Of a stretch of DNA of 64,000 nucleotides, positions 1-64,000 are shown in pieces; the stretch's first letter is position 1; each line of letters starts with the position of its first letter. The notes below the pieces were generated by a model that saw nothing but the letters and a program-made list of their open reading frames with translations, did no database searches and was not told the origin of the DNA. This DNA comes from a bacterium (GTDB lineage: Bacteria; UBA8248). A program made the position numbers and the translations under genes. The stretch spans positions 62,001 through 126,000 of the forward strand of contig JAJEJD010000018.1 of assembly GCA_022828125.1 (NCBI GenBank), written 5' to 3'.

Positions 1-1
1 G

Positions 2-157
2 GTGTCGCGCGTGACGCCCCTGGTGGCGACGGTGCCGCTCTTCATGCTCGTGCTGGCGCCCCTGATACTCGGCAGGCGCGAGCGGATCACCCCGCGCATC
101 GTCCTGGGCGTGCTGATCACGGTGGCGGGCGTGATTCTGGTGACTTCGCTGCGCTAG
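2..157 (+). CDS. EamA/DMT-family membrane transporter, C-terminal end only
   Basis: This is the last 51 codons of a gene that begins before the window. The reading frame is open from base 2 to the TAG at 155-157. The peptide has two hydrophobic stretches separated by a basic loop (GRRERITPR) and ends in LGVLITVAGVILVTSL, the usual end of the last helix of EamA (drug/metabolite transporter) proteins. The substrate cannot be inferred from this fragment. Confidence is moderate because only the last two transmembrane helices are visible. Confidence 0.7.
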   Translation: MSRVTPLVATVPLFMLVLAPLILGRRERITPRIVLGVLITVAGVILVTSLR

Positions 158-263
158 CCCGCAGTTCCCCGCATTTGCCCCTGTCGCGGGGCTCGAGGGC
201 CATGGCAGAATTCCCCTGCGCCCGGATTCCGCGGCGTCAAAGCCCATGAAAAAATTTGTCGGA

Positions 264-320
264 AATTTATCGAAAAACCCCGTGAATTTATCGAAATTTA
301 TCGAATTTTTCGGAAATTCG
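264..320. repeat. AT-rich tandem repeat (AATTTATCGAA units)
   Basis: The otherwise featureless gap 158-477 contains three exact copies of AATTTATCGAA at 264-274, 285-295 and 295-305. Degenerate copies flank them (AAATTTGTCGG just before, AATTTTTCGGA just after). Unit spacing is about 10 to 21 bases, close to helical turns. The block lies between the ends of two convergent genes, so it is not an obvious promoter. It could be a protein-binding array or a remnant of a mobile element. Nothing else is seen in this gap. Confidence 0.55.
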
Positions 321-477
321 ACCCGGCTGCGCGTGTGGGAGTCCGCGTGGATGGCGCCGTGCGCGCCGCATCCTCGGATGAGGGCAAATGCGGGAAAATG
401 CGTTCTCCATTGAGAGCCGAATCTTGAGCGTTCCTGAAATTGGCGCGGGGGATTTCCCGGCAGCAGGGAGAGGGTGC

Positions 478-1449
478 TCAGGCGGCGATTTCGAGACGGG
501 GCGATTCTCTTAAGGCGGGGGAGCCGAGTTTTTCCAGAACGTGAGGATTTCGCCGGACGATCTCGAAGAGCATCCCGAGGCTGAGGTGGTTGCCGAAATC
601 ATCGTCCCATTCCAGCCGGTTCTTGCAGTTCTCCCTTGTCAACCGGAAGCGGGACCAGGAGAGTTTCCCGTCGGCTTGTTCTTCCATCCCCACGATGAGT
701 TCGTCTCCGTAGAACCAGGTCCACATTTCCAAATCGCCGACGCGGACGGGTTCGACTTCGGGCCGGCCGCCCCTGAACCTGCCGTATGCTCCCACGCGAG
801 CGAATGAAGTTTCATTATCGGCGGTGACGCCGAGCTCATGGAGAATCTTCATCCCCAGTTCGAATGAGATTCGGGGGTCGTCGTTTTCGTGGGCGGAGAA
901 TTCCACCGCTTCGCTCTTCTCCAAATCGATTTTCAGCAGAGCGAAAGGCTCCTCTCCCTTCAGGAGCAGCCACAGCCCGGATTCGCCGGACTCGACCTCC
1001 TTCCAATAACTCTGCGCATCCTCGCGCTTGCGAACGCAGATTTCGAGAGTTTTTCCGATCTCCATGAGCTTCTTGAGGGAGCGCACCTCTTCGAGCCGGA
1101 ACTTGTCGCATAGGGGTATGATTCTTGGACTGGCTTCTGCTTCTGCGCGCCTCTCGCGGGCCTCGGTCAATGCCTTGCGGAAGTGCTCTGCATTCTTGCT
1201 GGCTTCTTCAAAAGTATGGCGGCAGCTTTTGAGGAGTTTCCCGGCCTTGCGCCTCACGGCCTCGTCCTCATGCCCGGAGCACTTGAGAGCTTCCCGTATG
1301 GTCCTGAGAGCGGCGCGCACGGTCCGCTCGCCGGTCTCTCCCTTCTCTTGCAGGTATGTGTCGATCCCTTTCTTGAGTTTCTCAAAGGGGAAACTCTCGC
1401 CTGCTTCTTTTCTCAGGCGGTTCCACTGCATCAGGCAATCAGCGTTCAT
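478..1449 (-). CDS. Hypothetical protein, 323 aa, second gene of an XRE-regulator operon
   Basis: I do not recognise this family. The ATG at 1449 is preceded by AAGGAG at good spacing. Residues about 1-130 are highly charged and probably helical. Residues about 130-300 look like a mixed alpha/beta domain rich in acidic residues, with aromatic patches such as MWTWFYGDE. No signal peptide or membrane segment is seen. It starts 30 bases after the stop of the upstream regulator gene and is surely co-transcribed with it. The pair could be a toxin-antitoxin-like or regulator-effector module next to the defence island, but that is only inference from position. GC content matches the genome, not the AT-rich island. 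Confidence 0.7.
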   Translation of the reverse strand: MNADCLMQWNRLRKEAGESFPFEKLKKGIDTYLQEKGETGERTVRAALRTIREALKCSGHEDEAVRRKAGKLLKSCRHTFEEASKNAEHFRKALTEARERRAEAEASPRIIPLCDKFRLEEVRSLKKLMEIGKTLEICVRKREDAQSYWKEVESGESGLWLLLKGEEPFALLKIDLEKSEAVEFSAHENDDPRISFELGMKILHELGVTADNETSFARVGAYGRFRGGRPEVEPVRVGDLEMWTWFYGDELIVGMEEQADGKLSWSRFRLTRENCKNRLEWDDDFGNHLSLGMLFEIVRRNPHVLEKLGSPALRESPRLEIAA

Positions 1450-1479
1450 GTTTTCTCCTTCCTCTTCGGCTCGTTTCTT

Positions 1480-2439
1480 CTATTCGTCCGCCTCGTCTTC
1501 CGCGCCGGTTTCGCCGGTCAGCATTTTCCCGAGTTTCACGGCGGCGGCCATCATCTCCTCACAGGCGGCCCATTCATCGTCCGTGATCTGCGCCTCCAGC
1601 CAATTCACGCGCTCACGTGTCGCGTCTTCGCCCTCGCCGCGCAGGCGCTTGGGGATCTGGCCGAGACGCGCGTGCCCGTGGGAGAGGACCCACCCGGCGC
1701 GGGGTGAGCCGCAGGTCAAGCGCTCGCGGAGTTCAGGGAAAAGATGGCCCCTGCAGCCGATGTCGGGGTCGAACTCGACGTCTTCGGGCTCCAGCGCACC
1801 GTTGCCGGCTTCCAGATTCTCAGCCAGTCGCTTCAGGAAGTTGGAGAAGGGGTTCCCGCTTTCCCGATATGCCTCCCAGCGGGGGTCGTCCCACTCGAGG
1901 TTCCCGGGGTGGCGGAACAGGTCGCGCCTCTCGATGGATTCCTCCTCCTCCTGGTATGCCCAGGCGGAGTCTGCGAGATGCGCGGGCAGGGCGCGGTTGA
2001 ATTCTTCCAGAGCCGCTCTGGCTTCCCCGACCCGGCGGCGGCGCTCGGCCAGGCTCGCTTCGGCGAGGAGGGTGAAGAGCATGGGGGCCTCCTCGATGAG
2101 TCTGTGCATCTCCACCCCGTAGTGTTCCTCCACCATGTCGTAGGCGAGGGCGGTTTCGCTGTCGAGGTGCACCCTGGATCCTGAGGTTCTGGGAGCGGAA
2201 TGGATTTTGGCTTCTTCCCGCACGAGTTCGGATTCAGGGTTCTCGGCCAGGATTCGGGGGTCTGAGAGCCCGAGAGCGCCGGCGATGAGCCGCACGGTGG
2301 CCCCGTGGGACTCGCCCGCATATCCGCCCTCGATGCGGCCGATGGTCTTCTTGTCGACTTTCGCCCTGTCGGCCAGTTCCTGCTGGCTCAAATTCCTGAT
2401 TTTGCGCAGCATTTTCAGTGTTTCGGGGTGTATCTTCAT
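1480..2439 (-). CDS. XRE-family helix-turn-helix regulator with long C-terminal domain
   Basis: Residues about 4-60 form a Cro/CI-type helix-turn-helix (NLSQQELADRAKVDKKTIGRIE), followed by about 250 residues of unrecognised, largely helical and acidic sequence. The ATG at 2439 is preferred because GAGG lies nine bases upstream; an in-frame ATG at 2454 lacks a ribosome site. A -10/-35 pair sits at 2490-2518. Antitoxin-sized XRE proteins are usually near 100 aa, so this 319-aa form probably has a ligand- or partner-binding domain. It is the first gene of a two-gene operon with the 323-aa protein downstream and may autoregulate it. Confidence 0.8.
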   Translation of the reverse strand: MKIHPETLKMLRKIRNLSQQELADRAKVDKKTIGRIEGGYAGESHGATVRLIAGALGLSDPRILAENPESELVREEAKIHSAPRTSGSRVHLDSETALAYDMVEEHYGVEMHRLIEEAPMLFTLLAEASLAERRRRVGEARAALEEFNRALPAHLADSAWAYQEEEESIERRDLFRHPGNLEWDDPRWEAYRESGNPFSNFLKRLAENLEAGNGALEPEDVEFDPDIGCRGHLFPELRERLTCGSPRAGWVLSHGHARLGQIPKRLRGEGEDATRERVNWLEAQITDDEWAACEEMMAAAVKLGKMLTGETGAEDEADE

Positions 2440-2489
2440 CGTGATGAGCCTCATGTGCGGAAGGTTAATGATCTCCGTGTTGCACGATA

Positions 2490-2518
2490 AAGATAATCCT
2501 TTGAAATGAGGACATCAA
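2490..2518 (-). promoter_or_regulatory. Predicted sigma70-type promoter for the XRE operon
   Basis: Read on the minus strand the sequence gives TTGATG, a 17-base spacer and TATCTT, ending about 35 bases before the transcription unit's first possible start codon. It lies at the edge of the AT-rich island, so chance matches are more likely than elsewhere. Confidence 0.45.
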
Positions 2519-2986
2519 TAGAAATTTTGGTGGAATATGGACAATAATAAGAGGTGTTCAGTATATTTTAGTTGTAATGTCCCTGATATAGGGTGTTGGG
2601 GTATGCGGGGAGATGCGCGTTCGTCTGGATGAAGGATTCCCGGGCGTGCCCGCGAGCGGGAAGGTCCCGGCGCCCGGGAGGATGGTACCGGCGTCGAACA
2701 TCGGGTTCTTCTTTTTGCGTCATCCGCGGAGTTGCTAGCGAAGCTGCGTTTTCTCAATCGGGTGGTGGTTCCCACGTTTCTGTATTGTACATCAGGCGCG
2801 GTGATTCGATTTGCCGCCGGAAGCGAGAACCGCAAATTCACCGTCAAGGTTTATTTTGTGAAATTCGCTTTACCTTCTTGCGAATCGTCTTATGATGGGA
2901 GAAAAATTAGGGTTGGACTAAAAAGATATTATATTGAAGTTAATCAACCTCTTGCATTGATCAGAGAAACAGGAAATTGGAAATCA
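2519..2986. other. Gap without a supported gene at the island boundary
   Basis: This stretch separates the XRE operon from the Avs-like gene. Bases 2590-2760 are GC-rich like the chromosome and bases after about 2860 are AT-rich, so the composition boundary falls here. The Avs reading frame stays open upstream to 2732, but those codons do not look like a conserved N-terminus. The gap should contain the Avs promoter; no convincing one is seen. Confidence 0.4.
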
Positions 2987-5341
2987 ATGAGTGAATCTGG
3001 CTTAGATTGGAACTCCATCCGTCCGCATGGTGGTTCAAAAGAGCACAGTTTTGAAGAACTTTGTTCTCAGTTGGCTAGAGCAGAATCACCGCAAAATGCA
3101 CGATTTGAACGAAAAGGCACGCCCGATGCGGGCGTTGAATGTTTCTGTGTTTTGCCAAATGGAGACGAGTGGGGATGGCAGGCTAAATTCTTCCACACAC
3201 TCGGAAATATTCAATGGCGTCAGATCGATCAATCAGTTAAAACCGCACTTGAAAAACACCCATCACTCACCCGCTATTTTATCTGTGTTCCATACGATAG
3301 ACCAGATGCCCGCATAGTTAATCAGCAATCCGCTCTACAAAAATGGAGAGAATACGTCAATAAATGGGAAACATTCGTGAGTAAACATGGTCGACAAGTT
3401 GAGTTCATATGGTGGGGATCATCCGAACTCATTTCACTTCTAGCAAATACTGAAAATATCGGGCTTTTAGATTTCTTTTTTGGCGAACGGGGATTCGACA
3501 ATGCCTGGTTCCGAGACAAACTTGAACTAGCGATAGAATCCGCCGGTCCTCGTTATACGCCCGAGATTCATGTCGACTTGCCTATCTCACGGGACTTCGA
3601 ATTTTTTGGCAGAACAGATGTCGCCTTCGACACAATCCAGTCACAAGCAACCAAAATTCGAAGAGAAACGTATATTCAAAGAAATCTGTTCAAATCAGGG
3701 ACAGAAGCAGCAACTCATCTTGAGAAACTCTTGTGTGTGCGGCAAACGATTACGAGTGAACTTTCGAAAATTTCTCGGGCGCCGGATTATCCACTGCATT
3801 GCGACGAAATTGCCACTAAGATATCTATTGCAATTAAACTCACAAGAAAAACTATCGACAGTTTAGATGAAGACACACTTACTTCTCATGAGCGGTATGT
3901 CAATCCTGAAGGAAGTTTATATCAATTACAGAGACAACTCAGAGACACGCAAAACATCTTGAGATATGTATCTGAAATCGCAAATCAGAATCTAATGATT
4001 CTTACCGGTGAAGCCGGTACCGGGAAAACTCACCTGCTATGCGATATTGCTAAACAGCGACTCTCAGCGGGCGCGCCGACAATCCTGCTCATGGGCCAGC
4101 GATTTACCAGCAGTGAATCCCCGTGGACACAAGCGCTCCAGCACCTTGATCTATCCCATATAGATATTGAGAAATTTGTCGGCGCACTTGAGTCGGCGGC
4201 GAAAGCCGCGAACTGCCGTGCTCTGCTTTTGGTCGATGCCCTCAATGAAGGACAAGGACCCAAAATCTGGCCAGATCATCTTGCTGCATTTCTCGCTCCC
4301 CTGAATAAATCCCCATGGATTGGAGTCGTGCTCTCAGTGCGCTCGACTTACAAAGATGCTGTAATTCCCGAAAAGATTCTGAAACAAGCCCTGAGCGTAG
4401 AGCACGAAGGTTTCAGTGACGAGGAATACAATGCCGCAAAAACATTCTTCTTACACTATGGGATCGAATTTCCTTCTGCACCAATGTTGCAACCGGAATT
4501 TAGCAATCCCCTCTTTCTGAAAATTATTTGCGAAAGCCTTCAAGGTCAGGGAAAAACGAAACTCCCTCGAGGATTCCACGGAATTTCGGAGGCATTCGAT
4601 CTTTATCTTGAGGAGATTAACAGACGCCTTGCTAAAAGACTCGATTTCAATCCGGAAAACAATCTCGTCAGCAAGGCGCTACTAAAGATCGCAGAAAAGT
4701 TGGCAGAAGAACCATGGGTTGGGAATCTTCCTCGAACAGAGGCTGAGGAAGTCGTGAACGCTCTTCTGCCAGGACGTGATTACAGTCGTTCACTGTATAG
4801 CGGATTGCTTAACGAGGGAGCACTCTTCGAAAATATGACTTGGGATCAGAATAAAGTCGTATCCATTTCTTATGAGAGACTCTCGGATCATCTCATCGCC
4901 AATTTCCTTTCGGATAAGTATATCAACCCTTGTAGCGAGAGCGCTGCGTTCGCCAAGGGAGGCGGACTGGAATTTATCTGTGATGCGCATGAATACGAAC
5001 TATCTGGACTAGTTGAAGCGTTGAGTGTCCAGGTACCCGAGCGCACGGGCCACGAACTGGTAACGCTCGCACCAAGACTTCTCGACCGATGGGATATCGG
5101 ATCTGCCTTTCGCAAGAGTATCGCATGGAGAAATCCAGACGCTTTCTCCGAAGAAACCAGCAAAATTTTAAACCAACTCGTTAGGAATAAACAGGACAGA
5201 GATGAAACTTTAGACGCCCTTCTCACTGTATCAACGGTGGAAGAGCATCCATTTAACGCTGAATTCTTTGACCGACGGCTTCGCCAAGATTCCATGCCCG
5301 AACGAGACGCTTGGTGGAGCACTTATCTTCACCGAGCTTGA
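2987..5341 (+). CDS. Avs-like STAND NTPase, N-terminal part (PD-(D/E)XK-like nuclease plus NTPase), ends at in-frame TGA
   Basis: The 784 residues begin with a restriction-endonuclease-like domain. FEELCSQLA is followed by D47, E51 and Q65-A-K67 in GWQAKFF, the layout of a PD-(D/E)XK site. A P-loop follows (GEAGTGKT, 341-348), with a Walker B region around LLLVDALNEG (D417) and VVLSVRSTY, as in STAND/NACHT-like ATPases. This order (nuclease, STAND, long C-terminal sensor) is that of Avs antiphage proteins, which assemble on phage proteins and then activate the effector. The start at 2987 is chosen because the conserved domain begins there. The TGA at 5339-5341 cuts the gene, but the same frame continues to 7429. 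AT-rich codon use unlike the neighbours suggests horizontal transfer. Confidence 0.82.
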   Translation: MSESGLDWNSIRPHGGSKEHSFEELCSQLARAESPQNARFERKGTPDAGVECFCVLPNGDEWGWQAKFFHTLGNIQWRQIDQSVKTALEKHPSLTRYFICVPYDRPDARIVNQQSALQKWREYVNKWETFVSKHGRQVEFIWWGSSELISLLANTENIGLLDFFFGERGFDNAWFRDKLELAIESAGPRYTPEIHVDLPISRDFEFFGRTDVAFDTIQSQATKIRRETYIQRNLFKSGTEAATHLEKLLCVRQTITSELSKISRAPDYPLHCDEIATKISIAIKLTRKTIDSLDEDTLTSHERYVNPEGSLYQLQRQLRDTQNILRYVSEIANQNLMILTGEAGTGKTHLLCDIAKQRLSAGAPTILLMGQRFTSSESPWTQALQHLDLSHIDIEKFVGALESAAKAANCRALLLVDALNEGQGPKIWPDHLAAFLAPLNKSPWIGVVLSVRSTYKDAVIPEKILKQALSVEHEGFSDEEYNAAKTFFLHYGIEFPSAPMLQPEFSNPLFLKIICESLQGQGKTKLPRGFHGISEAFDLYLEEINRRLAKRLDFNPENNLVSKALLKIAEKLAEEPWVGNLPRTEAEEVVNALLPGRDYSRSLYSGLLNEGALFENMTWDQNKVVSISYERLSDHLIANFLSDKYINPCSESAAFAKGGGLEFICDAHEYELSGLVEALSVQVPERTGHELVTLAPRLLDRWDIGSAFRKSIAWRNPDAFSEETSKILNQLVRNKQDRDETLDALLTVSTVEEHPFNAEFFDRRLRQDSMPERDAWWSTYLHRA

Positions 5342-5368
5342 GGTACGGGTGGCGCTGTTGATCGTTTA

Positions 5369-7429
5369 GTGGATTGGGCATCGGGCATATCTCCCAGCGA
5401 TAAACTGGAGATAAAACCTCTTGAACTATGTGTAATTACGCTCGCTTGGATGCTAACGACACCCAACCGCTTTCTAAGAGATCGGGCCACTAAAGCCCTA
5501 GTTTCCTTGCTAACAGGTAGGCTAGACATGGCGACTAGGTTGATCGAGCGATTCTCCGAAATTGACGACTCGTATGTAACGGAACGCCTCTACGCTGTTG
5601 CATATGGCGTAGCCATGCGCAGTTATGACCCTGTAAGCAGCGGGGAATTGGCATTACAGGTGTATAAGACTGTATTCGCATCGGCAGCACCACCGGCACA
5701 TATTTTGCTTCGTGAATATGCACGAGGCGTCGTTGAGCGTGCGTTATGGCTGGGCGCTGACATACAGGTTGACGAAGAACTGGCACGCCCTCCTTACAAA
5801 TCTTCGTGGCCAAAGATACCTGATGAAAAAACGATCAATGAAATCAAGGAAAAACATTATGACGAAGCTTGGCATATCTTCAACTCAGTGATGGATAATG
5901 GCGACTTCTCCCGGTACGTCATTGGAACAAATTCCGGAAGCACAGATTGGCTATCTCTGACTCTTGATGACGAACCCTGGAAATCTTCTGAGGAGATAAC
6001 ACAAGATTTCCTTTCTAATTTGGATTTATCGGCAAGAGCAGTTTGGGACAAGTATAAGAACACGAAAAGCAAATACGACTTATACAAACTTCTGTTGGCA
6101 AATAAATCGTCCAACCCAAAATACAAAAACGCCGAATTCTTTTTAATTGAAAATGAGTGCACAGAAGCGCTTGAGCAACTCAAGTTAAAACTGACCCCTG
6201 AGCTTCGATTAAAATTGGAAATTGTTTTAGAAGCAGGAGAACGAGGCCCAAATCCCCCAATATTCAATCTTACGAAAATCCAACGCTATGTGTTGTGGCG
6301 TGTATTCGAGTTGGGATGGACGGCCGATCGATTCGGTAAGTTCGATGAATCCATTAGGCCACGTGGACGAGATGCAAATAAACCGGAGCGCATAGGAAAG
6401 AAATATCAGTGGCTCGCCTATCATGAAATTCTCGCTTATATTTCTGATCATTACCAATACAGAGAAAGGTTTAATGAGAGCGTTCCTGCGAAATACGAAG
6501 GACTATGGCAAACTTACGAGCGTGACATCGACCCCTCATGCACAACGCGATCTACACCTGGAGGAACATCTTGGGATGGACATCATCCATCGTGGTGGGC
6601 TAGAGAACCGTACATAGAATTGAATGATGCAGTACGGCACGAGGATTGGGTTGCGCGCAGAAATGACATCCCCGACTTAAAAAACCTACTGATTGTTTCA
6701 GACCCAGAGATTGATTGCTACTGGATAAATCTAGATGGTTATTTTTTATGGAAGCAACCCACTCCCGCCGGTTTTGATTCTGACGACGTGGACCGTCGTG
6801 CTTTGTCGCTGAATTGTAACGGCTATTTTATCCGTACAAGTGATGTGGAAAAATTTATGGGCTGGGCTAATAGAACCCAATTTTGGCGTGACCACGACCT
6901 CAATATGTCCGAAACTGGGTTGCACAAAATGTTTTTAGGCGAGCTTGGGTGGTCACCAGCATATCACGACCTATTCAACGAATACCAAATTTACGATTCC
7001 AATGCCTCAAGAGATCAGTTTCCTGTACCCGTATTGCCAGCATCTTTCACATACACTTCAAGTACAGGAAACTTCGATTGCTCTGTAGATGATAGTTTCA
7101 ACCTGAATTTACCTTTTAATGGGCCAATTAACTTTCTTGATCTCAAGTGGGCAGGCGTCGGTGCCGATTTTATCGATCCAGATGGTCGACGCGCCGCTTT
7201 TGATCCAACAGCGCACGAAAATGGGCCAAGTTCTTTCCTTTTCCGGGAAGATTTGTTGCAAAAATATCTACGAAACGAAAGGTTTGCGCTTATATGGACT
7301 ATTACTGGCTCGAAACGAGTCTACTACAAGCGAGGGAGTTCGAAACCCCTTGAAGAATACATGATTTCAGGAGCGTACCGGTACACTGGCCAAGGACTGG
7401 AAGGTTCATTGAATTTTGGAAGGAGGTAA
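5369..7429 (+). CDS. Avs-like STAND protein, C-terminal sensor part in the same frame after the TGA
   Basis: This 686-codon frame is the direct continuation of the upstream Avs-like gene: codons 5342-5368 are open and read GTGGAVDRL without a shift. Only the TGA at 5339-5341 separates the two parts. The part begins with helical repeats like the sensor arm of Avs proteins. It ends in a beta-rich tail with FALIWTITGSKRV, resembling the IW..GEK ending common in this group. No ribosome site precedes the GTG at 5369, so independent translation is doubtful. Possibilities are a recent nonsense mutation (TGA from TGG, CGA or similar), readthrough, or an assembly error. The frame is otherwise intact, so any inactivation is recent. 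Full length would be about 1480 residues, normal for Avs. Confidence 0.75.
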   Translation: MDWASGISPSDKLEIKPLELCVITLAWMLTTPNRFLRDRATKALVSLLTGRLDMATRLIERFSEIDDSYVTERLYAVAYGVAMRSYDPVSSGELALQVYKTVFASAAPPAHILLREYARGVVERALWLGADIQVDEELARPPYKSSWPKIPDEKTINEIKEKHYDEAWHIFNSVMDNGDFSRYVIGTNSGSTDWLSLTLDDEPWKSSEEITQDFLSNLDLSARAVWDKYKNTKSKYDLYKLLLANKSSNPKYKNAEFFLIENECTEALEQLKLKLTPELRLKLEIVLEAGERGPNPPIFNLTKIQRYVLWRVFELGWTADRFGKFDESIRPRGRDANKPERIGKKYQWLAYHEILAYISDHYQYRERFNESVPAKYEGLWQTYERDIDPSCTTRSTPGGTSWDGHHPSWWAREPYIELNDAVRHEDWVARRNDIPDLKNLLIVSDPEIDCYWINLDGYFLWKQPTPAGFDSDDVDRRALSLNCNGYFIRTSDVEKFMGWANRTQFWRDHDLNMSETGLHKMFLGELGWSPAYHDLFNEYQIYDSNASRDQFPVPVLPASFTYTSSTGNFDCSVDDSFNLNLPFNGPINFLDLKWAGVGADFIDPDGRRAAFDPTAHENGPSSFLFREDLLQKYLRNERFALIWTITGSKRVYYKRGSSKPLEEYMISGAYRYTGQGLEGSLNFGRR

Positions 7430-7459
7430 AGGTCAGAGTTAAAGCTACCGATTTCCAAG

Positions 7460-7494
7460 CAAGCTTAGCCTCGATTGAAAGCTAATTAAGCTTG
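7460..7494. repeat. Inverted repeat downstream of the Avs-like gene
   Basis: CAAGCTTA at 7460-7467 is exactly complementary to TAAGCTTG at 7487-7494 with a 19-base loop. It lies 30 bases after the Avs stop codon and just after the toxin remnant on the other strand. It has no T-tract, so it may be a weak terminator or part of a recombination junction. Confidence 0.4.
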
Positions 7495-7681
7495 TTAAAG
7501 CTGCTTCATTATCCATCCAAAATCAGGAATGTCGCCCAGAACTATGCCCTGCATGGCCCTGTAATCTCTTTCAATCACAGACCGCGATTCTTGTTGCGGC
7601 ATCAACCCTATTGAAACTGAGAAGGCTTTCTTGAACTGTTTGCAGGCTTGCCGAATGGCAGGAATTTGACGCTCCGTTCAT
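7495..7681 (-). pseudogene. Probable remnant of an AbiEii-type nucleotidyltransferase toxin
   Basis: On the minus strand an ATG overlaps the stop of the AbiEi-like antitoxin by ATGA, exactly where the partner toxin gene should start. Its frame ends after about 36 codons. Another frame in the same stretch encodes VIERDYRAMQGIVLGDIPDF and ends at 7495. That resembles the last 25 residues of AbiEii toxins (DY..M...F..PP.F). I infer that the body of the toxin was deleted, leaving a start and a C-terminal scrap. The match is by eye and short. Confidence 0.4.
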
Positions 7682-8301
7682 GAGGCCACCGCCTCATCGG
7701 TCGCGATGCTGCGCGCGAGCGGCTGCGCCCAGCCGGGCAGGTCTCGGCTGTTTCGGACCAGGTCGCGTTTTACCGCGTCGGGGAGACGGCGCCTCAGAAT
7801 CGAGGCGACGCGGTCGTCCGAGGCGGCTGCGGGACCAAGCCACCGAAGCGCCTGAAAAACCGGAGCGGCCGCTTTTCCCGCCCAGCGCATGACGCCTGGG
7901 CTCGCATGCCGAAACCGAAGCGTTCGCCCGTCGATCTCGATCGACCGCGAAGCGCCATCCGTCACGTAGCAGGGTTTGGCGGGAACCGCATTTGTGAGGC
8001 CGAGTTGGTTGGCGGCCGCCATGCCGTCGGGCATGACCCGGATGCCGTCTCTTCGTGCAATTGCCGCGATTGCGGCATCCAGGTCGACGGGCGCGGGCCG
8101 ATTCAGCACACCGCTCATCCTCGGCTCCTCGTACAAGCCACGACCGACCCGGCGCAGTCGGCCCGCCTTGGCGAGACGCGACAAGGCCTGGTCGACGGCC
8201 TCACGGCTCCCGATGTCCAGAAAATCACTCGGTGTGCATACCCATGTCCCGTTGCCGCTTGCGGAAATCCTCTTCATGATCTTGTCGGCCATGGAAATCA
8301 T
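7678..8301 (-). CDS. AbiEi-like antitoxin (DUF6088 family)
   Basis: This 207-aa protein has an N-terminal winged-helix part (TPSDFLDIGSREAVDQALSR then GRLRRVGRGLYEEP) and the conserved PDGMAAANQLGLTNAVP segment of DUF6088, the antitoxin of AbiE-type (type IV) systems. The ATG at 8301 has GGAGGGG eight bases upstream. Antitoxins of this family repress their own operon by binding inverted repeats, and a matching repeat lies just upstream. Normally a nucleotidyltransferase toxin overlaps the 3' end. Here only a scrap of it is seen, so this is an orphan antitoxin, possibly protecting against a related toxin elsewhere. Confidence 0.82.
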   Translation of the reverse strand: MISMADKIMKRISASGNGTWVCTPSDFLDIGSREAVDQALSRLAKAGRLRRVGRGLYEEPRMSGVLNRPAPVDLDAAIAAIARRDGIRVMPDGMAAANQLGLTNAVPAKPCYVTDGASRSIEIDGRTLRFRHASPGVMRWAGKAAAPVFQALRWLGPAAASDDRVASILRRRLPDAVKRDLVRNSRDLPGWAQPLARSIATDEAVAS

Positions 8302-8319
8302 TCGGCATTCCCCTCCAAA

Positions 8320-8351
8320 TTGTCAGAAATTATACTATATAAACCTGACAA
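8320..8351 (-). promoter_or_regulatory. Operator/promoter of the AbiEi-like antitoxin gene
   Basis: TTGTCAG at 8320-8326 and CTGACAA at 8345-8351 form an exact 7-base inverted repeat. It encloses a minus-strand TATAAT -10 box (8329-8334), about 28 bases before the start codon at 8301. An antitoxin that binds this repeat would block its own promoter, as described for AbiEi. The -35 region is poor. Confidence 0.6.
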
Positions 8352-8433
8352 ACCAAACTGGTTTTTAAGCCGCAGACAAGCGCAGGGAAAAATATGACAT
8401 CCACGGACGGGATTGACCCTCCCTCATCGGAAT

Positions 8434-8785
8434 TGTTGAAAAACCCCTCTCCGCCTCATCCTGAGTAGGCGCGAAAGCGCCGTATCGAAGGTTTGACCCG
8501 ACCGAAGAGAGAGGGCCAAAAGGCGTCTCCCGCGCACGAGGGCATCCTTCGATACGCGGCTCCGCCGCTACTCAGGATGAGGGAGATGTGAAGGCTTTTT
8601 CAACACCCCTGGGGAGGAAGGATTCGTGCTGTGCGTGGGGACAACCCCTCATAGGGGTTATCTTGCCCTCCGTGGTTGTCCTTTGTTAGGGGGTGTCGGA
8701 CAGGCACGGAGGCCTGTCCCTACGGACTTGCCCGAGAGGGGTCTGCCCCTACGCGCCGAACCCGAGGAAGGAGGGGTTTTCAACA
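8434..8785. repeat. Composite palindromic repeat element with TGTTGAAAAA ends
   Basis: The element is bounded by TGTTGAAAAACCCCTC (8434-8449) and GAGGGGTTTTCAACA (8771-8785), with a second inverted end TTTTTCAACA at 8596-8605. Inside are nearly perfect inverted arms at 8454-8491 and 8546-8582 (CCTCATCCTGAGTAG and its complement), a type of dispersed repeat common in proteobacterial intergenic DNA. Reading frames across it are low complexity and not protein-like. It resembles a nested non-autonomous (MITE-like) element. The end motifs recur at 11.4 and 12.8 kb. Confidence 0.65.
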
Positions 8786-8845
8786 GTCCCTCCCCAATCG
8801 CGTCCACCACCCCCTCCCCAATTGCGCTTGCCACAAAAAAAGAGG

Positions 8846-8875
8846 TTGACAGAAAGGCCGTTTGGCGTTTATTCA
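8846..8875 (+). promoter_or_regulatory. Predicted promoter of the split CFA-synthase operon
   Basis: TTGACA at 8846-8851 is followed after 18 bases by TATTCA (8870-8875). It lies about 125 bases before the first gene and after the repeat element. The -35 is a perfect consensus and the -10 is moderate. Confidence 0.5.
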
Positions 8876-9000
8876 AAATATATGAAAGGTTGTATTTCGA
8901 GTTCGGTTTTCGCCCGCTGCACGAGGCCATGAACGAGTCGCAAGCAAGAACGCCCGTCGAACGATCATCCCCTTTGGATTCCGCATAGGAGGATGAGGTC

Positions 9001-9357
9001 ATGGATACATCTACCGCGCAAAACAGTTCCGCCGTTTCGGGCGCCGCCGGGATTCTCCGCGACGTTTTCGGCGGTCTCGACTACGGGCTCAGCTTCCGCC
9101 TGTGGGACGGGACGACGCTCTCGGTGGGCCGCGAGGCGCTGGCCATCGAGGTGACGTTTCCCTCGCTCGACGCCTTCAAGCGCGTCATGCTGAACCCCAG
9201 CGCCGACGCCTTCGCGGAAGCCTATTGCGATTCGGTCATCGACGTGGAGGGCGACCTGTTCGAAGTCATGAAGGTGGCCGACAGCATGGAGACGGTCGAA
9301 TTGGGCACGATTCAGAAATTCAAGATCGCCCTGCGCATCTGGAAGCTCGCGGAATGA
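9001..9357 (+). CDS. Stand-alone N-terminal domain of a cyclopropane-fatty-acid synthase-like protein
   Basis: The 118 residues match the non-catalytic N-terminal domain of CFA-type methyltransferases. They show SFRLWDGTTLSVG, a phospholipid/SCP2-like alpha-beta core, and the AEAYCDSVIDVEGDLFEVM block that normally precedes the methyltransferase. AGGAGG lies upstream of the ATG at 9001. The stop overlaps the next start as ATGA. In ordinary CFA synthases this domain and the catalytic domain are one chain of about 390-420 aa. Here the catalytic domain is a separate gene at 10486, with a flavoprotein gene between. It probably works as a lipid-binding subunit of a multi-protein lipid-methylating complex. 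Confidence 0.75.
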   Translation: MDTSTAQNSSAVSGAAGILRDVFGGLDYGLSFRLWDGTTLSVGREALAIEVTFPSLDAFKRVMLNPSADAFAEAYCDSVIDVEGDLFEVMKVADSMETVELGTIQKFKIALRIWKLAE

Positions 9358-10466
9358 GCGCGCCGGACGTCGTCGTCGTGGGAGGGGGTCCGGGGGGCAG
9401 CACGGCCGCCTGGGAACTCGCGAAGCGCGGCCGCCGCGCCCTCGTGCTCGATGCGGCCACCTTCCCGCGCGTCAAACTCTGCGCCGGCTGGGTGACGAAG
9501 CAGGTGATGGCCGACCTCAAGATCGATCCGGATGAATACCCCCACACCATACAGCCGTTCCAGAGCGTGTTCGTGGGCTATGACGACAAGCTGCTCGAGA
9601 CGAGGTGGAGCGAGCCCGCGAGCTACGGGATCATCAGGAGCCAGTTCGACACCTGGCTCCTGAGGCGCGCGCAGGAAGAGGGCGCGGAAGTCCGTGAGGG
9701 CGTACGCGTCCGGGGCGTGGAGAAGACGGCGGACGGGATGATGGTGGATACAGGTGATGAAAAAATAAATGTTCCCGTCGTCATCGGCGCGGGCGGACAC
9801 ACCTGTCCTGTCGCGAGGACGTTCGGCGACGTTTCCTCGGAAGAATCCGTCGTCTTGACGCAGGAGAGCGAGACGAACGTGGGAGCCGAAAAGCTCCGCA
9901 CCCTGGCGCCGAATTACGGTCTGCCCGAGTTGTTCGCCGAGCCCGACTTCAAGGGCTATGCGTGGTATTTCACAAAAGGGGATTTTTTGAACATCGGTGT
10001 GGGCTGCATCGGCAAGAAGCCGAGCGTCCACGAGCGCCTCGAAATCCTGCTCGGTAAATTCCGCGAGACGGGCAGGCTGCCGGCAGAAATGGAGCTCACG
10101 AAATTCCGGGGCCACGCCTATTCGGTGCACCGGGTGCACGTCCGCAGGCCGGCCGGCGATGGCTTCGCGCTCATCGGCGACGCCGCGGGGCTCGCGAAGG
10201 ATTTCAGCGGGGAGGGCATCGGCCCCGCCGTTCATAGTGCTAAAATGGCGGCCGAGGCCGCGGTTCTGTATCTGGAGACGGGGAAAGGCCTCGCGGAATA
10301 CGGCGAGGCGCTTTATGCGAAATACGGAGGCGGCGGGGAAGGGTTGTTCGATAAATTGATCGATCGTCTTCCCGATAAGGTTCTGTTCGGCGTTGCGAAG
10401 TTCATCTGCGGCAACGCATGGCTCAGACGCCGGCTGGTTCTGGAAGGCGCATTCGGGATCGGTTGA
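9354..10466 (+). CDS. Geranylgeranyl-reductase-family FAD-dependent oxidoreductase
   Basis: The 370-aa protein opens with a Rossmann FAD-binding motif (VVVVGGGPGGSTAAWELAKRG) and has the second FAD contact GDAAGLAKDFSGEGIGPA near residue 280, typical of the geranylgeranyl reductase / p-hydroxybenzoate hydroxylase superfamily. The frame is open further upstream, but the ATG at 9354 is chosen because it overlaps the previous stop by four bases and begins the conserved domain. Family members often reduce C=C bonds in lipids. Between the two halves of a CFA-type methyltransferase, it may reduce a methylene-lipid intermediate to a methyl branch. That role is inference. Confidence 0.82.
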   Translation: MSAPDVVVVGGGPGGSTAAWELAKRGRRALVLDAATFPRVKLCAGWVTKQVMADLKIDPDEYPHTIQPFQSVFVGYDDKLLETRWSEPASYGIIRSQFDTWLLRRAQEEGAEVREGVRVRGVEKTADGMMVDTGDEKINVPVVIGAGGHTCPVARTFGDVSSEESVVLTQESETNVGAEKLRTLAPNYGLPELFAEPDFKGYAWYFTKGDFLNIGVGCIGKKPSVHERLEILLGKFRETGRLPAEMELTKFRGHAYSVHRVHVRRPAGDGFALIGDAAGLAKDFSGEGIGPAVHSAKMAAEAAVLYLETGKGLAEYGEALYAKYGGGGEGLFDKLIDRLPDKVLFGVAKFICGNAWLRRRLVLEGAFGIG

Positions 10467-10485
10467 ACAAAACATTGAGGCGGCC

Positions 10486-11403
10486 ATGGTAAAAGAGCGG
10501 ACAAAAGAATTCGACGCAGAGGCGATATCGCACCACTACGACCTCTCCAACGAGTTTTACGAGCAGTTCCTGTGCGAGAACATGCTCTACACATGCGCCT
10601 ATTACCGCGAACCGGACGGCGACCTCGCCCAGGCGCAGCGCGACAAGATGGACCTCGTCTGCCGGAAGCTCAGGCTCTCGCCCGGCGAGGATTACCTCGA
10701 CATCGGCTGCGGGTGGGGTTCGCTGGCGATATGGGCGGCGAAGCACTACGGCGTGAACGCCACCGCCGTCACGCTCTCGCGCGAGCAGGCCAAGTGGGGC
10801 CAGGAGTGGGCGCGCCGAGAGGGGATCGAGGAGAGGTGCGAGATCCACCACATGGATTACCGAGATTTCCCCGAGGCGAGGACGTTCGACAAGATATCCG
10901 CCATCGGCATCATCGAGCACATCGGCATCGCGAACTACATGAGCTACTTCACCTCGGTGAGGAACCGCCTGCGCGACGGGGGCTTGTTCCTGAACCACGG
11001 GATCACGACGAACAAGTTCTGGAAACCCACGAGCCAGAACGAATTCCTGCTGAGAAACGTCTTTCCCAACGGGGAGATGGACAACATCTCACACATCCAG
11101 GACGTGATGGAGCTCGCGCGCTGGGAGATCCTCGACGTGGAGAATCTGAGGCTCCACTACGCGCGGACGTGCAAGCACTGGTACGAGAAATTCGAGGAGA
11201 ACGCCGAGCGCATCAGGGAACTCGTCGGCGAGCGCACCTACCGGATTTACCGCGTCTGGCTGGTTTGTTCGTCGAACGCGTTCTTCTGCAATTCGCTGGG
11301 TCTCTACCAGGTGCTGGCGCAGAAATACGAGAAACAGTACCGCTTCGACCCGCCGACGCACCGCGAGGATATCTATCGAGCGTTCCTCGATCAGGACGCC
11401 TGA
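10486..11403 (+). CDS. Cyclopropane-fatty-acyl-phospholipid synthase-type methyltransferase, catalytic domain only
   Basis: The 305-aa protein is the class I SAM methyltransferase half of CFA synthases. It has AISHHYDLSNEFYEQFLCENMLYTCAYY, here as a standard N-terminal signature, then LDIGCGWGSLAIWAA for SAM binding, and the GIIEHIG segment of the active site. The ATG at 10486 has GAGG five bases upstream; a longer frame exists but is not conserved. It sits 19 bases after the flavoprotein gene. CFA synthases add a methylene from SAM to cis double bonds of membrane phospholipids. Relatives make methyl- or methylene-branched chains. The usual N-terminal domain is encoded separately at 9001. Confidence 0.88.
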   Translation: MVKERTKEFDAEAISHHYDLSNEFYEQFLCENMLYTCAYYREPDGDLAQAQRDKMDLVCRKLRLSPGEDYLDIGCGWGSLAIWAAKHYGVNATAVTLSREQAKWGQEWARREGIEERCEIHHMDYRDFPEARTFDKISAIGIIEHIGIANYMSYFTSVRNRLRDGGLFLNHGITTNKFWKPTSQNEFLLRNVFPNGEMDNISHIQDVMELARWEILDVENLRLHYARTCKHWYEKFEENAERIRELVGERTYRIYRVWLVCSSNAFFCNSLGLYQVLAQKYEKQYRFDPPTHREDIYRAFLDQDA

Positions 11404-11424
11404 TCCGCGCCTTCGGGGAGAGGG

Positions 11425-11720
11425 GTTGCTGAAAAAGCCCTCGTCGAAAGGCAACCCCCCCTACCCCCCCTTGTCAGGGGGGTAAAAAAGACCGGCCCCC
11501 GGCAAGTGGGGGATATGAATAAAGACGACGCCCCCGCCGTGTTGAGGGGGCTTTGCTTTTTCTTGCCCCTGACAATAGGAGGGGCAGAGGTCGCCGGGTG
11601 AAGTAGGTGAGGGGGTTTTGATTTTTCTTGCCCCCCTGACAAGGGGGGGTAGGGGGGGTTGCTTTATGGGGTTTCCCTTTCAAAGGGGTTGCCATTACCC
11701 TTTCAGGGGGTTTTTCAACA
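11425..11720. repeat. Palindromic repeat element with poly-C/poly-G arms, copy 2
   Basis: Ends TTGCTGAAAAA (11425-11435) and TTTTTCAACA (11711-11720) are inverted. Inside, a unit made of GCAACCCCCCC, TACCCCCCC, TTGTCAGGGGGG and TAAAA at 11450-11487 is repeated in reverse complement at 11630-11662. The same pair of units occurs again at 12.84-13.0 kb. No gene is supported inside. The long C and G runs make this a place to suspect assembly errors. Confidence 0.65.
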
Positions 11721-11809
11721 ACCCCCAAGGGGGAATCTATCTTGCGCTTTCATCGCTCACGTCAAACCCTCGTTCATCGGGGTGATTCAACGGCTCCCTC
11801 GCGCGCGGC

Positions 11810-12802
11810 ATGAAACTGAACGGTTCCACGCCCACCCCGCCTTTCCGCCCGGCCTGGTTCTGCCGGGGGCGTCACCTCCAGAGCACATGGGGATATTGTT
11901 TGAGAAAACACCCGCGCATCCCCTGGCGGCGGGAGCGTTGGGATACGCCCGACGGCGATTTCCTGGACGTCGATTTTCTCGATTCGGATCAACCGGACGC
12001 CCCGACGCTGCTCGTGCTGCACGGCCTGGAAGGTTCCGCCGATTCCCATTACGTGCGAGGTGCTGCGGGGAGGGCGCGCTCGCTCGGCTGGCGGACGCTG
12101 GCGATGAACTACCGCTCCTGCAGCGGCGAGCCAAACCGCAATCCCAAATTCTACCACTGCGGGGAGACGGGGGACCCGGGATTCGTGGTAGGGCGGATTC
12201 TGGAGAGGTTCAGCGGGCCGCTCGTTCTGGCGGGCTTCTCTCTCGGGGGGAACGTCCTGCTCAAGTGGCTCGGTGAATGCGGCGATAAGGTCTCGAACCG
12301 CATACGCGGGGCCGCCGGCATTTCTCCGAGCATAGGGCCCGCCGCGTGCGCGAAGGTGCTCGATTCCGTCACGGGCTATTTCTACAAATGGCACCTGCTG
12401 AGCAGCGTGAAGGAAAAAGCGGAGCGTTTCTCGAAAATGCACCCCGGCCTCATCGACATCGATGGGGTGAGGCGCGCGCGGACTTTCCACCGCTTCGACC
12501 GCCTGGTCATCGCGCCGCTTTATGGGTTCCGGGACGAACTGGATTATTACGAGCAGGCGGACGCCTCGCCCTATCTGCCCCGAATCCGCGTGAAAACGCT
12601 GATTCTCGCAGCGGAGAACGACCCCATCGTGCCGCCCCACGTGTTTCCCCAAGCGCAGGTGGATGGCTCTGAGTGGCTGAGCGGCGAGTTGCTGAAAAGC
12701 GGCGGGCACGTGGGCTTCGTGTCGGGCAACGATCCCCGCTCGCCGGTCTACTGGGCCGAGGAGCGGGCGTTCGAGTTTCTGGATGGTTGCCTGAAAAGCT
12801 GA
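11810..12802 (+). CDS. YheT-family alpha/beta hydrolase
   Basis: The 330-aa protein has the order of the YheT/COG0429 family: WFCRGRHLQSTWGY near the N-terminus, the oxyanion motif LHGLEGSADSHY, AMNYRSCSGEPNR, the nucleophile elbow GFSLGGN, an acid in AAENDPIVP, and the final histidine in GGHVGFVSG. This is a complete Ser-Asp-His set. Bacterial members are presumed carboxylesterases or lipases acting on unknown lipids. It is a lone gene between two palindromic repeat elements. The ATG at 11810 is the only start close to the conserved region. No membrane anchor is seen. Confidence 0.85.
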   Translation: MKLNGSTPTPPFRPAWFCRGRHLQSTWGYCLRKHPRIPWRRERWDTPDGDFLDVDFLDSDQPDAPTLLVLHGLEGSADSHYVRGAAGRARSLGWRTLAMNYRSCSGEPNRNPKFYHCGETGDPGFVVGRILERFSGPLVLAGFSLGGNVLLKWLGECGDKVSNRIRGAAGISPSIGPAACAKVLDSVTGYFYKWHLLSSVKEKAERFSKMHPGLIDIDGVRRARTFHRFDRLVIAPLYGFRDELDYYEQADASPYLPRIRVKTLILAAENDPIVPPHVFPQAQVDGSEWLSGELLKSGGHVGFVSGNDPRSPVYWAEERAFEFLDGCLKS

Positions 12803-12810
12803 CGCGGGGG

Positions 12811-13053
12811 GTGTTGAAAGAGTCCCCCTCCTCAGGGGATAAAGGCAACCCCCCCTACCCCCCCTTGTCAGGGGGGTAAAATCAAACCGCCCCTCTTCGG
12901 TCGCGTGAAACCCTCGTTCATCAGATTTTTTCTTGCTCTCCCCATTGTCGGGGTGTTGCTTTTTTTGCCCCCCTGACAAGGGGGGGTAGGGGGGGTTGGT
13001 TTTCAAGGCGAAGGCGCAGGCGTCACTTCCTCTTCGACGGGCTTTTCGACAGC
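12811..13053. repeat. Palindromic repeat element with poly-C/poly-G arms, copy 3
   Basis: GTGTTGAAAG at 12811 and CTTTTCGACAG near 13043-13053 are degenerate inverted ends. The internal unit at 12844-12881 is nearly identical to that at 11450-11487, and its reverse complement is at about 12967-12999. The element fills the gap between the convergent hydrolase and ddl genes and could act as a terminator-like hairpin for both. Confidence 0.6.
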
Positions 13054-13072
13054 CCTGGTAAAGCCATGTTCG

Positions 13073-14167
13073 TCAGGCGTTTCTGTCGTATTCCCGGGAT
13101 TGCAGCTTCTCGTGGCGCGCGGTCGCGCAGCAGATGAGCCGATCCAGCATTTCGGGGTAGGAGACGCCCGCCGCCTGTATCATCCGGGGATACCCGCTCA
13201 GCTGCGTGAAGCCGGGCAGGGTGTTCACCTCGTTGATGTAGAGTTCGCCCGTTCTCTCCCGGTAGAAGAAATCCACGCGGGCGAGCCCCGAACAGCCCAG
13301 CGCGCTGAACGCGCCCCGCGCGTAGAGGCGGGCGTGCTCGGCGAGGGACTCCTCCACGGGTGCGGGAATGATCAACTCGGCGCGCCCCTCTTCGTACTTC
13401 GCCTCGTAGTCGTACCAGCCCGAATGCGTTTTTATCTCCATGAGGGGGCTGGCGAGGAATTCGCCCAAAGCGGGGCCTTCGAGCACGGAGCACTCCAGTT
13501 CGCGGCCCTGCGCGTGTTCTTCGATCAAAACCTTGGCATCGAACCGGAAGGCGTCGGCGACGGCGTCTTGAAGATCATCGGGACTCTCCACCAGGTGGAC
13601 GCCGACGCTGCTGCCGGATGAAGAGGGTTTGACGAAGAGGGGATAGCCGATCTTCGAAGCCGCCTCATCCGAGACGGCGCAGCGGTCCGCCTCCCAGGTT
13701 TCCGGGAACAGCGTGAGGGAAGGCAGGACGGGCAGCCCCGCCCCGCGCAGCACCGCCTTGGCCACGGCCTTGTCCATCGTGACGGCCGAAGACGCGCATC
13801 CCGAACCCACGAAGGGCGTCTCCGCCAGCTCGAACAGGCCCTGCAGCGTGCCGTCCTCCCCGAAGGTGCCGTGGATGATGGGAAAGTACACGTCGATAGC
13901 GAGGGGTTCATCGCTCCCGGCGTAGCGGAGCGGCGCATCGTTCGGCGTGCCCGAGAAGAGAACCTCCCGGCCCGCATCTTCCGGCGCATCGGGGGCGGGG
14001 AGGGCGAGCCATGCCCCCGACCTCGTGATGAGGATGGGGTGGACGTCGTATTTCCCGGAATCGAGCTCCGCCATGATGGCCCGGCCCGAGTTGCGGCTCA
14101 CCTCGTGCTCGGTCGAGCGGCCGCCGAACACGACGCCGACGCTTGTCTTGCGGGATGCTGACGCCAT
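13073..14167 (-). CDS. ddl: D-alanine--D-alanine ligase
   Basis: This ATP-grasp ligase makes the D-Ala-D-Ala dipeptide of peptidoglycan in the cytoplasm. It carries GGRSTEHEVS (residues 15-24), FPIIHGTFGEDGTLQGLFE, the ATP-grasp segment YPLFVKPSSSGSSVGV, and the metal/substrate motif NEVNTLPGFTQLS near the C-terminus. At 364 aa it is of the longer Ddl type (DdlA/VanA-like length). It is not in a cell-division cluster here. The neighbouring isochorismatase-family gene is 51 bases upstream on the same strand and could share its transcript. Confidence 0.95.
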   Translation of the reverse strand: MASASRKTSVGVVFGGRSTEHEVSRNSGRAIMAELDSGKYDVHPILITRSGAWLALPAPDAPEDAGREVLFSGTPNDAPLRYAGSDEPLAIDVYFPIIHGTFGEDGTLQGLFELAETPFVGSGCASSAVTMDKAVAKAVLRGAGLPVLPSLTLFPETWEADRCAVSDEAASKIGYPLFVKPSSSGSSVGVHLVESPDDLQDAVADAFRFDAKVLIEEHAQGRELECSVLEGPALGEFLASPLMEIKTHSGWYDYEAKYEEGRAELIIPAPVEESLAEHARLYARGAFSALGCSGLARVDFFYRERTGELYINEVNTLPGFTQLSGYPRMIQAAGVSYPEMLDRLICCATARHEKLQSREYDRNA

Positions 14168-14218
14168 GCGGCGAATCCTTCCTCGGGGCGTGCGAAGCGT
14201 TTCAGGTGGGCGTTGGTA

Positions 14219-14785
<567 letters not shown>

Positions 14786-14948
14786 GCGCTCTCCGCTTTG
14801 TCCAGGAACAGAAAACCGGGAAAAAGGCTATTACAGGGTTTTCACGCGGTCAAGGAATGGCCCAAAGCCTTGATTCCCTTATGCCCGTGGGATAGCATCG
14901 CGCAGTAAATTTTCAGGCCATCATGGATACCAACAAAAGGGGAACAAC

Positions 14949-15941
14949 ATGCCGGACAAGGCGAAAGTCGTCCTGACCGATTACGTCTGGGAGTCGCTGG
15001 ACGTGGAGAACGAGATTCTGGGGGAACTGGCCGACATCGTCGCCATGCAGACGAAGACGCCCGCGGAATTTCTGGCGGAAGCCGCCGATTGCGAAGCGAT
15101 CCTGAACACCTACGCCGGGCCGATTACCAAAGAGGACATGGCGGGGATGCCGGATTGCAAGATCATCGCGCGCTACGGCATCGGGGTGGACACCATCGAC
15201 TTGGACGCCGCCACGGAGGCGGGCATCATCGTCACGAACAACCCCACCTACTGCATCGAGGAGGTCGCCGAGCACACCATGGCGCTCCTGCTCGCATCGG
15301 CGAGGAAGGTGGCGTTCTACGACCGCCGGGTGCGCGCGGGCGAGTGGGCGGTGCCGCCGGGCAAGCCCATGTTCCGCCTCGTGGGCGCGACGCTGGGTCT
15401 CGTGGGCTTCGGTAACATCGCCCGCATGGTGGCCGAGCGCGCCGCTTCGTTCGGGATGCGGGTGCTGTTCAACGACCCCTTCGTGGAGCAGGGCCAGTTC
15501 GACGCGCCGGGAGAAAAGGTGGATGAGCTGGCCGATATGTACGCGGAAGCCGATTTTGTCTCCATCCATCCGCCGCTCATCCCCCAGACGCGCGGGATGA
15601 TGAACGATGCGGCCTTCGCGCAGATGAAGAACACCGCCGTCATCATCAACTGCTCGCGCGGCCCCATCATCGATACGGAGGCCCTCGTGCGCGCGCTCGA
15701 TTCCGGCGAAATCGCCGGCTGCGCGCTCGATACGACAGACCCCGAGCCCCTGCCCGACCCGCACCCCTTGCGGGGGCGTGAGAACGTCATCATCAACCCC
15801 CACGCGGCCTGGTACAGCGAGGAGTCCATGGTGGGCCTGCAGCAGGGAGCGCCTAACGAGGTGCGACGCGTTCTCTCTGGCGAATGGCCCGTAAATGTGG
15901 TGAACAGGGCCGTCAGGGAGAACAACAGGGCGGGTTTGTAG
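14949..15941 (+). CDS. D-isomer-specific 2-hydroxyacid dehydrogenase (C-terminal-binding-protein group)
   Basis: The 330-aa NAD-dependent enzyme has the inserted Rossmann domain with LGLVGFGNIARMVAERA, the catalytic arginine in NCSRGPIIDTEAL, the acid in TTDPEPLPDPHPL and the histidine in INPHAAWYSEES. The IARYGIGVDTIDLDAATEAG and NNPTYCIEEVAEHTM segments are those of the CtBP-like subgroup of D-3-phosphoglycerate dehydrogenase relatives. It interconverts a D-2-hydroxyacid and its 2-oxoacid; the substrate is not predictable. AAGGGG lies before the ATG at 14949. It is monocistronic and divergent from the isochorismatase gene. Confidence 0.92.
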   Translation: MPDKAKVVLTDYVWESLDVENEILGELADIVAMQTKTPAEFLAEAADCEAILNTYAGPITKEDMAGMPDCKIIARYGIGVDTIDLDAATEAGIIVTNNPTYCIEEVAEHTMALLLASARKVAFYDRRVRAGEWAVPPGKPMFRLVGATLGLVGFGNIARMVAERAASFGMRVLFNDPFVEQGQFDAPGEKVDELADMYAEADFVSIHPPLIPQTRGMMNDAAFAQMKNTAVIINCSRGPIIDTEALVRALDSGEIAGCALDTTDPEPLPDPHPLRGRENVIINPHAAWYSEESMVGLQQGAPNEVRRVLSGEWPVNVVNRAVRENNRAGL

Positions 15942-16041
15942 GGGCGAGTGATTCTCTAAAGCGTCTCGTTTCGATTAACGCAGATTCCCGTAGGGGCGAC
16001 CCCCTGGCCCGCCCGGCGTTCTTGCCGAAGCGAACCGCCGT

Positions 16042-16413
16042 CTAGGATGCGTTCTCGGCAGTTGAGTCCCGCAAGTCTCGTAGCTTGGGCAGGAGTTCGG
16101 GAACATCAGTCTGAATAATGTCCCAAATAGTGTCATCGTCAATTGCTAGGTAGCTATGAGCCAGGCGGTTGCGCGTTCCAATCACTTGGCGCCAGGGAAT
16201 CTCTGGATGCGCCTTGCACACCCCCTCCGGAATGTTGTTCGCCGCCTCGCCGATGAGTTCGAGGTTGCGCAGGGTAGCGTCATAGACGATCTTGTCGGCG
16301 ACGAACGCGGCTTGATCCAGCCCGTTCGTGTAGGAGAGAGCTTTTTCGCAAAATTCGATCATGTCGCCCACGTAAAAGCGCCACGCCCGCTCCTCGTGTC
16401 CGTCTTCAGACAC
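16042..16413 (-). CDS. hepT: HepT-like HEPN ribonuclease toxin (DUF86)
   Basis: The 123-aa helical protein has the HEPN RNase motif R-N-R-L-A-H-S-Y (R-x4-H) in GTRNRLAHSYLAIDDDTIW near residue 85. The NLELIGEAANNIPE block is typical of HepT. HepT toxins cleave RNA and are silenced by a cognate MntA nucleotidyltransferase that AMPylates a tyrosine of the RxxxxHxY motif; that tyrosine is present here. The gene starts at GTG 16413, inside the end of mntA (8-base overlap), so the two are translationally coupled. Confidence 0.9.
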   Translation of the reverse strand: MSEDGHEERAWRFYVGDMIEFCEKALSYTNGLDQAAFVADKIVYDATLRNLELIGEAANNIPEGVCKAHPEIPWRQVIGTRNRLAHSYLAIDDDTIWDIIQTDVPELLPKLRDLRDSTAENAS

Positions 16414-16696
16414 GGATCATATCCTTCTCAATGTAGGGGCGCAGTTCCTCCCGCAGCGCCTTGTCGGTCACCAACTCTACTTCTCGACATAGCAGATCTT
16501 CAATGTAGAACTGCGCGCCGAAGTATCCCTTCGACGTCGAGCGTCCCTCGAAACGCACGAGGACGTCGAGGTCGCTGTCCTCCCCGGCTTCGTCGCGCGC
16601 GAAGGAGCCGAAAATGGCGAGTTCGGCGACGCCGAAGCGCTCCGCGAGGACCCCCTTGTGCGCCCGGAGAATTTTCAGGACTTCATCCCGCTTCAT
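16406..16696 (-). CDS. mntA: MntA-like minimal nucleotidyltransferase antitoxin
   Basis: The 96-aa protein has the nucleotidyltransferase signature GSFARDEAGEDSDLDVLVRF at about residues 31-50, with both active-site aspartates (DSDLD). A third acid lies in VELV about 25 residues on. MntA proteins transfer AMP to the HEPN toxin and inactivate it. GGGAGC is upstream of the ATG at 16696. The gene precedes and overlaps hepT, the standard order. Confidence 0.9.
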   Translation of the reverse strand: MKRDEVLKILRAHKGVLAERFGVAELAIFGSFARDEAGEDSDLDVLVRFEGRSTSKGYFGAQFYIEDLLCREVELVTDKALREELRPYIEKDMIRV

Positions 16697-16826
16697 CGCT
16701 GCTCCCGTGGATTCATGAAACAGTGTAATTTCTCCTGTTTCTCCTCATATTTTATCGTATGCCAGAAGAAAGCCGTCCACAAGTTCGCAAAACGCATTCT
16801 ATCCGTCGAGAAACGCGCATCCGCTC

Positions 16827-16855
16827 TTGACACGAGGCGGTTTCGCCCGTAATAA
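16827..16855 (+). promoter_or_regulatory. Strong predicted promoter upstream of the Rieske/cytochrome b operon
   Basis: TTGACA (16827-16832), a 17-base spacer and TAATAA (16850-16855) form a near-consensus sigma70-type promoter about 200 bases before the Rieske start. The implied leader is long. The rest of the gap 16697-17056 holds no gene. Confidence 0.65.
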
Positions 16856-16942
16856 GAACCTTGGCAATAGCTGAAATCCCTATGGTCTCGGCGTCCGGCG
16901 AGGCCATGCGCCGCCCGTGGCGAAACCAAGCGAATCGGTTTC

Positions 16943-16967
16943 ATTATCCGTCGTGATGGGGGATAAT
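16943..16967. promoter_or_regulatory. Inverted repeat in the leader of the Rieske/cytochrome b operon
   Basis: ATTATCC (16943-16949) and GGATAAT (16961-16967) are an exact inverted repeat with an 11-base spacer, about 90 bases downstream of the predicted promoter. It could be an operator or an RNA hairpin in the leader. No regulator can be assigned. Confidence 0.4.
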
Positions 16968-17056
16968 GCATCCGTGCGACGCTTGGCATCTGACAGGCGC
17001 GGGATAAGTGAAGTCGAAAGTTGGTTCGAGTCTCAGAACAGGAGTGTAGGATCCTC

Positions 17057-17611
17057 ATGAACACTCGCTTGAAAGCTCCTCCGGTGAAGTTGCCTGCCGA
17101 TTACGAGGAGGAGGCGAAAGAGAAAAAGCCGTTCATCGACCGCAGGCGGTTCATGAACTACACGGGGTGGCTCGGCATCCTGGGCGCCATCAACGTCGCG
17201 CTGATCGGTTTCCTGCGCTTCATGTTCCCGCGCGTTCTGTTCGAACCGCCCACCGAGTTCAAGGCGGGCGCCCCGGCGGACTACGCCGTGGGCGTGGTGG
17301 ACACCCGCTACGTGAACAGCGAGCGCGTCTGGATCATCCGCGAGCAGAACGGTTTCTACGCCCTGAGCGCGATATGCACCCATCTGGGATGCACGCCGAA
17401 GTACCTCGCCTCAGAAGACAAGTTCAAGTGCCCTTGCCACGGGAGTGGGTTCCGCCGAAGCGGCATCAACTTCGAGGGACCGGCCCCGAGGCCGCTCGAG
17501 AGGCTCAAAATCGGCCTGGCCGAGGACGGGCAGCTGATTATCGACAAGGGCAAGCTGTTTCTCCACGAGAAGGGGCAATGGGGCGACCCGGGCGCTTTTC
17601 TCTTTATGTAA
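17057..17611 (+). CDS. Rieske [2Fe-2S] iron-sulfur protein of a cytochrome b6f/bc-type complex
   Basis: The 184-aa protein has a Tat-like signal (DRRRF at 29-33) leading into one membrane helix (37-57). A periplasmic Rieske domain follows with C107-T-H-L-G-C112 and C125-P-C-H-G-S-G. It carries electrons from quinol at the cytochrome b subunit to a c-type cytochrome. The ATG at 17057 is chosen over an earlier in-frame codon because TAGGA is close upstream and the protein then starts like its relatives. It is the first gene of an operon with cytochrome b6 and subunit IV genes. Confidence 0.93.
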   Translation: MNTRLKAPPVKLPADYEEEAKEKKPFIDRRRFMNYTGWLGILGAINVALIGFLRFMFPRVLFEPPTEFKAGAPADYAVGVVDTRYVNSERVWIIREQNGFYALSAICTHLGCTPKYLASEDKFKCPCHGSGFRRSGINFEGPAPRPLERLKIGLAEDGQLIIDKGKLFLHEKGQWGDPGAFLFM

Positions 17612-17654
17612 AGGCTTATTTATTCGTTCGACGCGAGTTCGCGGGGGTTTTTAG

Positions 17655-18443
17655 ATGCCGAGTCTGAAAGAACGCTTGAACCTGGACCAGGTGAAACGCA
17701 GTGTGCTCGACTCCCAGGTGTGGAGGTCGATGTTCCGCCACGGGTATGAGGACACGCCGAGAAACCGCGTTCTCATGGTCGTGGACAACCTCTGGCTGCA
17801 CCTGCATCCCACGAAAATCAGGCGACACGCCATCCGCATCCGCTTCACGTGGTGCATGGGCGGGGTGACGTTCCTGCTGTTCCTCTACCTCGTCGTCACC
17901 GGCGTGGTCCTGATGTTCTACTACCGGCCCGTGGGCGAGTACGCCTACGCCGACATCAAATACCTCGAGTTCGACGCCCCATTCGGCATGTTCATGCGCA
18001 ACATGCACCGCTGGGCGGCGCACGCGATGGTCATCGCGGTGTGGCTGCACATGCTGCGCGTCTTCATGACGGGCTCCTACAAGCCCCCGCGCGAGTTCAA
18101 CTGGGTCATCGGGGTGCTGCTGCTCACGCTCACGCTGCTGCTCAGCTTTACCGGCTACCTGCTCCCCTGGGATCAGCTCGCCATCTGGGCGGTGACGGTG
18201 GGAACGAACATGGCGCGGGCCACGCCTCTGCTGGGGTCCGAGGGCCCGTTCGCCGAAATGGTGGGCGTGACGCCGCGCTTCGACGCGCGCTCAGCACTCC
18301 TGGGCGGAACCATCGTGGGTCCGCCCACGCTGTTGCGCTTCTACGTGCTGCACTGCATCGTCGTTCCTCTGATAGCGGCGATTCTGATGATGGTGCATTT
18401 CTGGAGAATCCGAAAAGACGGCGGCATCTCGGGTCCTTTGTAG
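17655..18443 (+). CDS. Cytochrome b6-type subunit (N-terminal half of cytochrome b)
   Basis: The 262-aa membrane protein carries the two bis-histidine haem sites: H118/H132 in one helix (14 apart) and H233/H248 in another (15 apart). The 15-residue spacing in the second pair is the b6f type rather than the bc1 type. [16 protein letters not shown] and [12 protein letters not shown] are conserved quinol-site and haem-helix segments. It ends before the last helices, which are encoded by the next gene, as in b6f complexes. It is 43 bases after the Rieske gene. Confidence 0.93.
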
Positions 18444-18475
18444 TCTTGAGGGCATAAAAAAGAAGGGCGAGAACA

Positions 18476-19255
18476 TTGGCGAAGGAAGACAAGGTAGTCG
18501 GCTCTGCCGATGAGATGGCCAAGACGAGTTGGGAGCGGGTGAACGACAAGGTTCACGTGTGGCCCTACCTCACGCGCCTCGAATTCATGTGCGCGATCAT
18601 CATCACCATATTGCTGGTGGTGTGGTCCATCGTGATCGACGCGCCGCTCGAAGAGCCCGCGAACCCTTCCGTCACGCCGAACCCTTCGAAGGCGCCCTGG
18701 TATTTCCTGGGCCTTCAGGAGTTGCTCGTCTATTTCGACCCGTGGATGGCGGGCGTCGTGCTGCCCACCCTCATCATCGTGGGCCTGATGGCCATCCCCT
18801 TCATCGACGTGAACCCCAAGGGGAACGGCTACTACACTTTCCACGAACGCAGATTCGCCATCTTCACCTTCCTGTTCGGATTTCTGGTCCTGTGGGTGTG
18901 GATGGTGGTGCAGGGAACCTTCCTGCGCGGGCCGGGGTGGAACTTCTTCATGCCCTGGGAGTACTGGGACCCGCACAAGGTAGTCGCTCTCACGAACGTG
19001 GACCTGCCCTACATGCTCGGATTCAGGAGCTACTGGGGCCAGGCGGCGTGCGGCACGGTGCTAATCCTGCTCTGGTACGCCACCATACCGGCTTACTACA
19101 TCTGGCGGCGCGAGCGCATGAAGAACGTAGGTCTGGTGCGCTATCTCATCAAGGCGTCGCTCAACATGACGATGATGGGGATAGTGGCGAAAATGGTCCT
19201 GCGCATCGGGCTCAACGTCAAATACGTGCTCGTCACGCCCTGGTTCAACATCTAG
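18476..19255 (+). CDS. Cytochrome b subunit IV-like protein (C-terminal half of cytochrome b) with extension
   Basis: This 259-aa membrane protein supplies the C-terminal helices of cytochrome b. NPSKAPWYFLGLQELLVYFDPW holds the PWYF motif that replaces PEWY at the quinol-oxidising site. The start is TTG 18476, with AAGGG nine bases upstream. After the usual three helices there is a further hydrophobic and aromatic region (YWGQAACGTVLILLWYATIPAYYIWRRE), so the protein is longer than chloroplast subunit IV (about 160 aa). It follows the b6 gene by 32 bases. Confidence 0.9.
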   Translation: MAKEDKVVGSADEMAKTSWERVNDKVHVWPYLTRLEFMCAIIITILLVVWSIVIDAPLEEPANPSVTPNPSKAPWYFLGLQELLVYFDPWMAGVVLPTLIIVGLMAIPFIDVNPKGNGYYTFHERRFAIFTFLFGFLVLWVWMVVQGTFLRGPGWNFFMPWEYWDPHKVVALTNVDLPYMLGFRSYWGQAACGTVLILLWYATIPAYYIWRRERMKNVGLVRYLIKASLNMTMMGIVAKMVLRIGLNVKYVLVTPWFNI

Positions 19256-19279
19256 GTTCTCTCAACCCGAGCGGAGAAG

Positions 19280-19387
19280 ATGGTTCAGGACAGACAGCGT
19301 AAACATCTCTGGTGGGACGCCTGCGGCGTGAAGGTGGCCGCGGTGGCCCTGCTCGTCGTCTCGGGCGTGATTTATCTCCTGGCGTAG
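19280..19387 (+). CDS. Small membrane peptide, probable accessory subunit of the cytochrome b complex (35 aa)
   Basis: An ATG at 19280 with GGAG just upstream opens a 35-codon frame. It encodes MVQDRQRKHLWWDACG, then a single hydrophobic helix (VAAVALLVVSGVIYLLA), and stops. It starts 24 bases after the subunit IV stop and ends about 50 bases before the operon terminator. b6f complexes have several such one-helix subunits, so this is a plausible counterpart. The evidence is position, ribosome site and a single transmembrane helix with a charged N-terminus. Confidence 0.6.
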   Translation: MVQDRQRKHLWWDACGVKVAAVALLVVSGVIYLLA

Positions 19388-19438
19388 GAAATTCAGGGTC
19401 ACGAAATTATATAGCTGATTGCCACCTAAAATTATGAG

Positions 19439-19468
19439 ACCGCTTCCCGGGCAGGGAGGCGGTTTTTT
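19439..19468 (+). terminator. Rho-independent terminator of the Rieske/cytochrome b operon
   Basis: ACCGCTTCCC pairs with GGGAGGCGGT around a five-base loop (one G-T pair), followed directly by six T. It is placed just after the 35-codon gene. Confidence 0.85.
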
Positions 19469-19689
19469 GTTGAGGGAATTACGCGGATAATGGAATTTCC
19501 AGGTGGCTGCTTCTGCACAAAGGCATATTTTGTGGCGCGACCTGTCCCTACGGCTCTCCCTTCTTGGTCGGATTGCGACTTTGCTCCCTTTATCGTGTTG
19601 CAACCTTCGGGGTGCCTTGCGGAGGGCGCTGATTGATTGCAATGCAATCATCATGTAAGGTAAAATGTCATTCAGAGGAGGGCATTACC

Positions 19690-19932
19690 TTGGCGAGCAT
19701 CACGATCCGCAATCTCGATGACGACGTGAAAACCCGCCTTCGCGTGCGTGCGGCGGAGAACGGCCGCTCCATGGAGGAAGAAGCACGGGTGATCCTGCGC
19801 GACGCGGTCGGACGCAAGCCGGGTTCGCAAAACCTGGCGAGCCTCATCCGCGCCCGGTTTGGGCCCTTGGGTGGTGTGGAAATGGAATTGCCGCCGCGTG
19901 AGCCTGCGCGCGAGCCGCCCCGTTTCGATTGA
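19690..19932 (+). CDS. FitA/VapB-like ribbon-helix-helix antitoxin
   Basis: The 80-aa protein begins ASITIRNLDDDVKTRLRVRAAENGRSMEEEAR, a ribbon-helix-helix of the FitA type, and has a proline-rich tail that would bind the toxin. The start is TTG at 19690, with AGGAGGG seven bases upstream; earlier in-frame codons lack both conservation and a ribosome site. It is followed nine bases later by a PIN-domain toxin gene. Such pairs repress their own promoter through the antitoxin. Confidence 0.85.
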   Translation: MASITIRNLDDDVKTRLRVRAAENGRSMEEEARVILRDAVGRKPGSQNLASLIRARFGPLGGVEMELPPREPAREPPRFD

Positions 19933-19941
19933 GGGGCGTGT

Positions 19942-20364
19942 ATGATCCTGCTGGATACGAACGTTGTCTCCGAGTTGATGCGCTCCTCACCCGATCCGGT
20001 CGTTGAAACGTGGATTACGCAACATTCCGTGGAGGAGTTGTTCTTCTCGGCGATCGGCGAAGCGGAACTGCGCTACGGCGTTGCCGTCATGCCGATGGGG
20101 CGACGACGGGACAGGCTTGCCTCGGAGATCGAAGCCATGCTTCGCGAGGATTTCGAGGGCCGTGTGCTGCCGTTCGACAGCGAGGCGGCGCGCGCCTATG
20201 CGGAACTGGCCTCGGCACGCCGCACGGCAGGGTGTCCTGCCCCGCTGGCGGATTGCCAGATCGCGGCCATCGCGCGCTCGAAAGACATGGCGGTGGCGAC
20301 GCGCAACGTCCGGGATTTCACAGACTTAGGCGTTGAGGTAATCGATCCGTGGACGGGGGTATAA
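19942..20364 (+). CDS. FitB/VapC-like PIN-domain ribonuclease toxin
   Basis: The 140-aa protein has the PIN-domain acids: D5 in ILLDTNVVSELMR, E in AIGEAELRYGV, D in APLADCQIAAIA, and a last acid in TRNVRDFTDLGV. These form a Mg-dependent RNase site. FitB/VapC toxins cut tRNA or rRNA when freed from the antitoxin. GAGGGG precedes the ATG. It forms a standard module with the upstream antitoxin, 9 bases apart. Confidence 0.9.
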   Translation: MILLDTNVVSELMRSSPDPVVETWITQHSVEELFFSAIGEAELRYGVAVMPMGRRRDRLASEIEAMLREDFEGRVLPFDSEAARAYAELASARRTAGCPAPLADCQIAAIARSKDMAVATRNVRDFTDLGVEVIDPWTGV

Positions 20365-20443
20365 GGGCTTCACTGAAGCTTGCTTTGTATCTGAGGCTGA
20401 GGTTCTTTTCGCTCTCTTGGTATTATTGGAAAAGAGGAGGGTC

Positions 20444-20956
20444 CTAATCCGCACCAGGCCAGGCCATGTCGTGGGCGTGGAGTATCTCGCGGAGTTTCGC
20501 GACGTTGATGAGCTCCATGGGAGCGCCTTCGGAGTATTTCTGCACCTCTTCGGTGAAATATCCCGTCGATATCAGGATTCCCTTGAGCGCCCTTTCGGCG
20601 CGCACGGTGTCGGAGAGGCCGATGACCCGTATCGAGTTCACGAAATCGCCCTCGGGCACGAGGATGCCGTGAATGATGTAGTCGCCCCCGAGGATGGGCG
20701 CCGGGTTGTGCGCGAGGATGTCGATTTCCTCCTCGTTCACCCAGTGGATCTCGACGATGCGCATGTTCATCCCTTCGAGCAGTTCCACGAGCATGCGCTC
20801 GAACGCCTGGGGAGACATCTGACGCAGGGATTCGATTTCAGAATCGTTTCTGGTCTGTTCGGCATCCGCTTCGAGCGCGATGTTCGAGGTCGTTCGCTTG
20901 ACGAACAGTATGGTAATAAACCCCAGGAAGAGCGCGACGAAGATGAGTTCTAGCAT
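20444..20956 (-). CDS. Membrane-anchored Mrr-like restriction-endonuclease-fold protein, probably degenerate
   Basis: The 170-aa protein has an N-terminal membrane helix (LIFVALFLGFITILFV). It then has a domain with MSPQAFERMLVELLEGMNMRIVEI and EEIDILAHNP, like the start of Mrr_cat nuclease domains. The second half of the active site, normally (Q/E)xK on the next strand, reads DYIIHGILVPEG and lacks the lysine. ISTGYFTEEVQKYSEGAPMELINV matches the usual C-terminal block of the fold (the helix and strand ending in LI). It may therefore be an inactive sensor rather than a nuclease. Confidence 0.6.
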   Translation of the reverse strand: MLELIFVALFLGFITILFVKRTTSNIALEADAEQTRNDSEIESLRQMSPQAFERMLVELLEGMNMRIVEIHWVNEEEIDILAHNPAPILGGDYIIHGILVPEGDFVNSIRVIGLSDTVRAERALKGILISTGYFTEEVQKYSEGAPMELINVAKLREILHAHDMAWPGAD

Positions 20957-21080
20957 GTCGGTATCCGGAAGACAGGTAAGAGGGAGGGCGTCGCTATGGG
21001 GGTAAACATCCGGGATTCAAGCGACCATACACGGTAGTTGTTGAAGCTGAGTGATGAGTTCGAGTGGATGAACAAAGCGC

Positions 21081-21248
21081 TTATCGAATCATCTCGTCGT
21101 AGACGTCGTCTTTTTTCCCCTTTTTGATGAGCCTGTCGTGTCTGAGGCCTTGGGAGATGGCCAGCCAGACGAAAAACGCCACCAGGGGAATCATGAACGC
21201 GATGGGGATGTTGTCGGGTTTTGTGAGAATGAGCAGGAAATTTTCCAT
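21081..21248 (-). CDS. Small single-helix membrane protein, 55 aa
   Basis: The start is the ATG at 21248, with AGGA seven bases upstream; the frame is open a little further but without a ribosome site. The protein is MENFLLILTKPDNIPIAFM, a helix MIPLVAFFVWLAISQGL, then a basic tail HDRLIKKGKKDD. Similar short proteins occur near respiratory-chain genes in deltaproteobacteria, as far as I recall, so a role with the b6f-like complex or ferredoxin is possible but unproven. It is divergent from the ferredoxin gene. Confidence 0.6.
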   Translation of the reverse strand: MENFLLILTKPDNIPIAFMIPLVAFFVWLAISQGLRHDRLIKKGKKDDVYDEMIR

Positions 21249-21375
21249 CTCGAATCCTTTTCTCTCGAATTGGCGGTAATGAGCAACGCCGGTATTCTGA
21301 CGCAAATCCGGGCCGAGGGCAAGGGAATCAGGGGTTTCGCTCCCGCATATCAGGCTGTTTCACCTGCGATGCGCC

Positions 21376-21405
21376 TTGACAACCGGCGCGCGAAATGGAT
21401 ATATC
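21376..21405 (+). promoter_or_regulatory. Predicted promoter of the ferredoxin gene
   Basis: TTGACA at 21376-21381, an 18-base spacer and TATATC at 21400-21405, about 85 bases before the ferredoxin ATG. Confidence 0.6.
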
Positions 21406-21491
21406 TTTGGTATCGAGAGTATGTCGCCGGAGGTGTTGCGTAGATCCGGCGCGTCGCCCTTTGTGATTCAAATCATTCAAGAGGCGCTGAT

Positions 21492-21971
21492 ATGCCGCAT
21501 TTCATCTTCGACGCTTGCATCGGGTGTTCGGTGTGCGAGCCCGTCTGCCCCACGAAGGCCATCACGGGCGAGCCGCGCGAGATATATAAAATCGACCCCA
21601 CGCTCTGCATCGACTGCGGCGTGTGCGGCAAGTATTGTCCGGCTTTTGCGATTCAGGACGATACGGGCGACATCATCAAGAACATCAAGCACAAGGAGAT
21701 GCCCAAGGCGTTCGTGCTCGAGGAGAACTGCACGGGCTGCATCTGGTGCGTGGACGTCTGCCCGTTCGACTGCATCCGCATGGCGCCCTCCTCGGTAGAG
21801 CGCGACCACAGCGCGGTGGCCGTGGTGGATCAGTCCACGTGCGTGGGCTGCCGTCTGTGCGAGGAGATTTGTAACAAGGGCGCGATCATCGTACCCAAGC
21901 ACGAGGACGAGTCCGAATACATGACGCCGTTCATGCACGAATTCGTCACCTCGCCGCTTCGCGCGTATTAA
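21492..21971 (+). CDS. Ferredoxin-type protein with four [4Fe-4S] motifs
   Basis: The 159-aa protein has four CxxCxxCxxxC motifs: CIGCSVCEPVC, CIDCGVCGKYC, CTGCIWCVDVC and CVGCRLCEEIC. They are arranged as two tandem bacterial-ferredoxin halves joined by a linker of about 30 residues. It would carry low-potential electrons in the cytoplasm. The last motif ends in N instead of P, which is tolerated. It is a single-gene unit with its own promoter and a strong terminator. The partner enzyme is not encoded next to it. Confidence 0.9.
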   Translation: MPHFIFDACIGCSVCEPVCPTKAITGEPREIYKIDPTLCIDCGVCGKYCPAFAIQDDTGDIIKNIKHKEMPKAFVLEENCTGCIWCVDVCPFDCIRMAPSSVERDHSAVAVVDQSTCVGCRLCEEICNKGAIIVPKHEDESEYMTPFMHEFVTSPLRAY

Positions 21972-21991
21972 GACGAGACATATTTGATGCG

Positions 21992-22020
21992 ACTCCCCCG
22001 AATCCGGGGGAGTTTTTTTA
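21992..22020 (+). terminator. Rho-independent terminator after the ferredoxin gene
   Basis: ACTCCCCC pairs with GGGGGAGT around a short loop and is followed by seven T. Confidence 0.9.
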
Positions 22021-22150
22021 TGCGGACTCCTTGACGCTATATGGGTGCTCAGGTAGCGTTTTCCTGGATAAAGGCTATATATTCATCGAAAGAGCCCGGT
22101 TTTGCTCTTTTCGCCATCGAGCCGAGCAAGTCGAAAGAGGAGGAAATTCG

Positions 22151-24385
22151 TTGCCTCCAGTTTTGACGTCACGTCCACCCGCCCGGATCATGGACATCGT
22201 CGATCTGGTCGAGGAATACTCGCCGGACTGCTCGGACCTGCTCACCAAAGCCTATATCTTCACGGCGAAGGTCCATAAGGGGCAATCGCGCATTTCAGGC
22301 GAGCCCTACATATCCCATCCTTTGGAGGTGGCCCGGCTCCTGGCGGAGTTGCGCCAGGACCCCGAAACCGTATGCGCGGGGCTTCTTCACGACACCGTGG
22401 AGGACACCGCCACGACGCTCGGGGAAATTGACGAGCATTTCGGAAAGGACGTCGCCGAACTCGTGGACGGCGTCACGAAACTCGTGAAAATCGACGTTTC
22501 GAATACGCAGGTCCGCCAGGCGGAAAGCTACCGCAAGATGCTGATCGCCATGGCGAAGGATATTCGCGTCATCATCATCAAACTCGCCGACAGGCTCCAC
22601 AACGCGCTGACGCTCCACCATCTCCCCCAGAAAAGCAGAGAGCGCATTGCGCGCGAGACGGCAGAAATATACGCCCCGCTCGCCAACCGCATCGGCATCG
22701 GATGGCTCAAGGGGGCGCTCGAGGACGTGGCGTTCAAGCACCTCCATCCCAAGGAATTCCTGGAGATCGACGAGATGCTACGCGACGGGCTCGAAGACCG
22801 TGAAGCGTATATGGATCTCGTTATGGAGCGTTTGAGGGAGATTCTCGAGATGGAGAGCATCGACGGCGCCGCCTTCGCCAGATTCAAGCTCCACTCCAGC
22901 ATCTACGAGAAGATGCAGACGCAAAACCTCGATTTCCACCAGGTGTACGACATTTGCGGCGTGAGAATCATCGTGGATTCCATGAAGGATTGTTATGCCG
23001 TATTGGGAATCCTGCATTCCACATGGACGCCCATTCCCGGACGCTTCAAGGATTACATCGCTTTGCCTAAGGCGAATCTGTATCAATCTCTTCACACTAC
23101 CGTCGTGGGGCCGGAGGGCCAGCGGGTGGAGTTCCAGATCCGCACCAGGGAGATGCACCGGGTGGCGGAGGAGGGCATCGCCGCGCACTGGAAATACAAG
23201 GAGGGCGATGAGACCGACGACGGCATGGCCGACAAGTTCGAGTGGATCCGGAGAATCGTGGAAAGCCTGAACGAGGAGTCCGACCCCAGGAACCTGGTCG
23301 ACTCCGTCAAGGTCAACCTGTTCCAGGACGAGGTGTTCGTTTTTACGCCCCGGGGTGAGGTGAAGAGCCTGCCGCGCGGGGCGACGCCGGTGGATTTCGC
23401 TTTTTCCATCCACACGGAGGTGGGGAGCCGTTGCGTGGGCGCCAAGGTCAACGGAAAAATTACGCCGCTGAGTACACTGCTCGAGAACGGCGACATCGTC
23501 GAGATCATCACGAATCCGCACCGCAGGCCGAGTGCGGACTGGCTGAAGTTCGTCGTCACCGCCCGGGCGAAGCAGAAAATCAGAAACTGGATAAGACAGG
23601 AGCAGAAAGAGCGCTCCCTCACGCTCGGCCAGGAGTTGCTCGAACATGAGCTGGAGCGGTGCGTTGAGAAGACCGAAGTCGCGGGGTACATGAAGCCCAG
23701 CGAGTTGAAAGGGGTGGCGCGATCCTTCGGGGCGCAAAGCGATCAGGATTTGTTGATTTCAATAGGTTTCGGGCGCGTATCCGCGCGGCAGGTGGTGCAC
23801 AAGCTGTTGCCCGAGCAACTCGTGCGCGAGCGGGAGAAGCGGGAGAACTCCCGTCTCAGGCGTCTCGTGAACCGCGTGAGCCGGCACAAGAACAAATCGG
23901 GCATCCTCGTCAAGGGCCAGGACGACGTTATGATTCGCTACGGGAAATGCTGCCAGCCGATTCCGGGCGACGGGATCATGGGCTTCATCACGCGCGGACG
24001 CGGCGTGACGGTGCACAACGAGGGTTGTCCCAACATCAAGGCGTTGATGGACGATCAGGAGCGCCTGGTGGAAGTCGCCTGGGGCGAAGTCGACAAGGAT
24101 CAGATGCACCTGGTGACGCTCCTCGTCGAGGCGCGCGACAGGCCGGGCGTGCTGGCGAGCCTGAGCGCCGACATCGCGACTTGCGATGCGAACATCTCGC
24201 GCGTCGAGGCCGAGACCTTCGGGAACAGGGCGAAGATTCGCCTGGACGTGCAGGTGCATGATCTGACCCAACTCAACGAAGTCCTCAAGAAGGTTCGCGG
24301 CGAAAAATATATCTTCTCCGTCAACCGCATCGCGCCCGAGGTGGCCCCGGTCAAGGGGAAGGTTCCGCAGATTCCCACGGAATAG
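22151..24385 (+). CDS. spoT: Bifunctional (p)ppGpp synthetase/hydrolase (RelA/SpoT family)
   Basis: This is the stringent-response enzyme, 744 aa from TTG 22151. That start has a perfect AGAGGAGG seven bases upstream; an ATG at 22190 is the alternative. The HD hydrolase domain has H80-D-T-V-E-D85, so hydrolysis should work. The synthetase domain has GRFKDYIALPKANLYQSLHT with the RFKD motif (R298) of bifunctional enzymes rather than ExDD of RelA. A TGS domain starts near residue 386, and an ACT domain occupies about the last 80 residues. It is the only such gene seen here and lies upstream of endonuclease V. Confidence 0.96.
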   Translation: MPPVLTSRPPARIMDIVDLVEEYSPDCSDLLTKAYIFTAKVHKGQSRISGEPYISHPLEVARLLAELRQDPETVCAGLLHDTVEDTATTLGEIDEHFGKDVAELVDGVTKLVKIDVSNTQVRQAESYRKMLIAMAKDIRVIIIKLADRLHNALTLHHLPQKSRERIARETAEIYAPLANRIGIGWLKGALEDVAFKHLHPKEFLEIDEMLRDGLEDREAYMDLVMERLREILEMESIDGAAFARFKLHSSIYEKMQTQNLDFHQVYDICGVRIIVDSMKDCYAVLGILHSTWTPIPGRFKDYIALPKANLYQSLHTTVVGPEGQRVEFQIRTREMHRVAEEGIAAHWKYKEGDETDDGMADKFEWIRRIVESLNEESDPRNLVDSVKVNLFQDEVFVFTPRGEVKSLPRGATPVDFAFSIHTEVGSRCVGAKVNGKITPLSTLLENGDIVEIITNPHRRPSADWLKFVVTARAKQKIRNWIRQEQKERSLTLGQELLEHELERCVEKTEVAGYMKPSELKGVARSFGAQSDQDLLISIGFGRVSARQVVHKLLPEQLVREREKRENSRLRRLVNRVSRHKNKSGILVKGQDDVMIRYGKCCQPIPGDGIMGFITRGRGVTVHNEGCPNIKALMDDQERLVEVAWGEVDKDQMHLVTLLVEARDRPGVLASLSADIATCDANISRVEAETFGNRAKIRLDVQVHDLTQLNEVLKKVRGEKYIFSVNRIAPEVAPVKGKVPQIPTE

Positions 24386-24494
24386 GAAGGACTCTTTCCC
24401 GCCGTTTCGGCGTAACGACGCGCGCCCCGCTTGTCTCATGACCGGGGCGAATGACGCTGAATCCTCTCGCTCCTCAAGAATCGATGACGGATAG

Positions 24495-25184
24495 ATGACC
24501 GACTTGCTCCACCATCCCTGGGAGATCGCGCCCCCCGAGGCGGTTCGCCTCCAAAAGGCGCTTGAAAAACACCTGGCCCTGCATCCGCTGTCCGCCGCGC
24601 CGAAAACGATCGCGGGCGCCGACATCTCATGCGAGTGGCGCGGGCGGTTCGGCGTCGGGGGGATGGTCGTTTTCTCCTGGCCGGACATGCGGCCTGTAGA
24701 CGAATCGTTCCACGGCGGAGATTTGCGGTTCCCCTACGTGCCGGGGCTGCTCTCTTTCCGGGAGGGGTTCCTGCTCGAGAAAGCATATCTGGGTTTGAGG
24801 GAAAAGCCGGACCTCATCATCTTCGACGGGCAGGGCACGGCCCATCCCAGGGGGCTCGGTATCGCCTCGCACTTGGGACTTCGCCTGAATACCCCTTCCA
24901 TCGGGTGCGCCAAGAGCCGACTGTTCGGCGACGCCGCCGAGCCGCCGGGGGAAGAGAAAGGGGACTGGCGATACCTGCGCTCACCAGGTGGACGGAAGAT
25001 AGGCGCCGTCCTCAGGACGAGGCGGGGCGTGAAGCCCGTCTACATATCTCCCGGCCACCTCATCGACATCGAGGACTCGGTGCGCTGGGTGCTTGCGGCC
25101 ACTTCCCGGTTCCGCCTTCCCGAGGTGATTCGCGCGGCCCACAGGCGCGTGGGCGAGGAGCGGGTGAAGCGGAAGGTCGAATAA
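24495..25184 (+). CDS. nfi: Endonuclease V (deoxyinosine 3' endonuclease)
   Basis: The 229-aa DNA-repair enzyme nicks the second bond 3' of deoxyinosine. Metal ligands are D43 in GADISCE, E90 in GLLSFREG and D111 in FDGQGTAHPRGLG. The PYVPG wedge (80-84) that probes the base and the VYISPGHLIDI segment are conserved. Length matches E. coli Nfi. It follows the spoT gene by about 110 bases and ends at a bidirectional hairpin shared with the convergent cytochrome gene. Confidence 0.95.
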   Translation: MTDLLHHPWEIAPPEAVRLQKALEKHLALHPLSAAPKTIAGADISCEWRGRFGVGGMVVFSWPDMRPVDESFHGGDLRFPYVPGLLSFREGFLLEKAYLGLREKPDLIIFDGQGTAHPRGLGIASHLGLRLNTPSIGCAKSRLFGDAAEPPGEEKGDWRYLRSPGGRKIGAVLRTRRGVKPVYISPGHLIDIEDSVRWVLAATSRFRLPEVIRAAHRRVGEERVKRKVE

Positions 25185-25186
25185 AA

Positions 25187-25214
25187 AAGCGCCCCTTGCG
25201 AGGCGCTTCTTTTG
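25187..25214. terminator. Bidirectional terminator between nfi and the octahaem cytochrome gene
   Basis: AAGCGCC pairs with GGCGCTT around an eight-base loop. A T-run follows on the plus strand and six A precede it, giving a T-run for minus-strand transcription. Confidence 0.75.
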
Positions 25215-25230
25215 TACGGGGAGTCGAGGT

Positions 25231-28158
25231 CTAGCTCGGCGATGCGTCGCTTTCGGCCTGTTTGTCCTCGGCCTCTTTTTCGGGCTTCTCGGTTTGAGGC
25301 GCTTCGTTCTTCGCGCTGGACTCGCCGGGCTTGAGGAAATTCGTCTCGATCATCAGGTAATCGCGCATCGCGCGGATTTGGCGGTACGCGTCGCCGCCCA
25401 AGAGTTCCTCGTCGATGGGCTCGCCGTGGCTCTCTAGCGTCGCCTTCCCGATGGTTTTTCCGAGGTCGGCCGGCGAGGAGATGGCCACTTTCTTCTCGTC
25501 GATTTCCGTCACTTTCACGAGATGCGTGGCGCCGCCGACGCGCAGGGTGGCGAATTGCTCTTCCGGCAACTCGACTTCTTTCGTTGCTTCGAGTTCATAG
25601 ATGAACAGGTCGTCTTCTTTTTCGCCCCTGACGCCCTTGACGATTTCAGCCTGAGAGCCCGCTCCCTCGAAGAAGTTCGGCATCTTTGTGCCCGGCTGGA
25701 TTCTGCCCGGATATATCAGCCAGTCGACTACCCAGTCGGGTCGCAGGCGTTCCTTGGCGAACAGCAGGTTCGGCGCTGTCGGGGGTTCCTGTCCCGGGGG
25801 TGGCGGCCATTCGCCATGACAGGCCAGGCATTCAGCCATCGCGAAGAGCTTTTTCCCGGCCTGGAGGTTTTCCGCGCTCACGCTCTTGGCGTCGAAATGG
25901 ATATAAGGGTTCAGTTTCGAATCGAGCGCGGCGAAGTAGTCCACGAGCGCGGCGGCGTCTTCATCGGGCATCTGGAAGCTGGGCATCCGCACCTTGAGCC
26001 AAGGCCTGAGCGTCACGACGTTTCTCAGGAAGCCGAAGAACCAATCGGGCTGCACCTTTCTGCCCTCGCCGTTCAGCAGGGGCGGGCCGTTCGTCTTGTC
26101 CTCATAGCGCCTGAGCAGGTCGCCGCCCCAGTTCTCGATGACGTGGCAGCCGTTGCAGTTGTATTTCTCGATCATCCGGCGTCCGTTTTCGATGCGCCGG
26201 GCGCGGGTGTCGAGCACCTGGTGGACGCTGTGCGGCGCGCCGTGCGGCGTCATGGAGCGCAGCAGGGTCCGTATGGAGGAGACCTCCGGATCGGAGAATT
26301 CGAAGTTCGGCATGAGCAGCGTTTCGCGCTCGGTCTGGTAGAGTTGCGGGTTCTTGAGCTTGCCGAACGTCCACGCCTCCCAGGTGTGGGGCATGTCGAC
26401 CACGTTGCCGAATGAGAGCTCGAAGGGTTTTTTGGCGGCGAAGCGCGTCAGGTCCGGTCCGATCTTGGAGAGCTTCTCGGTGCCGGGGATGACGTGGCAG
26501 CCGAAGCAGCCGCGCGTCGCGACGAGCTTCTTGCCGCGCTCAAAGGAGGCCTCATCGCCGAGTTTCCGGGGTTTGGGCCGTTTTGACTTGGGCGTTAGGC
26601 TGACGAGGTAGGCGGTGACCGCACTCGCTTCCTCATCCGTGAGACGAAGGCTCGGCATTTTGGTGTCGTGCCAGTAAGCCTTCGGGTTCTTGAGCCAGCG
26701 GAACAGCCAGTCGGGCTGGATCTTGGCGCCGATGTTCTGGAGCGCCGGTGCGAAATCGCGGTTCCTGTAAACGATGGGCCTGCCGTTCACGCCTTCGAGC
26801 GGAGAACCGAGATCCAGGTCTTTATCGTTGCGGATGTGGCAACCCAGACAACCGACTTCTTCGAAGATGGATTTTCCCTTTTGAATCTGAGCGGCGTCAT
26901 CGAGATTTGGGAACTCGGCCGGTTCCACCTTGCGCGGGCCCTGCCGCCAGACGTAGGTGGCGATGTCCAGCGCTTCCTGATCGCTGAAGCTGAAATACGG
27001 CATGCGGGTGCGCGGGTTGTAGTCTTTCGGCTTCTTGACCCAGGAGACGAGCCAGGCGGGCGCCACCTTCTCCTGGATTCTCGATAGGTCCGGCCCCACC
27101 TGGCGCAGGCCTTCCGTGCCCGGGAGCGTGTGGCAGCCGTTGCAGCCGAGTTCTCTGGTGAGCGAGATGCCGCGCGAGATTTTAGGCGCCTCGGGGATGT
27201 TGAATATCTCGGTGTGGCAGCTTCTGCATTTGGTTTGCGTTTCGCTGCCGCGGAGAAGGGGGTCTTCCCAGAATTGCACATAACCGTGAGCCGTATTGAG
27301 GCTGGTGACGGCCGTTCCCTGCCCGCCGTGGCAAAGCGTGCAGCCGACCTTGTTGAATTCGTGTGTCGAGAGATAAAGGCGCCTGTTGGGATGCGTGCGG
27401 AACGGCTGGGGCGCATCCTCGAAGCCCGCCCTGTTGATGCCCAGGTGGCACGTCTGGCACCGCTCCACCTTCATCACGGGTTCGTTGAAGTTGTTGCGTT
27501 CATATTCGCGCAGGACGAGCTGGCTGATCTCATAAGGCCGGGCGGCGATGCTCTTCAGCCGCCGCTCCTGGGAGGAAATGTCGCCGGCTACTTTTCGCCT
27601 TGTCGCCTGGAGCGTTTTCAGCTCATTTTCCTTGGCCTCGATCTTCGCCTTTATCGCGTCCCTGTCAGCTTCGGCCTTCGCCGCGACGGGCGTTATCTCA
27701 TCGAGCAGGGCCTTGGCCTCGTCGACTTCGGTTTGCTCGGCTTCTTTGTCATGCCCTTGCCGGATGGCTTCCTGGAGATAGAAGTAGGACTGATCGAAAA
27801 GCGCTTTTCTGAAGCCAAGCTCCTGCACTTTCTCGAAAGCGTCCAACTCGCTTGTCGTGAGTTCTTCTTTGAGTTTTTCGAGCTCTTCGTCGCCCGTGAG
27901 TTTTTGTTCCTGCGCGGCGATTTTCTTGTCGAGTTCGGCAACCGCGGAGCCGGTGGTTTTCTTGAGTCTGGCGAGTTCTTTCTCTACCTGGGCTTTTTCA
28001 TAGGCGTTGAACTGTTTCTGGTATTGCTTCCAGGGTCTGCGCGTGAACGCCTCGTCCCAGACGGTCCAGAACGTCACTGCGACCATGAAGAGTCCCAGGA
28101 TGAAAAACGTGATAGGACTGGTCTTCTCTTCCGGAGGTTTGAAATCTCGACCTTGCAT
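25231..28158 (-). CDS. Membrane-anchored octahaem c-type cytochrome with coiled coil
   Basis: The 975-aa protein has one N-terminal membrane helix (about 15-34) and a long charged coiled coil (about 45-210). Eight CxxCH haem sites follow: CQTCH, CTLCH and CRSCH close together, then CNGCH, CLGCH, CFGCH, CNGCH and CLACH. The last five sit in repeated mono-haem modules with a distal methionine (RMPYF, KMPSL, LMPNF, RMPSF, KMPNF). A C-terminal domain of about 150 residues has no haem. It should sit in the periplasm. It could accept electrons from the b6f-like complex at 17-19 kb, whose operon lacks a cytochrome c. That pairing is inference. Confidence 0.85.
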   Translation of the reverse strand: MQGRDFKPPEEKTSPITFFILGLFMVAVTFWTVWDEAFTRRPWKQYQKQFNAYEKAQVEKELARLKKTTGSAVAELDKKIAAQEQKLTGDEELEKLKEELTTSELDAFEKVQELGFRKALFDQSYFYLQEAIRQGHDKEAEQTEVDEAKALLDEITPVAAKAEADRDAIKAKIEAKENELKTLQATRRKVAGDISSQERRLKSIAARPYEISQLVLREYERNNFNEPVMKVERCQTCHLGINRAGFEDAPQPFRTHPNRRLYLSTHEFNKVGCTLCHGGQGTAVTSLNTAHGYVQFWEDPLLRGSETQTKCRSCHTEIFNIPEAPKISRGISLTRELGCNGCHTLPGTEGLRQVGPDLSRIQEKVAPAWLVSWVKKPKDYNPRTRMPYFSFSDQEALDIATYVWRQGPRKVEPAEFPNLDDAAQIQKGKSIFEEVGCLGCHIRNDKDLDLGSPLEGVNGRPIVYRNRDFAPALQNIGAKIQPDWLFRWLKNPKAYWHDTKMPSLRLTDEEASAVTAYLVSLTPKSKRPKPRKLGDEASFERGKKLVATRGCFGCHVIPGTEKLSKIGPDLTRFAAKKPFELSFGNVVDMPHTWEAWTFGKLKNPQLYQTERETLLMPNFEFSDPEVSSIRTLLRSMTPHGAPHSVHQVLDTRARRIENGRRMIEKYNCNGCHVIENWGGDLLRRYEDKTNGPPLLNGEGRKVQPDWFFGFLRNVVTLRPWLKVRMPSFQMPDEDAAALVDYFAALDSKLNPYIHFDAKSVSAENLQAGKKLFAMAECLACHGEWPPPPGQEPPTAPNLLFAKERLRPDWVVDWLIYPGRIQPGTKMPNFFEGAGSQAEIVKGVRGEKEDDLFIYELEATKEVELPEEQFATLRVGGATHLVKVTEIDEKKVAISSPADLGKTIGKATLESHGEPIDEELLGGDAYRQIRAMRDYLMIETNFLKPGESSAKNEAPQTEKPEKEAEDKQAESDASPS

Positions 28159-28225
28159 CTTGAAAAAACGCTCCCCACCGGCGTTCTGAGCGGAAATGCC
28201 GGGTTTCTAGGCTAAAATCCGGCTG

Positions 28226-28254
28226 ATTATAGGTATGGGCATGGCGGGCGTCAA
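28226..28254 (-). promoter_or_regulatory. Predicted promoter of the octahaem cytochrome gene
   Basis: On the minus strand: TTGACG, a 17-base spacer and a perfect TATAAT, about 70 bases before the start codon at 28158. The remaining gap 28159-28379 holds no gene. Confidence 0.7.
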
Positions 28255-28379
28255 CCGCAGAGCGGGTAGTTTTGACTTAAGATAATTCCGCCCGGATGCG
28301 GAGAGAATATACTGAAAACACGAGGTGGTTCACGAAGTAGTCGGCGGGCGTTCATGCCCCGCGTCCACACGGCCTCAGG

Positions 28380-31300
28380 CTATTCGTTCTGGCTTCTGAT
28401 GATGCCGGCGAGTTGGCCGATGATGGCGATGGAGATGGTCGGGTGCTCGTGGATCAGTTCGAGCAGGGGTTCTTTCTCGATGCCCAGCAAAGAGGTGTCC
28501 TGGCTGGCCCGCGCGCCTGCGCTTCGGCCCTCGTCGCCGAAAAGCGCGATTTCGCCGAACGAGGTCGGGGGGCCGAGCGTGGCCAGGATCCTCGGTTCCT
28601 CGTTCGCCTGGTTGAGGATGATCTCTACCTCCCCGTCCACGATGACGTAGAGGTAATCGCAGGGGTCTCCCTGCTCGAACAAAACCCTTCCCTCCGGTAT
28701 CTGGATTTCCCTGGAAATGTTGCTCAGTATTTTCAACTCGTCCGCGCTCAACGTCTCGAACATGTTGACGCCTTTCAAAAACAGGGCTTTTTCGATGGTC
28801 GAGAGCATGAATTTCTCCTGTCCGTGTAGAATTTCGCCGACCGCGCCGTCACGGGGACGATCCCGGCGCGCCTGCATGCGCACCAGCCGGCTTTCGTCAT
28901 TCTCCATGGTTCTCAAGAACGCCTCAAGTTCGTCTTCGTCTTTCCCGATGATTCTCGTTGCGACGACCGCCGCCTCGCGGACGTAAGCGTCGCCCTCGGA
29001 GGCCCGCGCCTTGAATTGCGCGCGCCATTCGGCGGTCGCCTCATCCGGTTCGCTTTCGAGGTGTTTGCCCGCCGCATCGACGGCGATGGCCCGGAGCCAC
29101 GCGTTTTCAGAATCCATGTAAGTCGTCAGCACCTCGTCAACCGATCCTTCGGGTATCTCCCACAATTTCCTGCCCTCGGAGACCTTATCGGCGGTCGACC
29201 TGCCGAGCAACAAAGGCTCGAGAGCCAGAATCAGGAGTCTCGTATTTCCGGTCGAGGAGAAGTTCGAGAGCGTCTCGATGGCGATGGCTCTCGACGACGA
29301 TCCGCCCCGCGCGAGGGATTCCGACACGGTATCCACCGTCTTCTCGTCTCCAATCACCCCCAGTAATTCCAGCAAAACCAGTTGTCTTTCCGCGACGACG
29401 TCTTCAAGCGCTTTTCTCAGCATCATGAAGGCGGATGCGTTTTCCCGGCGTTCGATGACGTGGAGGTGGTTGATGACGCTGTAGACTTCCCTCAGGTGCT
29501 CCACGGCGAACCCGGAGAGGGAGTCCACGATTTCCTGCGCGCTCATTTCGCGGGAGCCGTTTCCGGCGCTTCTGGACAAGAGCGGGGCGAGGAACGAAAG
29601 CATCCCGGAACCTTCGAGGGAGAGGGTTCCTTTTCGCTTCATGTTCTTGAGCGATTCGACGGCCTCTCGCCTCACCAGGAAATCGACGTCCGAGAGAGCG
29701 GTCAGGGCGCGTTCGAAACTCTCCCGCGAGCCCTTGTTGCCCAATTGCCGGACGCCTCTGCGCCTGATGGCCGCGCTCTCATCCGAGGTGGTCACCCGGA
29801 TGACTTCTCCCATGCTCTCCTCATCGACTCCCTGGTTCATGGCCAGGACTTCTATCGCCTGTAAGGCGGCTTCGCGGACTTTCTCCTCCTCCTGATAGAG
29901 ATAGGGAATCAATCGTTTGATGAAGCGTGGGTTCTGAAGCTCTCCCATGCACCTGAGGGCGCAGACCCTGGCCGCCGCGTCTTCTTCGTTCAGCATCCGG
30001 TGCAGGGTTTGCAGGCCGTTGGCGAGCCAGAACAGATCGTCCGAGCGGACGAGCAGCTCGACGGCGCGGGCCCGGACTTCGGGGGAGCCGCTCTCCAGAT
30101 TCTCGTGGACCAGCTCCGCCGTCTCCTCCGTCAGTCCGATGCTTTCCGCCGCATCCATGGCGGCGCACTGGAGGAGCGGCTCCTCGCAGGTGAGGTATTC
30201 CTCTACCAGGGGCCGCATTTTCTCGCCCTCTTCGGCTCCGGGAACCTTGGCGAGAATTTTCAGCAACTCGGCCGCTGCTCCTCCTTTTCGCCGGGGGATT
30301 TCTTCGAGAATGATCCCGAAAATTTCGCTTCTGCCGCTTTCCGCCATCATCTGCGCCGTGAAGACGCAAAGATCGTCGTCCCCCTCACGGATGTTTTTCC
30401 TGAGTATCGCCATGCTCTCGTCGTCAACCGGGCCGAACCCCTCCTGGGCGTAGCGGAACAGCCCCAGGTTCCTCTCCTCGAGCATCCGGCGCAGGGCGGC
30501 GCCGTATTCGTGCCGCACGAAGAAGCCGACGGCCAGATAGGCGAACGCGATGAACAAGGAGATGAGCGCCAACTGGCCTGCGCTCAAGGGGAAAAGGGCG
30601 AGACCGGTGGGCTTGATGATGAGCAGGGCGACGCCGCTGACGATGCTGGCCACGGCGACCACCTGGCCCGCGACGAACGCGCCGACGCGCGCGCGGATCG
30701 ATGGGGAGACGGCGTTATAGAGCAGGGCGTTGATGGCGTTTCGAATCGATTCCTGGAGGTTCTTGTTGTTGAAGCGCAAGAAGACGGCGGAATAGAAGCC
30801 GGGCGAAATCGCCATACCGGCGAGGCCGATGATGGTCGTGAGCGGGTAGAGGAGGTTCGCCGTTCCCAGGCCGAGCCGCTTGATGATGCGCGGGGTGATG
30901 AACGTCTGGACGAGCAGGGAGAAGGCGCTCCCGATGGCGGTGAAATACCCGAGGAAAGAGGCGAGTTGCGCGCGGTCGGGGAAGACTTCGCGGAATACGA
31001 GGCTGTACTGGAAATCCTGAAAACTCCTGAGAATTACCACGATGAAGCTGAAAAGCGCGAACGCGCAGACGTATCTGTTCGTCCGCATGAGAGCGAGATT
31101 GCCGCCCTTTGAGGCCGTCTTCTTCGTCTTGCGCTTTTTGGGACCCATATCGTCGATCAGGTGGTCTTTGAGCCGCCATTCGACGTATTGCACCACTCCG
31201 ATACTGACGACCACGGCTCCTATCCACACGTAGAGCAGGTTCGAGACGCTCCCGAGGACGGGGATGAGCAGCGGTATGGACAGGCCGCCGACAATGCCGC

Positions 31301-31787
31301 CGTAGCGGCCCCCGGTCAGGATGATCGGAACCAGGCGCTTGGACTGCAAAACGTCCAGGTACTGGCCGTAGAGGGCGCGGAAATTGTTCGGCAGCATGTT
31401 CGTGAACATGACGAACAGCGTATGGAGAAGCGGAAATGCGATTGGCATCGCGTAGGCGCGGAAATCCGCGAAGATGAGCAGCTTGATGCCGAAGATGAGC
31501 GCGATGAAAAAAAACAGGACCGTCTTGAACATCACTGGAATCGAGAGCTTTTCGGTCAGCGAGGAGTAGAAGGTGCTGATAAGGATGATCACCAGGGCGT
31601 TGAATATGTACATGTACGGCAGAAAACCCGGGCCGACCTCTGAGAGAAACAACGCCTCGGAAACGGTTATCCCGATGGAGAATTGTATTCCGATCAGGAA
31701 ATAGAAAAAAAAGAACACCGAGAAGACGAGCAACTCCTCTTCCTGGATGTTGAATACTTTTTTGAGGAGTTTCGCCATGTCGGTCAC
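28380..31787 (-). CDS. NTT-type (ATP/ADP translocase-like) membrane protein fused to HEAT repeats and a cyclic-nucleotide-binding domain
   Basis: Residues about 15-430 form some 12 membrane helices resembling the Npt1/Npt2 nucleotide transporter family. NNFRALYGQYLDVLQSKRLVPI and GGRYGGIVGGL are in the conserved cytoplasmic region. About 450-1000 is a run of HEAT-like helical repeats (SGSPEVRARAVELLVRSDD, EEKVREAALQAIEVLA). The last 130 residues are a cNMP-binding beta barrel (LFEQGDPCDYLYVIVDGEVEI and SFGEIALFGDEGRS). Start is GTG 31787 or ATG 31778; neither has a clear ribosome site. Such fusions are known outside pathogens with unknown function and could be gated nucleotide-related transporters or sensors. 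Confidence 0.82.
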   Translation of the reverse strand: MTDMAKLLKKVFNIQEEELLVFSVFFFFYFLIGIQFSIGITVSEALFLSEVGPGFLPYMYIFNALVIILISTFYSSLTEKLSIPVMFKTVLFFFIALIFGIKLLIFADFRAYAMPIAFPLLHTLFVMFTNMLPNNFRALYGQYLDVLQSKRLVPIILTGGRYGGIVGGLSIPLLIPVLGSVSNLLYVWIGAVVVSIGVVQYVEWRLKDHLIDDMGPKKRKTKKTASKGGNLALMRTNRYVCAFALFSFIVVILRSFQDFQYSLVFREVFPDRAQLASFLGYFTAIGSAFSLLVQTFITPRIIKRLGLGTANLLYPLTTIIGLAGMAISPGFYSAVFLRFNNKNLQESIRNAINALLYNAVSPSIRARVGAFVAGQVVAVASIVSGVALLIIKPTGLALFPLSAGQLALISLFIAFAYLAVGFFVRHEYGAALRRMLEERNLGLFRYAQEGFGPVDDESMAILRKNIREGDDDLCVFTAQMMAESGRSEIFGIILEEIPRRKGGAAAELLKILAKVPGAEEGEKMRPLVEEYLTCEEPLLQCAAMDAAESIGLTEETAELVHENLESGSPEVRARAVELLVRSDDLFWLANGLQTLHRMLNEEDAAARVCALRCMGELQNPRFIKRLIPYLYQEEEKVREAALQAIEVLAMNQGVDEESMGEVIRVTTSDESAAIRRRGVRQLGNKGSRESFERALTALSDVDFLVRREAVESLKNMKRKGTLSLEGSGMLSFLAPLLSRSAGNGSREMSAQEIVDSLSGFAVEHLREVYSVINHLHVIERRENASAFMMLRKALEDVVAERQLVLLELLGVIGDEKTVDTVSESLARGGSSSRAIAIETLSNFSSTGNTRLLILALEPLLLGRSTADKVSEGRKLWEIPEGSVDEVLTTYMDSENAWLRAIAVDAAGKHLESEPDEATAEWRAQFKARASEGDAYVREAAVVATRIIGKDEDELEAFLRTMENDESRLVRMQARRDRPRDGAVGEILHGQEKFMLSTIEKALFLKGVNMFETLSADELKILSNISREIQIPEGRVLFEQGDPCDYLYVIVDGEVEIILNQANEEPRILATLGPPTSFGEIALFGDEGRSAGARASQDTSLLGIEKEPLLELIHEHPTISIAIIGQLAGIIRSQNE

Positions 31788-31876
31788 TTATCAAGCGGTG
31801 GATGAGGATCCTTCGCGTGAATCCCGCCCTCTGGGATTTCCGGAACGCAGGCGATGATGAACCGGTTGATTCTAGC

Positions 31877-33523
31877 TTAGACTTTTTGAGATTTCCATGA
31901 GTAGTAAGACAAGGCGTCCTCCGTCCACTGCGCGCAGTTCCGGCTGAATCTTTCCCAGTGGCTGTTGGCGCATTGGGCGCGGACGGGGTCGGCGTTGCCC
32001 TCGGCAATGAGGCCGTTGAGCGGCGAGAGGTCGAATTCGGCTCGAACGGGCACTCTGCCGCGCTCCTCGGGGTCGAGGAGCGACAAAAAGCGCGCGAACG
32101 CGTCAAAGGCACCGCGAATCTTCTCGCACAGGCGCTCCGCGCCTCCCGCATACGCGACCAGGGGCGGAACCAAAGGCGCGTAGCGGTTCAGTTCCATTCC
32201 GCCTTCGGTGCGGTTCGTGATGCTGTCCACGCCGACGACCCCGACTGAATCATCCGAGAATTCCACCGGAAAGAGTCTGCCGTAGAGCGTTTCCACGATC
32301 ATTCCCTCACGGCTGAGCCTCAGATGAACGCGGACGCTGAACAGGCCGAAATCGATCCAGTCGCATATGAGCGGCAGGTAGCGCGCGTCGAACACCTGTT
32401 CGTAGTTCTCGATGGCGCTCGCCAGGAGGCGAATCGAATCCTCACGCGTGCGGGACGCTTCGCGCAGTTCGGATTCGAGTCTGGGCGCGCAGTTTTTGAG
32501 TATTTGTCCCAAAACGTTCGGGGAAGCGCCGTTTCCCACCCTTCGGGTCTTGACGTAGGCTTTCGCGGTCGCCGGGCTGGCCTGGAAGCGATGAACGAGC
32601 CAGTCCATCGCATGGAGGTGATCGTGGTTTTCCGCGTCGAGAGACAAGGGGAGGGGAATCGCATGGTCCGCCGCGACGCCGAGTCTGCTCAAATCGGGAA
32701 GCCCGAACCCGTTGGGGTAGACGTCCAGCCGAAAGCATCCGCGTCCCCCGCCGCCTTCCTGCGGTTTGACGAAGAAAGTCCCCGTCCCCCGTTTTCGCGA
32801 CAGGGCGGAGGCCCTGTCCAGAATGGCGGCCGCGGCCTCCACAGGTTTTCCCCCGTTCAGTTCCACCACCTCATAGGCGGCCGTCAGGCGACGCCCGGGA
32901 GCGCCCGCCTCGGGGTTTTTCGCATCCGTCCCGTTTCCGTTCAGGAGTTCGTACGTGGTTTTCTTGTTGGAGAGCGGCCCGCCGGGGGCGGTGAGAGAAC
33001 CCGGCGCCACGACGATTCCCCTGGCTTCCAGAACCTTGGCGAGGGCGGCGTCGTAGAGGCTTCTCTGGGCGGTCTGACTGATGACGAGCAGCTCTTTCGG
33101 CGCTCTGGCGGCGCGGGCCAGAAGTTCCTCCCGCCGGTTCAGGACCCTGACGGGGATGGACAACCCGAGTTGCTTCAGGTGCGCGCGCATCACCCGCGCC
33201 GTTTCCATGGTGAGGGGGAGCCGGCTCGGGGAGCCGTCCAGCAAAAGAATTTCCCCCGGACGCCGAATGGGCGGCGCGTCTTTCAGGATGCGCAGGTCTG
33301 CAAAACGGGGCTCGCGCGACGCCCAGCGGTTGAGGCTTTCGATCAACGTTTCGTTCAGATCACCGTCAGGCGAATCGAACTCTTGGCTCACGCGGTACAG
33401 ATCCCAGACGCCGCCGCTCGCATCGGGCGTGAGGTTGTAGAGAGAAGGTTCCCGCGCGATGCGGGGGTGGTTTGATGGTTTGCGCGAGGTCAAGGCTTCG
33501 CTCTCGATGCCTAAAACACCCAC
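31877..33523 (-). CDS. ATP-grasp-like ligase, third gene of an uncharacterised operon
   Basis: The 548-aa protein has an N-terminal Rossmann-like part (ELLVISQTAQRSLYDAALAK). It then has LSNKKTTYELLNGNG and the nucleotide-binding strand-loop GTFFVKPQEGGGGRGCFRL near residue 255, which is the ATP-grasp P-loop-like lysine and glycine loop. Further on, GLFSVRVHLRLSREG and RAEFDLSPLNG look like the C-terminal metal-binding part. I do not recognise a named family. It starts inside the end of the DUF1611-like gene (13-base overlap), so translation is coupled. It probably joins a carboxylate to an amine or thiol using ATP. Confidence 0.65.
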   Translation of the reverse strand: MGVLGIESEALTSRKPSNHPRIAREPSLYNLTPDASGGVWDLYRVSQEFDSPDGDLNETLIESLNRWASREPRFADLRILKDAPPIRRPGEILLLDGSPSRLPLTMETARVMRAHLKQLGLSIPVRVLNRREELLARAARAPKELLVISQTAQRSLYDAALAKVLEARGIVVAPGSLTAPGGPLSNKKTTYELLNGNGTDAKNPEAGAPGRRLTAAYEVVELNGGKPVEAAAAILDRASALSRKRGTGTFFVKPQEGGGGRGCFRLDVYPNGFGLPDLSRLGVAADHAIPLPLSLDAENHDHLHAMDWLVHRFQASPATAKAYVKTRRVGNGASPNVLGQILKNCAPRLESELREASRTREDSIRLLASAIENYEQVFDARYLPLICDWIDFGLFSVRVHLRLSREGMIVETLYGRLFPVEFSDDSVGVVGVDSITNRTEGGMELNRYAPLVPPLVAYAGGAERLCEKIRGAFDAFARFLSLLDPEERGRVPVRAEFDLSPLNGLIAEGNADPVRAQCANSHWERFSRNCAQWTEDALSYYSWKSQKV

Positions 33524-34680
33524 TTGCGCTGGCGCATGAAGTGTTTGATCACCCAGTCCGCAATGGCGCCGCCCACGGCATTGTCGGTCGCAAGGGAGGA
33601 GGGGTTCGGGGCGATGCAGCTCAAGGCGCGTATCCCCGTCATGCGGTACGCCTCCTCGCGCGCGTGCGCTTCGTTGGCGAGCCTTCCGGAAATGAGCATA
33701 TTTTCCTCCTCCACCCCCAGGTGGCTTCGGATCCAGTGGACGATGAGCGTTGATTCCAGCGTATCACATGCGCAGACGATCAACCCTCTGCGCGAGAGCC
33801 AGTCCTTGACCCAGGGGTCGCTCGCCACGTGGAGGCTGGCGTCCGAGGAGGGAGAATCCGCCAGTTCCGCGATGACGATTTCCGCCTTCGCGCATGCGTG
33901 GCGAAGCAGGTTTTGGGCGCATCGCCTGACCTTGTGCCGGGAGACGCCGGACGTGGAGGCAAGACCCGCATCGACGAAATCCCAGCCGAGTCTCGCGGAG
34001 TCGAAAAACCCGAGCGGCCTTCCGTAGTTCACCTGCATGAGATCCCGCATTCGGCCGGTTCCGGTGAGTTTCACGTACGAGACGTGGATGCCCGAGGAGT
34101 GGAGAGCGGAGGCGAGCGAAGACGCGCAGGTCGTTTTGCCCACGTCCATGTCGGAGCCGGTGACCAGGATGATGGGAGCGCAGGGAACCCCCTCCTCATC
34201 CACGGGGCAGCGGGTATCGGGAATGACGGGGAGATGAGAAAGCAGAGCGGGTTCGCCCCGATGCGCGACGCCCCCTTTCACCTCTATTTTCGCGCACGGC
34301 GTTTCGGGGTTCGTACGAATCCCGCAGACGCCGCCGACGTTCAACAGGTCGAGCACGTCTCCGGGCGCTGCGGGAGATTCCGGCTCACGGCCCGATACGC
34401 TGCGGTTCGCATACCGCCCGCCGATCGCAACGACCACGTTCATCTTTTCGCGCAATTTTACTTCGCTCGTCATCCAGGCATCTTGCGTCCCCTGGAGGAC
34501 TTCGAGCGTTTCCAGGCGATCGACGGGAGCGTTTCCGGGCGCTGCGACGACTTCGCCCAGCGCGATTCCGTTCGAGGGAACGGGCCTGGGGTCGGCCGTG
34601 AAATCCGAATCGAACGCGTACGGGATTTCAGGCGACAGGAACAATCCTCGGGCGGTGGATGCGAAAAAATCCGGTTTCAA
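33511..34680 (-). CDS. DUF1611-like P-loop NTPase
   Basis: The 389-aa protein has an N-terminal alpha/beta domain and a C-terminal P-loop domain with Walker A VTGSDMDVGKTTCASSLASAL near residue 175. IVIAELADSPSSD follows at the switch position, like MobB and dethiobiotin synthetases. The whole resembles DUF1611, a family that includes DgcN of a described D-glutamate pathway. It lies between two ATP-grasp genes, 13 bases after the first and overlapping the second. The reaction is unknown; transfer or activation of an acyl or amino-acid group would suit the neighbours. Confidence 0.7.
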   Translation of the reverse strand: MKPDFFASTARGLFLSPEIPYAFDSDFTADPRPVPSNGIALGEVVAAPGNAPVDRLETLEVLQGTQDAWMTSEVKLREKMNVVVAIGGRYANRSVSGREPESPAAPGDVLDLLNVGGVCGIRTNPETPCAKIEVKGGVAHRGEPALLSHLPVIPDTRCPVDEEGVPCAPIILVTGSDMDVGKTTCASSLASALHSSGIHVSYVKLTGTGRMRDLMQVNYGRPLGFFDSARLGWDFVDAGLASTSGVSRHKVRRCAQNLLRHACAKAEIVIAELADSPSSDASLHVASDPWVKDWLSRRGLIVCACDTLESTLIVHWIRSHLGVEEENMLISGRLANEAHAREEAYRMTGIRALSCIAPNPSSLATDNAVGGAIADWVIKHFMRQRKWVF

Positions 34681-34693
34681 TTTTCACCATGTC

Positions 34694-36160
34694 CTAAGCG
34701 GGAGAAAGAGCGAGACGGCGCGTGAATGTATCTATCATTTCCCGGGCGGCGGGGGATATCTGTTCTTCTCCCTCTTCGTAGATGGATGAAATGCCTTCGA
34801 GCTTACAGAACGCTCCCCTTGGCTCTACTATGGTGCCTTTCGCCGGGGGAGAGCAAGTGACGAGCACCTCGTCCTGGTCTTGAACGTCGCTCAGGCGATA
34901 ACCCCGCCGGATGAATTCGGGCCTCCCGTTTCGGACGGTGTAGATCCCGGGTTCCAGCGAACGGCCGGTCCGCATTCTCGAAGGGCTCGTGTTTCGAATC
35001 AAAAGCTGAAAACCGGATAAGTCCTTTCGGCCGAGTCCGGCGAGTAAATCCCGGTGCGCGTCCAGAGCGGCGCCCGGCTGCAGGAATTCGGCCAGATGCC
35101 AGTAGGTGGTGGTGGGGGCGCTGTCGTGTATTTCCTCGAGCTCGGTCATCAGTTGCGTGGTTCCCAGAACGCGCGGGTTGAGTTCGAGGGCGTAGGGTTC
35201 GTCCCGATGGACGATGAAATCGACGCCGTATATGCCCCGATAGCCCGCACAGGCTATCCACTCTCCGATTTTCAGGGTGAATTCCTCGATTTTTCGCCGG
35301 CTCTTCCCGGAAACCAGCCGATACGCCGCATAGTCGCTTCCCGCGTAATCGAAGCGGTGCATGGAGCAGCCGGGAATTCCCGTGAACATCACCGAAGGGT
35401 GGGACATCCAGGGCTTCCCGTCATAAATCAGCCCCGCCGTTCCCACAGCGGGGCCGCTCAGAAACGCGCTCACGATCACCGGCGCATCGGCCCCCAGCTT
35501 TTCGATGAGCTCGCTCCGCTTGTTCGCGAGCGCCTCGGGTGAGTCGATGAAGTGCGTCTGGTTGCCCGAGGAGCCGATTCGCTCCGAAATGATCATGACC
35601 GGCCCGAATTGCTCGAGTTGTTTTGGTCCGAGTTCGCCCAACGCCACAACGTCGCCCGGGGGAACGCCGAACCCCGCTTCGACCGCCTGATGCCGGAAAG
35701 CTATCTTGTCGTCGAATCTGGTCTTGATTTCCACCGGGTTCGCCAGGATGCGGAGCCTGCCGTCGGCTTCTTCTGCGAGTTTGCCGAGGAACTCCGTGGA
35801 TCGGTAGGGGATGACGTATCGGGGAGCGTCCCCTTGCGAGAGAAATTCCCGAATCTGGGAGCCCAGGATTCCTTCGTAGGCCTCTACGAGTGATGAATGC
35901 GTCCATACGATTCGCCTGTTTCCTCCGCGCTCCACGGCGAAATAGCGCAGGCGCCTGTCCCATTCGGGCCCGTCGAGCCCGTAGTCACAAGCGATGAGGA
36001 AATCGAGGGGGACGATGTTTTCCATCGTGATCGAATCGACCGCGCGCAGTCCCTGAAAGCCGAACGTCGATCCGTCCGGAACGCTGGAGGCCAGCGCTTC
36101 GTTGAAATCGTCTTTTGCATGGCGAGACAAGGGAAAGCATCCTTCATCGAGAATCAGCAT
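34694..36160 (-). CDS. ATP-grasp domain protein, first gene of the ATP-grasp/DUF1611 operon
   Basis: The 488-aa protein has the three ATP-grasp parts: ETKTRF-like IKTRFDDKIAFRHQAVEAGFG (substrate entry and N-domain), FGPVMIISERIGSSGNQTHFI (lysine loop region), and YGVDFIVHRDEPYALELNPRVLGTTQL with the metal-binding E-x-N. The last pattern is that of carbamoyl-phosphate-synthase-like ligases, and the C-terminal 100 residues look like a separate small beta domain. It is the promoter-proximal gene and has its own -35/-10 upstream. The substrate is unknown. Confidence 0.8.
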   Translation of the reverse strand: MLILDEGCFPLSRHAKDDFNEALASSVPDGSTFGFQGLRAVDSITMENIVPLDFLIACDYGLDGPEWDRRLRYFAVERGGNRRIVWTHSSLVEAYEGILGSQIREFLSQGDAPRYVIPYRSTEFLGKLAEEADGRLRILANPVEIKTRFDDKIAFRHQAVEAGFGVPPGDVVALGELGPKQLEQFGPVMIISERIGSSGNQTHFIDSPEALANKRSELIEKLGADAPVIVSAFLSGPAVGTAGLIYDGKPWMSHPSVMFTGIPGCSMHRFDYAGSDYAAYRLVSGKSRRKIEEFTLKIGEWIACAGYRGIYGVDFIVHRDEPYALELNPRVLGTTQLMTELEEIHDSAPTTTYWHLAEFLQPGAALDAHRDLLAGLGRKDLSGFQLLIRNTSPSRMRTGRSLEPGIYTVRNGRPEFIRRGYRLSDVQDQDEVLVTCSPPAKGTIVEPRGAFCKLEGISSIYEEGEEQISPAAREMIDTFTRRLALSPA

Positions 36161-36195
36161 AAGTGCCCAGGCGGTCCCAAAACCAGAAACAGGCG

Positions 36196-36225
36196 ATTCT
36201 AATTCGATAGCAGCGCGGATATCAA
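36196..36225 (-). promoter_or_regulatory. Predicted promoter of the ATP-grasp operon
   Basis: On the minus strand: TTGATA, an 18-base spacer and TAGAAT, about 40 bases before the start codon at 36160. The divergent transporter operon starts about 150 bases away. Confidence 0.5.
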
Positions 36226-36349
36226 CATATTACGGCGTTTCGGGAATGGTGATTCCACTCTTCGGGGCTTCTGCAACGTGCAGCGCGCTATGCTAGGATA
36301 CGGGGCGTTTCAGCCCCAAAATGACACACTCATGCGTGAGAGTGAATGT

Positions 36350-37282
36350 ATGTCCGTAGAGAGAAACATGCCCGAATCGGCGTTGAATACCGATGATTAC
36401 CCGATGATGTCGGATTTGGAGCTCAGGTGGGAGAAATTCCGACGGAGCATGATGCGCGCCAAACCGGCGATGCTCGGGGGCGTTTTTCTCATCCTGCTGG
36501 TGGTCGTTTCTCTTTCCGCTCCTCTCATCGCGCCGCAAGACCCGGGCATGGTGGACGTCAACCTGCGCCTGAAGCCTCCCGTCTGGGTGGAGGGAGGAAG
36601 CGCAAGCTACTTTCTGGGAACTGACGCGCTGGGCCGGGATGTTTTGAGCCGGCTCATGTACGGGGGCCGCGTCTCCATTATGGTGGGCTTGAGTTCGGTG
36701 GTGATTTCGGGGGTCATCGGCATCGTCCTGGGCCTCGTATCGGGCTTTTTCGGTGGGAAAATCGACGATCTCATCAGCGGGTTTTCCGAAATTCAACTGG
36801 CGTTTCCCTTCATTCTCCTTGCCATCACGATCATGGCGGTCGTCGGACCGGGGCTGCTCAACATCATCGTGGTGCTGGGGATCAGCCGGTGGGTAGCCTA
36901 CGGCCGCGTGGTGCGAGGGCAGGTCATCTCCATTCGAGAGCGCGAATTCGTGGAAGCCACACACGCCCTGGGCTATCCCCTGTACCGTATCTTGTTCATG
37001 CAGATTCTGCCCAACACCCTCTCGCCTCTCATCGTTATTGCCACCTTCGCCGTGGCGGGAAACATCATTTCCGAGTCCTCGCTCAGTTTCCTGGGACTCG
37101 GCGTTCCGCCCTCGGTCGTCACCTGGGGGGGCATGTTGTCCGAAGGACGCGAATATCTGCGCGGCGCGTGGTGGATGGCGACTTTTCCGGGTCTCGCCAT
37201 CATGGCGACGGTATTGAGCATCAACCTCATCGGCGACTGGCTGCGGGACTACATGGACCCCCGCCTCGGCGATGACATGTAG
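36350..37282 (+). CDS. Dipeptide/oligopeptide-type ABC transporter permease (DppC-like)
   Basis: The protein has a membrane helix near residue 45 (LGGVFLILLVVVSLSAPLIA) followed by DPLGTD-like FLGTDALGRDVLSRLMYGGRVSI. The inner-membrane permease signature EAA loop reads EFVEATHALGYPLYRILFMQILPN, and LGLGVPPSVVTWGGML is typical of DppC/OppC. Starts at 36350 and 36368 are possible, with a still earlier frame open; 36350 is a compromise. The operon has the binding protein and DppB-like permease but no ATPase. The ATPases (DppD/F) must be elsewhere. Confidence 0.9.
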   Translation: MSVERNMPESALNTDDYPMMSDLELRWEKFRRSMMRAKPAMLGGVFLILLVVVSLSAPLIAPQDPGMVDVNLRLKPPVWVEGGSASYFLGTDALGRDVLSRLMYGGRVSIMVGLSSVVISGVIGIVLGLVSGFFGGKIDDLISGFSEIQLAFPFILLAITIMAVVGPGLLNIIVVLGISRWVAYGRVVRGQVISIREREFVEATHALGYPLYRILFMQILPNTLSPLIVIATFAVAGNIISESSLSFLGLGVPPSVVTWGGMLSEGREYLRGAWWMATFPGLAIMATVLSINLIGDWLRDYMDPRLGDDM

Positions 37283-37303
37283 GTTTCTGAAGGGAATTCG
37301 TGC

Positions 37304-38851
37304 ATGAAAAGGGCCTTGTTATGCGGATGTTGTCTCCTGTTCGTGGCGCTCGCCGCCTGCGGCCGCGAAGCGAAACAGGGGCCCTTCACGGTTCTCCTCT
37401 CGGTGGAGGCCAATACGCTCGATCCCCATTTCGCGACGGCCACCATCGAGTGGAGCATACTGATGAACATGTTCGACCCGCTCATCGAGCGTCGCGGCGA
37501 TATGACGCTGGGGCCCGCTCTGGCCGAACGCTGGGAGGTGGACGAGACAAAAAAGGTCTGGACGTTTCATCTTCGCAAAGGAGTGAAGTTTCATAACGGC
37601 GAGCCGTTCGATGCTGAATCCGTGCGCTATACGTTCGAGCGGATGCGGGACAGGAAGCTCAAGCCCCGCATCACGGTTTACCGGAGGATTTTCCTGGACA
37701 GAATAGAAAAAGTGGATTCCCATACCGTGAAGATTCATACGAAGCGCCCGGTTGCCACCCTGCCTGTGTGGATGGTGAACGCGTTCATGCTGCCGCCGAA
37801 GTATTATTCGTCGACCCCGCCCAAGGAGTTGTTGAAGAAACCCGTGGGTACCGGGCCGTACAAGCTGGTGAAATGGGTCAAGGACGACCACGTCGAGATG
37901 AAGGCCAACGAGGGCTGGTGGCGGGGTGAGCCCGCCATAAGAAAAGTGATATGGCGGCCGGTGGCAGAGGCTTCGGCCCGCATAGGGGAGTTGGAGACGG
38001 GCGGGGCCGACGTCATCATGAACATCTCGCCCGATCAGTCGAAATCCATTATCAAGAGCAAAGAGGGCCTCCAGTTCAAGGGGGCCCGGGGAGGGCGCAG
38101 GATTTATCTGGGGGTTCGCACGGATCACGGGGTGCTCGGCGATGTTCGTGTTCGCCGGGCGTTGAACCACGCGATTGATTTCGAGGCTATCGTCAAGAAC
38201 GTTTTTCTGGGCCACGGCTCACGCATGCGAAGCATCGTGAACGCCCCGAACGCCGACCCGGGGATGAAGGCGTACGCCTACGACCCCGGGCGGGCCAAAA
38301 CGCTCCTCGCCGAGGCCGGCCTCAAGGACACGAATGGGGACGGTGTATTGGAAGCGGGTGGAAAGCCGTTTGAGGTGAAACTTGAAGTACCCGCTTCCAG
38401 ATATTTGAAAGGAAAGGAGATGGCGGAATTTTTGGCGGCCTATTTCCGCGCCGTGGGCGTCCACGTGGAGGTGATTCCCCTGGAGTGGTCCGTTTTCCTC
38501 GCCCGAAGAAGAAAAAAGACGCTGGCGCCCTTGTATTTTCACGGGTTCAGCTCCGCCTTCAACGAAGAACTCGACCTGGGCGTATTGAGGCCCAACCTGT
38601 TTGCGAACCTCACCGCCTGGAGGAACCGCGGGTTTATTGAAAATTACAGGAGGCTCGGCCAGACGTTCGACCCCGCCGAGCGCAGGCGGATCAGCTACCG
38701 GATGCAGCGCATCGTTCGTGAGGAAAGCCCATGGGTGTTTCTCTGGAACCAATATGATTTTTTCGGCTTGAGCGCGAGGACGCAGTGGACGCCGAGGCCG
38801 GATGAGAGAATCTACCTGCCCGCGATTCGCTTGAAAGAGGCGAAAGAATAG
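37304..38851 (+). CDS. Peptide/nickel-type ABC transporter substrate-binding lipoprotein (SBP_bac_5)
   Basis: The 515-aa protein starts with a lipoprotein signal (lipobox LAAC, C20). It has the family-5 signature: LDPHFATATIEWSILMNMFDPL, then RKGVKFHNGEPFDAESVRYTFERM and, later, DVRVRRALNHAIDFEAIVKNV. It would bind a peptide-like or other oligomeric solute at the membrane outer face. AAGGGAATT is upstream of the ATG. It lies 21 bases after the DppC-like gene and 3 bases before the DppB-like gene. The ligand cannot be read from sequence. Confidence 0.92.
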   Translation: MKRALLCGCCLLFVALAACGREAKQGPFTVLLSVEANTLDPHFATATIEWSILMNMFDPLIERRGDMTLGPALAERWEVDETKKVWTFHLRKGVKFHNGEPFDAESVRYTFERMRDRKLKPRITVYRRIFLDRIEKVDSHTVKIHTKRPVATLPVWMVNAFMLPPKYYSSTPPKELLKKPVGTGPYKLVKWVKDDHVEMKANEGWWRGEPAIRKVIWRPVAEASARIGELETGGADVIMNISPDQSKSIIKSKEGLQFKGARGGRRIYLGVRTDHGVLGDVRVRRALNHAIDFEAIVKNVFLGHGSRMRSIVNAPNADPGMKAYAYDPGRAKTLLAEAGLKDTNGDGVLEAGGKPFEVKLEVPASRYLKGKEMAEFLAAYFRAVGVHVEVIPLEWSVFLARRRKKTLAPLYFHGFSSAFNEELDLGVLRPNLFANLTAWRNRGFIENYRRLGQTFDPAERRRISYRMQRIVREESPWVFLWNQYDFFGLSARTQWTPRPDERIYLPAIRLKEAKE

Positions 38852-38854
38852 ACG

Positions 38855-39772
38855 ATGGGCGCCTATCTTTTCAGACGATTTCTTCGGGCCGTCGTGGTCG
38901 TGGTCGGCGTGAGCTTCATCTCGTTCGCCGTCCTGTTCCTGTCGGGCGACCCGACCGACACCATGGTGGGCGAGGACTGGACGGTCGAGGAGGTCCAGAA
39001 ACTCAAAGAAGACCTGGGTCTGGACAAGCCCTGGTTCGTCCAGTACGCGCTCTACGTGAGCCGGGCCGTGCAGGGTGATTTCGGAGAAAGCCTGCGCTAC
39101 CGCCAGCCCGCATTCGAAATCATCATGGAGCGTCTGCCGGCGACGCTGGAACTCGCCCTCGTGGCGCTGGTTCTCTCGATTATCCTGGCGTTTCCTGTAG
39201 GGGTCATCAGCGCGACGCAGCGCGGTTCTCCGTATGATCACGGGGGGATGCTATTCGCGCTCCTGGGGCAATCCATGCCCGTTTTCTGGCTCGGCCTGAT
39301 GCTCATCCTCGTCTTCGGGGTGAGTCTGCGGTGGCTGCCCGTCAGCGGGAGAAGCGGCTGGGAGCATCTGGTGCTGCCCGCCATCGCGCTTTCCACCTAT
39401 TCGATCGCGAGAAACGCGCGGGTGGTTCGAAGCTCCATGCTCGAAGTTCTGCGCCATGAGTATGTGAAGACCGCCCGCGCGAAGGGACTCTCCGAGTGGA
39501 TCGTCATCAACCTGCACGTGCTCAGAAACTCCATGATTCCTGTGATCACCATCATCGGCCTGGAATTCGGGCATCTGCTGGGGGGGGCCGTGATCGTCGA
39601 GACGATTTTCTCCTGGCCGGGGGTGGGAAGGCTCCTGATCCAGGCCGTCTACGCCAAGGATTTCCCCCTGGTGCAGGCCTCGGTGACCATCACCGCCCTG
39701 ATATTCGTATCTTTGAACCTCATCGTTGACTTGATGTATTCCGTCCTCGACCCAAGGGTGAGACTCCATTGA
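38855..39772 (+). CDS. Dipeptide/oligopeptide-type ABC transporter permease (DppB-like)
   Basis: The 305-aa membrane protein has the DppB N-terminus (MGAYLFRRFLRAVVVVVGVSFISFAVLFL), the LGLDKPWFVQYALYV loop, the permease signature EYVKTARAKGLSEWIVINLHVLRNSMIPV and the C-terminal VETIFSWPGVGRLL block. It partners the DppC-like protein as the membrane channel. Its stop overlaps the next start as TTGA, so the downstream amidohydrolase is part of the same transcript. Confidence 0.93.
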   Translation: MGAYLFRRFLRAVVVVVGVSFISFAVLFLSGDPTDTMVGEDWTVEEVQKLKEDLGLDKPWFVQYALYVSRAVQGDFGESLRYRQPAFEIIMERLPATLELALVALVLSIILAFPVGVISATQRGSPYDHGGMLFALLGQSMPVFWLGLMLILVFGVSLRWLPVSGRSGWEHLVLPAIALSTYSIARNARVVRSSMLEVLRHEYVKTARAKGLSEWIVINLHVLRNSMIPVITIIGLEFGHLLGGAVIVETIFSWPGVGRLLIQAVYAKDFPLVQASVTITALIFVSLNLIVDLMYSVLDPRVRLH

Positions 39773-40707
39773 GCAGAACTGCGTATTTCTGGACGCCGGA
39801 ATCTCTCATGCACGACAACGGCAGGCATGTGGAGAACGCCGAGCGCGCCAGACGCCTGACGCCCGAGAGAATTCTCCCCCAAGTGCCGTCGCTCGGACAC
39901 ATGGAGATTAAGTCTCACGACGCTAAGGAGTGGGTTCTGAGGGTGCATGAGGAGTCGCACCATCGCTTCGTGCGAGAGGCGTGCGCAGGGGGCAGGTGTA
40001 TTCTCGATGGCGGGGACACGCTGGCGGGCCCCGGAAGCTATGAGGCCGCTCTCGCCGCTGTCGATGCGGCCCTGAGCGCGGCGGACGCCGTCGTGAGCGG
40101 AGAAGCCGACAACGCCTTTTGCGCCGCGAGGCCGCCGGGCCATCACGCCTTGCCCCATCAATCCATGGGTTTCTGCCTGTTCGCCACCGCCTCCATCCTG
40201 GTCCGGTATCTGCAGGAAAAACAAGGCCTCCGGAGAATCGCCGTGGTGGATTGGGACGTGCATCACGGAAACGGCACGCAGGATATCTTCTGGCGCGATC
40301 CGGACGTGTTTTTCGTCTCCCTGCATCAGCATCCCCATTACCCGGGTACGGGGCTTGCAGGCGAGACGGGAGAAGGGGCCGGAGAAGGCAAGACGCTCAA
40401 CATTCCCGTCCCGGCGGGAACCCCCGAAGAGGAATATCTGGCGAAATTTGAGGAAAACGTCATCCCCGCCGTCGAAGCGCACGGACCCGAGGCGATCGTC
40501 GTATCGGCGGGGTTCGACGCGCACCGAGACGATCCGCTGGGGGGGCTGATGATCACGGAAGCCGGTTTCGCCCGCCTGACCGGTTGGGTGAAGGCGCTTG
40601 CCGATAACCTCTGCGAGGGGCGGCTTATCTGTCTTCTTGAAGGCGGATACAATCTGGACGCTCTCGAGCGCTCCGTCGTCGCGCACTTGCGAGAACTCTC
40701 GGCGTAA
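39769..40707 (+). CDS. Histone-deacetylase-family amidohydrolase (acetylpolyamine amidohydrolase-like)
   Basis: The 312-aa zinc amidohydrolase starts at TTG 39769, overlapping the permease stop. It has the HDAC landmarks RPPGHHALPHQSMGFCLF (two histidines and general base), VVDWDVHHGNGTQDIF (zinc ligands D and H), HQHPHYPGTG, and VSAGFDAHRDDPLGG (zinc D). The bacterial family removes acyl groups from acetylated polyamines or other N-acyl amines. Coupling to a peptide-type transporter suggests that it deacylates an imported N-acylated compound; this is inference. Confidence 0.92.
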   Translation: MSRTAYFWTPESLMHDNGRHVENAERARRLTPERILPQVPSLGHMEIKSHDAKEWVLRVHEESHHRFVREACAGGRCILDGGDTLAGPGSYEAALAAVDAALSAADAVVSGEADNAFCAARPPGHHALPHQSMGFCLFATASILVRYLQEKQGLRRIAVVDWDVHHGNGTQDIFWRDPDVFFVSLHQHPHYPGTGLAGETGEGAGEGKTLNIPVPAGTPEEEYLAKFEENVIPAVEAHGPEAIVVSAGFDAHRDDPLGGLMITEAGFARLTGWVKALADNLCEGRLICLLEGGYNLDALERSVVAHLRELSA

Positions 40708-40745
40708 CGGATTTGCACACCGGGTATAACAAACAGCTTCAAAAA

Positions 40746-40779
40746 TTTAGTTGACTAACTAACTAAAAAGATTTATATT
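40746..40779 (+). promoter_or_regulatory. Promoter with overlapping TetR-type operator
   Basis: TTTAGTT (40746-40752) and AACTAAA (40761-40767) are exact inverted arms, an operator-like palindrome. It overlaps TTGACT (-35, 40751-40756) and, after 17 bases, TATATT (-10, 40774-40779). It lies 76 bases before the tetR start, so the TetR protein probably represses its own operon here. Confidence 0.7.
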
Positions 40780-40854
40780 CTATCTGGCATGTGGAACTGA
40801 CTTCGGCGTATTGGTTCGACGAGCCGGGTTTTCAACTTACCGAGGGGAGAGGGT

Positions 40855-41487
40855 ATGGCAGTGGTGACGGCGACGCCTAAAGGTCCCAAGGCGTCCGCGA
40901 CGAAACAAAAAATCATAGATGCGGCCGCGCGGCTCGTCTATCAAAAAGGCTTTCACGCCACCTCGCTGGACATGGTCGCGCAGGCCGCCCGGGTGAACCG
41001 GGGGAGTCTGTATTATTTTTTCCGCTCCAAGAAGAACCTGGGGCTCGCCGTCATCGATCATTACGAATCGCTTCTTCATCAAAACTACCTCTCTCCATCG
41101 TTTGATATTCAGGCGAGGGGGCGTGAGAAAATCAGGCGTCTGGCGGAGTCGTACGCCCGCATGCCGATTCAGGATTCCCCGTGCTGTGGATGCCCCATCG
41201 GGAATCTTTCGCTGGAACTGAGCGCCCTGGACGAGGGGATGCGTGTGCGGCTGAAAGAGGTGTGGGACGGGGTTTTCGAGAGGATCGCCCTCGGATTGGC
41301 GCAGTCCCAGGAGGAGGGCGACCTTCCGGGGGAACTTGAGCCGCTCGCCCATGCACGTTCTTTTTTCTCACAGATTCAGGGGGCGCATATCATCGCGAGG
41401 TGTTCGCAGGATGAGGCGTCTTTGCGCCAAGACTGCGAGCGTGCTTTCATGAGCCTGCCCTGGGCGCGGAAAGGGGAGCCGGAATGA
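40855..41487 (+). CDS. TetR-family transcriptional regulator
   Basis: The 210-aa protein has an N-terminal TetR helix-turn-helix (KIIDAAARLVYQKGFHATSL, then VAQAARVNRGSLYYFFRSKKNL). The C-terminal ligand domain has a CCGCP motif near residue 110 in IQDSPCCGCPIGNLSLE. The cluster of cysteines is unusual and could bind a metal or sense thiol oxidation, which would suit a copper operon. It overlaps the next gene by four bases (ATGA). A palindromic operator lies at its promoter. Confidence 0.9.
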   Translation: MAVVTATPKGPKASATKQKIIDAAARLVYQKGFHATSLDMVAQAARVNRGSLYYFFRSKKNLGLAVIDHYESLLHQNYLSPSFDIQARGREKIRRLAESYARMPIQDSPCCGCPIGNLSLELSALDEGMRVRLKEVWDGVFERIALGLAQSQEEGDLPGELEPLAHARSFFSQIQGAHIIARCSQDEASLRQDCERAFMSLPWARKGEPE

Positions 41488-42632
41488 ACGGGGGAGGCCG
41501 TGAATTCAGGCGCGGAAGCCCGATGAGTTCCAGTGGATGGCGGTGGGTCGTCTGGTGCGTATTTTTATTGGGTGTCACCCTCGCATGGATGTTCGCAAGG
41601 GGCTATTTCGACACCCTCCACGATCCGGACGCCGTGCCCCGCGTCGTCACCCCGCGTGGAGATCTCGCCGCCGAGGAAAAATCCAACATCGAGCTTTTCC
41701 GCCTCTCCTCCCCGTCGGTCGTCTACATTACCAGGCTGGCGATGAGGCGTGACAGGTTCAGTCTCAATCTGTTCGAGATTCCGCAAGGCACCGGCTCGGG
41801 CTTCGTCTGGAACGATCAGGGCCACGTCATCACGAACTTTCACGTCATCCAGGGAGCGAGCGCCCTGCGCGTCACCCTGGCGGATAATTCCGAGTGGGAT
41901 GCGCGCGTGGTGGGCAGGGCGCCGGATCAGGATTTGGCGGTTCTGTTCATCAACGCGCCGAGGGATCGCTTGAAGCCTATCGCCATCGGCCAGTCCGCCA
42001 ATTTACAAGTGGGCCAGCGGGTGTTCGCCATCGGCAATCCCTTCGGGCTGGACCAGACACTCACGACGGGGATCATCAGCGCCCTGGGGCGTGAGATCAA
42101 TGCCGTGTCGGGCCGCAAGATCAGCGGCGTCATCCAGACCGACGCCGCGATCAATCCGGGCAATTCCGGGGGGCCTCTTCTGGACAGCGCCGGGCGCCTC
42201 ATAGGCGTGAACACCGCTATTTTCAGCCCCTCAGGCTCCAATGCGGGCATCGGTTTCGCGGTTCCCGTGGATACGGTGAACCGGGTGGTGCCCCAGTTGC
42301 TCCGTCATGGCCGCGTCATCAGGCCCGGGCTCGGCATCCATGTGGCGGACAGGGGTACGGCGGAGCGCTTAGGCGTGCGGGGCGTACTGATCATTCGCGT
42401 GCAAAAAGGCAGCGCGGCGGAAGGCGCGGGGTTGCGCGGCACCGGGAGAAACCGGGAAGGCCGCCTCGTGCTCGGCGACGTGATTGTCGGCGTGGGCGGG
42501 CGCTCCATCACCTCGCTCAATGACCTGCTGGACGCCCTCGATGCGCACAAGGTGGGCGACGTGGTGGAAGTGCGATTGATGCGCGAGGGTAGCGAGATGA
42601 GCATAAACATAAAGCTTCAGGCCCTGGGATAG
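41484..42632 (+). CDS. HtrA/Deg-family serine protease with one PDZ domain
   Basis: The 382-aa protein has an N-terminal membrane anchor (WVVWCVFLLGVTLAWMFARG), a trypsin-like domain and one PDZ domain (GVRGVLIIRVQKGSAAEGAG). The catalytic triad is H120 (NFHVIQG), D150 (DQDLAVL) and S228 (GNSGGPLL). It would degrade or refold damaged proteins in the periplasm. The start 41484 is favoured by its overlap with the tetR stop; an ATG at 41523 is an alternative. It belongs to a tetR-htrA-copA-copZ operon, so it may deal with metal-damaged envelope proteins. Confidence 0.92.
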   Translation: MNGGGREFRRGSPMSSSGWRWVVWCVFLLGVTLAWMFARGYFDTLHDPDAVPRVVTPRGDLAAEEKSNIELFRLSSPSVVYITRLAMRRDRFSLNLFEIPQGTGSGFVWNDQGHVITNFHVIQGASALRVTLADNSEWDARVVGRAPDQDLAVLFINAPRDRLKPIAIGQSANLQVGQRVFAIGNPFGLDQTLTTGIISALGREINAVSGRKISGVIQTDAAINPGNSGGPLLDSAGRLIGVNTAIFSPSGSNAGIGFAVPVDTVNRVVPQLLRHGRVIRPGLGIHVADRGTAERLGVRGVLIIRVQKGSAAEGAGLRGTGRNREGRLVLGDVIVGVGGRSITSLNDLLDALDAHKVGDVVEVRLMREGSEMSINIKLQALG

Positions 42633-42641
42633 GAGTATGAC

Positions 42642-45080
42642 GTGTCGATAAATTCAATTCCCGAAACGCTCGAATTTCCGGTCGAAGGCATGTCCTGCGC
42701 CGCCTGCTCGGCGAGGCTGCAAAAACGACTCGACGCGCTCGACGGCGTGTTGCGTGCGAACGTGAATCTGGGGCTCGCTCGCGCGCAGGTCGAGTTCGTT
42801 CCCGCCCAGGTGACGCCCGCCGATATCACCAAGAGGGTGGAGAAAACCGGGTTCCGCGTTCCGCATACTCTCGTCGAGTTTACGATAGAAGGGATGGAGA
42901 GCGCGGCGGATGCCGCTGGCCTGGAAGAGCAATTAAGCGGGCTCGATGGCGTCGTGTCCGCCGGCGTGGACCTCTCGAAGGCCCAAGGCCGTGTCGAGTT
43001 CCAGCCGGCGGTCGCTCACGCGGATGAGATTTTCGATTATGTGGCCAGGGCGGGTTATTCGGCCCGTCCCCTGATGGACGAGGAAGAGGAACAGGACGCG
43101 GAAAAACGAAAGCGAGAGCGGGAATTCAGGAAAAGCGTACGCCTACTCATGTTCTCAGCGGTTTTATCCGCACCGCTGCTCTTCCAGATGGCCGGGATGA
43201 TTCCGGGCGCCGGGGGCTGGGAGCTGCCCAGATGGTGGCAGTTCGCGCTCGCCACGCCTGTGCAGTTCATCGTGGGCTGGCGGTTTTACCGGGGCGCGTA
43301 TCATTCGCTCATGGGCGGCGGCGCGAACATGGACGTTCTCGTCGCCCTGGGCACGAGCGCCGCCTGGCTGCACAGCAGCGTGGTGACGCTGTGGGGCTTA
43401 AGCGGGCATCACGTATATTTCGAGGCGTCCGCTGTCCTGATCACGCTTATCGTGCTCGGAAAGGTGCTCGAAGAGCGCGCCATGGGCAGAACCTCGGAAG
43501 CCATCAAAAAGTTGATGGGCCTTCAGGCGAAGACGGCGCGGGTGCTCCGCGACGGGGAGGAACATGAGATACCCGTGGGCGAGGTCCGCGTGAACGACGT
43601 CGTGATGGTGCGCCCGGGCGAGAAATACCCCGTGGACGGGATTATCCTGGAGGGTGCCACTTCCGCCGATGAATCCATGATCACGGGCGAGAGCGTTCCC
43701 GTGGCGAAAGAGGCTGGGGACGCCGTCACCGGGGCCACGCTCAACATCGACGGGGCGGTGAAGTTCCGGGCTTTGAGGGTGGGCAAGGAAACGGTACTGG
43801 CGCAGATTATCCGCATGGTGGAGCAGGCGCAAGGCTCCAAGGCGCCGATCCAGCGCACCGCGGACAGGGTTTCGGGGGTGTTCGTGCCCATCGTGCTGGG
43901 GATCGCCCTCATCACGTACATTCTTTGGGACTTTGCGGGGCCGTTCACGCCCGCGCTCATCAACGCCGTCGCCGTCTTGGTCATCGCCTGTCCGTGCGCC
44001 TTAGGCCTGGCGACGCCTACGGCCATCATGGTGGGCACCGGGAAAGGAGCCGAAGCGGGCATTCTCATCAAGGGCGGTGAGTCCCTGGAAACGGCCCACA
44101 GGCTCGACGCCGTCATACTGGACAAAACGGGCACGCTGACGAAGGGGACGCCCGTGGTAACGGATATTTTACCGTTGAAAGGAATGGAGGAAGAAGAGTT
44201 GCTCAGGCTCGCGGCGAGTGCGGAGCGGGGTTCCGAGCATCCGCTGGGCAAATCGATAGTCGATGAGGCGGAAGCGCGCGGGGTTGAATTGCTCGAGATG
44301 CGGGATTTCCGCGCCTTTCCGGGGCGCGGCCTGGAAGCGCAGGTGGGAGGGCGGAAAATCTGCCTTGGCAACGAGAAGTTCCTGGCGGCGCGCGGCGTGG
44401 ACGCACTTGGGAATGTTGATGAGGTGCGCCGTCTCGAATCGGAGGGGAAAACCGTAATCCTCATCGCGGATGAGGATAGCCTGATGGGCGCTATCGGCGT
44501 CGCCGATTCCTTGAGGGAGAACTCGGCGGAAGCCGTTGCTGCCCTCCAGGGCATGGGAATTGAGGTCTATATGATGACGGGCGACAACGAGCGCACGGCG
44601 CGAACCATAGCGTCCGAAGCGGGCATTCCCCACGTGATGGCGGAGGTGATGCCGGATGAAAAGGCGGCGATGGTGCAGCGGCTCAGGAGAGAAGGCAAGA
44701 AGGTGGGTATGGTGGGCGACGGCATCAACGACGCCCCGGCATTGGCCGCCGCGGACGTAGGCTTCGCGATCGGCTCGGGCACGGACATCGCGATGGAGGC
44801 GTCGGACATCACGCTGATGCAGGGCGATCTGATGGGTGTCGTGGCGGGAATTCACCTCTCAAAGACCGTGTTGAGGAAAATCCGCCAGAACCTGTTCTGG
44901 GCGTTTTTCTACAACATTCTCGGCATCCCTCTGGCGGCGTTCGGGTTTTTAAGCCCCATCGTCGCAGGGGCGGCTATGGCGTTCAGTTCCGTATCCGTCG
45001 TCTCGAACACCTTGCTGCTCAAAAATTGGAAGCCCGATCATTCGAGGAATGCGGGCCAGGTTCGGGATGCGGGCTTATAG
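42642..45080 (+). CDS. copA: Copper-type heavy-metal-translocating P1B ATPase
   Basis: The 812-aa protein has eight expected membrane helices, the metal site C450-P-C452 ([13 protein letters not shown]), the phosphorylated aspartate D494 in [13 protein letters not shown] and [16 protein letters not shown]. Start is GTG 42642 with AGGAG upstream. The first HMA domain has the metal motif [11 protein letters not shown]. The second reads [11 protein letters not shown] and has lost both cysteines. Motifs with CPC and conserved N and Y residues suggest Cu(I) export from the cytoplasm. It follows htrA by nine bases. Confidence 0.95.
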
Positions 45081-45114
45081 GTCTACCGACTCGATTTCTT
45101 GTGGAGAGATTAAA

Positions 45115-45321
45115 ATGGCCAAAGTGGAGATTGCTGTAGGCGGGATGAGTTGCGGGATGTGCCAATCCGCAGTCCAGGAGGCTTTAAGCGGCGTGGATGG
45201 CGTGGCCGAGGCCGCCGTCGATCTGGAAGGGGGTAGGGCGACGGTGATTTTCGATGAGGGGAGGGCAAACCTCGATGCCTTGCGCGCCGCCGTTGAGGAC
45301 GCCGGATTTGGTGTTGAGTAA
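45115..45321 (+). CDS. copZ: Heavy-metal-associated domain protein (CopZ-like copper chaperone)
   Basis: The 68-aa protein is a single HMA domain with the metal motif GGMSCGMCQSAV (C-x-x-C) and the typical GVDGVAEAAVDLEGGRATV core. GGAG lies eight bases before the ATG at 45115; an earlier in-frame ATG is in the end of copA and unlikely. CopZ proteins hand Cu(I) to the CopA N-terminal domain. It is the last gene of the operon. Confidence 0.9.
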   Translation: MAKVEIAVGGMSCGMCQSAVQEALSGVDGVAEAAVDLEGGRATVIFDEGRANLDALRAAVEDAGFGVE

Positions 45322-45391
45322 ATAAATATATAACAGTTAGTTGCATTCTATATATTAAGTAGATTCTCGATGTTTTAGTTCGCTCTCAGCC

Positions 45392-46015
45392 CTACCTCGG
45401 CTGCCCGTCCTGAAAACTTCTCTCCAGAAATTCCCCGAGCGTGCACTGCCAGAAGCCGTTCAGGCGGCCGATGGGACCTAGTTTCTTCATGTCGATGTAT
45501 CCGCCGGTCATGATATCGGGGTTGACGTGGAAGTATACGACTTCTCCGATCAGGAGCGGGTGTTTGTTAGGCCCCAGTTCGAACACGTTGTGGGTCTTGC
45601 ACTCGAAGTGGATGGGCGCGTCCTTGATGCGCGGGGCCTTCACCTTCCTGGCGGGTATCGGCTCGAGGCCGGTGGCGTCGAACTCGCTCTCCTCCGCCGG
45701 AATGCCGTTCGCCGTGTCCACCATTTGCTCCCAATGGCGGTGGGTGACGACGTTGAAGCAGAATTCGCCGGTTTCCTGCGCGTTGATGAGGGTGTGTTTC
45801 TTGGTGCCGTCGGGGTTTCTCGCCACGGTGAGCGATATCATCGGCGGCGCCACGCACACGCAGGTGAAGAAGCTGAATGGCGCGATGTTGTGGATCCCCT
45901 CCTTGCTGATGGATGACGCCCAGCCGATGGGGCGCGGGACGATGGAGCCCGTGAGCAGGCGGTAAATCTCGCGCCGCTCTATCTCGTCGGGGTCGAATTC
46001 CAGGTATTCGGTCAT
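45392..46015 (-). CDS. Flavin reductase-like / flavoredoxin-type FMN-binding protein
   Basis: The 207-aa protein has the flavin-reductase-like fold signature: YRLLTGSIVPRPIGWASSIS, then NIAPFSFFTCVCVAPPMISLTVA and KHTLINAQETGEFCFNVV. Members bind FMN as split-barrel dimers and act as flavin reductases or electron carriers. Start 46015 has GAGGA upstream. An in-frame ATG further upstream is less likely. It lies 45 bases after the SDR gene, in an apparent operon with it and the alpha/beta hydrolase. Confidence 0.88.
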   Translation of the reverse strand: MTEYLEFDPDEIERREIYRLLTGSIVPRPIGWASSISKEGIHNIAPFSFFTCVCVAPPMISLTVARNPDGTKKHTLINAQETGEFCFNVVTHRHWEQMVDTANGIPAEESEFDATGLEPIPARKVKAPRIKDAPIHFECKTHNVFELGPNKHPLLIGEVVYFHVNPDIMTGGYIDMKKLGPIGRLNGFWQCTLGEFLERSFQDGQPR

Positions 46016-46060
46016 CAAGAAAGTCCTCAAAATGGCTGTAAGCGCGTTAAAGCACTTCAT

Positions 46061-46828
46061 TTATGACATATAGCGCCCCGCGTTCACGGCGATGGTCTGG
46101 CCCGTGAGGTAGGCGGATTCGGGTGAAGCCAGCATGAGCACCCACCCCACCATGTCGTCCACGTCGGCGATGCGGCCGAGAAGCGTGCCCTTGCCGATCA
46201 TCTCGCGCTGTTCTTCCGAGCGCACCGCGATGACGCGCTCGGTCGCCGTTGTTCCGGGCGCGATGGCGTTCACGCGCACGTTGTATTGTCCAAGCTCGTA
46301 GGCGAGCACGCGGGTTAAGGCGTGGACGCCCGCCTTGGCCGCCGCATAGGGCGGGGAAGACGGCTGGAGCGTCGTGATTCCCGACATGGAGCCCAGGTTG
46401 ATCACGCAGCCGCTCTTTTGCTTCTCGAAAACGGGCGTGAGGTATTTCGAGGTCAGGAAGACGCTCTTCAGGTTCCTGTCCACCACGGCGTCCCATTCGT
46501 CTTCCGACGTATCGCCCGTGGATAGCTGCTGGTGAAAACCGCCGGCGGAATTGACGAAAATATCGATAGCACCCGCCTCGTTCACGATGCGCTCTATCAT
46601 CTGTTTTACAGCCACCGAGTCCGTGAGGTCGCAGTTGATGAAGGTGGCGTCTCCCCCGCTCTCGCGGATGCCGGCGGCGGCCGCCTCGCCGAGTTCGACG
46701 TCGATGTCGACGAGATAGGCCTTGGCGCCCGCCTCGGCGAACCGCTCCGCCGATCCCTTGCCGATGCCGCGCGATGCGCCCGTGACGACGGCGACCTGTC
46801 CGGAAAAATCAAAGCTCGTCTTGCCCAT
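46061..46828 (-). CDS. Short-chain dehydrogenase/reductase
   Basis: The 255-aa enzyme has the NAD(P) motif VTGASRGIGKGSAERF, the NSAG segment, and the catalytic motif Y-A-A-A-K (PPYAAAKAGVHALT) with an upstream serine in GSMSGI. VNAIAPGTTAT is conserved. It reduces or oxidises an alcohol/ketone substrate that cannot be assigned. The acidic residue after the second strand (DIDVELGE) suggests NAD preference. It is the middle gene of hydrolase-SDR-flavin reductase on the minus strand. Confidence 0.92.
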   Translation of the reverse strand: MGKTSFDFSGQVAVVTGASRGIGKGSAERFAEAGAKAYLVDIDVELGEAAAAGIRESGGDATFINCDLTDSVAVKQMIERIVNEAGAIDIFVNSAGGFHQQLSTGDTSEDEWDAVVDRNLKSVFLTSKYLTPVFEKQKSGCVINLGSMSGITTLQPSSPPYAAAKAGVHALTRVLAYELGQYNVRVNAIAPGTTATERVIAVRSEEQREMIGKGTLLGRIADVDDMVGWVLMLASPESAYLTGQTIAVNAGRYMS

Positions 46829-46857
46829 GAAACGCTCTCCTTAACGATGATAAACCT

Positions 46858-47664
46858 TTACGAACTCAAGAATTTCAGTACACGCTCGTTGAAAACCTCG
46901 GGTTGTTCCCACTGGGCCATGTGCCCGGCGTCGGGAATGACCCCTAGTTCTGCATGGGGGGCGGCTTTTTGGCAAGCGCTCCGCCGTTCCTCTGGTGTGG
47001 GATAGGCGATTACGTCGGCGTCTCCCCACAGGATGAGCAACGGCATGGAACACGCCGCAAGCAGATCGGGCAGGTAGGGTTCCCGGTTCATGGCGTAGAT
47101 GTTCATCCTCGAATTCCTGAGGTTCGTCCATGACTGGGAGAGGTACGCCTCATCCGCACAAGCCGGATTTTTGAACATCAGCGCCTTTTGGTTGTGAACG
47201 AACACCGCGTGCTTCTCCTCGGGGCTCATCTCCTTGGTGGCGCGGCGTTCATCGCCGAGCTTGACGTCTCCCGTGATCCCCAAACCTCCCGGTCCCAGCA
47301 GAACGAGTTTCTTGAACCGCGAGGCGTTTTCCTGGCAATACGTCACGCTCATCGTTGCCCCGAAGGAGAAAGCCGCGCACAGGCATTTCTCGATTCCCAA
47401 GCCGTCGAGCAGCCGCCCGATGCCTTGCGTGACGGAGGCGGCCGTGTGCGGTTTGGGCGGCCGGTAGCTTTCCCCGAAGGCGGGGAGATCGATCGCCAGG
47501 GTGCGGTAGTGCGCAGCGAAAAAAGCCTGGTTCTTGAGCCAGTGGTTCGCCGCCCCGAAGCCGCCGTGCACGAGGAGCAGGGGTTCTTTATCGCCGGCCC
47601 CCGCTTCGGTATAGGCGAGCGGGCCGTCGGGAGTTTGCAGTGTTTTGGATTTGAGCCGAGCCAC
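46858..47664 (-). CDS. Alpha/beta-fold hydrolase
   Basis: The start GTG 47664 has AGAGG at good spacing; an in-frame start at 47706 is less conserved. The protein (268 aa) has the oxyanion part LLLVHGGFGAANHWLKN, the nucleophile elbow AFSFGATMS, D in ILWGDADVIAYP and H in DAGHMAQWEQP. This is a complete Ser-Asp-His set of the alpha/beta hydrolase family, with the meta-cleavage hydrolase / epoxide-hydrolase-like flavour. The substrate is unknown. It precedes the SDR gene by 29 bases. Confidence 0.88.
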   Translation of the reverse strand: MARLKSKTLQTPDGPLAYTEAGAGDKEPLLLVHGGFGAANHWLKNQAFFAAHYRTLAIDLPAFGESYRPPKPHTAASVTQGIGRLLDGLGIEKCLCAAFSFGATMSVTYCQENASRFKKLVLLGPGGLGITGDVKLGDERRATKEMSPEEKHAVFVHNQKALMFKNPACADEAYLSQSWTNLRNSRMNIYAMNREPYLPDLLAACSMPLLILWGDADVIAYPTPEERRSACQKAAPHAELGVIPDAGHMAQWEQPEVFNERVLKFLSS

Positions 47665-47942
47665 TGAGCAACCTCTGATGTGTGACGATTTTTGGGAGGC
47701 TATCACTATTCAGGCAAAGGTGTGTAGCCGGTTCGGGGTTTTCGGCCGGCGGATTTGTTTGCTCCGAATCTATGTTATGGAGATTCGTTCGTTTGCTGAC
47801 GTGAGTTGAATTTTGATGAGATACGGATTGATGAACAACCCCGAAAGAGCGCCCGCCCAGGTGTATACGGTTCCCGTGGAGGAGGCGGCGGAGCTACACG
47901 ACCTCGCAAGGGAGGAGGTTCGGCTCTCAGGCGCATTGTATT

Positions 47943-48104
47943 CTAGCGAGCGCCTTTGATGAGATCGATGAAGGTGTCGATGATTCCGTTGTCATAGAGC
48001 GTCCACGCCGTTACCACGACGACGAGCACGAGAACGCTCAGGAGCAGATATTCAAGAAGCCCGTGTTTGACGGCGGCGGGTTTTCTGGGATTTCTTTTCG
48101 CCAT
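47943..48104 (-). CDS. Small single-helix membrane protein, 53 aa
   Basis: The minus-strand frame encodes MAKRNPRKPAAVKHG, then one hydrophobic helix (LLEYLLLSVLVLVVVVTAW), then TLYDNGIIDTFIDLIKGAR. The basic N-terminus and G-x-x-E-Y resemble Flp-type pilins but the glutamate is at +3, not +5. The ribosome site is weak. A small opposite-strand frame (47831-47959) overlaps it and looks less protein-like. It is isolated, between a hydrolase operon and the DUF3090 gene. Confidence 0.45.
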   Translation of the reverse strand: MAKRNPRKPAAVKHGLLEYLLLSVLVLVVVVTAWTLYDNGIIDTFIDLIKGAR

Positions 48105-48289
48105 ACGTTGGTTTCTCAGCGCCTGGATGAAATACGGGGCGAGTTTGTTGCCGGATTATAAACGCAATCCCCCGCCGGTGAAAACCGAAATGAACGCGAT
48201 AAAGTTTGAATAGACAAGGTTGGGACATCCGTTTATGGTATACCCATCACGAGCCGTCTCATATCGCATCGCGGAGTTTTATATCTCAC

Positions 48290-48868
48290 ATGGATTCTGC
48301 CAAACATAATTTCGGCGAAGTCGAAAAAATCAGAACCGAAGCGATTGGCGTCGCGGGAAAGAGGATTTTCCGCATTCTGATCGATTGTCCGACGAAGGCG
48401 GCCGCCACGCTTTGGCTGGAGAAGGAACAGGTCTACGGCCTTTCGATGGCGATGAAGAAAATGGCGGAGGCGAAAGGGCAAGGGGAGCGATCGGACGAGG
48501 AGCCGGATTTTCCCGATATCGCCGAGGTCGGTTCCACCCCGGTAAGTTCTGAAGGCTTGCTCGAGTTCAAGGTAAGTCGTCTGGGATTGGCGTATGGCCC
48601 GGGCAAGAGCCGCGTGACGGTCTTCTTTTACGATGAACGAGACGAGGTCGCCTCCGAGGGGGAATCTTCCGAAGAAGAGGAATACGAAGAAGAAGCCGTC
48701 GGCCCCGCCGCACTGCAGGTGAGTCTCGAGCATGCGCAGTTGGATGAATTCATCAACCAAAGCCTCGATGAATGCTCCTCCGGGCGGGGGACGGATGCGC
48801 TCTCTCGTCACGCCATGGTGGCTACCGGCAAGGTCGACCCAAATACGAACGGGCATTTTCGTCATTAA
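48290..48868 (+). CDS. DUF3090-family protein with acidic insert
   Basis: The 192-aa protein matches DUF3090: EAIGVAGKRIFRILIDCPTKAAATLWLEKEQV at the start and LEFKVSRLGLAYGPGKSRVTVFFYD later. A very acidic insert (SEGESSEEEEYEEEA) precedes a C-terminal helix. The start at 48290 is by similarity; ribosome-site evidence is weak. It is paired with a SCO1664-like gene. This pairing is well known in Actinobacteria and Chloroflexi but rarely noted in Gram-negative lineages. Function is unknown. Confidence 0.75.
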   Translation: MDSAKHNFGEVEKIRTEAIGVAGKRIFRILIDCPTKAAATLWLEKEQVYGLSMAMKKMAEAKGQGERSDEEPDFPDIAEVGSTPVSSEGLLEFKVSRLGLAYGPGKSRVTVFFYDERDEVASEGESSEEEEYEEEAVGPAALQVSLEHAQLDEFINQSLDECSSGRGTDALSRHAMVATGKVDPNTNGHFRH

Positions 48869-48900
48869 ATCGCCCTTTTTCTATTCGACAGGAATATCTC

Positions 48901-49686
48901 GTGGCCCGGAAATTTTCTCCTCCTGAAGGCCCCGAAACGGTGGATGCGACCGAATCGCAGGCCTATCGCTTCGAACCGGCGGAAATCGAGAACCTTTTGC
49001 TCAACTCGGAAATTCTGGGCGGCGAGTTGGTGCCGCAAGGCTCGAACTACACGTTCGCCGTAAGGATGAGTGCGGAGGATTTTCAGTTCTGGGGGATATA
49101 CAAGCCTGCAAGCGGGGAGAGGCCGCTATGGGATTTTCCCTACGGAACGCTCCATTTCCGCGAGAGGTGCTCTTTTCTGGTGAGTCATCATCTGGGATGG
49201 CACCTTGTTCCTCCGACGGTGATTCGCGAAGGCCCGCACGGGGAGGGTTCCATGCAGTTGTGCGTGCCCTATGACGGGAAATCGAACTATTTCACGCTCC
49301 GCGCCGAGGAGCGTCCGGAACTGGTGCTGATCGCCGCATTCGACATCATGGTGAACAACACGGATCGCAAGGGAGGCCATTGCTTCAAATCCGAAGACGG
49401 CCGCGTCTGGGGAATCGATCACGGTCTCACGTTTCACGCGGAACCCAAGCTGCGTACCGTCATCTGGGACTATGCGGGCGTTTCCCTGCCCGAAGCGCAG
49501 TTGAACGACGTAAGAAGGCTGGAGGCCGGCTTGCGAGATAGCGACAGTTCCTTGAGGCGTGAGATGGACGAGCTTCTCGAACCCGAGGAGGTGGAAATAT
49601 TCCTGGAAAGGGTGGTTCGCTTCAGGAAGAACCCGTGCCTGCCGACGCCCGAAGAATACCGGCGTCGGCACTGGCATTTCGAATAG
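48901..49686 (+). CDS. SCO1664-family (HipA/PI3K-kinase-like fold) protein
   Basis: The 261-aa protein starts at GTG 48901 with AGGA seven bases upstream. It carries the family block YKPASGERPLWDFPYGTLHFRE in two pieces, then LGWHLVPPTVIREGPHGEGSMQL, the NNTDRKGGH loop (catalytic D/N) and WGIDHGLTFHAEPKLRTVIWD (metal-binding D). These correspond to the kinase-like active-site residues of HipA/PI3K-type proteins. It lies 32 bases after the DUF3090 gene. Its partner in other bacteria is often a histidine-phosphatase-family gene; none is seen here. Confidence 0.8.
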   Translation: MARKFSPPEGPETVDATESQAYRFEPAEIENLLLNSEILGGELVPQGSNYTFAVRMSAEDFQFWGIYKPASGERPLWDFPYGTLHFRERCSFLVSHHLGWHLVPPTVIREGPHGEGSMQLCVPYDGKSNYFTLRAEERPELVLIAAFDIMVNNTDRKGGHCFKSEDGRVWGIDHGLTFHAEPKLRTVIWDYAGVSLPEAQLNDVRRLEAGLRDSDSSLRREMDELLEPEEVEIFLERVVRFRKNPCLPTPEEYRRRHWHFE

Positions 49687-49731
49687 TTTCAAAAACGCCC
49701 GGAAAAATGGTGAAGCGCTGAGGTGCAGGCG

Positions 49732-51048
49732 ATGAGCGTCCATAAGAACCTGACCGGGAATCGACTGTTGTTCTTGTTTTTCTGCTTCATTCTCTCCTTG
49801 ACTCTCGTCGGATGTCTGGAGAGCCCGCGCGTGCGCAGGAAAGCGCCGCGCGACGTGATGAACGAAAAACGTTGGTTCGTTTACGACAACCCCAATCATC
49901 CCAAATCGAAGATGTTTCTCGCAGAACTCGATGGGTACGATTTTGAAAGTGCAACCCGAAGGCACACGGCCCGCGCGTACAAGGAGTATCTGGACTATCA
50001 TTTTGACGGCAAGTACGTCCGCCGGGCGCGCTACCTGTGGGAGCAACTCATGTACCAGGAAGCGCTTGCATCGAAGGAGCCCGGCGCACTTGAGGCATTT
50101 CTAAAGCGCTTTCCCGAAGGTTGGTTTCGACAGCCTTCTAACGTCGATCTTCAAAAGAGTGAATATGAGGCTCTGGGAGAAAAAGACGACGTCTCCTCCT
50201 ACAGGGCCTTCATTGCGAAATACAAAAAGGCGCGGAGCGAGTGGACGGAAGCGGCGACTCAGCGCCTCGAAAGACTCCTGCTCGACGCGGCGAAAGCCTC
50301 AGGCGATGTTCTCGACCTGGAAAGGTTCGTCTTTGACAATCCTCTGAGCTCATATCTTCCCGAGGCGAAGGACGCTTTGCGCGCGGCGAGGTTCAGGCAG
50401 GCGATACGCTCGGAGATTGAGGCGGACTGGAAGGCCTTTATCCGCAGATTCAAAGGTTCGAAAGAAGCCGCTCTCATGCAGCAGCGCATGGAGGCGCGGG
50501 CGCTGGAAGGAGCCGAGCGTTCGGGCCGCGTCGCGGCGCTCGAGCAATTTCTCGAGCGTTACCCGGCTTCGGTTCACAAGGGGCGGATCCTCTCCTCTAT
50601 CAATTCGATGGCCAGAGACAGGAATCGACAGGTCCATCGGTGGGTGCGCGTGGAAAACGCCGAAGTCGAGGTGTTCAGGAAACCACGGTGTAAATCCTGC
50701 AGGTCCTATCTGCGCGCCCACGGCACGCTGCATAATGCGGACCCTGATTTTTCCTTCGACGTTGGCTTGCAGGTGGAACTCACCCGAAACGGAAAAAAAT
50801 GCTGCCGCACAAGGCACTGGCTCAGAGGATTGAGGCCTGGAGAGAGTCGTTCGTTTTCATTTCCCATACGCGGGAAATCACCCAGAAGAGGCAGCCCCGC
50901 TCCCCGGTATGAATTCGAAGTGATATCCGGCTCTGCGTATCGGAACCCCCAGGAGGAGCGAGTTATGGAAATCGAGGGTCTGGGCGGAAGAGGCAAGGGC
51001 CCCCAGAGTGATCGCTTCGCGCCGGTTCGAGTGCCGGATCTGAATTAG
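49732..51048 (+). CDS. Predicted lipoprotein with helical repeats, 438 aa
   Basis: The start 49732 has GAGGTG upstream. It has a signal with lipobox LVGC at about residue 30, so the rest is probably outside the cytoplasm. Residues about 60-280 have repeated helix-turn segments ending in a length-of-YP/NP pattern (LEAFLKRFPEG, LERFVFDNPLSSYL, LEQFLERYPASVH) like TPR/Sel1-like or TolA-type repeats. The C-terminal part is beta-rich with C-x-x-C (CKSC) and RHWLRGLRPGES. I do not recognise the family. It sits 45 bases after the SCO1664-like gene. Confidence 0.75.
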   Translation: MSVHKNLTGNRLLFLFFCFILSLTLVGCLESPRVRRKAPRDVMNEKRWFVYDNPNHPKSKMFLAELDGYDFESATRRHTARAYKEYLDYHFDGKYVRRARYLWEQLMYQEALASKEPGALEAFLKRFPEGWFRQPSNVDLQKSEYEALGEKDDVSSYRAFIAKYKKARSEWTEAATQRLERLLLDAAKASGDVLDLERFVFDNPLSSYLPEAKDALRAARFRQAIRSEIEADWKAFIRRFKGSKEAALMQQRMEARALEGAERSGRVAALEQFLERYPASVHKGRILSSINSMARDRNRQVHRWVRVENAEVEVFRKPRCKSCRSYLRAHGTLHNADPDFSFDVGLQVELTRNGKKCCRTRHWLRGLRPGESRSFSFPIRGKSPRRGSPAPRYEFEVISGSAYRNPQEERVMEIEGLGGRGKGPQSDRFAPVRVPDLN

Positions 51049-51127
51049 ACGTTCTTTACATATCAATATCTTATCAAGCTATCTTAAAGTAGAATAGAGA
51101 TGACTTCGCTTTCGTTCTGAGCGGTTG

Positions 51128-52030
51128 CTAGCGACTCTTGCGTCCGAGTCTGCGCCGGTTCACTTTCTTGATGTGTTTCGCGATGTATTGCACGAGGCCG
51201 GGGTTGCCGATGAGCAGGGATTGCCGCCATTTGCGCGCTGCGTCCAGGTCTTTGGGCGTGTTCTCCCCGGAGAAGAAGCTATCCAGTTCGCTCCACCTGT
51301 TTGTGCGGTCGCGCCGGGCGAGCGTCATGCCCCCCGCTTCTTTCACGATGACGGCGCCCGCCGCCACGTCCCAGATGCTGGGAACGCCGAAGAGCGTGTA
51401 GTGCAGGCCTCCGCGCGCCACGAGGGCCTGCTCGTAGCACATCGATCCGGTGGCGCGCACCTCGCCCAGGTTCTTTTTGAGCGGCCCCGTGGGGCGGAAC
51501 TGCGTCCAGTAGGAGCCGGGCAGGGCGACGATGCGCTTTCCCGTGGGTTTCTCCTCTTTCGCCACCTCGATTCGGTGATCGTTGCGGAACGCGCCGCCCC
51601 CCTCAAATGCGTGGTAGATGGTTCCTTTGTCTTCAGGCGTGAAAATCGCGCCCGCAATCGAGCGCCCGCGCTTCAGGACCCCCACGGAACAGCCCCAGAC
51701 GTGCAGTCCGTTCAGGAAATTTTTCGTGCCGTCCAGGGGATCCAGAACCCAAAGATATTCGGGCACCTCGCGCGCGCCTTGGCGTTTGGCCTCTTCTTCG
51801 TCTTCGGGCTTCTCCTCACCCAGGACGCCATGCGCCGGAAATTTTTCGTTTATCGCTTTCGTCAGAAACTCCTGGCTCGCGCGATCGGCTTCGCTCACCG
51901 GGTCGGTTTTGGCCTTGTTCTTGTAGTCGACCTCCACCTGCTTACCGAAAAGCCCCATCAGGATTTCTCCCGCCTCGCGAGCAAATCGAGAGGCCGCCTC
52001 GGCCAGGGCCTGAGGAGTAGGGTCGCTCAT
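51128..52030 (-). CDS. Inositol monophosphatase-family phosphatase
   Basis: The 300-aa Mg-dependent phosphatase has the metal motif WVLDPLDGTKNF (about residue 95), GVLGEE, and WDVAAGAVIVKEAGG near the C-terminus. Family members hydrolyse inositol phosphates, fructose-1,6-bisphosphate or PAP. Length and the KNKAKTDPVSEADRAS segment fit IMPase-like rather than FBPase. Its start overlaps the stop of the Ldh2-family gene by ATGA, so they form one operon. Confidence 0.92.
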   Translation of the reverse strand: MSDPTPQALAEAASRFAREAGEILMGLFGKQVEVDYKNKAKTDPVSEADRASQEFLTKAINEKFPAHGVLGEEKPEDEEEAKRQGAREVPEYLWVLDPLDGTKNFLNGLHVWGCSVGVLKRGRSIAGAIFTPEDKGTIYHAFEGGGAFRNDHRIEVAKEEKPTGKRIVALPGSYWTQFRPTGPLKKNLGEVRATGSMCYEQALVARGGLHYTLFGVPSIWDVAAGAVIVKEAGGMTLARRDRTNRWSELDSFFSGENTPKDLDAARKWRQSLLIGNPGLVQYIAKHIKKVNRRRLGRKSR

Positions 52031-53076
52031 CGCCCACGCTCCAGTGGGGGGAGGTCGAGCCTTTGGGCGATTTCATCGAGTTCAGCGAGCCGCTCGGGCG
52101 ACAGCTCGAACCCGTCGCGCCGGCGCTTCGTCTCGCTTTGATGCTCGATTTCTCCCGGAATGAAAATCGTTTCGACGCCCGCCGCCTTCGGCGTTGCCTT
52201 GATGATGGAGATGAAGGCGTTGGCGGCGGAGCGAAATTCCCCCAAAGGGAGTAACGCTTCGACGTTGATGGCGACGAAAATGCTGGTGACGCGGCTTTTC
52301 CCGTGAAACTCGTTGATGCCCACGATCTCGTGGCTGTGGCCTCCACCCGCGAGGGAACCCAGTATGGCGTCGATCGCGATGGAAAGCCCGCTCCCCTTGT
52401 AGCCCGCAATCGGGGAAAGAAGGGAGCTTTCGAGAACCTCGTGGGGGTCGGTGGTGGGTCTTCCCTCCTTGTCCAGTCCCCATCCCTCGGGGATGAGTTC
52501 GCCCGCGCGCGCCGCCTCGATAATGTAGCCCCGGGCCACGACGGAAAGCGCCATGTCGAGCACCATGGGCGGGTCGCTCGGCAGAGCGATAGAGACGGGA
52601 TTGTTGCCGATCCTGGGTTCCTTGCCTCCTGCAGGAGGCAGTACGCGCAGCGTGTTCGTCGTCACGAGGCCGACCATGCCGGCTTCTGGAGCCATGGCGG
52701 CATACGTCGCGGCGGCGCCGAAATGGTTGCTGTCCTTGAGCAGGACGACGCCCACGTTATGGGTTCGGGCGCGGGCGATAGCCTCTTCCATCGCGCGTTT
52801 GGACACCACCTGTCCCATGCCGTTGTCGCCGTCTGCGAGCGCGAGTGCGCCTGCATCCTTGACGATGCGGAAATCAGGCGCCGGATTCGCCAGCTTGACC
52901 TCCAGACGCCTGGCGTAGTGCGGCATGCGGATCACGCCGTGGCTGGTGACGCCGCGCAACTCGGCCGTCACGAGCGTATCCGCTGTCCATGCGGCGTCCT
53001 CAGCCGGCATGCCCAGCTTGCTGAAGACCCGCTCTAAAAAAGTGTGGAGCTTCTCGCCCGTTGTGTGTCCGCTCAT
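52027..53076 (-). CDS. Ldh2-family NAD(P)-dependent malate/lactate-type dehydrogenase
   Basis: The 349-aa enzyme belongs to the malate/L-lactate/ureidoglycolate dehydrogenase family, not the usual Rossmann family. It shows LRGVTSHGVIRMPHYARRL, DGDNGMGQVVSKRAMEEAIARA, NHFGAAATYAA and PIAGYKGSGLSIAIDAI. It oxidises a 2-hydroxyacid to an oxoacid. It lies directly after the SAM-methyltransferase-like gene (no gap) and before the IMPase gene. A second, distinct family member of equal length is encoded at 55449-56498. Confidence 0.9.
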   Translation of the reverse strand: MSGHTTGEKLHTFLERVFSKLGMPAEDAAWTADTLVTAELRGVTSHGVIRMPHYARRLEVKLANPAPDFRIVKDAGALALADGDNGMGQVVSKRAMEEAIARARTHNVGVVLLKDSNHFGAAATYAAMAPEAGMVGLVTTNTLRVLPPAGGKEPRIGNNPVSIALPSDPPMVLDMALSVVARGYIIEAARAGELIPEGWGLDKEGRPTTDPHEVLESSLLSPIAGYKGSGLSIAIDAILGSLAGGGHSHEIVGINEFHGKSRVTSIFVAINVEALLPLGEFRSAANAFISIIKATPKAAGVETIFIPGEIEHQSETKRRRDGFELSPERLAELDEIAQRLDLPPLERGR

Positions 53077-53649
53077 TCACTCCTCACGCGTGAACAGATA
53101 GGCAATCCCGTGCCGGACGTGCGCACCAGAATCGACCTCGCCCAGAAAATCGGCCCGCGAAACCGACCAGCGGTTCACTTCGCCCAACTCCCGCACGCTC
53201 CAGCCGGGCGTATCCCACAGCGCTTCGCTCCCGGCGTAGCCCGGTCCCTGCTGCACCACCGCCAGATACCAGCGGATGCCGCTCGCGCTCAATATCTGTC
53301 GTTCAGCGCCTGAATCATACGGTACCCAGCAGGAGAACACGAAATCGGGCGCATGGGCGAGGAGCGCATCCCGCGCGCCCAGGGCTTCGATTCCATCGCC
53401 TCCGGCCGGGTCCGTGAGCTTCAGGTTCACGCCGCGCGCCTGAAGTGCTTTTCCGATCACACCGTCGCCGGCTCCCACTTCCAGAGGCGTTTCGGGAGCA
53501 AAAGCCAGGATTGCCTCTGTCAGCGCGTCCAGCCATTCGACCACGGGAAGCTGATAGAGGTTCTCCCTCTCGCAGAATGCGAGCCAGCCGTCCCCTCGTT
53601 CTTCTTCGGCGAGCTTTGCGATGGCCTCGGCGTAGGGCAGGGATTTCAT
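53077..53649 (-). CDS. Class I SAM-dependent methyltransferase-like protein
   Basis: The 190-aa protein has a recognisable SAM-binding motif I (PLEVGAGDGVIGKALQARG) and motif II-like LKLTDPAG. The middle carries FVFSCWVPYDSGAE and the tail is beta-rich. It is short for a complete methyltransferase with a substrate domain, so the substrate is small or unknown. ATG 53649 or GTG 53652 are both possible. Its stop abuts the start of the Ldh2 gene, so it is the first gene of that operon. Confidence 0.75.
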   Translation of the reverse strand: MKSLPYAEAIAKLAEEERGDGWLAFCERENLYQLPVVEWLDALTEAILAFAPETPLEVGAGDGVIGKALQARGVNLKLTDPAGGDGIEALGARDALLAHAPDFVFSCWVPYDSGAERQILSASGIRWYLAVVQQGPGYAGSEALWDTPGWSVRELGEVNRWSVSRADFLGEVDSGAHVRHGIAYLFTREE

Positions 53650-53746
53650 CACCTAATCCCACCGGCGAGGGGAATCTTCTATGATTTCCGTGAGAAATCG
53701 GAGCGCTTGAGCGAGAGAATTCTCCCGCAACGCCGCGTGAACCAAG

Positions 53747-53773
53747 CCCCCGGAGAGCAACCTCCGGGGGCTG
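53747..53773. terminator. Probable terminator hairpin downstream of the UxaA-like gene
   Basis: GCCCCCGGAG pairs with CTCCGGGGGC around a short loop. The T-tract on the minus strand is poor, so it may be a rho-independent terminator of moderate strength for the UxaA-like operon. Confidence 0.5.
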
Positions 53774-53785
53774 ATGATGAATCTC

Positions 53786-54997
53786 CTAGACGCTGGGCCC
53801 ATTCCTGTTGATGGCGAAGGCGTTGTCCTCATGCAGGATTTCGGCTTTCGTCATCTTCCCGCTCGCGACTTCGAGCACCTCGTCATACACGCGGCGCCCG
53901 GCCACCTCGATGGGCGCGCCCTCGAAGATGTCCGTCACGTCCACGTCCGTGGTGTCGGCCTGAAGCCTCGCCGAGAGCGGATTGCCCGTGATGCGGATGG
54001 TGCTCATCAGGGGGTGGTTGATGGTATGGCCGCCGCCCGTGGAGAAGATGAGCACCTGAGAGCCGCCCGCCGCGATGCCGGTAATGGACTCTCCGCCATG
54101 GCCCGGGGTGTCCATCACGTGGAGCCCGCTTCTGCGGTTCGCGCGTTTCGCCCACGGGATCACGTCCACGATGGGGGCGGAGCCCGCCTTCTGGATGGCG
54201 CCCAGGGATTTCTCTTCGATCGTGGTCAGGCCGCCCTCCATGTTGTCGCCCGTGGGCTGGCTGCCCCTGAGATCCACGCCGCAGGCGAGAATGCGTTCTT
54301 CCATCTCCTCCACCATCCTCCAGATGCGCTTGCCCAGGGCCGGCCGCACGCATTTGTCGGCCAGCACGCCCTCGCCGCCCATCATCTCCGTGGTCTCGGC
54401 CAAAAGCGCGCGTCCGCCCTGCTTGACCACCTGGTCCGTCACCCAGCCGGTGGCCTTGTTGTGGGAGAGGCCCGAGGTGGTGTCCGACGTCCCGCAGTTG
54501 AGGCCCAGCAAGAGCTTGCTCACCGAGACTTCCTGCCGGCGTTCGTTCGTGAGTTCTCTCAGCATCTCCATGCCGATGCGCGTGGCTTTGGCGGTGGCGT
54601 CTATCGCGCCGCCGTCCTCGCGGATGTTGATCGCCTCCACGCGTTTTCCCGTTTTGGCGATTTCATGGGCGATCTCGTCCGCCGTGCAGCCTTCCTCGCG
54701 GTGGTGATCGATGACGATGACGGCGCCCGCGTTGGCGTTCTGTCCGTGTCCGACGAGGGTTTCGAACGTGCGCTGGATGTCAGGGCCTATCTGGCAGCGG
54801 CCCAGCGGGTGGGTGAGGGCGACGCTATGCCGAAGGGTTCTGGCTACACGCTCGCAAGTGGGGTTGGCGTAAAGGGTGCCGCTCAGCACGAGGAGGTAGT
54901 TTCTCGCGCCCACGTCGCCGTTTTCCCGTGGATATCCCCACCAGGTTTTTCTCAGACGTTTCGATGAACTTGCGCCTCTTCCGTTTCTTCTGGCCAT
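53786..54997 (-). CDS. UxaA-family (altronate/galactarate dehydratase-like) hydro-lyase, large domain
   Basis: The 403-aa protein is the catalytic part of UxaA/GarD-type sugar-acid dehydratases: WWGYPRENGDVGARNYLLVL, LNCGTSDTTSGLSHNKATGWV, ETTEMMGGEGVLAD, TGDNMEGGLTTIEEKSLG and the STGGGHTI segment. It removes water from a sugar acid in the cytoplasm. AAGGAGG is upstream. In most members an N-terminal SAF domain is fused; here it is the separate gene at 55013. The exact sugar acid is unknown. Confidence 0.9.
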   Translation of the reverse strand: MARRNGRGASSSKRLRKTWWGYPRENGDVGARNYLLVLSGTLYANPTCERVARTLRHSVALTHPLGRCQIGPDIQRTFETLVGHGQNANAGAVIVIDHHREEGCTADEIAHEIAKTGKRVEAINIREDGGAIDATAKATRIGMEMLRELTNERRQEVSVSKLLLGLNCGTSDTTSGLSHNKATGWVTDQVVKQGGRALLAETTEMMGGEGVLADKCVRPALGKRIWRMVEEMEERILACGVDLRGSQPTGDNMEGGLTTIEEKSLGAIQKAGSAPIVDVIPWAKRANRRSGLHVMDTPGHGGESITGIAAGGSQVLIFSTGGGHTINHPLMSTIRITGNPLSARLQADTTDVDVTDIFEGAPIEVAGRRVYDEVLEVASGKMTKAEILHEDNAFAINRNGPSV

Positions 54998-55012
54998 CGT
55001 GGACCTCCTTTT

Positions 55013-55306
55013 CTACTCGAGGTCGCCGCGGCCGCGGGCGCTCTCTATGTTATGTACGTGAATGTAGTCGCCCACCTTGATGTCCTTGCTCGCCACGCCG
55101 ATGGACAGGCCGTATTTCATGCAGTGTTCGCCCTTTTTCAGGGGCTTGATGCAGATTTTATGGATGTAGGGGATCGCCTGGTTGGCCTTGAGCGTCTTGC
55201 CCATCTTCCCGTTGAGCATGAGGCGGACGGAACCTCCCTTCGCCACCTTTTCGAGACAGGTGGCGACGTTGTCTCCTTCTTCGATGATCATTGCAGTTAC
55301 CGGCAT
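55013..55306 (-). CDS. UxaA-type SAF-domain subunit
   Basis: The 97-aa protein is the small SAF domain of altronate/galactarate dehydratases (NVATCLEKVAKGGSVRL, IPYIHKICIKPLKKGEHCMKYG, IKVGDYIHVHNIES). GGAG precedes the ATG at 55306. The gene starts the pair and is followed after 15 bases by the large subunit. Confidence 0.9.
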   Translation of the reverse strand: MPVTAMIIEEGDNVATCLEKVAKGGSVRLMLNGKMGKTLKANQAIPYIHKICIKPLKKGEHCMKYGLSIGVASKDIKVGDYIHVHNIESARGRGDLE

Positions 55307-55448
55307 GTCTTCTCCTTGAAAAAATCAGGGCGCGAAAACGCCTCGCACCCGGTCATGTGACGGATAATTGAGAATCGTCCAATCAACGAGACATAAAACT
55401 AGCGCATGGGGGCCGACACTTCAACAAAGGCGGGGATTTTCATCCCGC

Positions 55449-56498
55449 TCAGTTTTTGGGCAACGGCGACACGCCGACTTCCGCCGCGATCCGGTCCAGG
55501 TCCTGAGCGAGGGCTTCTTTGATCGGGATGCCCTCGGCCAGTGCTGCCTGATACCTGCGGTGAGCGCCTTCGCCGGGGATGCGGATTTCATCGAAACCCG
55601 GCGCCAGGCCCGAGGCCTTGATGCGCGCCACGGCCTCATTCACCGCCGCTTTGTAGTCGCCGCCCAGGCATCTCTCCGGGTCTATCGCCATGGCGAACAT
55701 GGGCAGGCCGAATGGTTTGTCCGTCTCCAGCCAGTCGGGCTGGTCGGCGTCGAAGCCGTTGCCTGTAAGCGCCCCCGTCAGGAAGGTGAACATGAGCGCC
55801 AGGCCGTATCCCTTGTAATCGCCAAGTGGCAGCATGGTTCCCCTGGCGGCGAGTGTGGCGTCCGTGGTCGGGTTGCCTGCGGGGTCGAGCGCCCAGCCCT
55901 CGGGAATCGGATCGCCCGTCCTGGCGGCCAGGAGCACGTAGCCTCTCGCCACTTTGGAGGTGGCGATGTCGAAGAGGATGGGATATTCCTGGTTCGAGGG
56001 GATAGCGAAGGCCACCGGGTTGTTCCCGATCATCCGCTCGAAACCGCCCCACGGGGCGAGATTCCCCACCGCGCCGCTGATGACCATGCCGATCATCCCG
56101 TGTTCGAGCGCCATGGCGGCGAAATAGCCGATGTGGCCCGTGTGGGAGGACTTGCGGATAGCGGACGCTCCGATGCCGCCTGTTTTCGCCTTCTCGATGG
56201 CGGCCTCCATGGCGCGCCGCGCGACGACGGCGCTCATGCCGTAGTCCCCATCCAGGAGAGTAAAAGCGGGCAGATCGGTGATGGTTCGCACACTGGGTTT
56301 CGGGTTCGCCGTCCCGTTTTTGAGGCGCTCCACGAAGACCCCGAAGCGAACGCACCCGTGCGAACTCACGCCCCTCAGTTCGGCGTCCACAATCTGGGCC
56401 GCACACGCGTTGGCGTCCGATTCGGGGAGACCGAGCGCCTGGTAGACGCGCGCGAGATAGGCATGAAGATTTTTTGCATGAACCTTGATGTCCGGCAT
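55449..56498 (-). CDS. Ldh2-family NAD(P)-dependent dehydrogenase, second copy
   Basis: The 349-aa enzyme has LRGVSSHGCVRFGVFVERL, LDGDYGMSAVVARRAMEAAIEKA, SSHTGHIGYFAAM and GDYKGYGLALMF, typical of the malate/ureidoglycolate dehydrogenase family. The true start is ATG 56498, with AGGAG upstream. An antisense frame runs further but crosses the divergent alcohol dehydrogenase gene and is not real. It lies upstream of the UxaA-like genes on the same strand and probably belongs to the same hydroxyacid/sugar-acid pathway. Confidence 0.92.
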   Translation of the reverse strand: MPDIKVHAKNLHAYLARVYQALGLPESDANACAAQIVDAELRGVSSHGCVRFGVFVERLKNGTANPKPSVRTITDLPAFTLLDGDYGMSAVVARRAMEAAIEKAKTGGIGASAIRKSSHTGHIGYFAAMALEHGMIGMVISGAVGNLAPWGGFERMIGNNPVAFAIPSNQEYPILFDIATSKVARGYVLLAARTGDPIPEGWALDPAGNPTTDATLAARGTMLPLGDYKGYGLALMFTFLTGALTGNGFDADQPDWLETDKPFGLPMFAMAIDPERCLGGDYKAAVNEAVARIKASGLAPGFDEIRIPGEGAHRRYQAALAEGIPIKEALAQDLDRIAAEVGVSPLPKN

Positions 56499-56624
56499 GT
56501 TTTCTCCTCGCGCGGGCGGAAAGCCGCTCGCAAACAAATCTCCCGCCCCGTCTTGGCGGATGGGGAAAAGAGTGTTAAGAGCTATTGCGGTGAGTTTGCC
56601 TTTACAAGTGGAGGGTTCGCAAGC

Positions 56625-57713
56625 ATGAAAGCGTGGCGTTTCTACGCCTTTGGCGATATGCGGTTGGATGAGGTGCCGGACCCCGAGGTGAAGCCGGGCT
56701 GGGCCGTGTGCAAGGTGCGGCGTGTGCAGCCGAGCATCACCGACGTGCAGAGGTCCCTGGGTATCGGAACCATCAATTCGGCGCTTTTGAGGGAAATGCT
56801 CGAAAAATATGCGCCCGTGCAGTTGTTGGGGCACGAGATGAGCGCGGAAGTCGTCGAGGTGGGCGAAGGCGTCGAGCATCTGACACCGGGTGACAGGGTG
56901 TGCACTTCCGGCCACGTGCCGTGTCTCGATTGCAGTTTTTGCCGCGAGGGGCGGGAGATGTATTGCATCGACAAGCTGCACGTGGGCATCAACACCCCGG
57001 GCGCGTTCGCCGAGTACATCTCGTTGCCGGCGCACGGGCTCGTGAAGCCCCCCCAGACGCTGGACGATACATCCATCGCCTGTCTGCAGCCGCTTTCCTC
57101 CACGGTCGCCGCCATGCGCGATGCGAAGATCCAGACGGGCGAGACGGTGGCCATCACAGGCCAGGGGGTCATGGGTCTCTACGCCTTGCAGGCCGCGCGC
57201 ACCTGCGGAGCAGGGGCCGTCTACGTGAGCGACGTGAAAGACGAGGCCCTCGCCTTGAGCCGCAAGTTCGGTGCGGATGAAGTCATCGACGCGAGGGTGG
57301 ATGATCCCGTCGAGAAGGTGATGGAGATCACGGCGGGCAGGGGCGTCGACCTCGTCTTCGAGTGCGCGGGCGGCAACGCGGATCAGGGCCTCTCGGGTCA
57401 CACCACGCTTCACCAAGCGACGCGCATGGTGCGCATCGGCGGGCGCGTCATCCAGGTCGCGGGTCTCATCGGCGACGTGAAATTCGACCCCGTCTTCATG
57501 CGCGCCCAGGGGGTTCAGTGGATTTACCCCGAAGGCCATGGAGCGGACACCGTGGCTCTGGGCGGAAAATGGGTGGCCAGCGGAAGGATAGATGTGAACT
57601 CTCTCATCACGCACGAGGAGCACGGCATCGAAAACCTGCCCCGCGTAATGGAGATCACGGACAAGAAGGCCGAGTACCGGGCCACGAACCCCTGCCAGCT
57701 CGTGCTGGCTTAA
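56625..57713 (+). CDS. Zinc-dependent medium-chain alcohol dehydrogenase-like protein
   Basis: The 362-aa protein has the GroES-like domain with LLGHEMSAEVVEVGEG and the structural-zinc cysteines in CLDCSFCREGREMYC. The NAD domain has ITGQGVMGLYALQAA. At the position of the first catalytic-zinc cysteine it reads VQPSITD, a serine, so zinc catalysis may be altered. Start 56625 has GGAGGG upstream; an open frame upstream crosses the divergent gene and is not used. It is divergent from the Ldh2 gene and followed by an SDR gene. Confidence 0.9.
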   Translation: MKAWRFYAFGDMRLDEVPDPEVKPGWAVCKVRRVQPSITDVQRSLGIGTINSALLREMLEKYAPVQLLGHEMSAEVVEVGEGVEHLTPGDRVCTSGHVPCLDCSFCREGREMYCIDKLHVGINTPGAFAEYISLPAHGLVKPPQTLDDTSIACLQPLSSTVAAMRDAKIQTGETVAITGQGVMGLYALQAARTCGAGAVYVSDVKDEALALSRKFGADEVIDARVDDPVEKVMEITAGRGVDLVFECAGGNADQGLSGHTTLHQATRMVRIGGRVIQVAGLIGDVKFDPVFMRAQGVQWIYPEGHGADTVALGGKWVASGRIDVNSLITHEEHGIENLPRVMEITDKKAEYRATNPCQLVLA

Positions 57714-57760
57714 GCAGCGGCATTTCATCGTTTTATTCATGATTTTCTAAGGAGAAAAGG

Positions 57761-58549
57761 ATGGATCTTGGTCTGACGGGAAAGATTGCGATCGTAACGG
57801 GCGCAAGCCGCGGCATCGGCCGCGAATGCGCCATCGCGCTGGCGAAAGAGGGCGCCCGCGTTTGCGTCACGGCGCGCGATGAGGCGCTTTTGTCTACAGC
57901 GGTGGAAGATGTGAACGCCGCAGGGGGCGAGGGCATGTTCGTCTCCTCCGATCTGAACTCCCTCGATGGCTGCAAGAAGGTGGTCGATGCGTGCGTCGCG
58001 AATTTCGGGGGCGTGGACATTCTCATCAACAGCGCGGGCGCGGCGCGGGGCGGAGACATTCTTGAACTCGACGCGGAATTCATCACCGAGGCCCTCACGC
58101 TCAAGACGTATGGGTATCTGCGCATGTCCCAGTTGGTGATCCCCCACATGAAGAAGAACGGCTGGGGCCGCATCGTGAACATCGCGGGCGGCGCGGGCGC
58201 GAGTCCGGCGCGGGGGAACATCCCCACGAGCGCTGCGAACATCACGGTGCTCAACAACACGAGAGCGCTCTCCGACGCCGTGGCGGGAGAGGGGATTCAG
58301 GTGAACACCGTCTGCCCGGGCATGACGAACACGCAGCGCGCGCGCGACCTCATGCAGGGCCCCGCGGACAAGGCGGGCAAGGACGTCGAGGAGTTCTTGA
58401 AAGATGTCGGCGCGAGGACGCCCGCCGGCAGAATCGCCGAGCCGGAAGAGGTGGCGAACGTCGCCACATTCCTGGCCTCCGCTGCATGTTCTTATGTGAA
58501 CGGCAGTTCCCTTTACATGGATGGCGGCAGCCGCAGGGCGACGCCGTAA
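57761..58549 (+). CDS. Short-chain dehydrogenase/reductase family protein lacking the catalytic Tyr-Lys
   Basis: The 262-aa protein has a good cofactor motif (VTGASRGIGRECAIAL), NSAG, and VNTVCPGMTNT. Where the Y-x-x-x-K motif should lie it reads T-S-A-A-N (NIPTSAANITVL), so both catalytic residues are missing. The serine/glycine region before it is GGAGAS. It may be a non-catalytic or unusually acting SDR, though the fold is intact. It follows the alcohol dehydrogenase gene and ends at a strong hairpin. Confidence 0.88.
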   Translation: MDLGLTGKIAIVTGASRGIGRECAIALAKEGARVCVTARDEALLSTAVEDVNAAGGEGMFVSSDLNSLDGCKKVVDACVANFGGVDILINSAGAARGGDILELDAEFITEALTLKTYGYLRMSQLVIPHMKKNGWGRIVNIAGGAGASPARGNIPTSAANITVLNNTRALSDAVAGEGIQVNTVCPGMTNTQRARDLMQGPADKAGKDVEEFLKDVGARTPAGRIAEPEEVANVATFLASAACSYVNGSSLYMDGGSRRATP

Positions 58550-58570
58550 ATTGTACCTGACGCGTTTTCT

Positions 58571-58610
58571 CCTCCGGGCGGGATTTCCAGACACCGCCCG
58601 GAGGATTTTT
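58571..58610 (+). terminator. Rho-independent terminator after the SDR gene
   Basis: CCTCCGGGCGG pairs with CCGCCCGGAGG around a 12-base loop and is followed by five T. Confidence 0.85.
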
Positions 58611-58644
58611 CTTGTGTTTCAGTTTCCTGAGGATGAGAGGAAAG

Positions 58645-59718
58645 ATGGCGAAACTTTTCGATGAATTTTCCCTGAGGGGCGTGACGCTCAGGAACCGGAT
58701 TTGCGTTTCCCCCATGTGCCAGTACAGCGCCGAGGACGGCAGGCTCACCGACTGGCATCTCGTGCACCTGGGCGCCCGCGCGGTCGGCGGCGCGGGTCTG
58801 GTGATGGTCGAGATGACGAACGTGGAGGCGCGCGGACGCATCACGCGCGGGTGCTCGGGCATCTGGTCGGATGAGCACGTGGAACCCCTGACGCGGGTCG
58901 CGCGCTTCGTCGCCGGCCAGGGGGCCGTCGCCGGGATTCAGATAGGACATGCGGGCCGCAAGGGCAGCTGCGCGCCCACCTGGGAGGGCGGGGGCTATCT
59001 CACAGACGAGGAGGGCGGCTGGGAGATCGTGGCGCCGAGCGCCGTTCCGTTTCACGAGAAGGCGCGCGCGCCCAGGGCGCTGAGCGTCGAGGAGATCGCC
59101 GTGATTCAGGAAGCGTTTCGCCAGGGCGCGAGGCGAGCAGACGAGGCGGGTTTTGGATGGCTCGAGATTCACGGGGCGCACGGGTATCTCTTCCACAGCT
59201 TCCATTCTCCGGTTTCGAACCAAAGAGAGGACAACTACGGCGGGAGCTTCGAGAACCGCATCCGCTTCACGGTGGAGACGGTCCGGATTGTGAGGGAACA
59301 ATGGCCTGAGGACAAACCGCTCGCCATTCGCCTCTCGTGCACAGATTATTACGAGGGCGGCTGGACGCTCGATGAAACGATAGAACTCGCGAAAATCCTC
59401 AAAACCGAAGGAGTCGACCTCATCGATTGCAGCGGGGGAGGGGGAACACCGCTGGCGAAGATTCCCGTGGGTCCCGGATACCAGGTACCGCTGTCGCAAG
59501 CCGTGCGCGTGGGGGCCGATATACCCACCGCCACGGTGGGCATGATCACCCAGGCGTGGCAGGCGGATCAGATTGTCCGAAACGGCGAGGCCGACATCGT
59601 CTTCATGGCGCGCGAGATGCTGCGCGAGCCCTACTGGCCGCAAAAAGCGGCCGGAGCGCTCGGCGTGATGGATGAGGCCTATGTCGCCGACCAGTACCAC
59701 CGCGCCCACGGTAGATGA
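58645..59718 (+). CDS. NADH:flavin oxidoreductase of the old yellow enzyme family (YqjM-like)
   Basis: The 357-aa FMN enzyme has the YqjM-type N-terminus RICVSPMCQYSAEDGRLTDWHLVHLGARAVGG, in two conserved pieces, with the cysteine and tyrosine of that class. It also has HAGRKGS and GFGWLEIHGAHGYLFHSF. It reduces activated alkenes with NAD(P)H. ATG 58645 has GAGG upstream. It lies after the terminator of the SDR gene and before the Liv operon promoter, so it is probably a separate unit. Confidence 0.92.
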   Translation: MAKLFDEFSLRGVTLRNRICVSPMCQYSAEDGRLTDWHLVHLGARAVGGAGLVMVEMTNVEARGRITRGCSGIWSDEHVEPLTRVARFVAGQGAVAGIQIGHAGRKGSCAPTWEGGGYLTDEEGGWEIVAPSAVPFHEKARAPRALSVEEIAVIQEAFRQGARRADEAGFGWLEIHGAHGYLFHSFHSPVSNQREDNYGGSFENRIRFTVETVRIVREQWPEDKPLAIRLSCTDYYEGGWTLDETIELAKILKTEGVDLIDCSGGGGTPLAKIPVGPGYQVPLSQAVRVGADIPTATVGMITQAWQADQIVRNGEADIVFMAREMLREPYWPQKAAGALGVMDEAYVADQYHRAHGR

Positions 59719-59779
59719 CGCTCAAATCACCGCTCATCTGGATTTCTGCCGCACCCTGTGGCCGGCTAACGCGCGAACA

Positions 59780-59808
59780 TTGACAGGGTTCAAGGGCCGT
59801 GTTGTAAT
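59780..59808 (+). promoter_or_regulatory. Predicted promoter of the Liv-type operon
   Basis: TTGACA at 59780-59785, a 17-base spacer and TGTAAT at 59803-59808, about 58 bases before the binding-protein start. Confidence 0.6.
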
Positions 59809-59865
59809 TTTCGCACTCTCAAACAGTTGAATTTCTGAGTCCTTTTCCACACGGGAGAAAAGTCG

Positions 59866-61050
59866 ATGAACCACATCTTTTCGCGCGTTTTGAAACGCGC
59901 CACTTTCTGGGTTGCGTTCGTCGTAGCGATTGGTTTATTGGGCGGCCCGCTCGTTGGTGACGCGCCTGCGGCCAAGAAGAAACCGCTTCGCTTCGGGGTC
60001 GCCGATCCCCTGACTGGGCCTGCCGCGATTTTCGGCAAGGATCAGATGCAGGCAGTCCGCTGGGCGGTCGAGGACATCAACGCCAAGGGCGGCGTCAACG
60101 GCCATCCGCTCGAAGCCATCATCCTGGATCACCAGGCGAAGCCCGAGGTCGGCATCGCAGTGGTGAACCGCTTCGTCCATGTGGAGAAAGTCCCCGTGTA
60201 CATCACCGCGTTCAGCAACGTGGTCAAGGCGGTCGCGCCCATCGCGAATCGCGAGAAGGTGCTGATGCTCAGCGTGGGCGCAAACGCGCCGGCCATCGCG
60301 CGGCTGGGCGATTACGTTTATACGACTTTCCCGCTGGCCGACGTGGATATGAACGCTTTAGGTAAATACGCCTATCAGAAGATGGGCAAACGCCGCGCCG
60401 CTGTTCTCCACGTCAACCACGAGACGGGCAGGGACGGCGCCAAGGTCTTCAGCAACAGCTTCAAGAAGGCCGGCGGCAAAATCGTCGTGTATGAGTCCTA
60501 CGAGCAGGAGCGTTCGGACTTCACCGGGCTGGTGCTCAAGGTGAAAGCGGCGAATCCCGACATCATCCACATCCACAGCGTGATCCGCGATTTCACGGCC
60601 GTCGTCGCGCAGATGCGCCAACTCGGCGTGAAGACCCAGATCACCAGCTACCAGACGGCTTTCAACCCCAAGATGATCCAGCAGTTGGGCAAGGGGGCCG
60701 AGGGCATCATCGTGACCGCGCTGGCCCCCAGCGTGGAGGACAACAAGAACCTGCCCGCCTATATCGAGCGCTGGAAAAAGGCGTACAAGCGCATGCCCAT
60801 CGGGTTGCCCTATACGCAGTATTTCTACGATGCGCCCTATATCGTTGCGGCGCTCTACAAGTGGGTGCTGGACAAGAAGCTGCCGATCACGGGCGAGAAC
60901 ATGCGCAAGGCGCTGGTGGCAATAAAGACGTTCGAGCAACCTTTGACCAATACGGTGACCATCAACGACGACCACACGGTCAAGAAACCGGTCTATTTCT
61001 GGCAGGTCAAGGGCGGCAAATTCACGCTTATCGGTTCCCAGAAGGACTGA
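59866..61050 (+). CDS. Liv-type ABC transporter substrate-binding protein
   Basis: The 394-aa protein has a signal peptide (TFWVAFVVAIGLLGGPLVGDAPA) and a Peripla_BP_6 domain: RFGVADPLTGPAAIFGKDQMQAVRWAVEDINAKGGVNG is the usual start, given here as its shorter parts. It would bind a branched-chain amino acid, amide or aromatic acid in the periplasm; specificity is not predictable. GGGAG precedes the ATG. It is followed by two permeases and two ATPases. Confidence 0.92.
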   Translation: MNHIFSRVLKRATFWVAFVVAIGLLGGPLVGDAPAAKKKPLRFGVADPLTGPAAIFGKDQMQAVRWAVEDINAKGGVNGHPLEAIILDHQAKPEVGIAVVNRFVHVEKVPVYITAFSNVVKAVAPIANREKVLMLSVGANAPAIARLGDYVYTTFPLADVDMNALGKYAYQKMGKRRAAVLHVNHETGRDGAKVFSNSFKKAGGKIVVYESYEQERSDFTGLVLKVKAANPDIIHIHSVIRDFTAVVAQMRQLGVKTQITSYQTAFNPKMIQQLGKGAEGIIVTALAPSVEDNKNLPAYIERWKKAYKRMPIGLPYTQYFYDAPYIVAALYKWVLDKKLPITGENMRKALVAIKTFEQPLTNTVTINDDHTVKKPVYFWQVKGGKFTLIGSQKD

Positions 61051-61124
61051 TCCCGTATGTTTCCTCTGTGTGGGCGCGCCGGCGGGCGCGCCCACCGGGA
61101 TATTATCGTGTGTGACGCCAAGCC

Positions 61125-62072
61125 ATGCTGACCTGGGGGATTTTGGGGCAGCTCCTGTGGACGGGCTTCGCCGCCGCGACCTATTACTGCCTGTTTGCGG
61201 TCGCCTTCTCACTCGTCCTCAAAGTCAACAAGATATGGAATTTCGCCCAGGCCGGGGTAATGGTGTTCGCCTATTACTCCCTGCTCGTGGCGTTCCGGCA
61301 CTGGGGTTTGCCGCTGGTTCCCGCCCTGGTTTTCGGGCTCCTGGTAACGCTTGGCGTATCGCTCGCCCTTGAGCGCTATGCCTTCATGGTTTTCCGTGAT
61401 CGCAATTCCTCGATCCTGACCCTGTTCATCTTCACGATCGTGTTTTCGGAGTTCTCGGTCTATCTCATGGAACTGGTCTTCGGAACCGAACCGCAGACGC
61501 TTTACCCGAGCCTGTTGTGGCCCGTCGACTTATACGCCGGCATTGCGATCAGCCACTGGGACTTGATGGCGATTGCGGTGACGGCGGTGCTCATGCTGCT
61601 CCTCTACCTGTTCATCCACCGCACGCGCTACGGCCGGTATCTGATTGCCGTCGCCGATAACGAGAATCTGGCCGAAATATACGGTATCAGCCGAAAACGC
61701 GCCTACGGCGTTTCAATTTCCATTGCTGCGGTGCTCATTACCTCCGGCATGTATCTTTTCGGGACCAAGGCAGCGCTGTTTCCCTCCACGCCGCTCCAGC
61801 ATTTGTTGATATTCGCCGTCATCGCGACGATTCTGGCCGGGATCGGCAACATCTTTCGCGCCGGAATCGCGGCGGTCGCGCTGAGTCTCATACAGGCTTT
61901 CAGCATTCTCGTCATCGCCTCCAAATGGCAGGCGCTGCTGGCCTATATTCTGATATTCGTCGTCATCATCTTCTTCCCGCGCGGATTCTCCTTGCCGCGC
62001 AAGCTGAGCGGACTGGTGAGACCATCGGGACGTTCCGCCGCGGTGGCGCTCACTGACTCTGCGGGGGACTGA
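61125..62072 (+). CDS. livH: Branched-chain amino-acid-type ABC transporter permease (LivH-like)
   Basis: The 315-aa membrane protein has the LivH N-terminal region (LLWTGFAAATYYCLFAVAFSL, KVNKIWNFAQAG), and the LivH motif RYGRYLIAVADNENLAEIYGI near residue 180. It forms the channel with LivM. It lies 74 bases after the binding-protein gene. Confidence 0.92.
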   Translation: MLTWGILGQLLWTGFAAATYYCLFAVAFSLVLKVNKIWNFAQAGVMVFAYYSLLVAFRHWGLPLVPALVFGLLVTLGVSLALERYAFMVFRDRNSSILTLFIFTIVFSEFSVYLMELVFGTEPQTLYPSLLWPVDLYAGIAISHWDLMAIAVTAVLMLLLYLFIHRTRYGRYLIAVADNENLAEIYGISRKRAYGVSISIAAVLITSGMYLFGTKAALFPSTPLQHLLIFAVIATILAGIGNIFRAGIAAVALSLIQAFSILVIASKWQALLAYILIFVVIIFFPRGFSLPRKLSGLVRPSGRSAAVALTDSAGD

Positions 62073-62079
62073 GGCGGAA

Positions 62080-62994
62080 ATGGAATATCTCCTCACCGTC
62101 ATGGTGCTCATCGGGATCAACGTGATCCTCGCTACGAGCTTCAACCTCATTCTGGGATACGGCGGGCTGATGAGCGTCGCCCATCCCATCTTCTACGCCA
62201 TCGGAGCCTATTGCTCAGGACTTCTGGCGATTCACCTGCAGATACCGGTTCCGCTCTCTATCCTGATAGGAGCAGGAATCGCGATGGTGCTCTCGTTCGG
62301 TGTGTCGCTGCCCTCGCTTCGCGTGTCGGGCGATTACCTCGTCATCGCCAGCATCGGGTTTCAGTTGGGTATCCTGCACGTTATCAACAACCTCGAATTC
62401 ACCGGCGCGGCCGGCGGGCTGACCAACATTCCGGTGCTGAACGAAGGCCCGTCGAGAAGTCTCGTCTTCGTCTTGCTTATCGCGGTCGTCGCCGCCTGCG
62501 CGGTTATGCTTGTGGGCTGGATCGTCGAAGGCGATTACGGGCGGGCCATCACCGCCATGCGCAACGACGAGGAAGCCTTCAGCGCCCTGGGCCGAAACGC
62601 GATGAACATCAAGATTGTCCTGTTCGCCATCGGCTCGGGCATGGCCGGCCTCGCGGGCGCGCTGTATGCGCATTACTTCGCCTACGTCACGCCCGAGCAG
62701 TTCGGCATATTCACTTCCGCAGCCCTGCTGACGATGGTGGTCGTGGGCGGCGCCGCCACGACGTGGGGCCCCCTGGTGGGTGCGGTGCTACTGACGACCC
62801 TTCCGCAGGCCATCACGTTTCTCGGCTTGCCCGTCTCCATCATGGCGCCGCTTCAGGGCGTCATCTACACGACGCTCGTTATTTCCTTCCTCTTCGCGCG
62901 ACCCCAGGGCCTGACGGGAGGCACCAGGGGCGGTGGAGGGCTCGAGGCCTGGAGCGCGAGCGCGGCCTTCAGGGCGAGGAGGAGAGCGGAATGA
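62080..62994 (+). CDS. livM: Branched-chain amino-acid-type ABC transporter permease (LivM-like)
   Basis: The 304-aa membrane protein has ILATSFNLILGYGGLMSVAHP, SGDYLVIASIGFQL, the signature loop GRAITAMRNDEEAFSALGRN and GGAATTWGPLVGAVLL, all typical of LivM. It starts eight bases after livH and overlaps livG by four bases (ATGA). Confidence 0.92.
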   Translation: MEYLLTVMVLIGINVILATSFNLILGYGGLMSVAHPIFYAIGAYCSGLLAIHLQIPVPLSILIGAGIAMVLSFGVSLPSLRVSGDYLVIASIGFQLGILHVINNLEFTGAAGGLTNIPVLNEGPSRSLVFVLLIAVVAACAVMLVGWIVEGDYGRAITAMRNDEEAFSALGRNAMNIKIVLFAIGSGMAGLAGALYAHYFAYVTPEQFGIFTSAALLTMVVVGGAATTWGPLVGAVLLTTLPQAITFLGLPVSIMAPLQGVIYTTLVISFLFARPQGLTGGTRGGGGLEAWSASAAFRARRRAE

Positions 62995-63761
62995 GCGCAA
63001 TCGTCAGGGTCGAGGATCTGCACAAGAGCTTTGGCGGAATCGTGGTGGCGGACGACGTCAACCTGAGCTTCGAGGCGGGCGAGATCGTCGGCCTCATCGG
63101 TCCCAACGGCGCGGGCAAGACGTCTTTGTTCAACCTGATCTCGGGCGTCATTCCCCCCGATGCGGGAGCGATATTCGTGGAAAGCCATCGCGTGGATCAA
63201 CTACCCATGCACCACCGCGCACGGATCGGCCTTGCCCGAACCTGGCAGAACACACGCATGTTTCACTCCATGTCGGTGATAGACAACCTGCTGATAGCGA
63301 CGCGGCGCTACCCCGGAGAATCGCTGGCGCGCATTCTGTTCCGCCGCCGCTCGGTCGACGCCTTCCGCCAGGAAGCGACGGAAAAAGCGATGGTGCTTCT
63401 CGAGCGGGTGGGTCTCGCGGACAAGATGCACGAGATGGCGATCGAACTCTCCTACGGCCAGCAGAAGCGGATCGGCCTGGCCCGGGCGCTGATGAGCGAC
63501 GCGGCGTGCCTGTTGCTGGACGAACCCATGGCGGGGGTCGAAGGGCAGGCGTATGAAACGATCATTCGCGTTATCCGAGAAGAGGCCCAGGCCGGTCGCG
63601 CGGTCTGCGTGGTGGAGCACAATATTTCGTTTATCCGCGATATCAGCGATCGCACGGTTTTCATGTTCAACGGATGTGTTCTCGCCAGCGGCTCCGTCGA
63701 CGAACTGACGCGCGATTCGCAACTCACGGATCTGTACTTCGGCGGCGAACACCCGCAATAA
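62991..63761 (+). CDS. livG: Branched-chain amino-acid-type ABC transporter ATPase (LivG-like)
   Basis: The 256-aa ATPase has Walker A GPNGAGKTS, the signature LSYGQQKRIGLARAL and Walker B CLLLDEPMAGV, with the switch histidine in VVEHNISF. The C-terminus GEHP fits LivG. The start 62991 overlaps the livM stop; a longer open frame upstream is out of phase with livM and not used. Confidence 0.95.
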   Translation: MSAIVRVEDLHKSFGGIVVADDVNLSFEAGEIVGLIGPNGAGKTSLFNLISGVIPPDAGAIFVESHRVDQLPMHHRARIGLARTWQNTRMFHSMSVIDNLLIATRRYPGESLARILFRRRSVDAFRQEATEKAMVLLERVGLADKMHEMAIELSYGQQKRIGLARALMSDAACLLLDEPMAGVEGQAYETIIRVIREEAQAGRAVCVVEHNISFIRDISDRTVFMFNGCVLASGSVDELTRDSQLTDLYFGGEHPQ

Positions 63762-63774
63762 TCGAGAGAGAACG

Positions 63775-64000
63775 ATGTTCGAAGTCCAAAACCTCACGGC
63801 CCGCTACGGGCCACTTGTAGCTGTGAACGACGTGTCGCTGTCTTTCGATACCGGTGTACGCATGGGAATTTTCGGTCACAATGGTTCGGGCAAGTCGACG
63901 CTTCTCAAATGCCTGGTCGGCGGCGTCAGGGATGTTTCCGGTGCGGTGGCTTTTGGTGGTTCACCGATTGTCGCCGATCAGGTTCACCGCAACGTCATGC
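63775..64000 (+). CDS. livF: Branched-chain amino-acid-type ABC transporter ATPase (LivF-like), partial
   Basis: Only the first 75 codons are in the window. The sequence MFEVQNLTARYGPLVAVNDV and Walker A GHNGSGKSTLL identify an ABC ATPase. As the second ATPase after LivG it is the LivF position. GAGAGAG lies before the ATG. The gene continues beyond base 64000. Confidence 0.9.
   Translation, partial: MFEVQNLTARYGPLVAVNDVSLSFDTGVRMGIFGHNGSGKSTLLKCLVGGVRDVSGAVAFGGSPIVADQVHRNVM

Follow-up and report, generated by a model that had tools for sequence, protein, structure and literature searches.

The window analysed here (64,000 nucleotides of contig JAJEJD010000018.1) carries three consecutive minus-strand genes, here called A, B and C, behind a single promoter (Table 1). 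The reading frames proposed in the initial annotation were confirmed, as was the promoter. The promoter-like site upstream of A has 10/12 consensus matches in a scan, and its two hexamers are identical across six congeneric genomes while the surrounding intergenic sequence drifts, which places it above chance. Differences between congeners are concentrated at the third codon position (56/48/139 at positions 1/2/3 for A, 15/23/100 for B and 60/41/155 for C) and C retains 54-61% identity in other genera, so all three are real genes. A and B are separated by a 13-base gap, as first reported, but the 13-base overlap described between B and C is probably a start-codon artefact. None of the five congeners compared keeps the GTG that opens the ORF of C as a start codon, whereas a TTG 30 bases downstream is present in six out of six congeneric genomes, and this pattern points to a true spacing of about 17 bases. 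An Rfam search of the window gave no matches.

Table 1. Features of the A-B-C operon and its surroundings, in positions of the window
Feature	Position	Strand	Length	Prediction or match	Remark
Gene A	34694..36160	minus	488 aa	ATP-grasp carboxylate-amine ligase-like	leads the operon
Gene B	33511..34680	minus	389 aa	DUF1611/BioD-like P-loop protein	TTG start, conserved
Gene C	31877..33523	minus	548 aa (ORF)	orphan family, probable ATP-grasp fold	ORF opens at GTG 33523; start probably TTG 33493
A-B-C operon promoter	36196..36225	minus		TTGATA-N18-TAGAAT, sigma-70-like	promoter scan and conservation
HEAT/cNMP membrane protein	28380..31787	minus	1135 aa	HEAT_2 and cNMP_binding matches	in block
Possible own promoter of HEAT/cNMP gene	31869..31897	minus		TGGAAA-17-TAGAAT	overlaps the end of C
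OppC-type permease	36278..37282	plus		BPD_transp_1 and OppC_N	divergent; in block
SBP family 5 lipoprotein	37304..38851	plus		peptide/nickel class; SBP_bac_5, 290 bits	in block
OppB/NikB-type permease	38855..39772	plus		Opp2B, 341.4 bits (cut-off 350)	in block
Histone-deacetylase-fold protein	39769..40707	plus		PF00850	flank, outside block
Multihaem-type cytochrome	25231..28158	minus	975 aa	many CxxCH motifs	other flank of block

Judged from its profile matches and motifs, protein A is an ATP-grasp superfamily enzyme and distant kin of PRK06524 and BesA. It exceeds the cut-off of PF02655 (ATP-grasp_3; 28.0 bits against 23.2), with further profile matches to carbamoyl-phosphate synthetase, pyruvate carboxylase and GARS. 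The conserved motifs are DDK150-152, GSSGNQTH196-203, GVD312-314 and ALExNPR324-330; GVDF...ALExNPR and the Gly-rich loop are kept across 13 orthologues and agree with the nucleotide and metal residues of ATP-grasp enzymes. A is a distant homologue of the PRK06524/NF005096 'biotin carboxylase' group (profile E 1e-18 to 1e-21; 24-25% identity), reaching 50.9 bits (E 6.7e-14) against an NCBIfam equivalog cut-off of 684. BesA (L-propargylglycine-L-glutamate ligase) and MfnD (tyramine-L-glutamate ligase), both ATP-grasp amide ligases, have the C-terminal catalytic motif in common with A but match it weakly, at 16 bits apiece where the cut-offs are 750 and 400.

Protein B is a P-loop protein, divergent but resembling DUF1611 and dethiobiotin synthetase. 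The DUF1611 assignment originally proposed misses the gathering cut-off (PF07755, 20.3 bits against 25), as does the match to BioD (26.7 bits) its own, but the profiles of B align with DUF1611-annotated proteins across most of its length, and the remote relationship stands. With DUF1611/DgcN and dethiobiotin synthetase B shares the P-loop GxxMxVGKTT (here GSDMDVGKTT) and the surrounding core; a second motif reads KLTGTGRMRDL. The AF2 model (pLDDT 72) combines an N-terminal domain of mostly beta structure with a P-loop domain, for which Foldseek matches CTP synthase, HypB and dethiobiotin synthetase. B differs from these known proteins in scoring under the Pfam and NCBIfam cut-offs, in lacking an epimerase partner and in lying outside a biotin operon. 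The link to D-glutamate that had been drawn from DUF1611 does not hold up. A place for B in the DgcN-DgcA pathway was rejected because the DUF1611 cut-off is missed and no dipeptide epimerase or racemase was found among the scanned neighbours on either side; outside the lineage, the closest relatives of B are encoded in arginine operons, next to ABC transporters or in a cluster of phosphonate type. A role as N-acetylglutamate synthase for arginine synthesis in the host was likewise rejected for B, since ArgJ is present in 12/12 phylum genomes tested, trio or no trio (split over two contigs in G017). A literature search for DUF1611 combined with ATP-grasp found no papers.

Protein C matched nothing in Pfam, NCBIfam or the PDB sequences, whether the query was a single sequence, each family member in turn or a profile of 12 sequences. 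No sequence similarity to ATP-grasp families was detected, and an hhalign comparison of A with C indicated no relation (probability 0.5%). The AF2 model of C is of low quality (pLDDT 48.6). With this model, the PDB matches listed by Foldseek are ATP-grasp proteins (PurT, PurK, Ddl, biotin carboxylases and a Streptomyces peptide ligase), the best having E 1.1e-4 and prob 1.0 to PurT/PurK at a TM of about 0.2-0.3. Twelve sequences of the family share the invariant residues K187, K253, G257-260, R398, H400, R402, D498, E508, N510 and R515, and the lysines, Gly-rich loop and acidic/Asn residues are ordered as in ATP-grasp enzymes, where they may take the corresponding roles. Together, the fold matches of the weak model and the invariant residues suggest that C is probably a new ATP-grasp family, orphan by sequence. 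Of the two ATP-grasp ligases originally claimed, A is thus secure by family match, while C, which has no sequence match, is suggested by the predicted fold. Relatives of C outside the lineage were found in none of 368 domain-wide genomes, and in neither IMG/VR viral contigs nor plasmids; a scan of 84,980 species, by a method that picks up close relatives only, returned congeners only.

The host lineage is a phylum-level group, covered here by 18 genomes of a single family. Those matches that carry a name are MAGs, most of them under the label Nitrospinota/Nitrospinae, from an uncultured lineage that we take, from isolate names and general knowledge, to be mostly sponge-associated. Co-occurrence of the three genes, which the initial annotation had put forward as a check, is complete: A, B and C are each present in the identical 14 of the 18 genomes and absent from the identical four, in the order A-B-C wherever contigs permit and down to ~50% identity, and no scattering of the genes among relatives was seen within the lineage. 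The surroundings are shared as well, with the HEAT/cNMP gene downstream, the divergent OppC-SBP5-OppB genes and then the histone-deacetylase-fold gene. This synteny across the phylum makes adjacency alone weak evidence, and it counts against reading the trio as a pathway.

The boundaries of the inherited unit are given by two genomes that lack it. In G011, which belongs to another genus, HEAT/cNMP-C-B-A|OppC-SBP5-OppB is missing as a whole while the TetR, deacetylase and cytochrome genes are present, with 205 bp from the deacetylase to the multihaem-type cytochrome gene. In G017 the same stretch is deleted and its remnants abut, with ~300 C-terminal residues of the HEAT/cNMP protein next to ~30 C-terminal residues of OppB. 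G011, G012 and G016 lack an SBP5 orthologue, and the only copy in G017 is frameshifted and lies on a different contig. The absence as a unit with flanks kept, together with the deletion that left remnants, shows that the unit is these seven genes without the deacetylase. The zinc deacylase originally noted beside the operon is there and has a histone-deacetylase fold, but it was rejected as a member of the pathway since it is retained in G011 and G017, which lack the trio. In an unrooted tree of three flanking genes, G011 groups as the sister of g3+g6, a placement compatible both with loss of the block and with its ancestral absence.

These observations bear on the reading in which the trio consists of three unrelated housekeeping ligases, held together only by regional synteny in a small lineage. 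That the trio genomes all fall within one small family-level group and that the flanking genes are syntenic too are what such a neighbourhood would look like. We nevertheless consider it quite improbable, given the tight spacing, the single conserved promoter, the unit-wise absence with flanks in G011, the unit deletion in G017, and the independent occurrence elsewhere of B-like genes with two ATP-grasp genes and of A-like genes with SBP5/OppBC.

The 1135-aa HEAT/cNMP membrane protein, absent from the initial annotation, travels with the trio and lies downstream of C in every trio-bearing genome whose contig extends there. Its N-terminal ~430 aa are hydrophobic, followed by HEAT repeats and a C-terminal cNMP-binding domain, and its possible own promoter, partly within coding sequence, is conserved in six genomes. 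On the other side, the divergent peptide-type transporter that had been recognized beside the operon was borne out as OppC, SBP5 and OppB; no ABC ATPase gene accompanies the binding protein and two permeases within the seven-gene block. An SBP5 and two permeases adjoining biosynthetic-looking genes recall the cnt/nik metallophore systems. In a staphylopine (cnt)-like module, the trio would make a chelator, the membrane protein would export it and SBP5/OppBC would retrieve the metal complex. SBP5 does match NikA best in NCBIfam (184.9 bits; cut-off 393) and also CntA (142.7 bits; cut-off 800), and OppB is closest to Opp2B/NikB. However, none of these scores reaches its curated cut-off, and SBP5 proteins resemble one another generically. 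The block differs from cnt/nik in having neither ABC ATPases nor genes for opine synthesis, with no opine dehydrogenase or nicotianamine synthase-like gene among its seven. Nor is the nickel enzyme urease distributed like the module: it has no full match in G001 and G003, which carry the module, and is present in G012, G016 and G017, which do not. A metallophore is therefore an unlikely product.

Distant relatives of A occur in 6 of the 368 domain-wide genomes, some adjoining AAT or esterase genes. On Rhizobium and Roseobacter plasmids, A-like genes are followed by a C45/AAT amidohydrolase gene and an SBP5/OppBC transporter, in neighbourhoods that also include an amidase or carbon-nitrogen hydrolase and PLP enzymes. 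The pairing of an A-like gene with SBP5/OppBC on these plasmids is an independent parallel to the arrangement in the window. In these plasmid clusters, which represent the PRK06524/NF005096 group, B and C are absent, and a C45 peptidase and ABC ATPases are found, neither of which occurs in our block. The main rival reading draws on these plasmids. It holds that the module is catabolic or assimilatory: SBP5/OppBC would import an amine or peptide, A (as a BesA-like gamma-glutamyl-type ligase) and C would tag it with an amino acid, B would activate or acylate it, and other enzymes of the cell would degrade it. SBP5-type binding proteins serve uptake, A weakly matches BesA, and the C45 peptidase and amidase give the A-like clusters of Alphaproteobacteria an at least partly catabolic look, which also counts against a biosynthetic pathway. 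Yet the block contains no hydrolase, oxidase or aminotransferase, the adjacent deacetylase lies outside the unit, and two different ligases plus a P-loop enzyme exceed what tagging and degradation usually need. We regard this catabolic alternative as rather unlikely, albeit the strongest of the rivals.

Distant relatives of B were found in 15 genomes, and B-like proteins carry DUF1611 or dethiobiotin synthase annotations. Several of the genes immediately precede argC in arginine operons that also contain argD, argB and a carbamoyltransferase gene of the N-acylornithine type; ArgJ is missing from some of these genomes. Plasmids of Paracoccus and Sulfitobacter carry others, which adjoin an ABC transporter gene. 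On the Priestia plasmid NZ_CP085446.1, two ATP-grasp ligase genes of the L-amino-acid ligase (LAL) type flank a B-like gene, and their cluster also encodes PEP mutase and a split TPP enzyme. This phosphonate-type cluster repeats the combination of ligase, B-like protein and ligase. The Priestia ligases themselves have no specific relation to A or C (best E 0.03), which counts against a pathway reading of the trio.

On balance, and with modest confidence, we favor the view that A-B-C is a pathway, independent of ribosomes and NRPS, for a peptide- or amide-like metabolite, with transport included in the seven-gene module. The small pathway to a peptide-like or amidated product suggested at the outset thus remains in keeping with two ligases and a P-loop enzyme inherited as a unit. 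Besides the presence of the trio in the same 14 genomes in the same order, the absence or deletion of the block as a unit and the conserved promoter, this view draws on the ATP-grasp assignment of A, that of C by fold, and the independent A-like and B-like parallels. There is also a precedent, since in phosphonoalamide biosynthesis it is biochemically established that two ATP-grasp ligases produce tripeptides without an NRPS (PMC11867202). The likeness to PnaB and PnaC consists in the two ATP-grasp ligases, one of which, C, has here only a probable fold. Phosphonopeptide pathways differ from the block, which has no PEP mutase, decarboxylase or aminotransferase, and their ligases differ from A and C, which are not of the LAL type (no LAL_C2) and not specifically related to them. 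No PEP mutase, which a phosphonopeptide cluster would encode with its ligases, was found among the block and the neighbour genes scanned. The lack of sequence similarity between C and ATP-grasp families, and the low confidence of its model, weigh against the pathway.

In such a pathway, A and C would each convert a carboxylate into its acyl phosphate and transfer it to an amine, forming an amide bond between building blocks that may be amino-acid-like or carboxylate compounds. B could contribute a third ATP-dependent activation or an N-acylation, preparing or capping one building block. SBP5, OppB and OppC would form an ABC importer with an ATPase from elsewhere in the cell; the importer and the HEAT/cNMP membrane protein would move the product or a precursor, which the latter may also sense. 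Ligases of this class can also have peptides as substrates, as ATP-grasp ligases do in graspetides (PMC8939145). A graspetide-like or side-chain-tagging system acting on a ribosomal peptide is very improbable here, as no precursor-peptide ORF was seen between the seven genes, whose intergenic gaps are 13, about 17, 89 and 117 bases. A more far-reaching version of the biosynthetic pathway, in which C founds an ATP-grasp family confined to one lineage, the metabolite that the module produces, transports and senses belongs to a class not yet described, and the DUF1611-like enzyme is a third amide- or acyl-forming catalyst, is one we put forward tentatively and hold to be rather doubtful.

For uncultured bacteria of sponges, the locus offers a defined, promoter-bounded module for a small molecule with a natural empty site as control. 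An ATP-grasp amide-forming pathway is a kind already known, and the most novel element of the module is C as a possible new ATP-grasp family. The DUF1611-like P-loop family is poorly understood, and it is now tied to amide or acyl chemistry in three settings, namely the trio, arginine operons lacking ArgJ and a phosphonate-type cluster, which makes the reaction of the family testable.

Relatives of the trio's genes were found in other genetic settings, and the features located there and around the window's own seven-gene module are collected below.

Features of the module, its surroundings and related loci
Feature	Locus	Position	Context
975-aa protein	window	25231-28158	many CxxCH haem-binding motifs; adjoins module
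1135-aa fusion protein	window	28380-31787	hydrophobic transporter-like N-terminus, HEAT repeats, CRP-like cNMP domain
SBP5 orthologue, frameshift-split	L051 (G017)	3348-4831	contig other than that of the deleted module site
Gene cluster	L147 (NZ_CP085446.1, Priestia megaterium plasmid)	3805-12493
DUF1611-like P-loop gene	L127	6881-7936	directly before argC, between argR and argC
DUF1611-like P-loop gene	L132	7333-8385	directly before argC, between argR and argC
DUF1611-like P-loop gene	L128	6394-7575	directly before argC, arginine operon
DUF1611-like P-loop gene	L131	4719-5819	directly before argC, arginine operon
DUF1611-like P-loop gene	L134	7061-8134	directly before argC, arginine operon

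The N-terminus of the HEAT/cNMP protein matched no Pfam family; by eye, it is similar to ATP/ADP-translocase-like transporters. In G017, a genome of the same lineage, the frameshift in the SBP5 gene is either a sequencing error or possibly a sign of decay once the trio had been lost.

On the Priestia plasmid, a B-like P-loop protein is encoded between two LAL-type ATP-grasps, together with an OTCase-like protein, a split TPP enzyme, an M20 peptidase, an LLM-class flavin enzyme and PEP mutase, in what is apparently a phosphonate natural-product cluster. Plasmids of Roseobacter ponti (L149) and Rhizobium leguminosarum (L150) both carry a PRK06524-type "biotin carboxylase" gene. Large PLP enzymes are encoded ahead of this gene, and behind it come a C45/AAT amidohydrolase and a transporter of the SBP5/OppBC type, an arrangement that is an undescribed cluster for uptake or conversion.

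Two further loci, L129 and L130, likewise have a DUF1611-like P-loop gene immediately upstream of argC. The arginine operons with this gene also encode argD, an N-acylornithine-type carbamoyltransferase and argB. Genome searches gave no ArgJ match in the genomes of the five tabulated arginine loci; ArgJ is present in G115 (L129) and G381 (L130). The arginine-operon DUF1611-like protein is a candidate for an N-acylglutamate synthase of a non-GNAT kind, or for an enzyme of activation; ArgA or GNAT-type enzymes may be at work instead.
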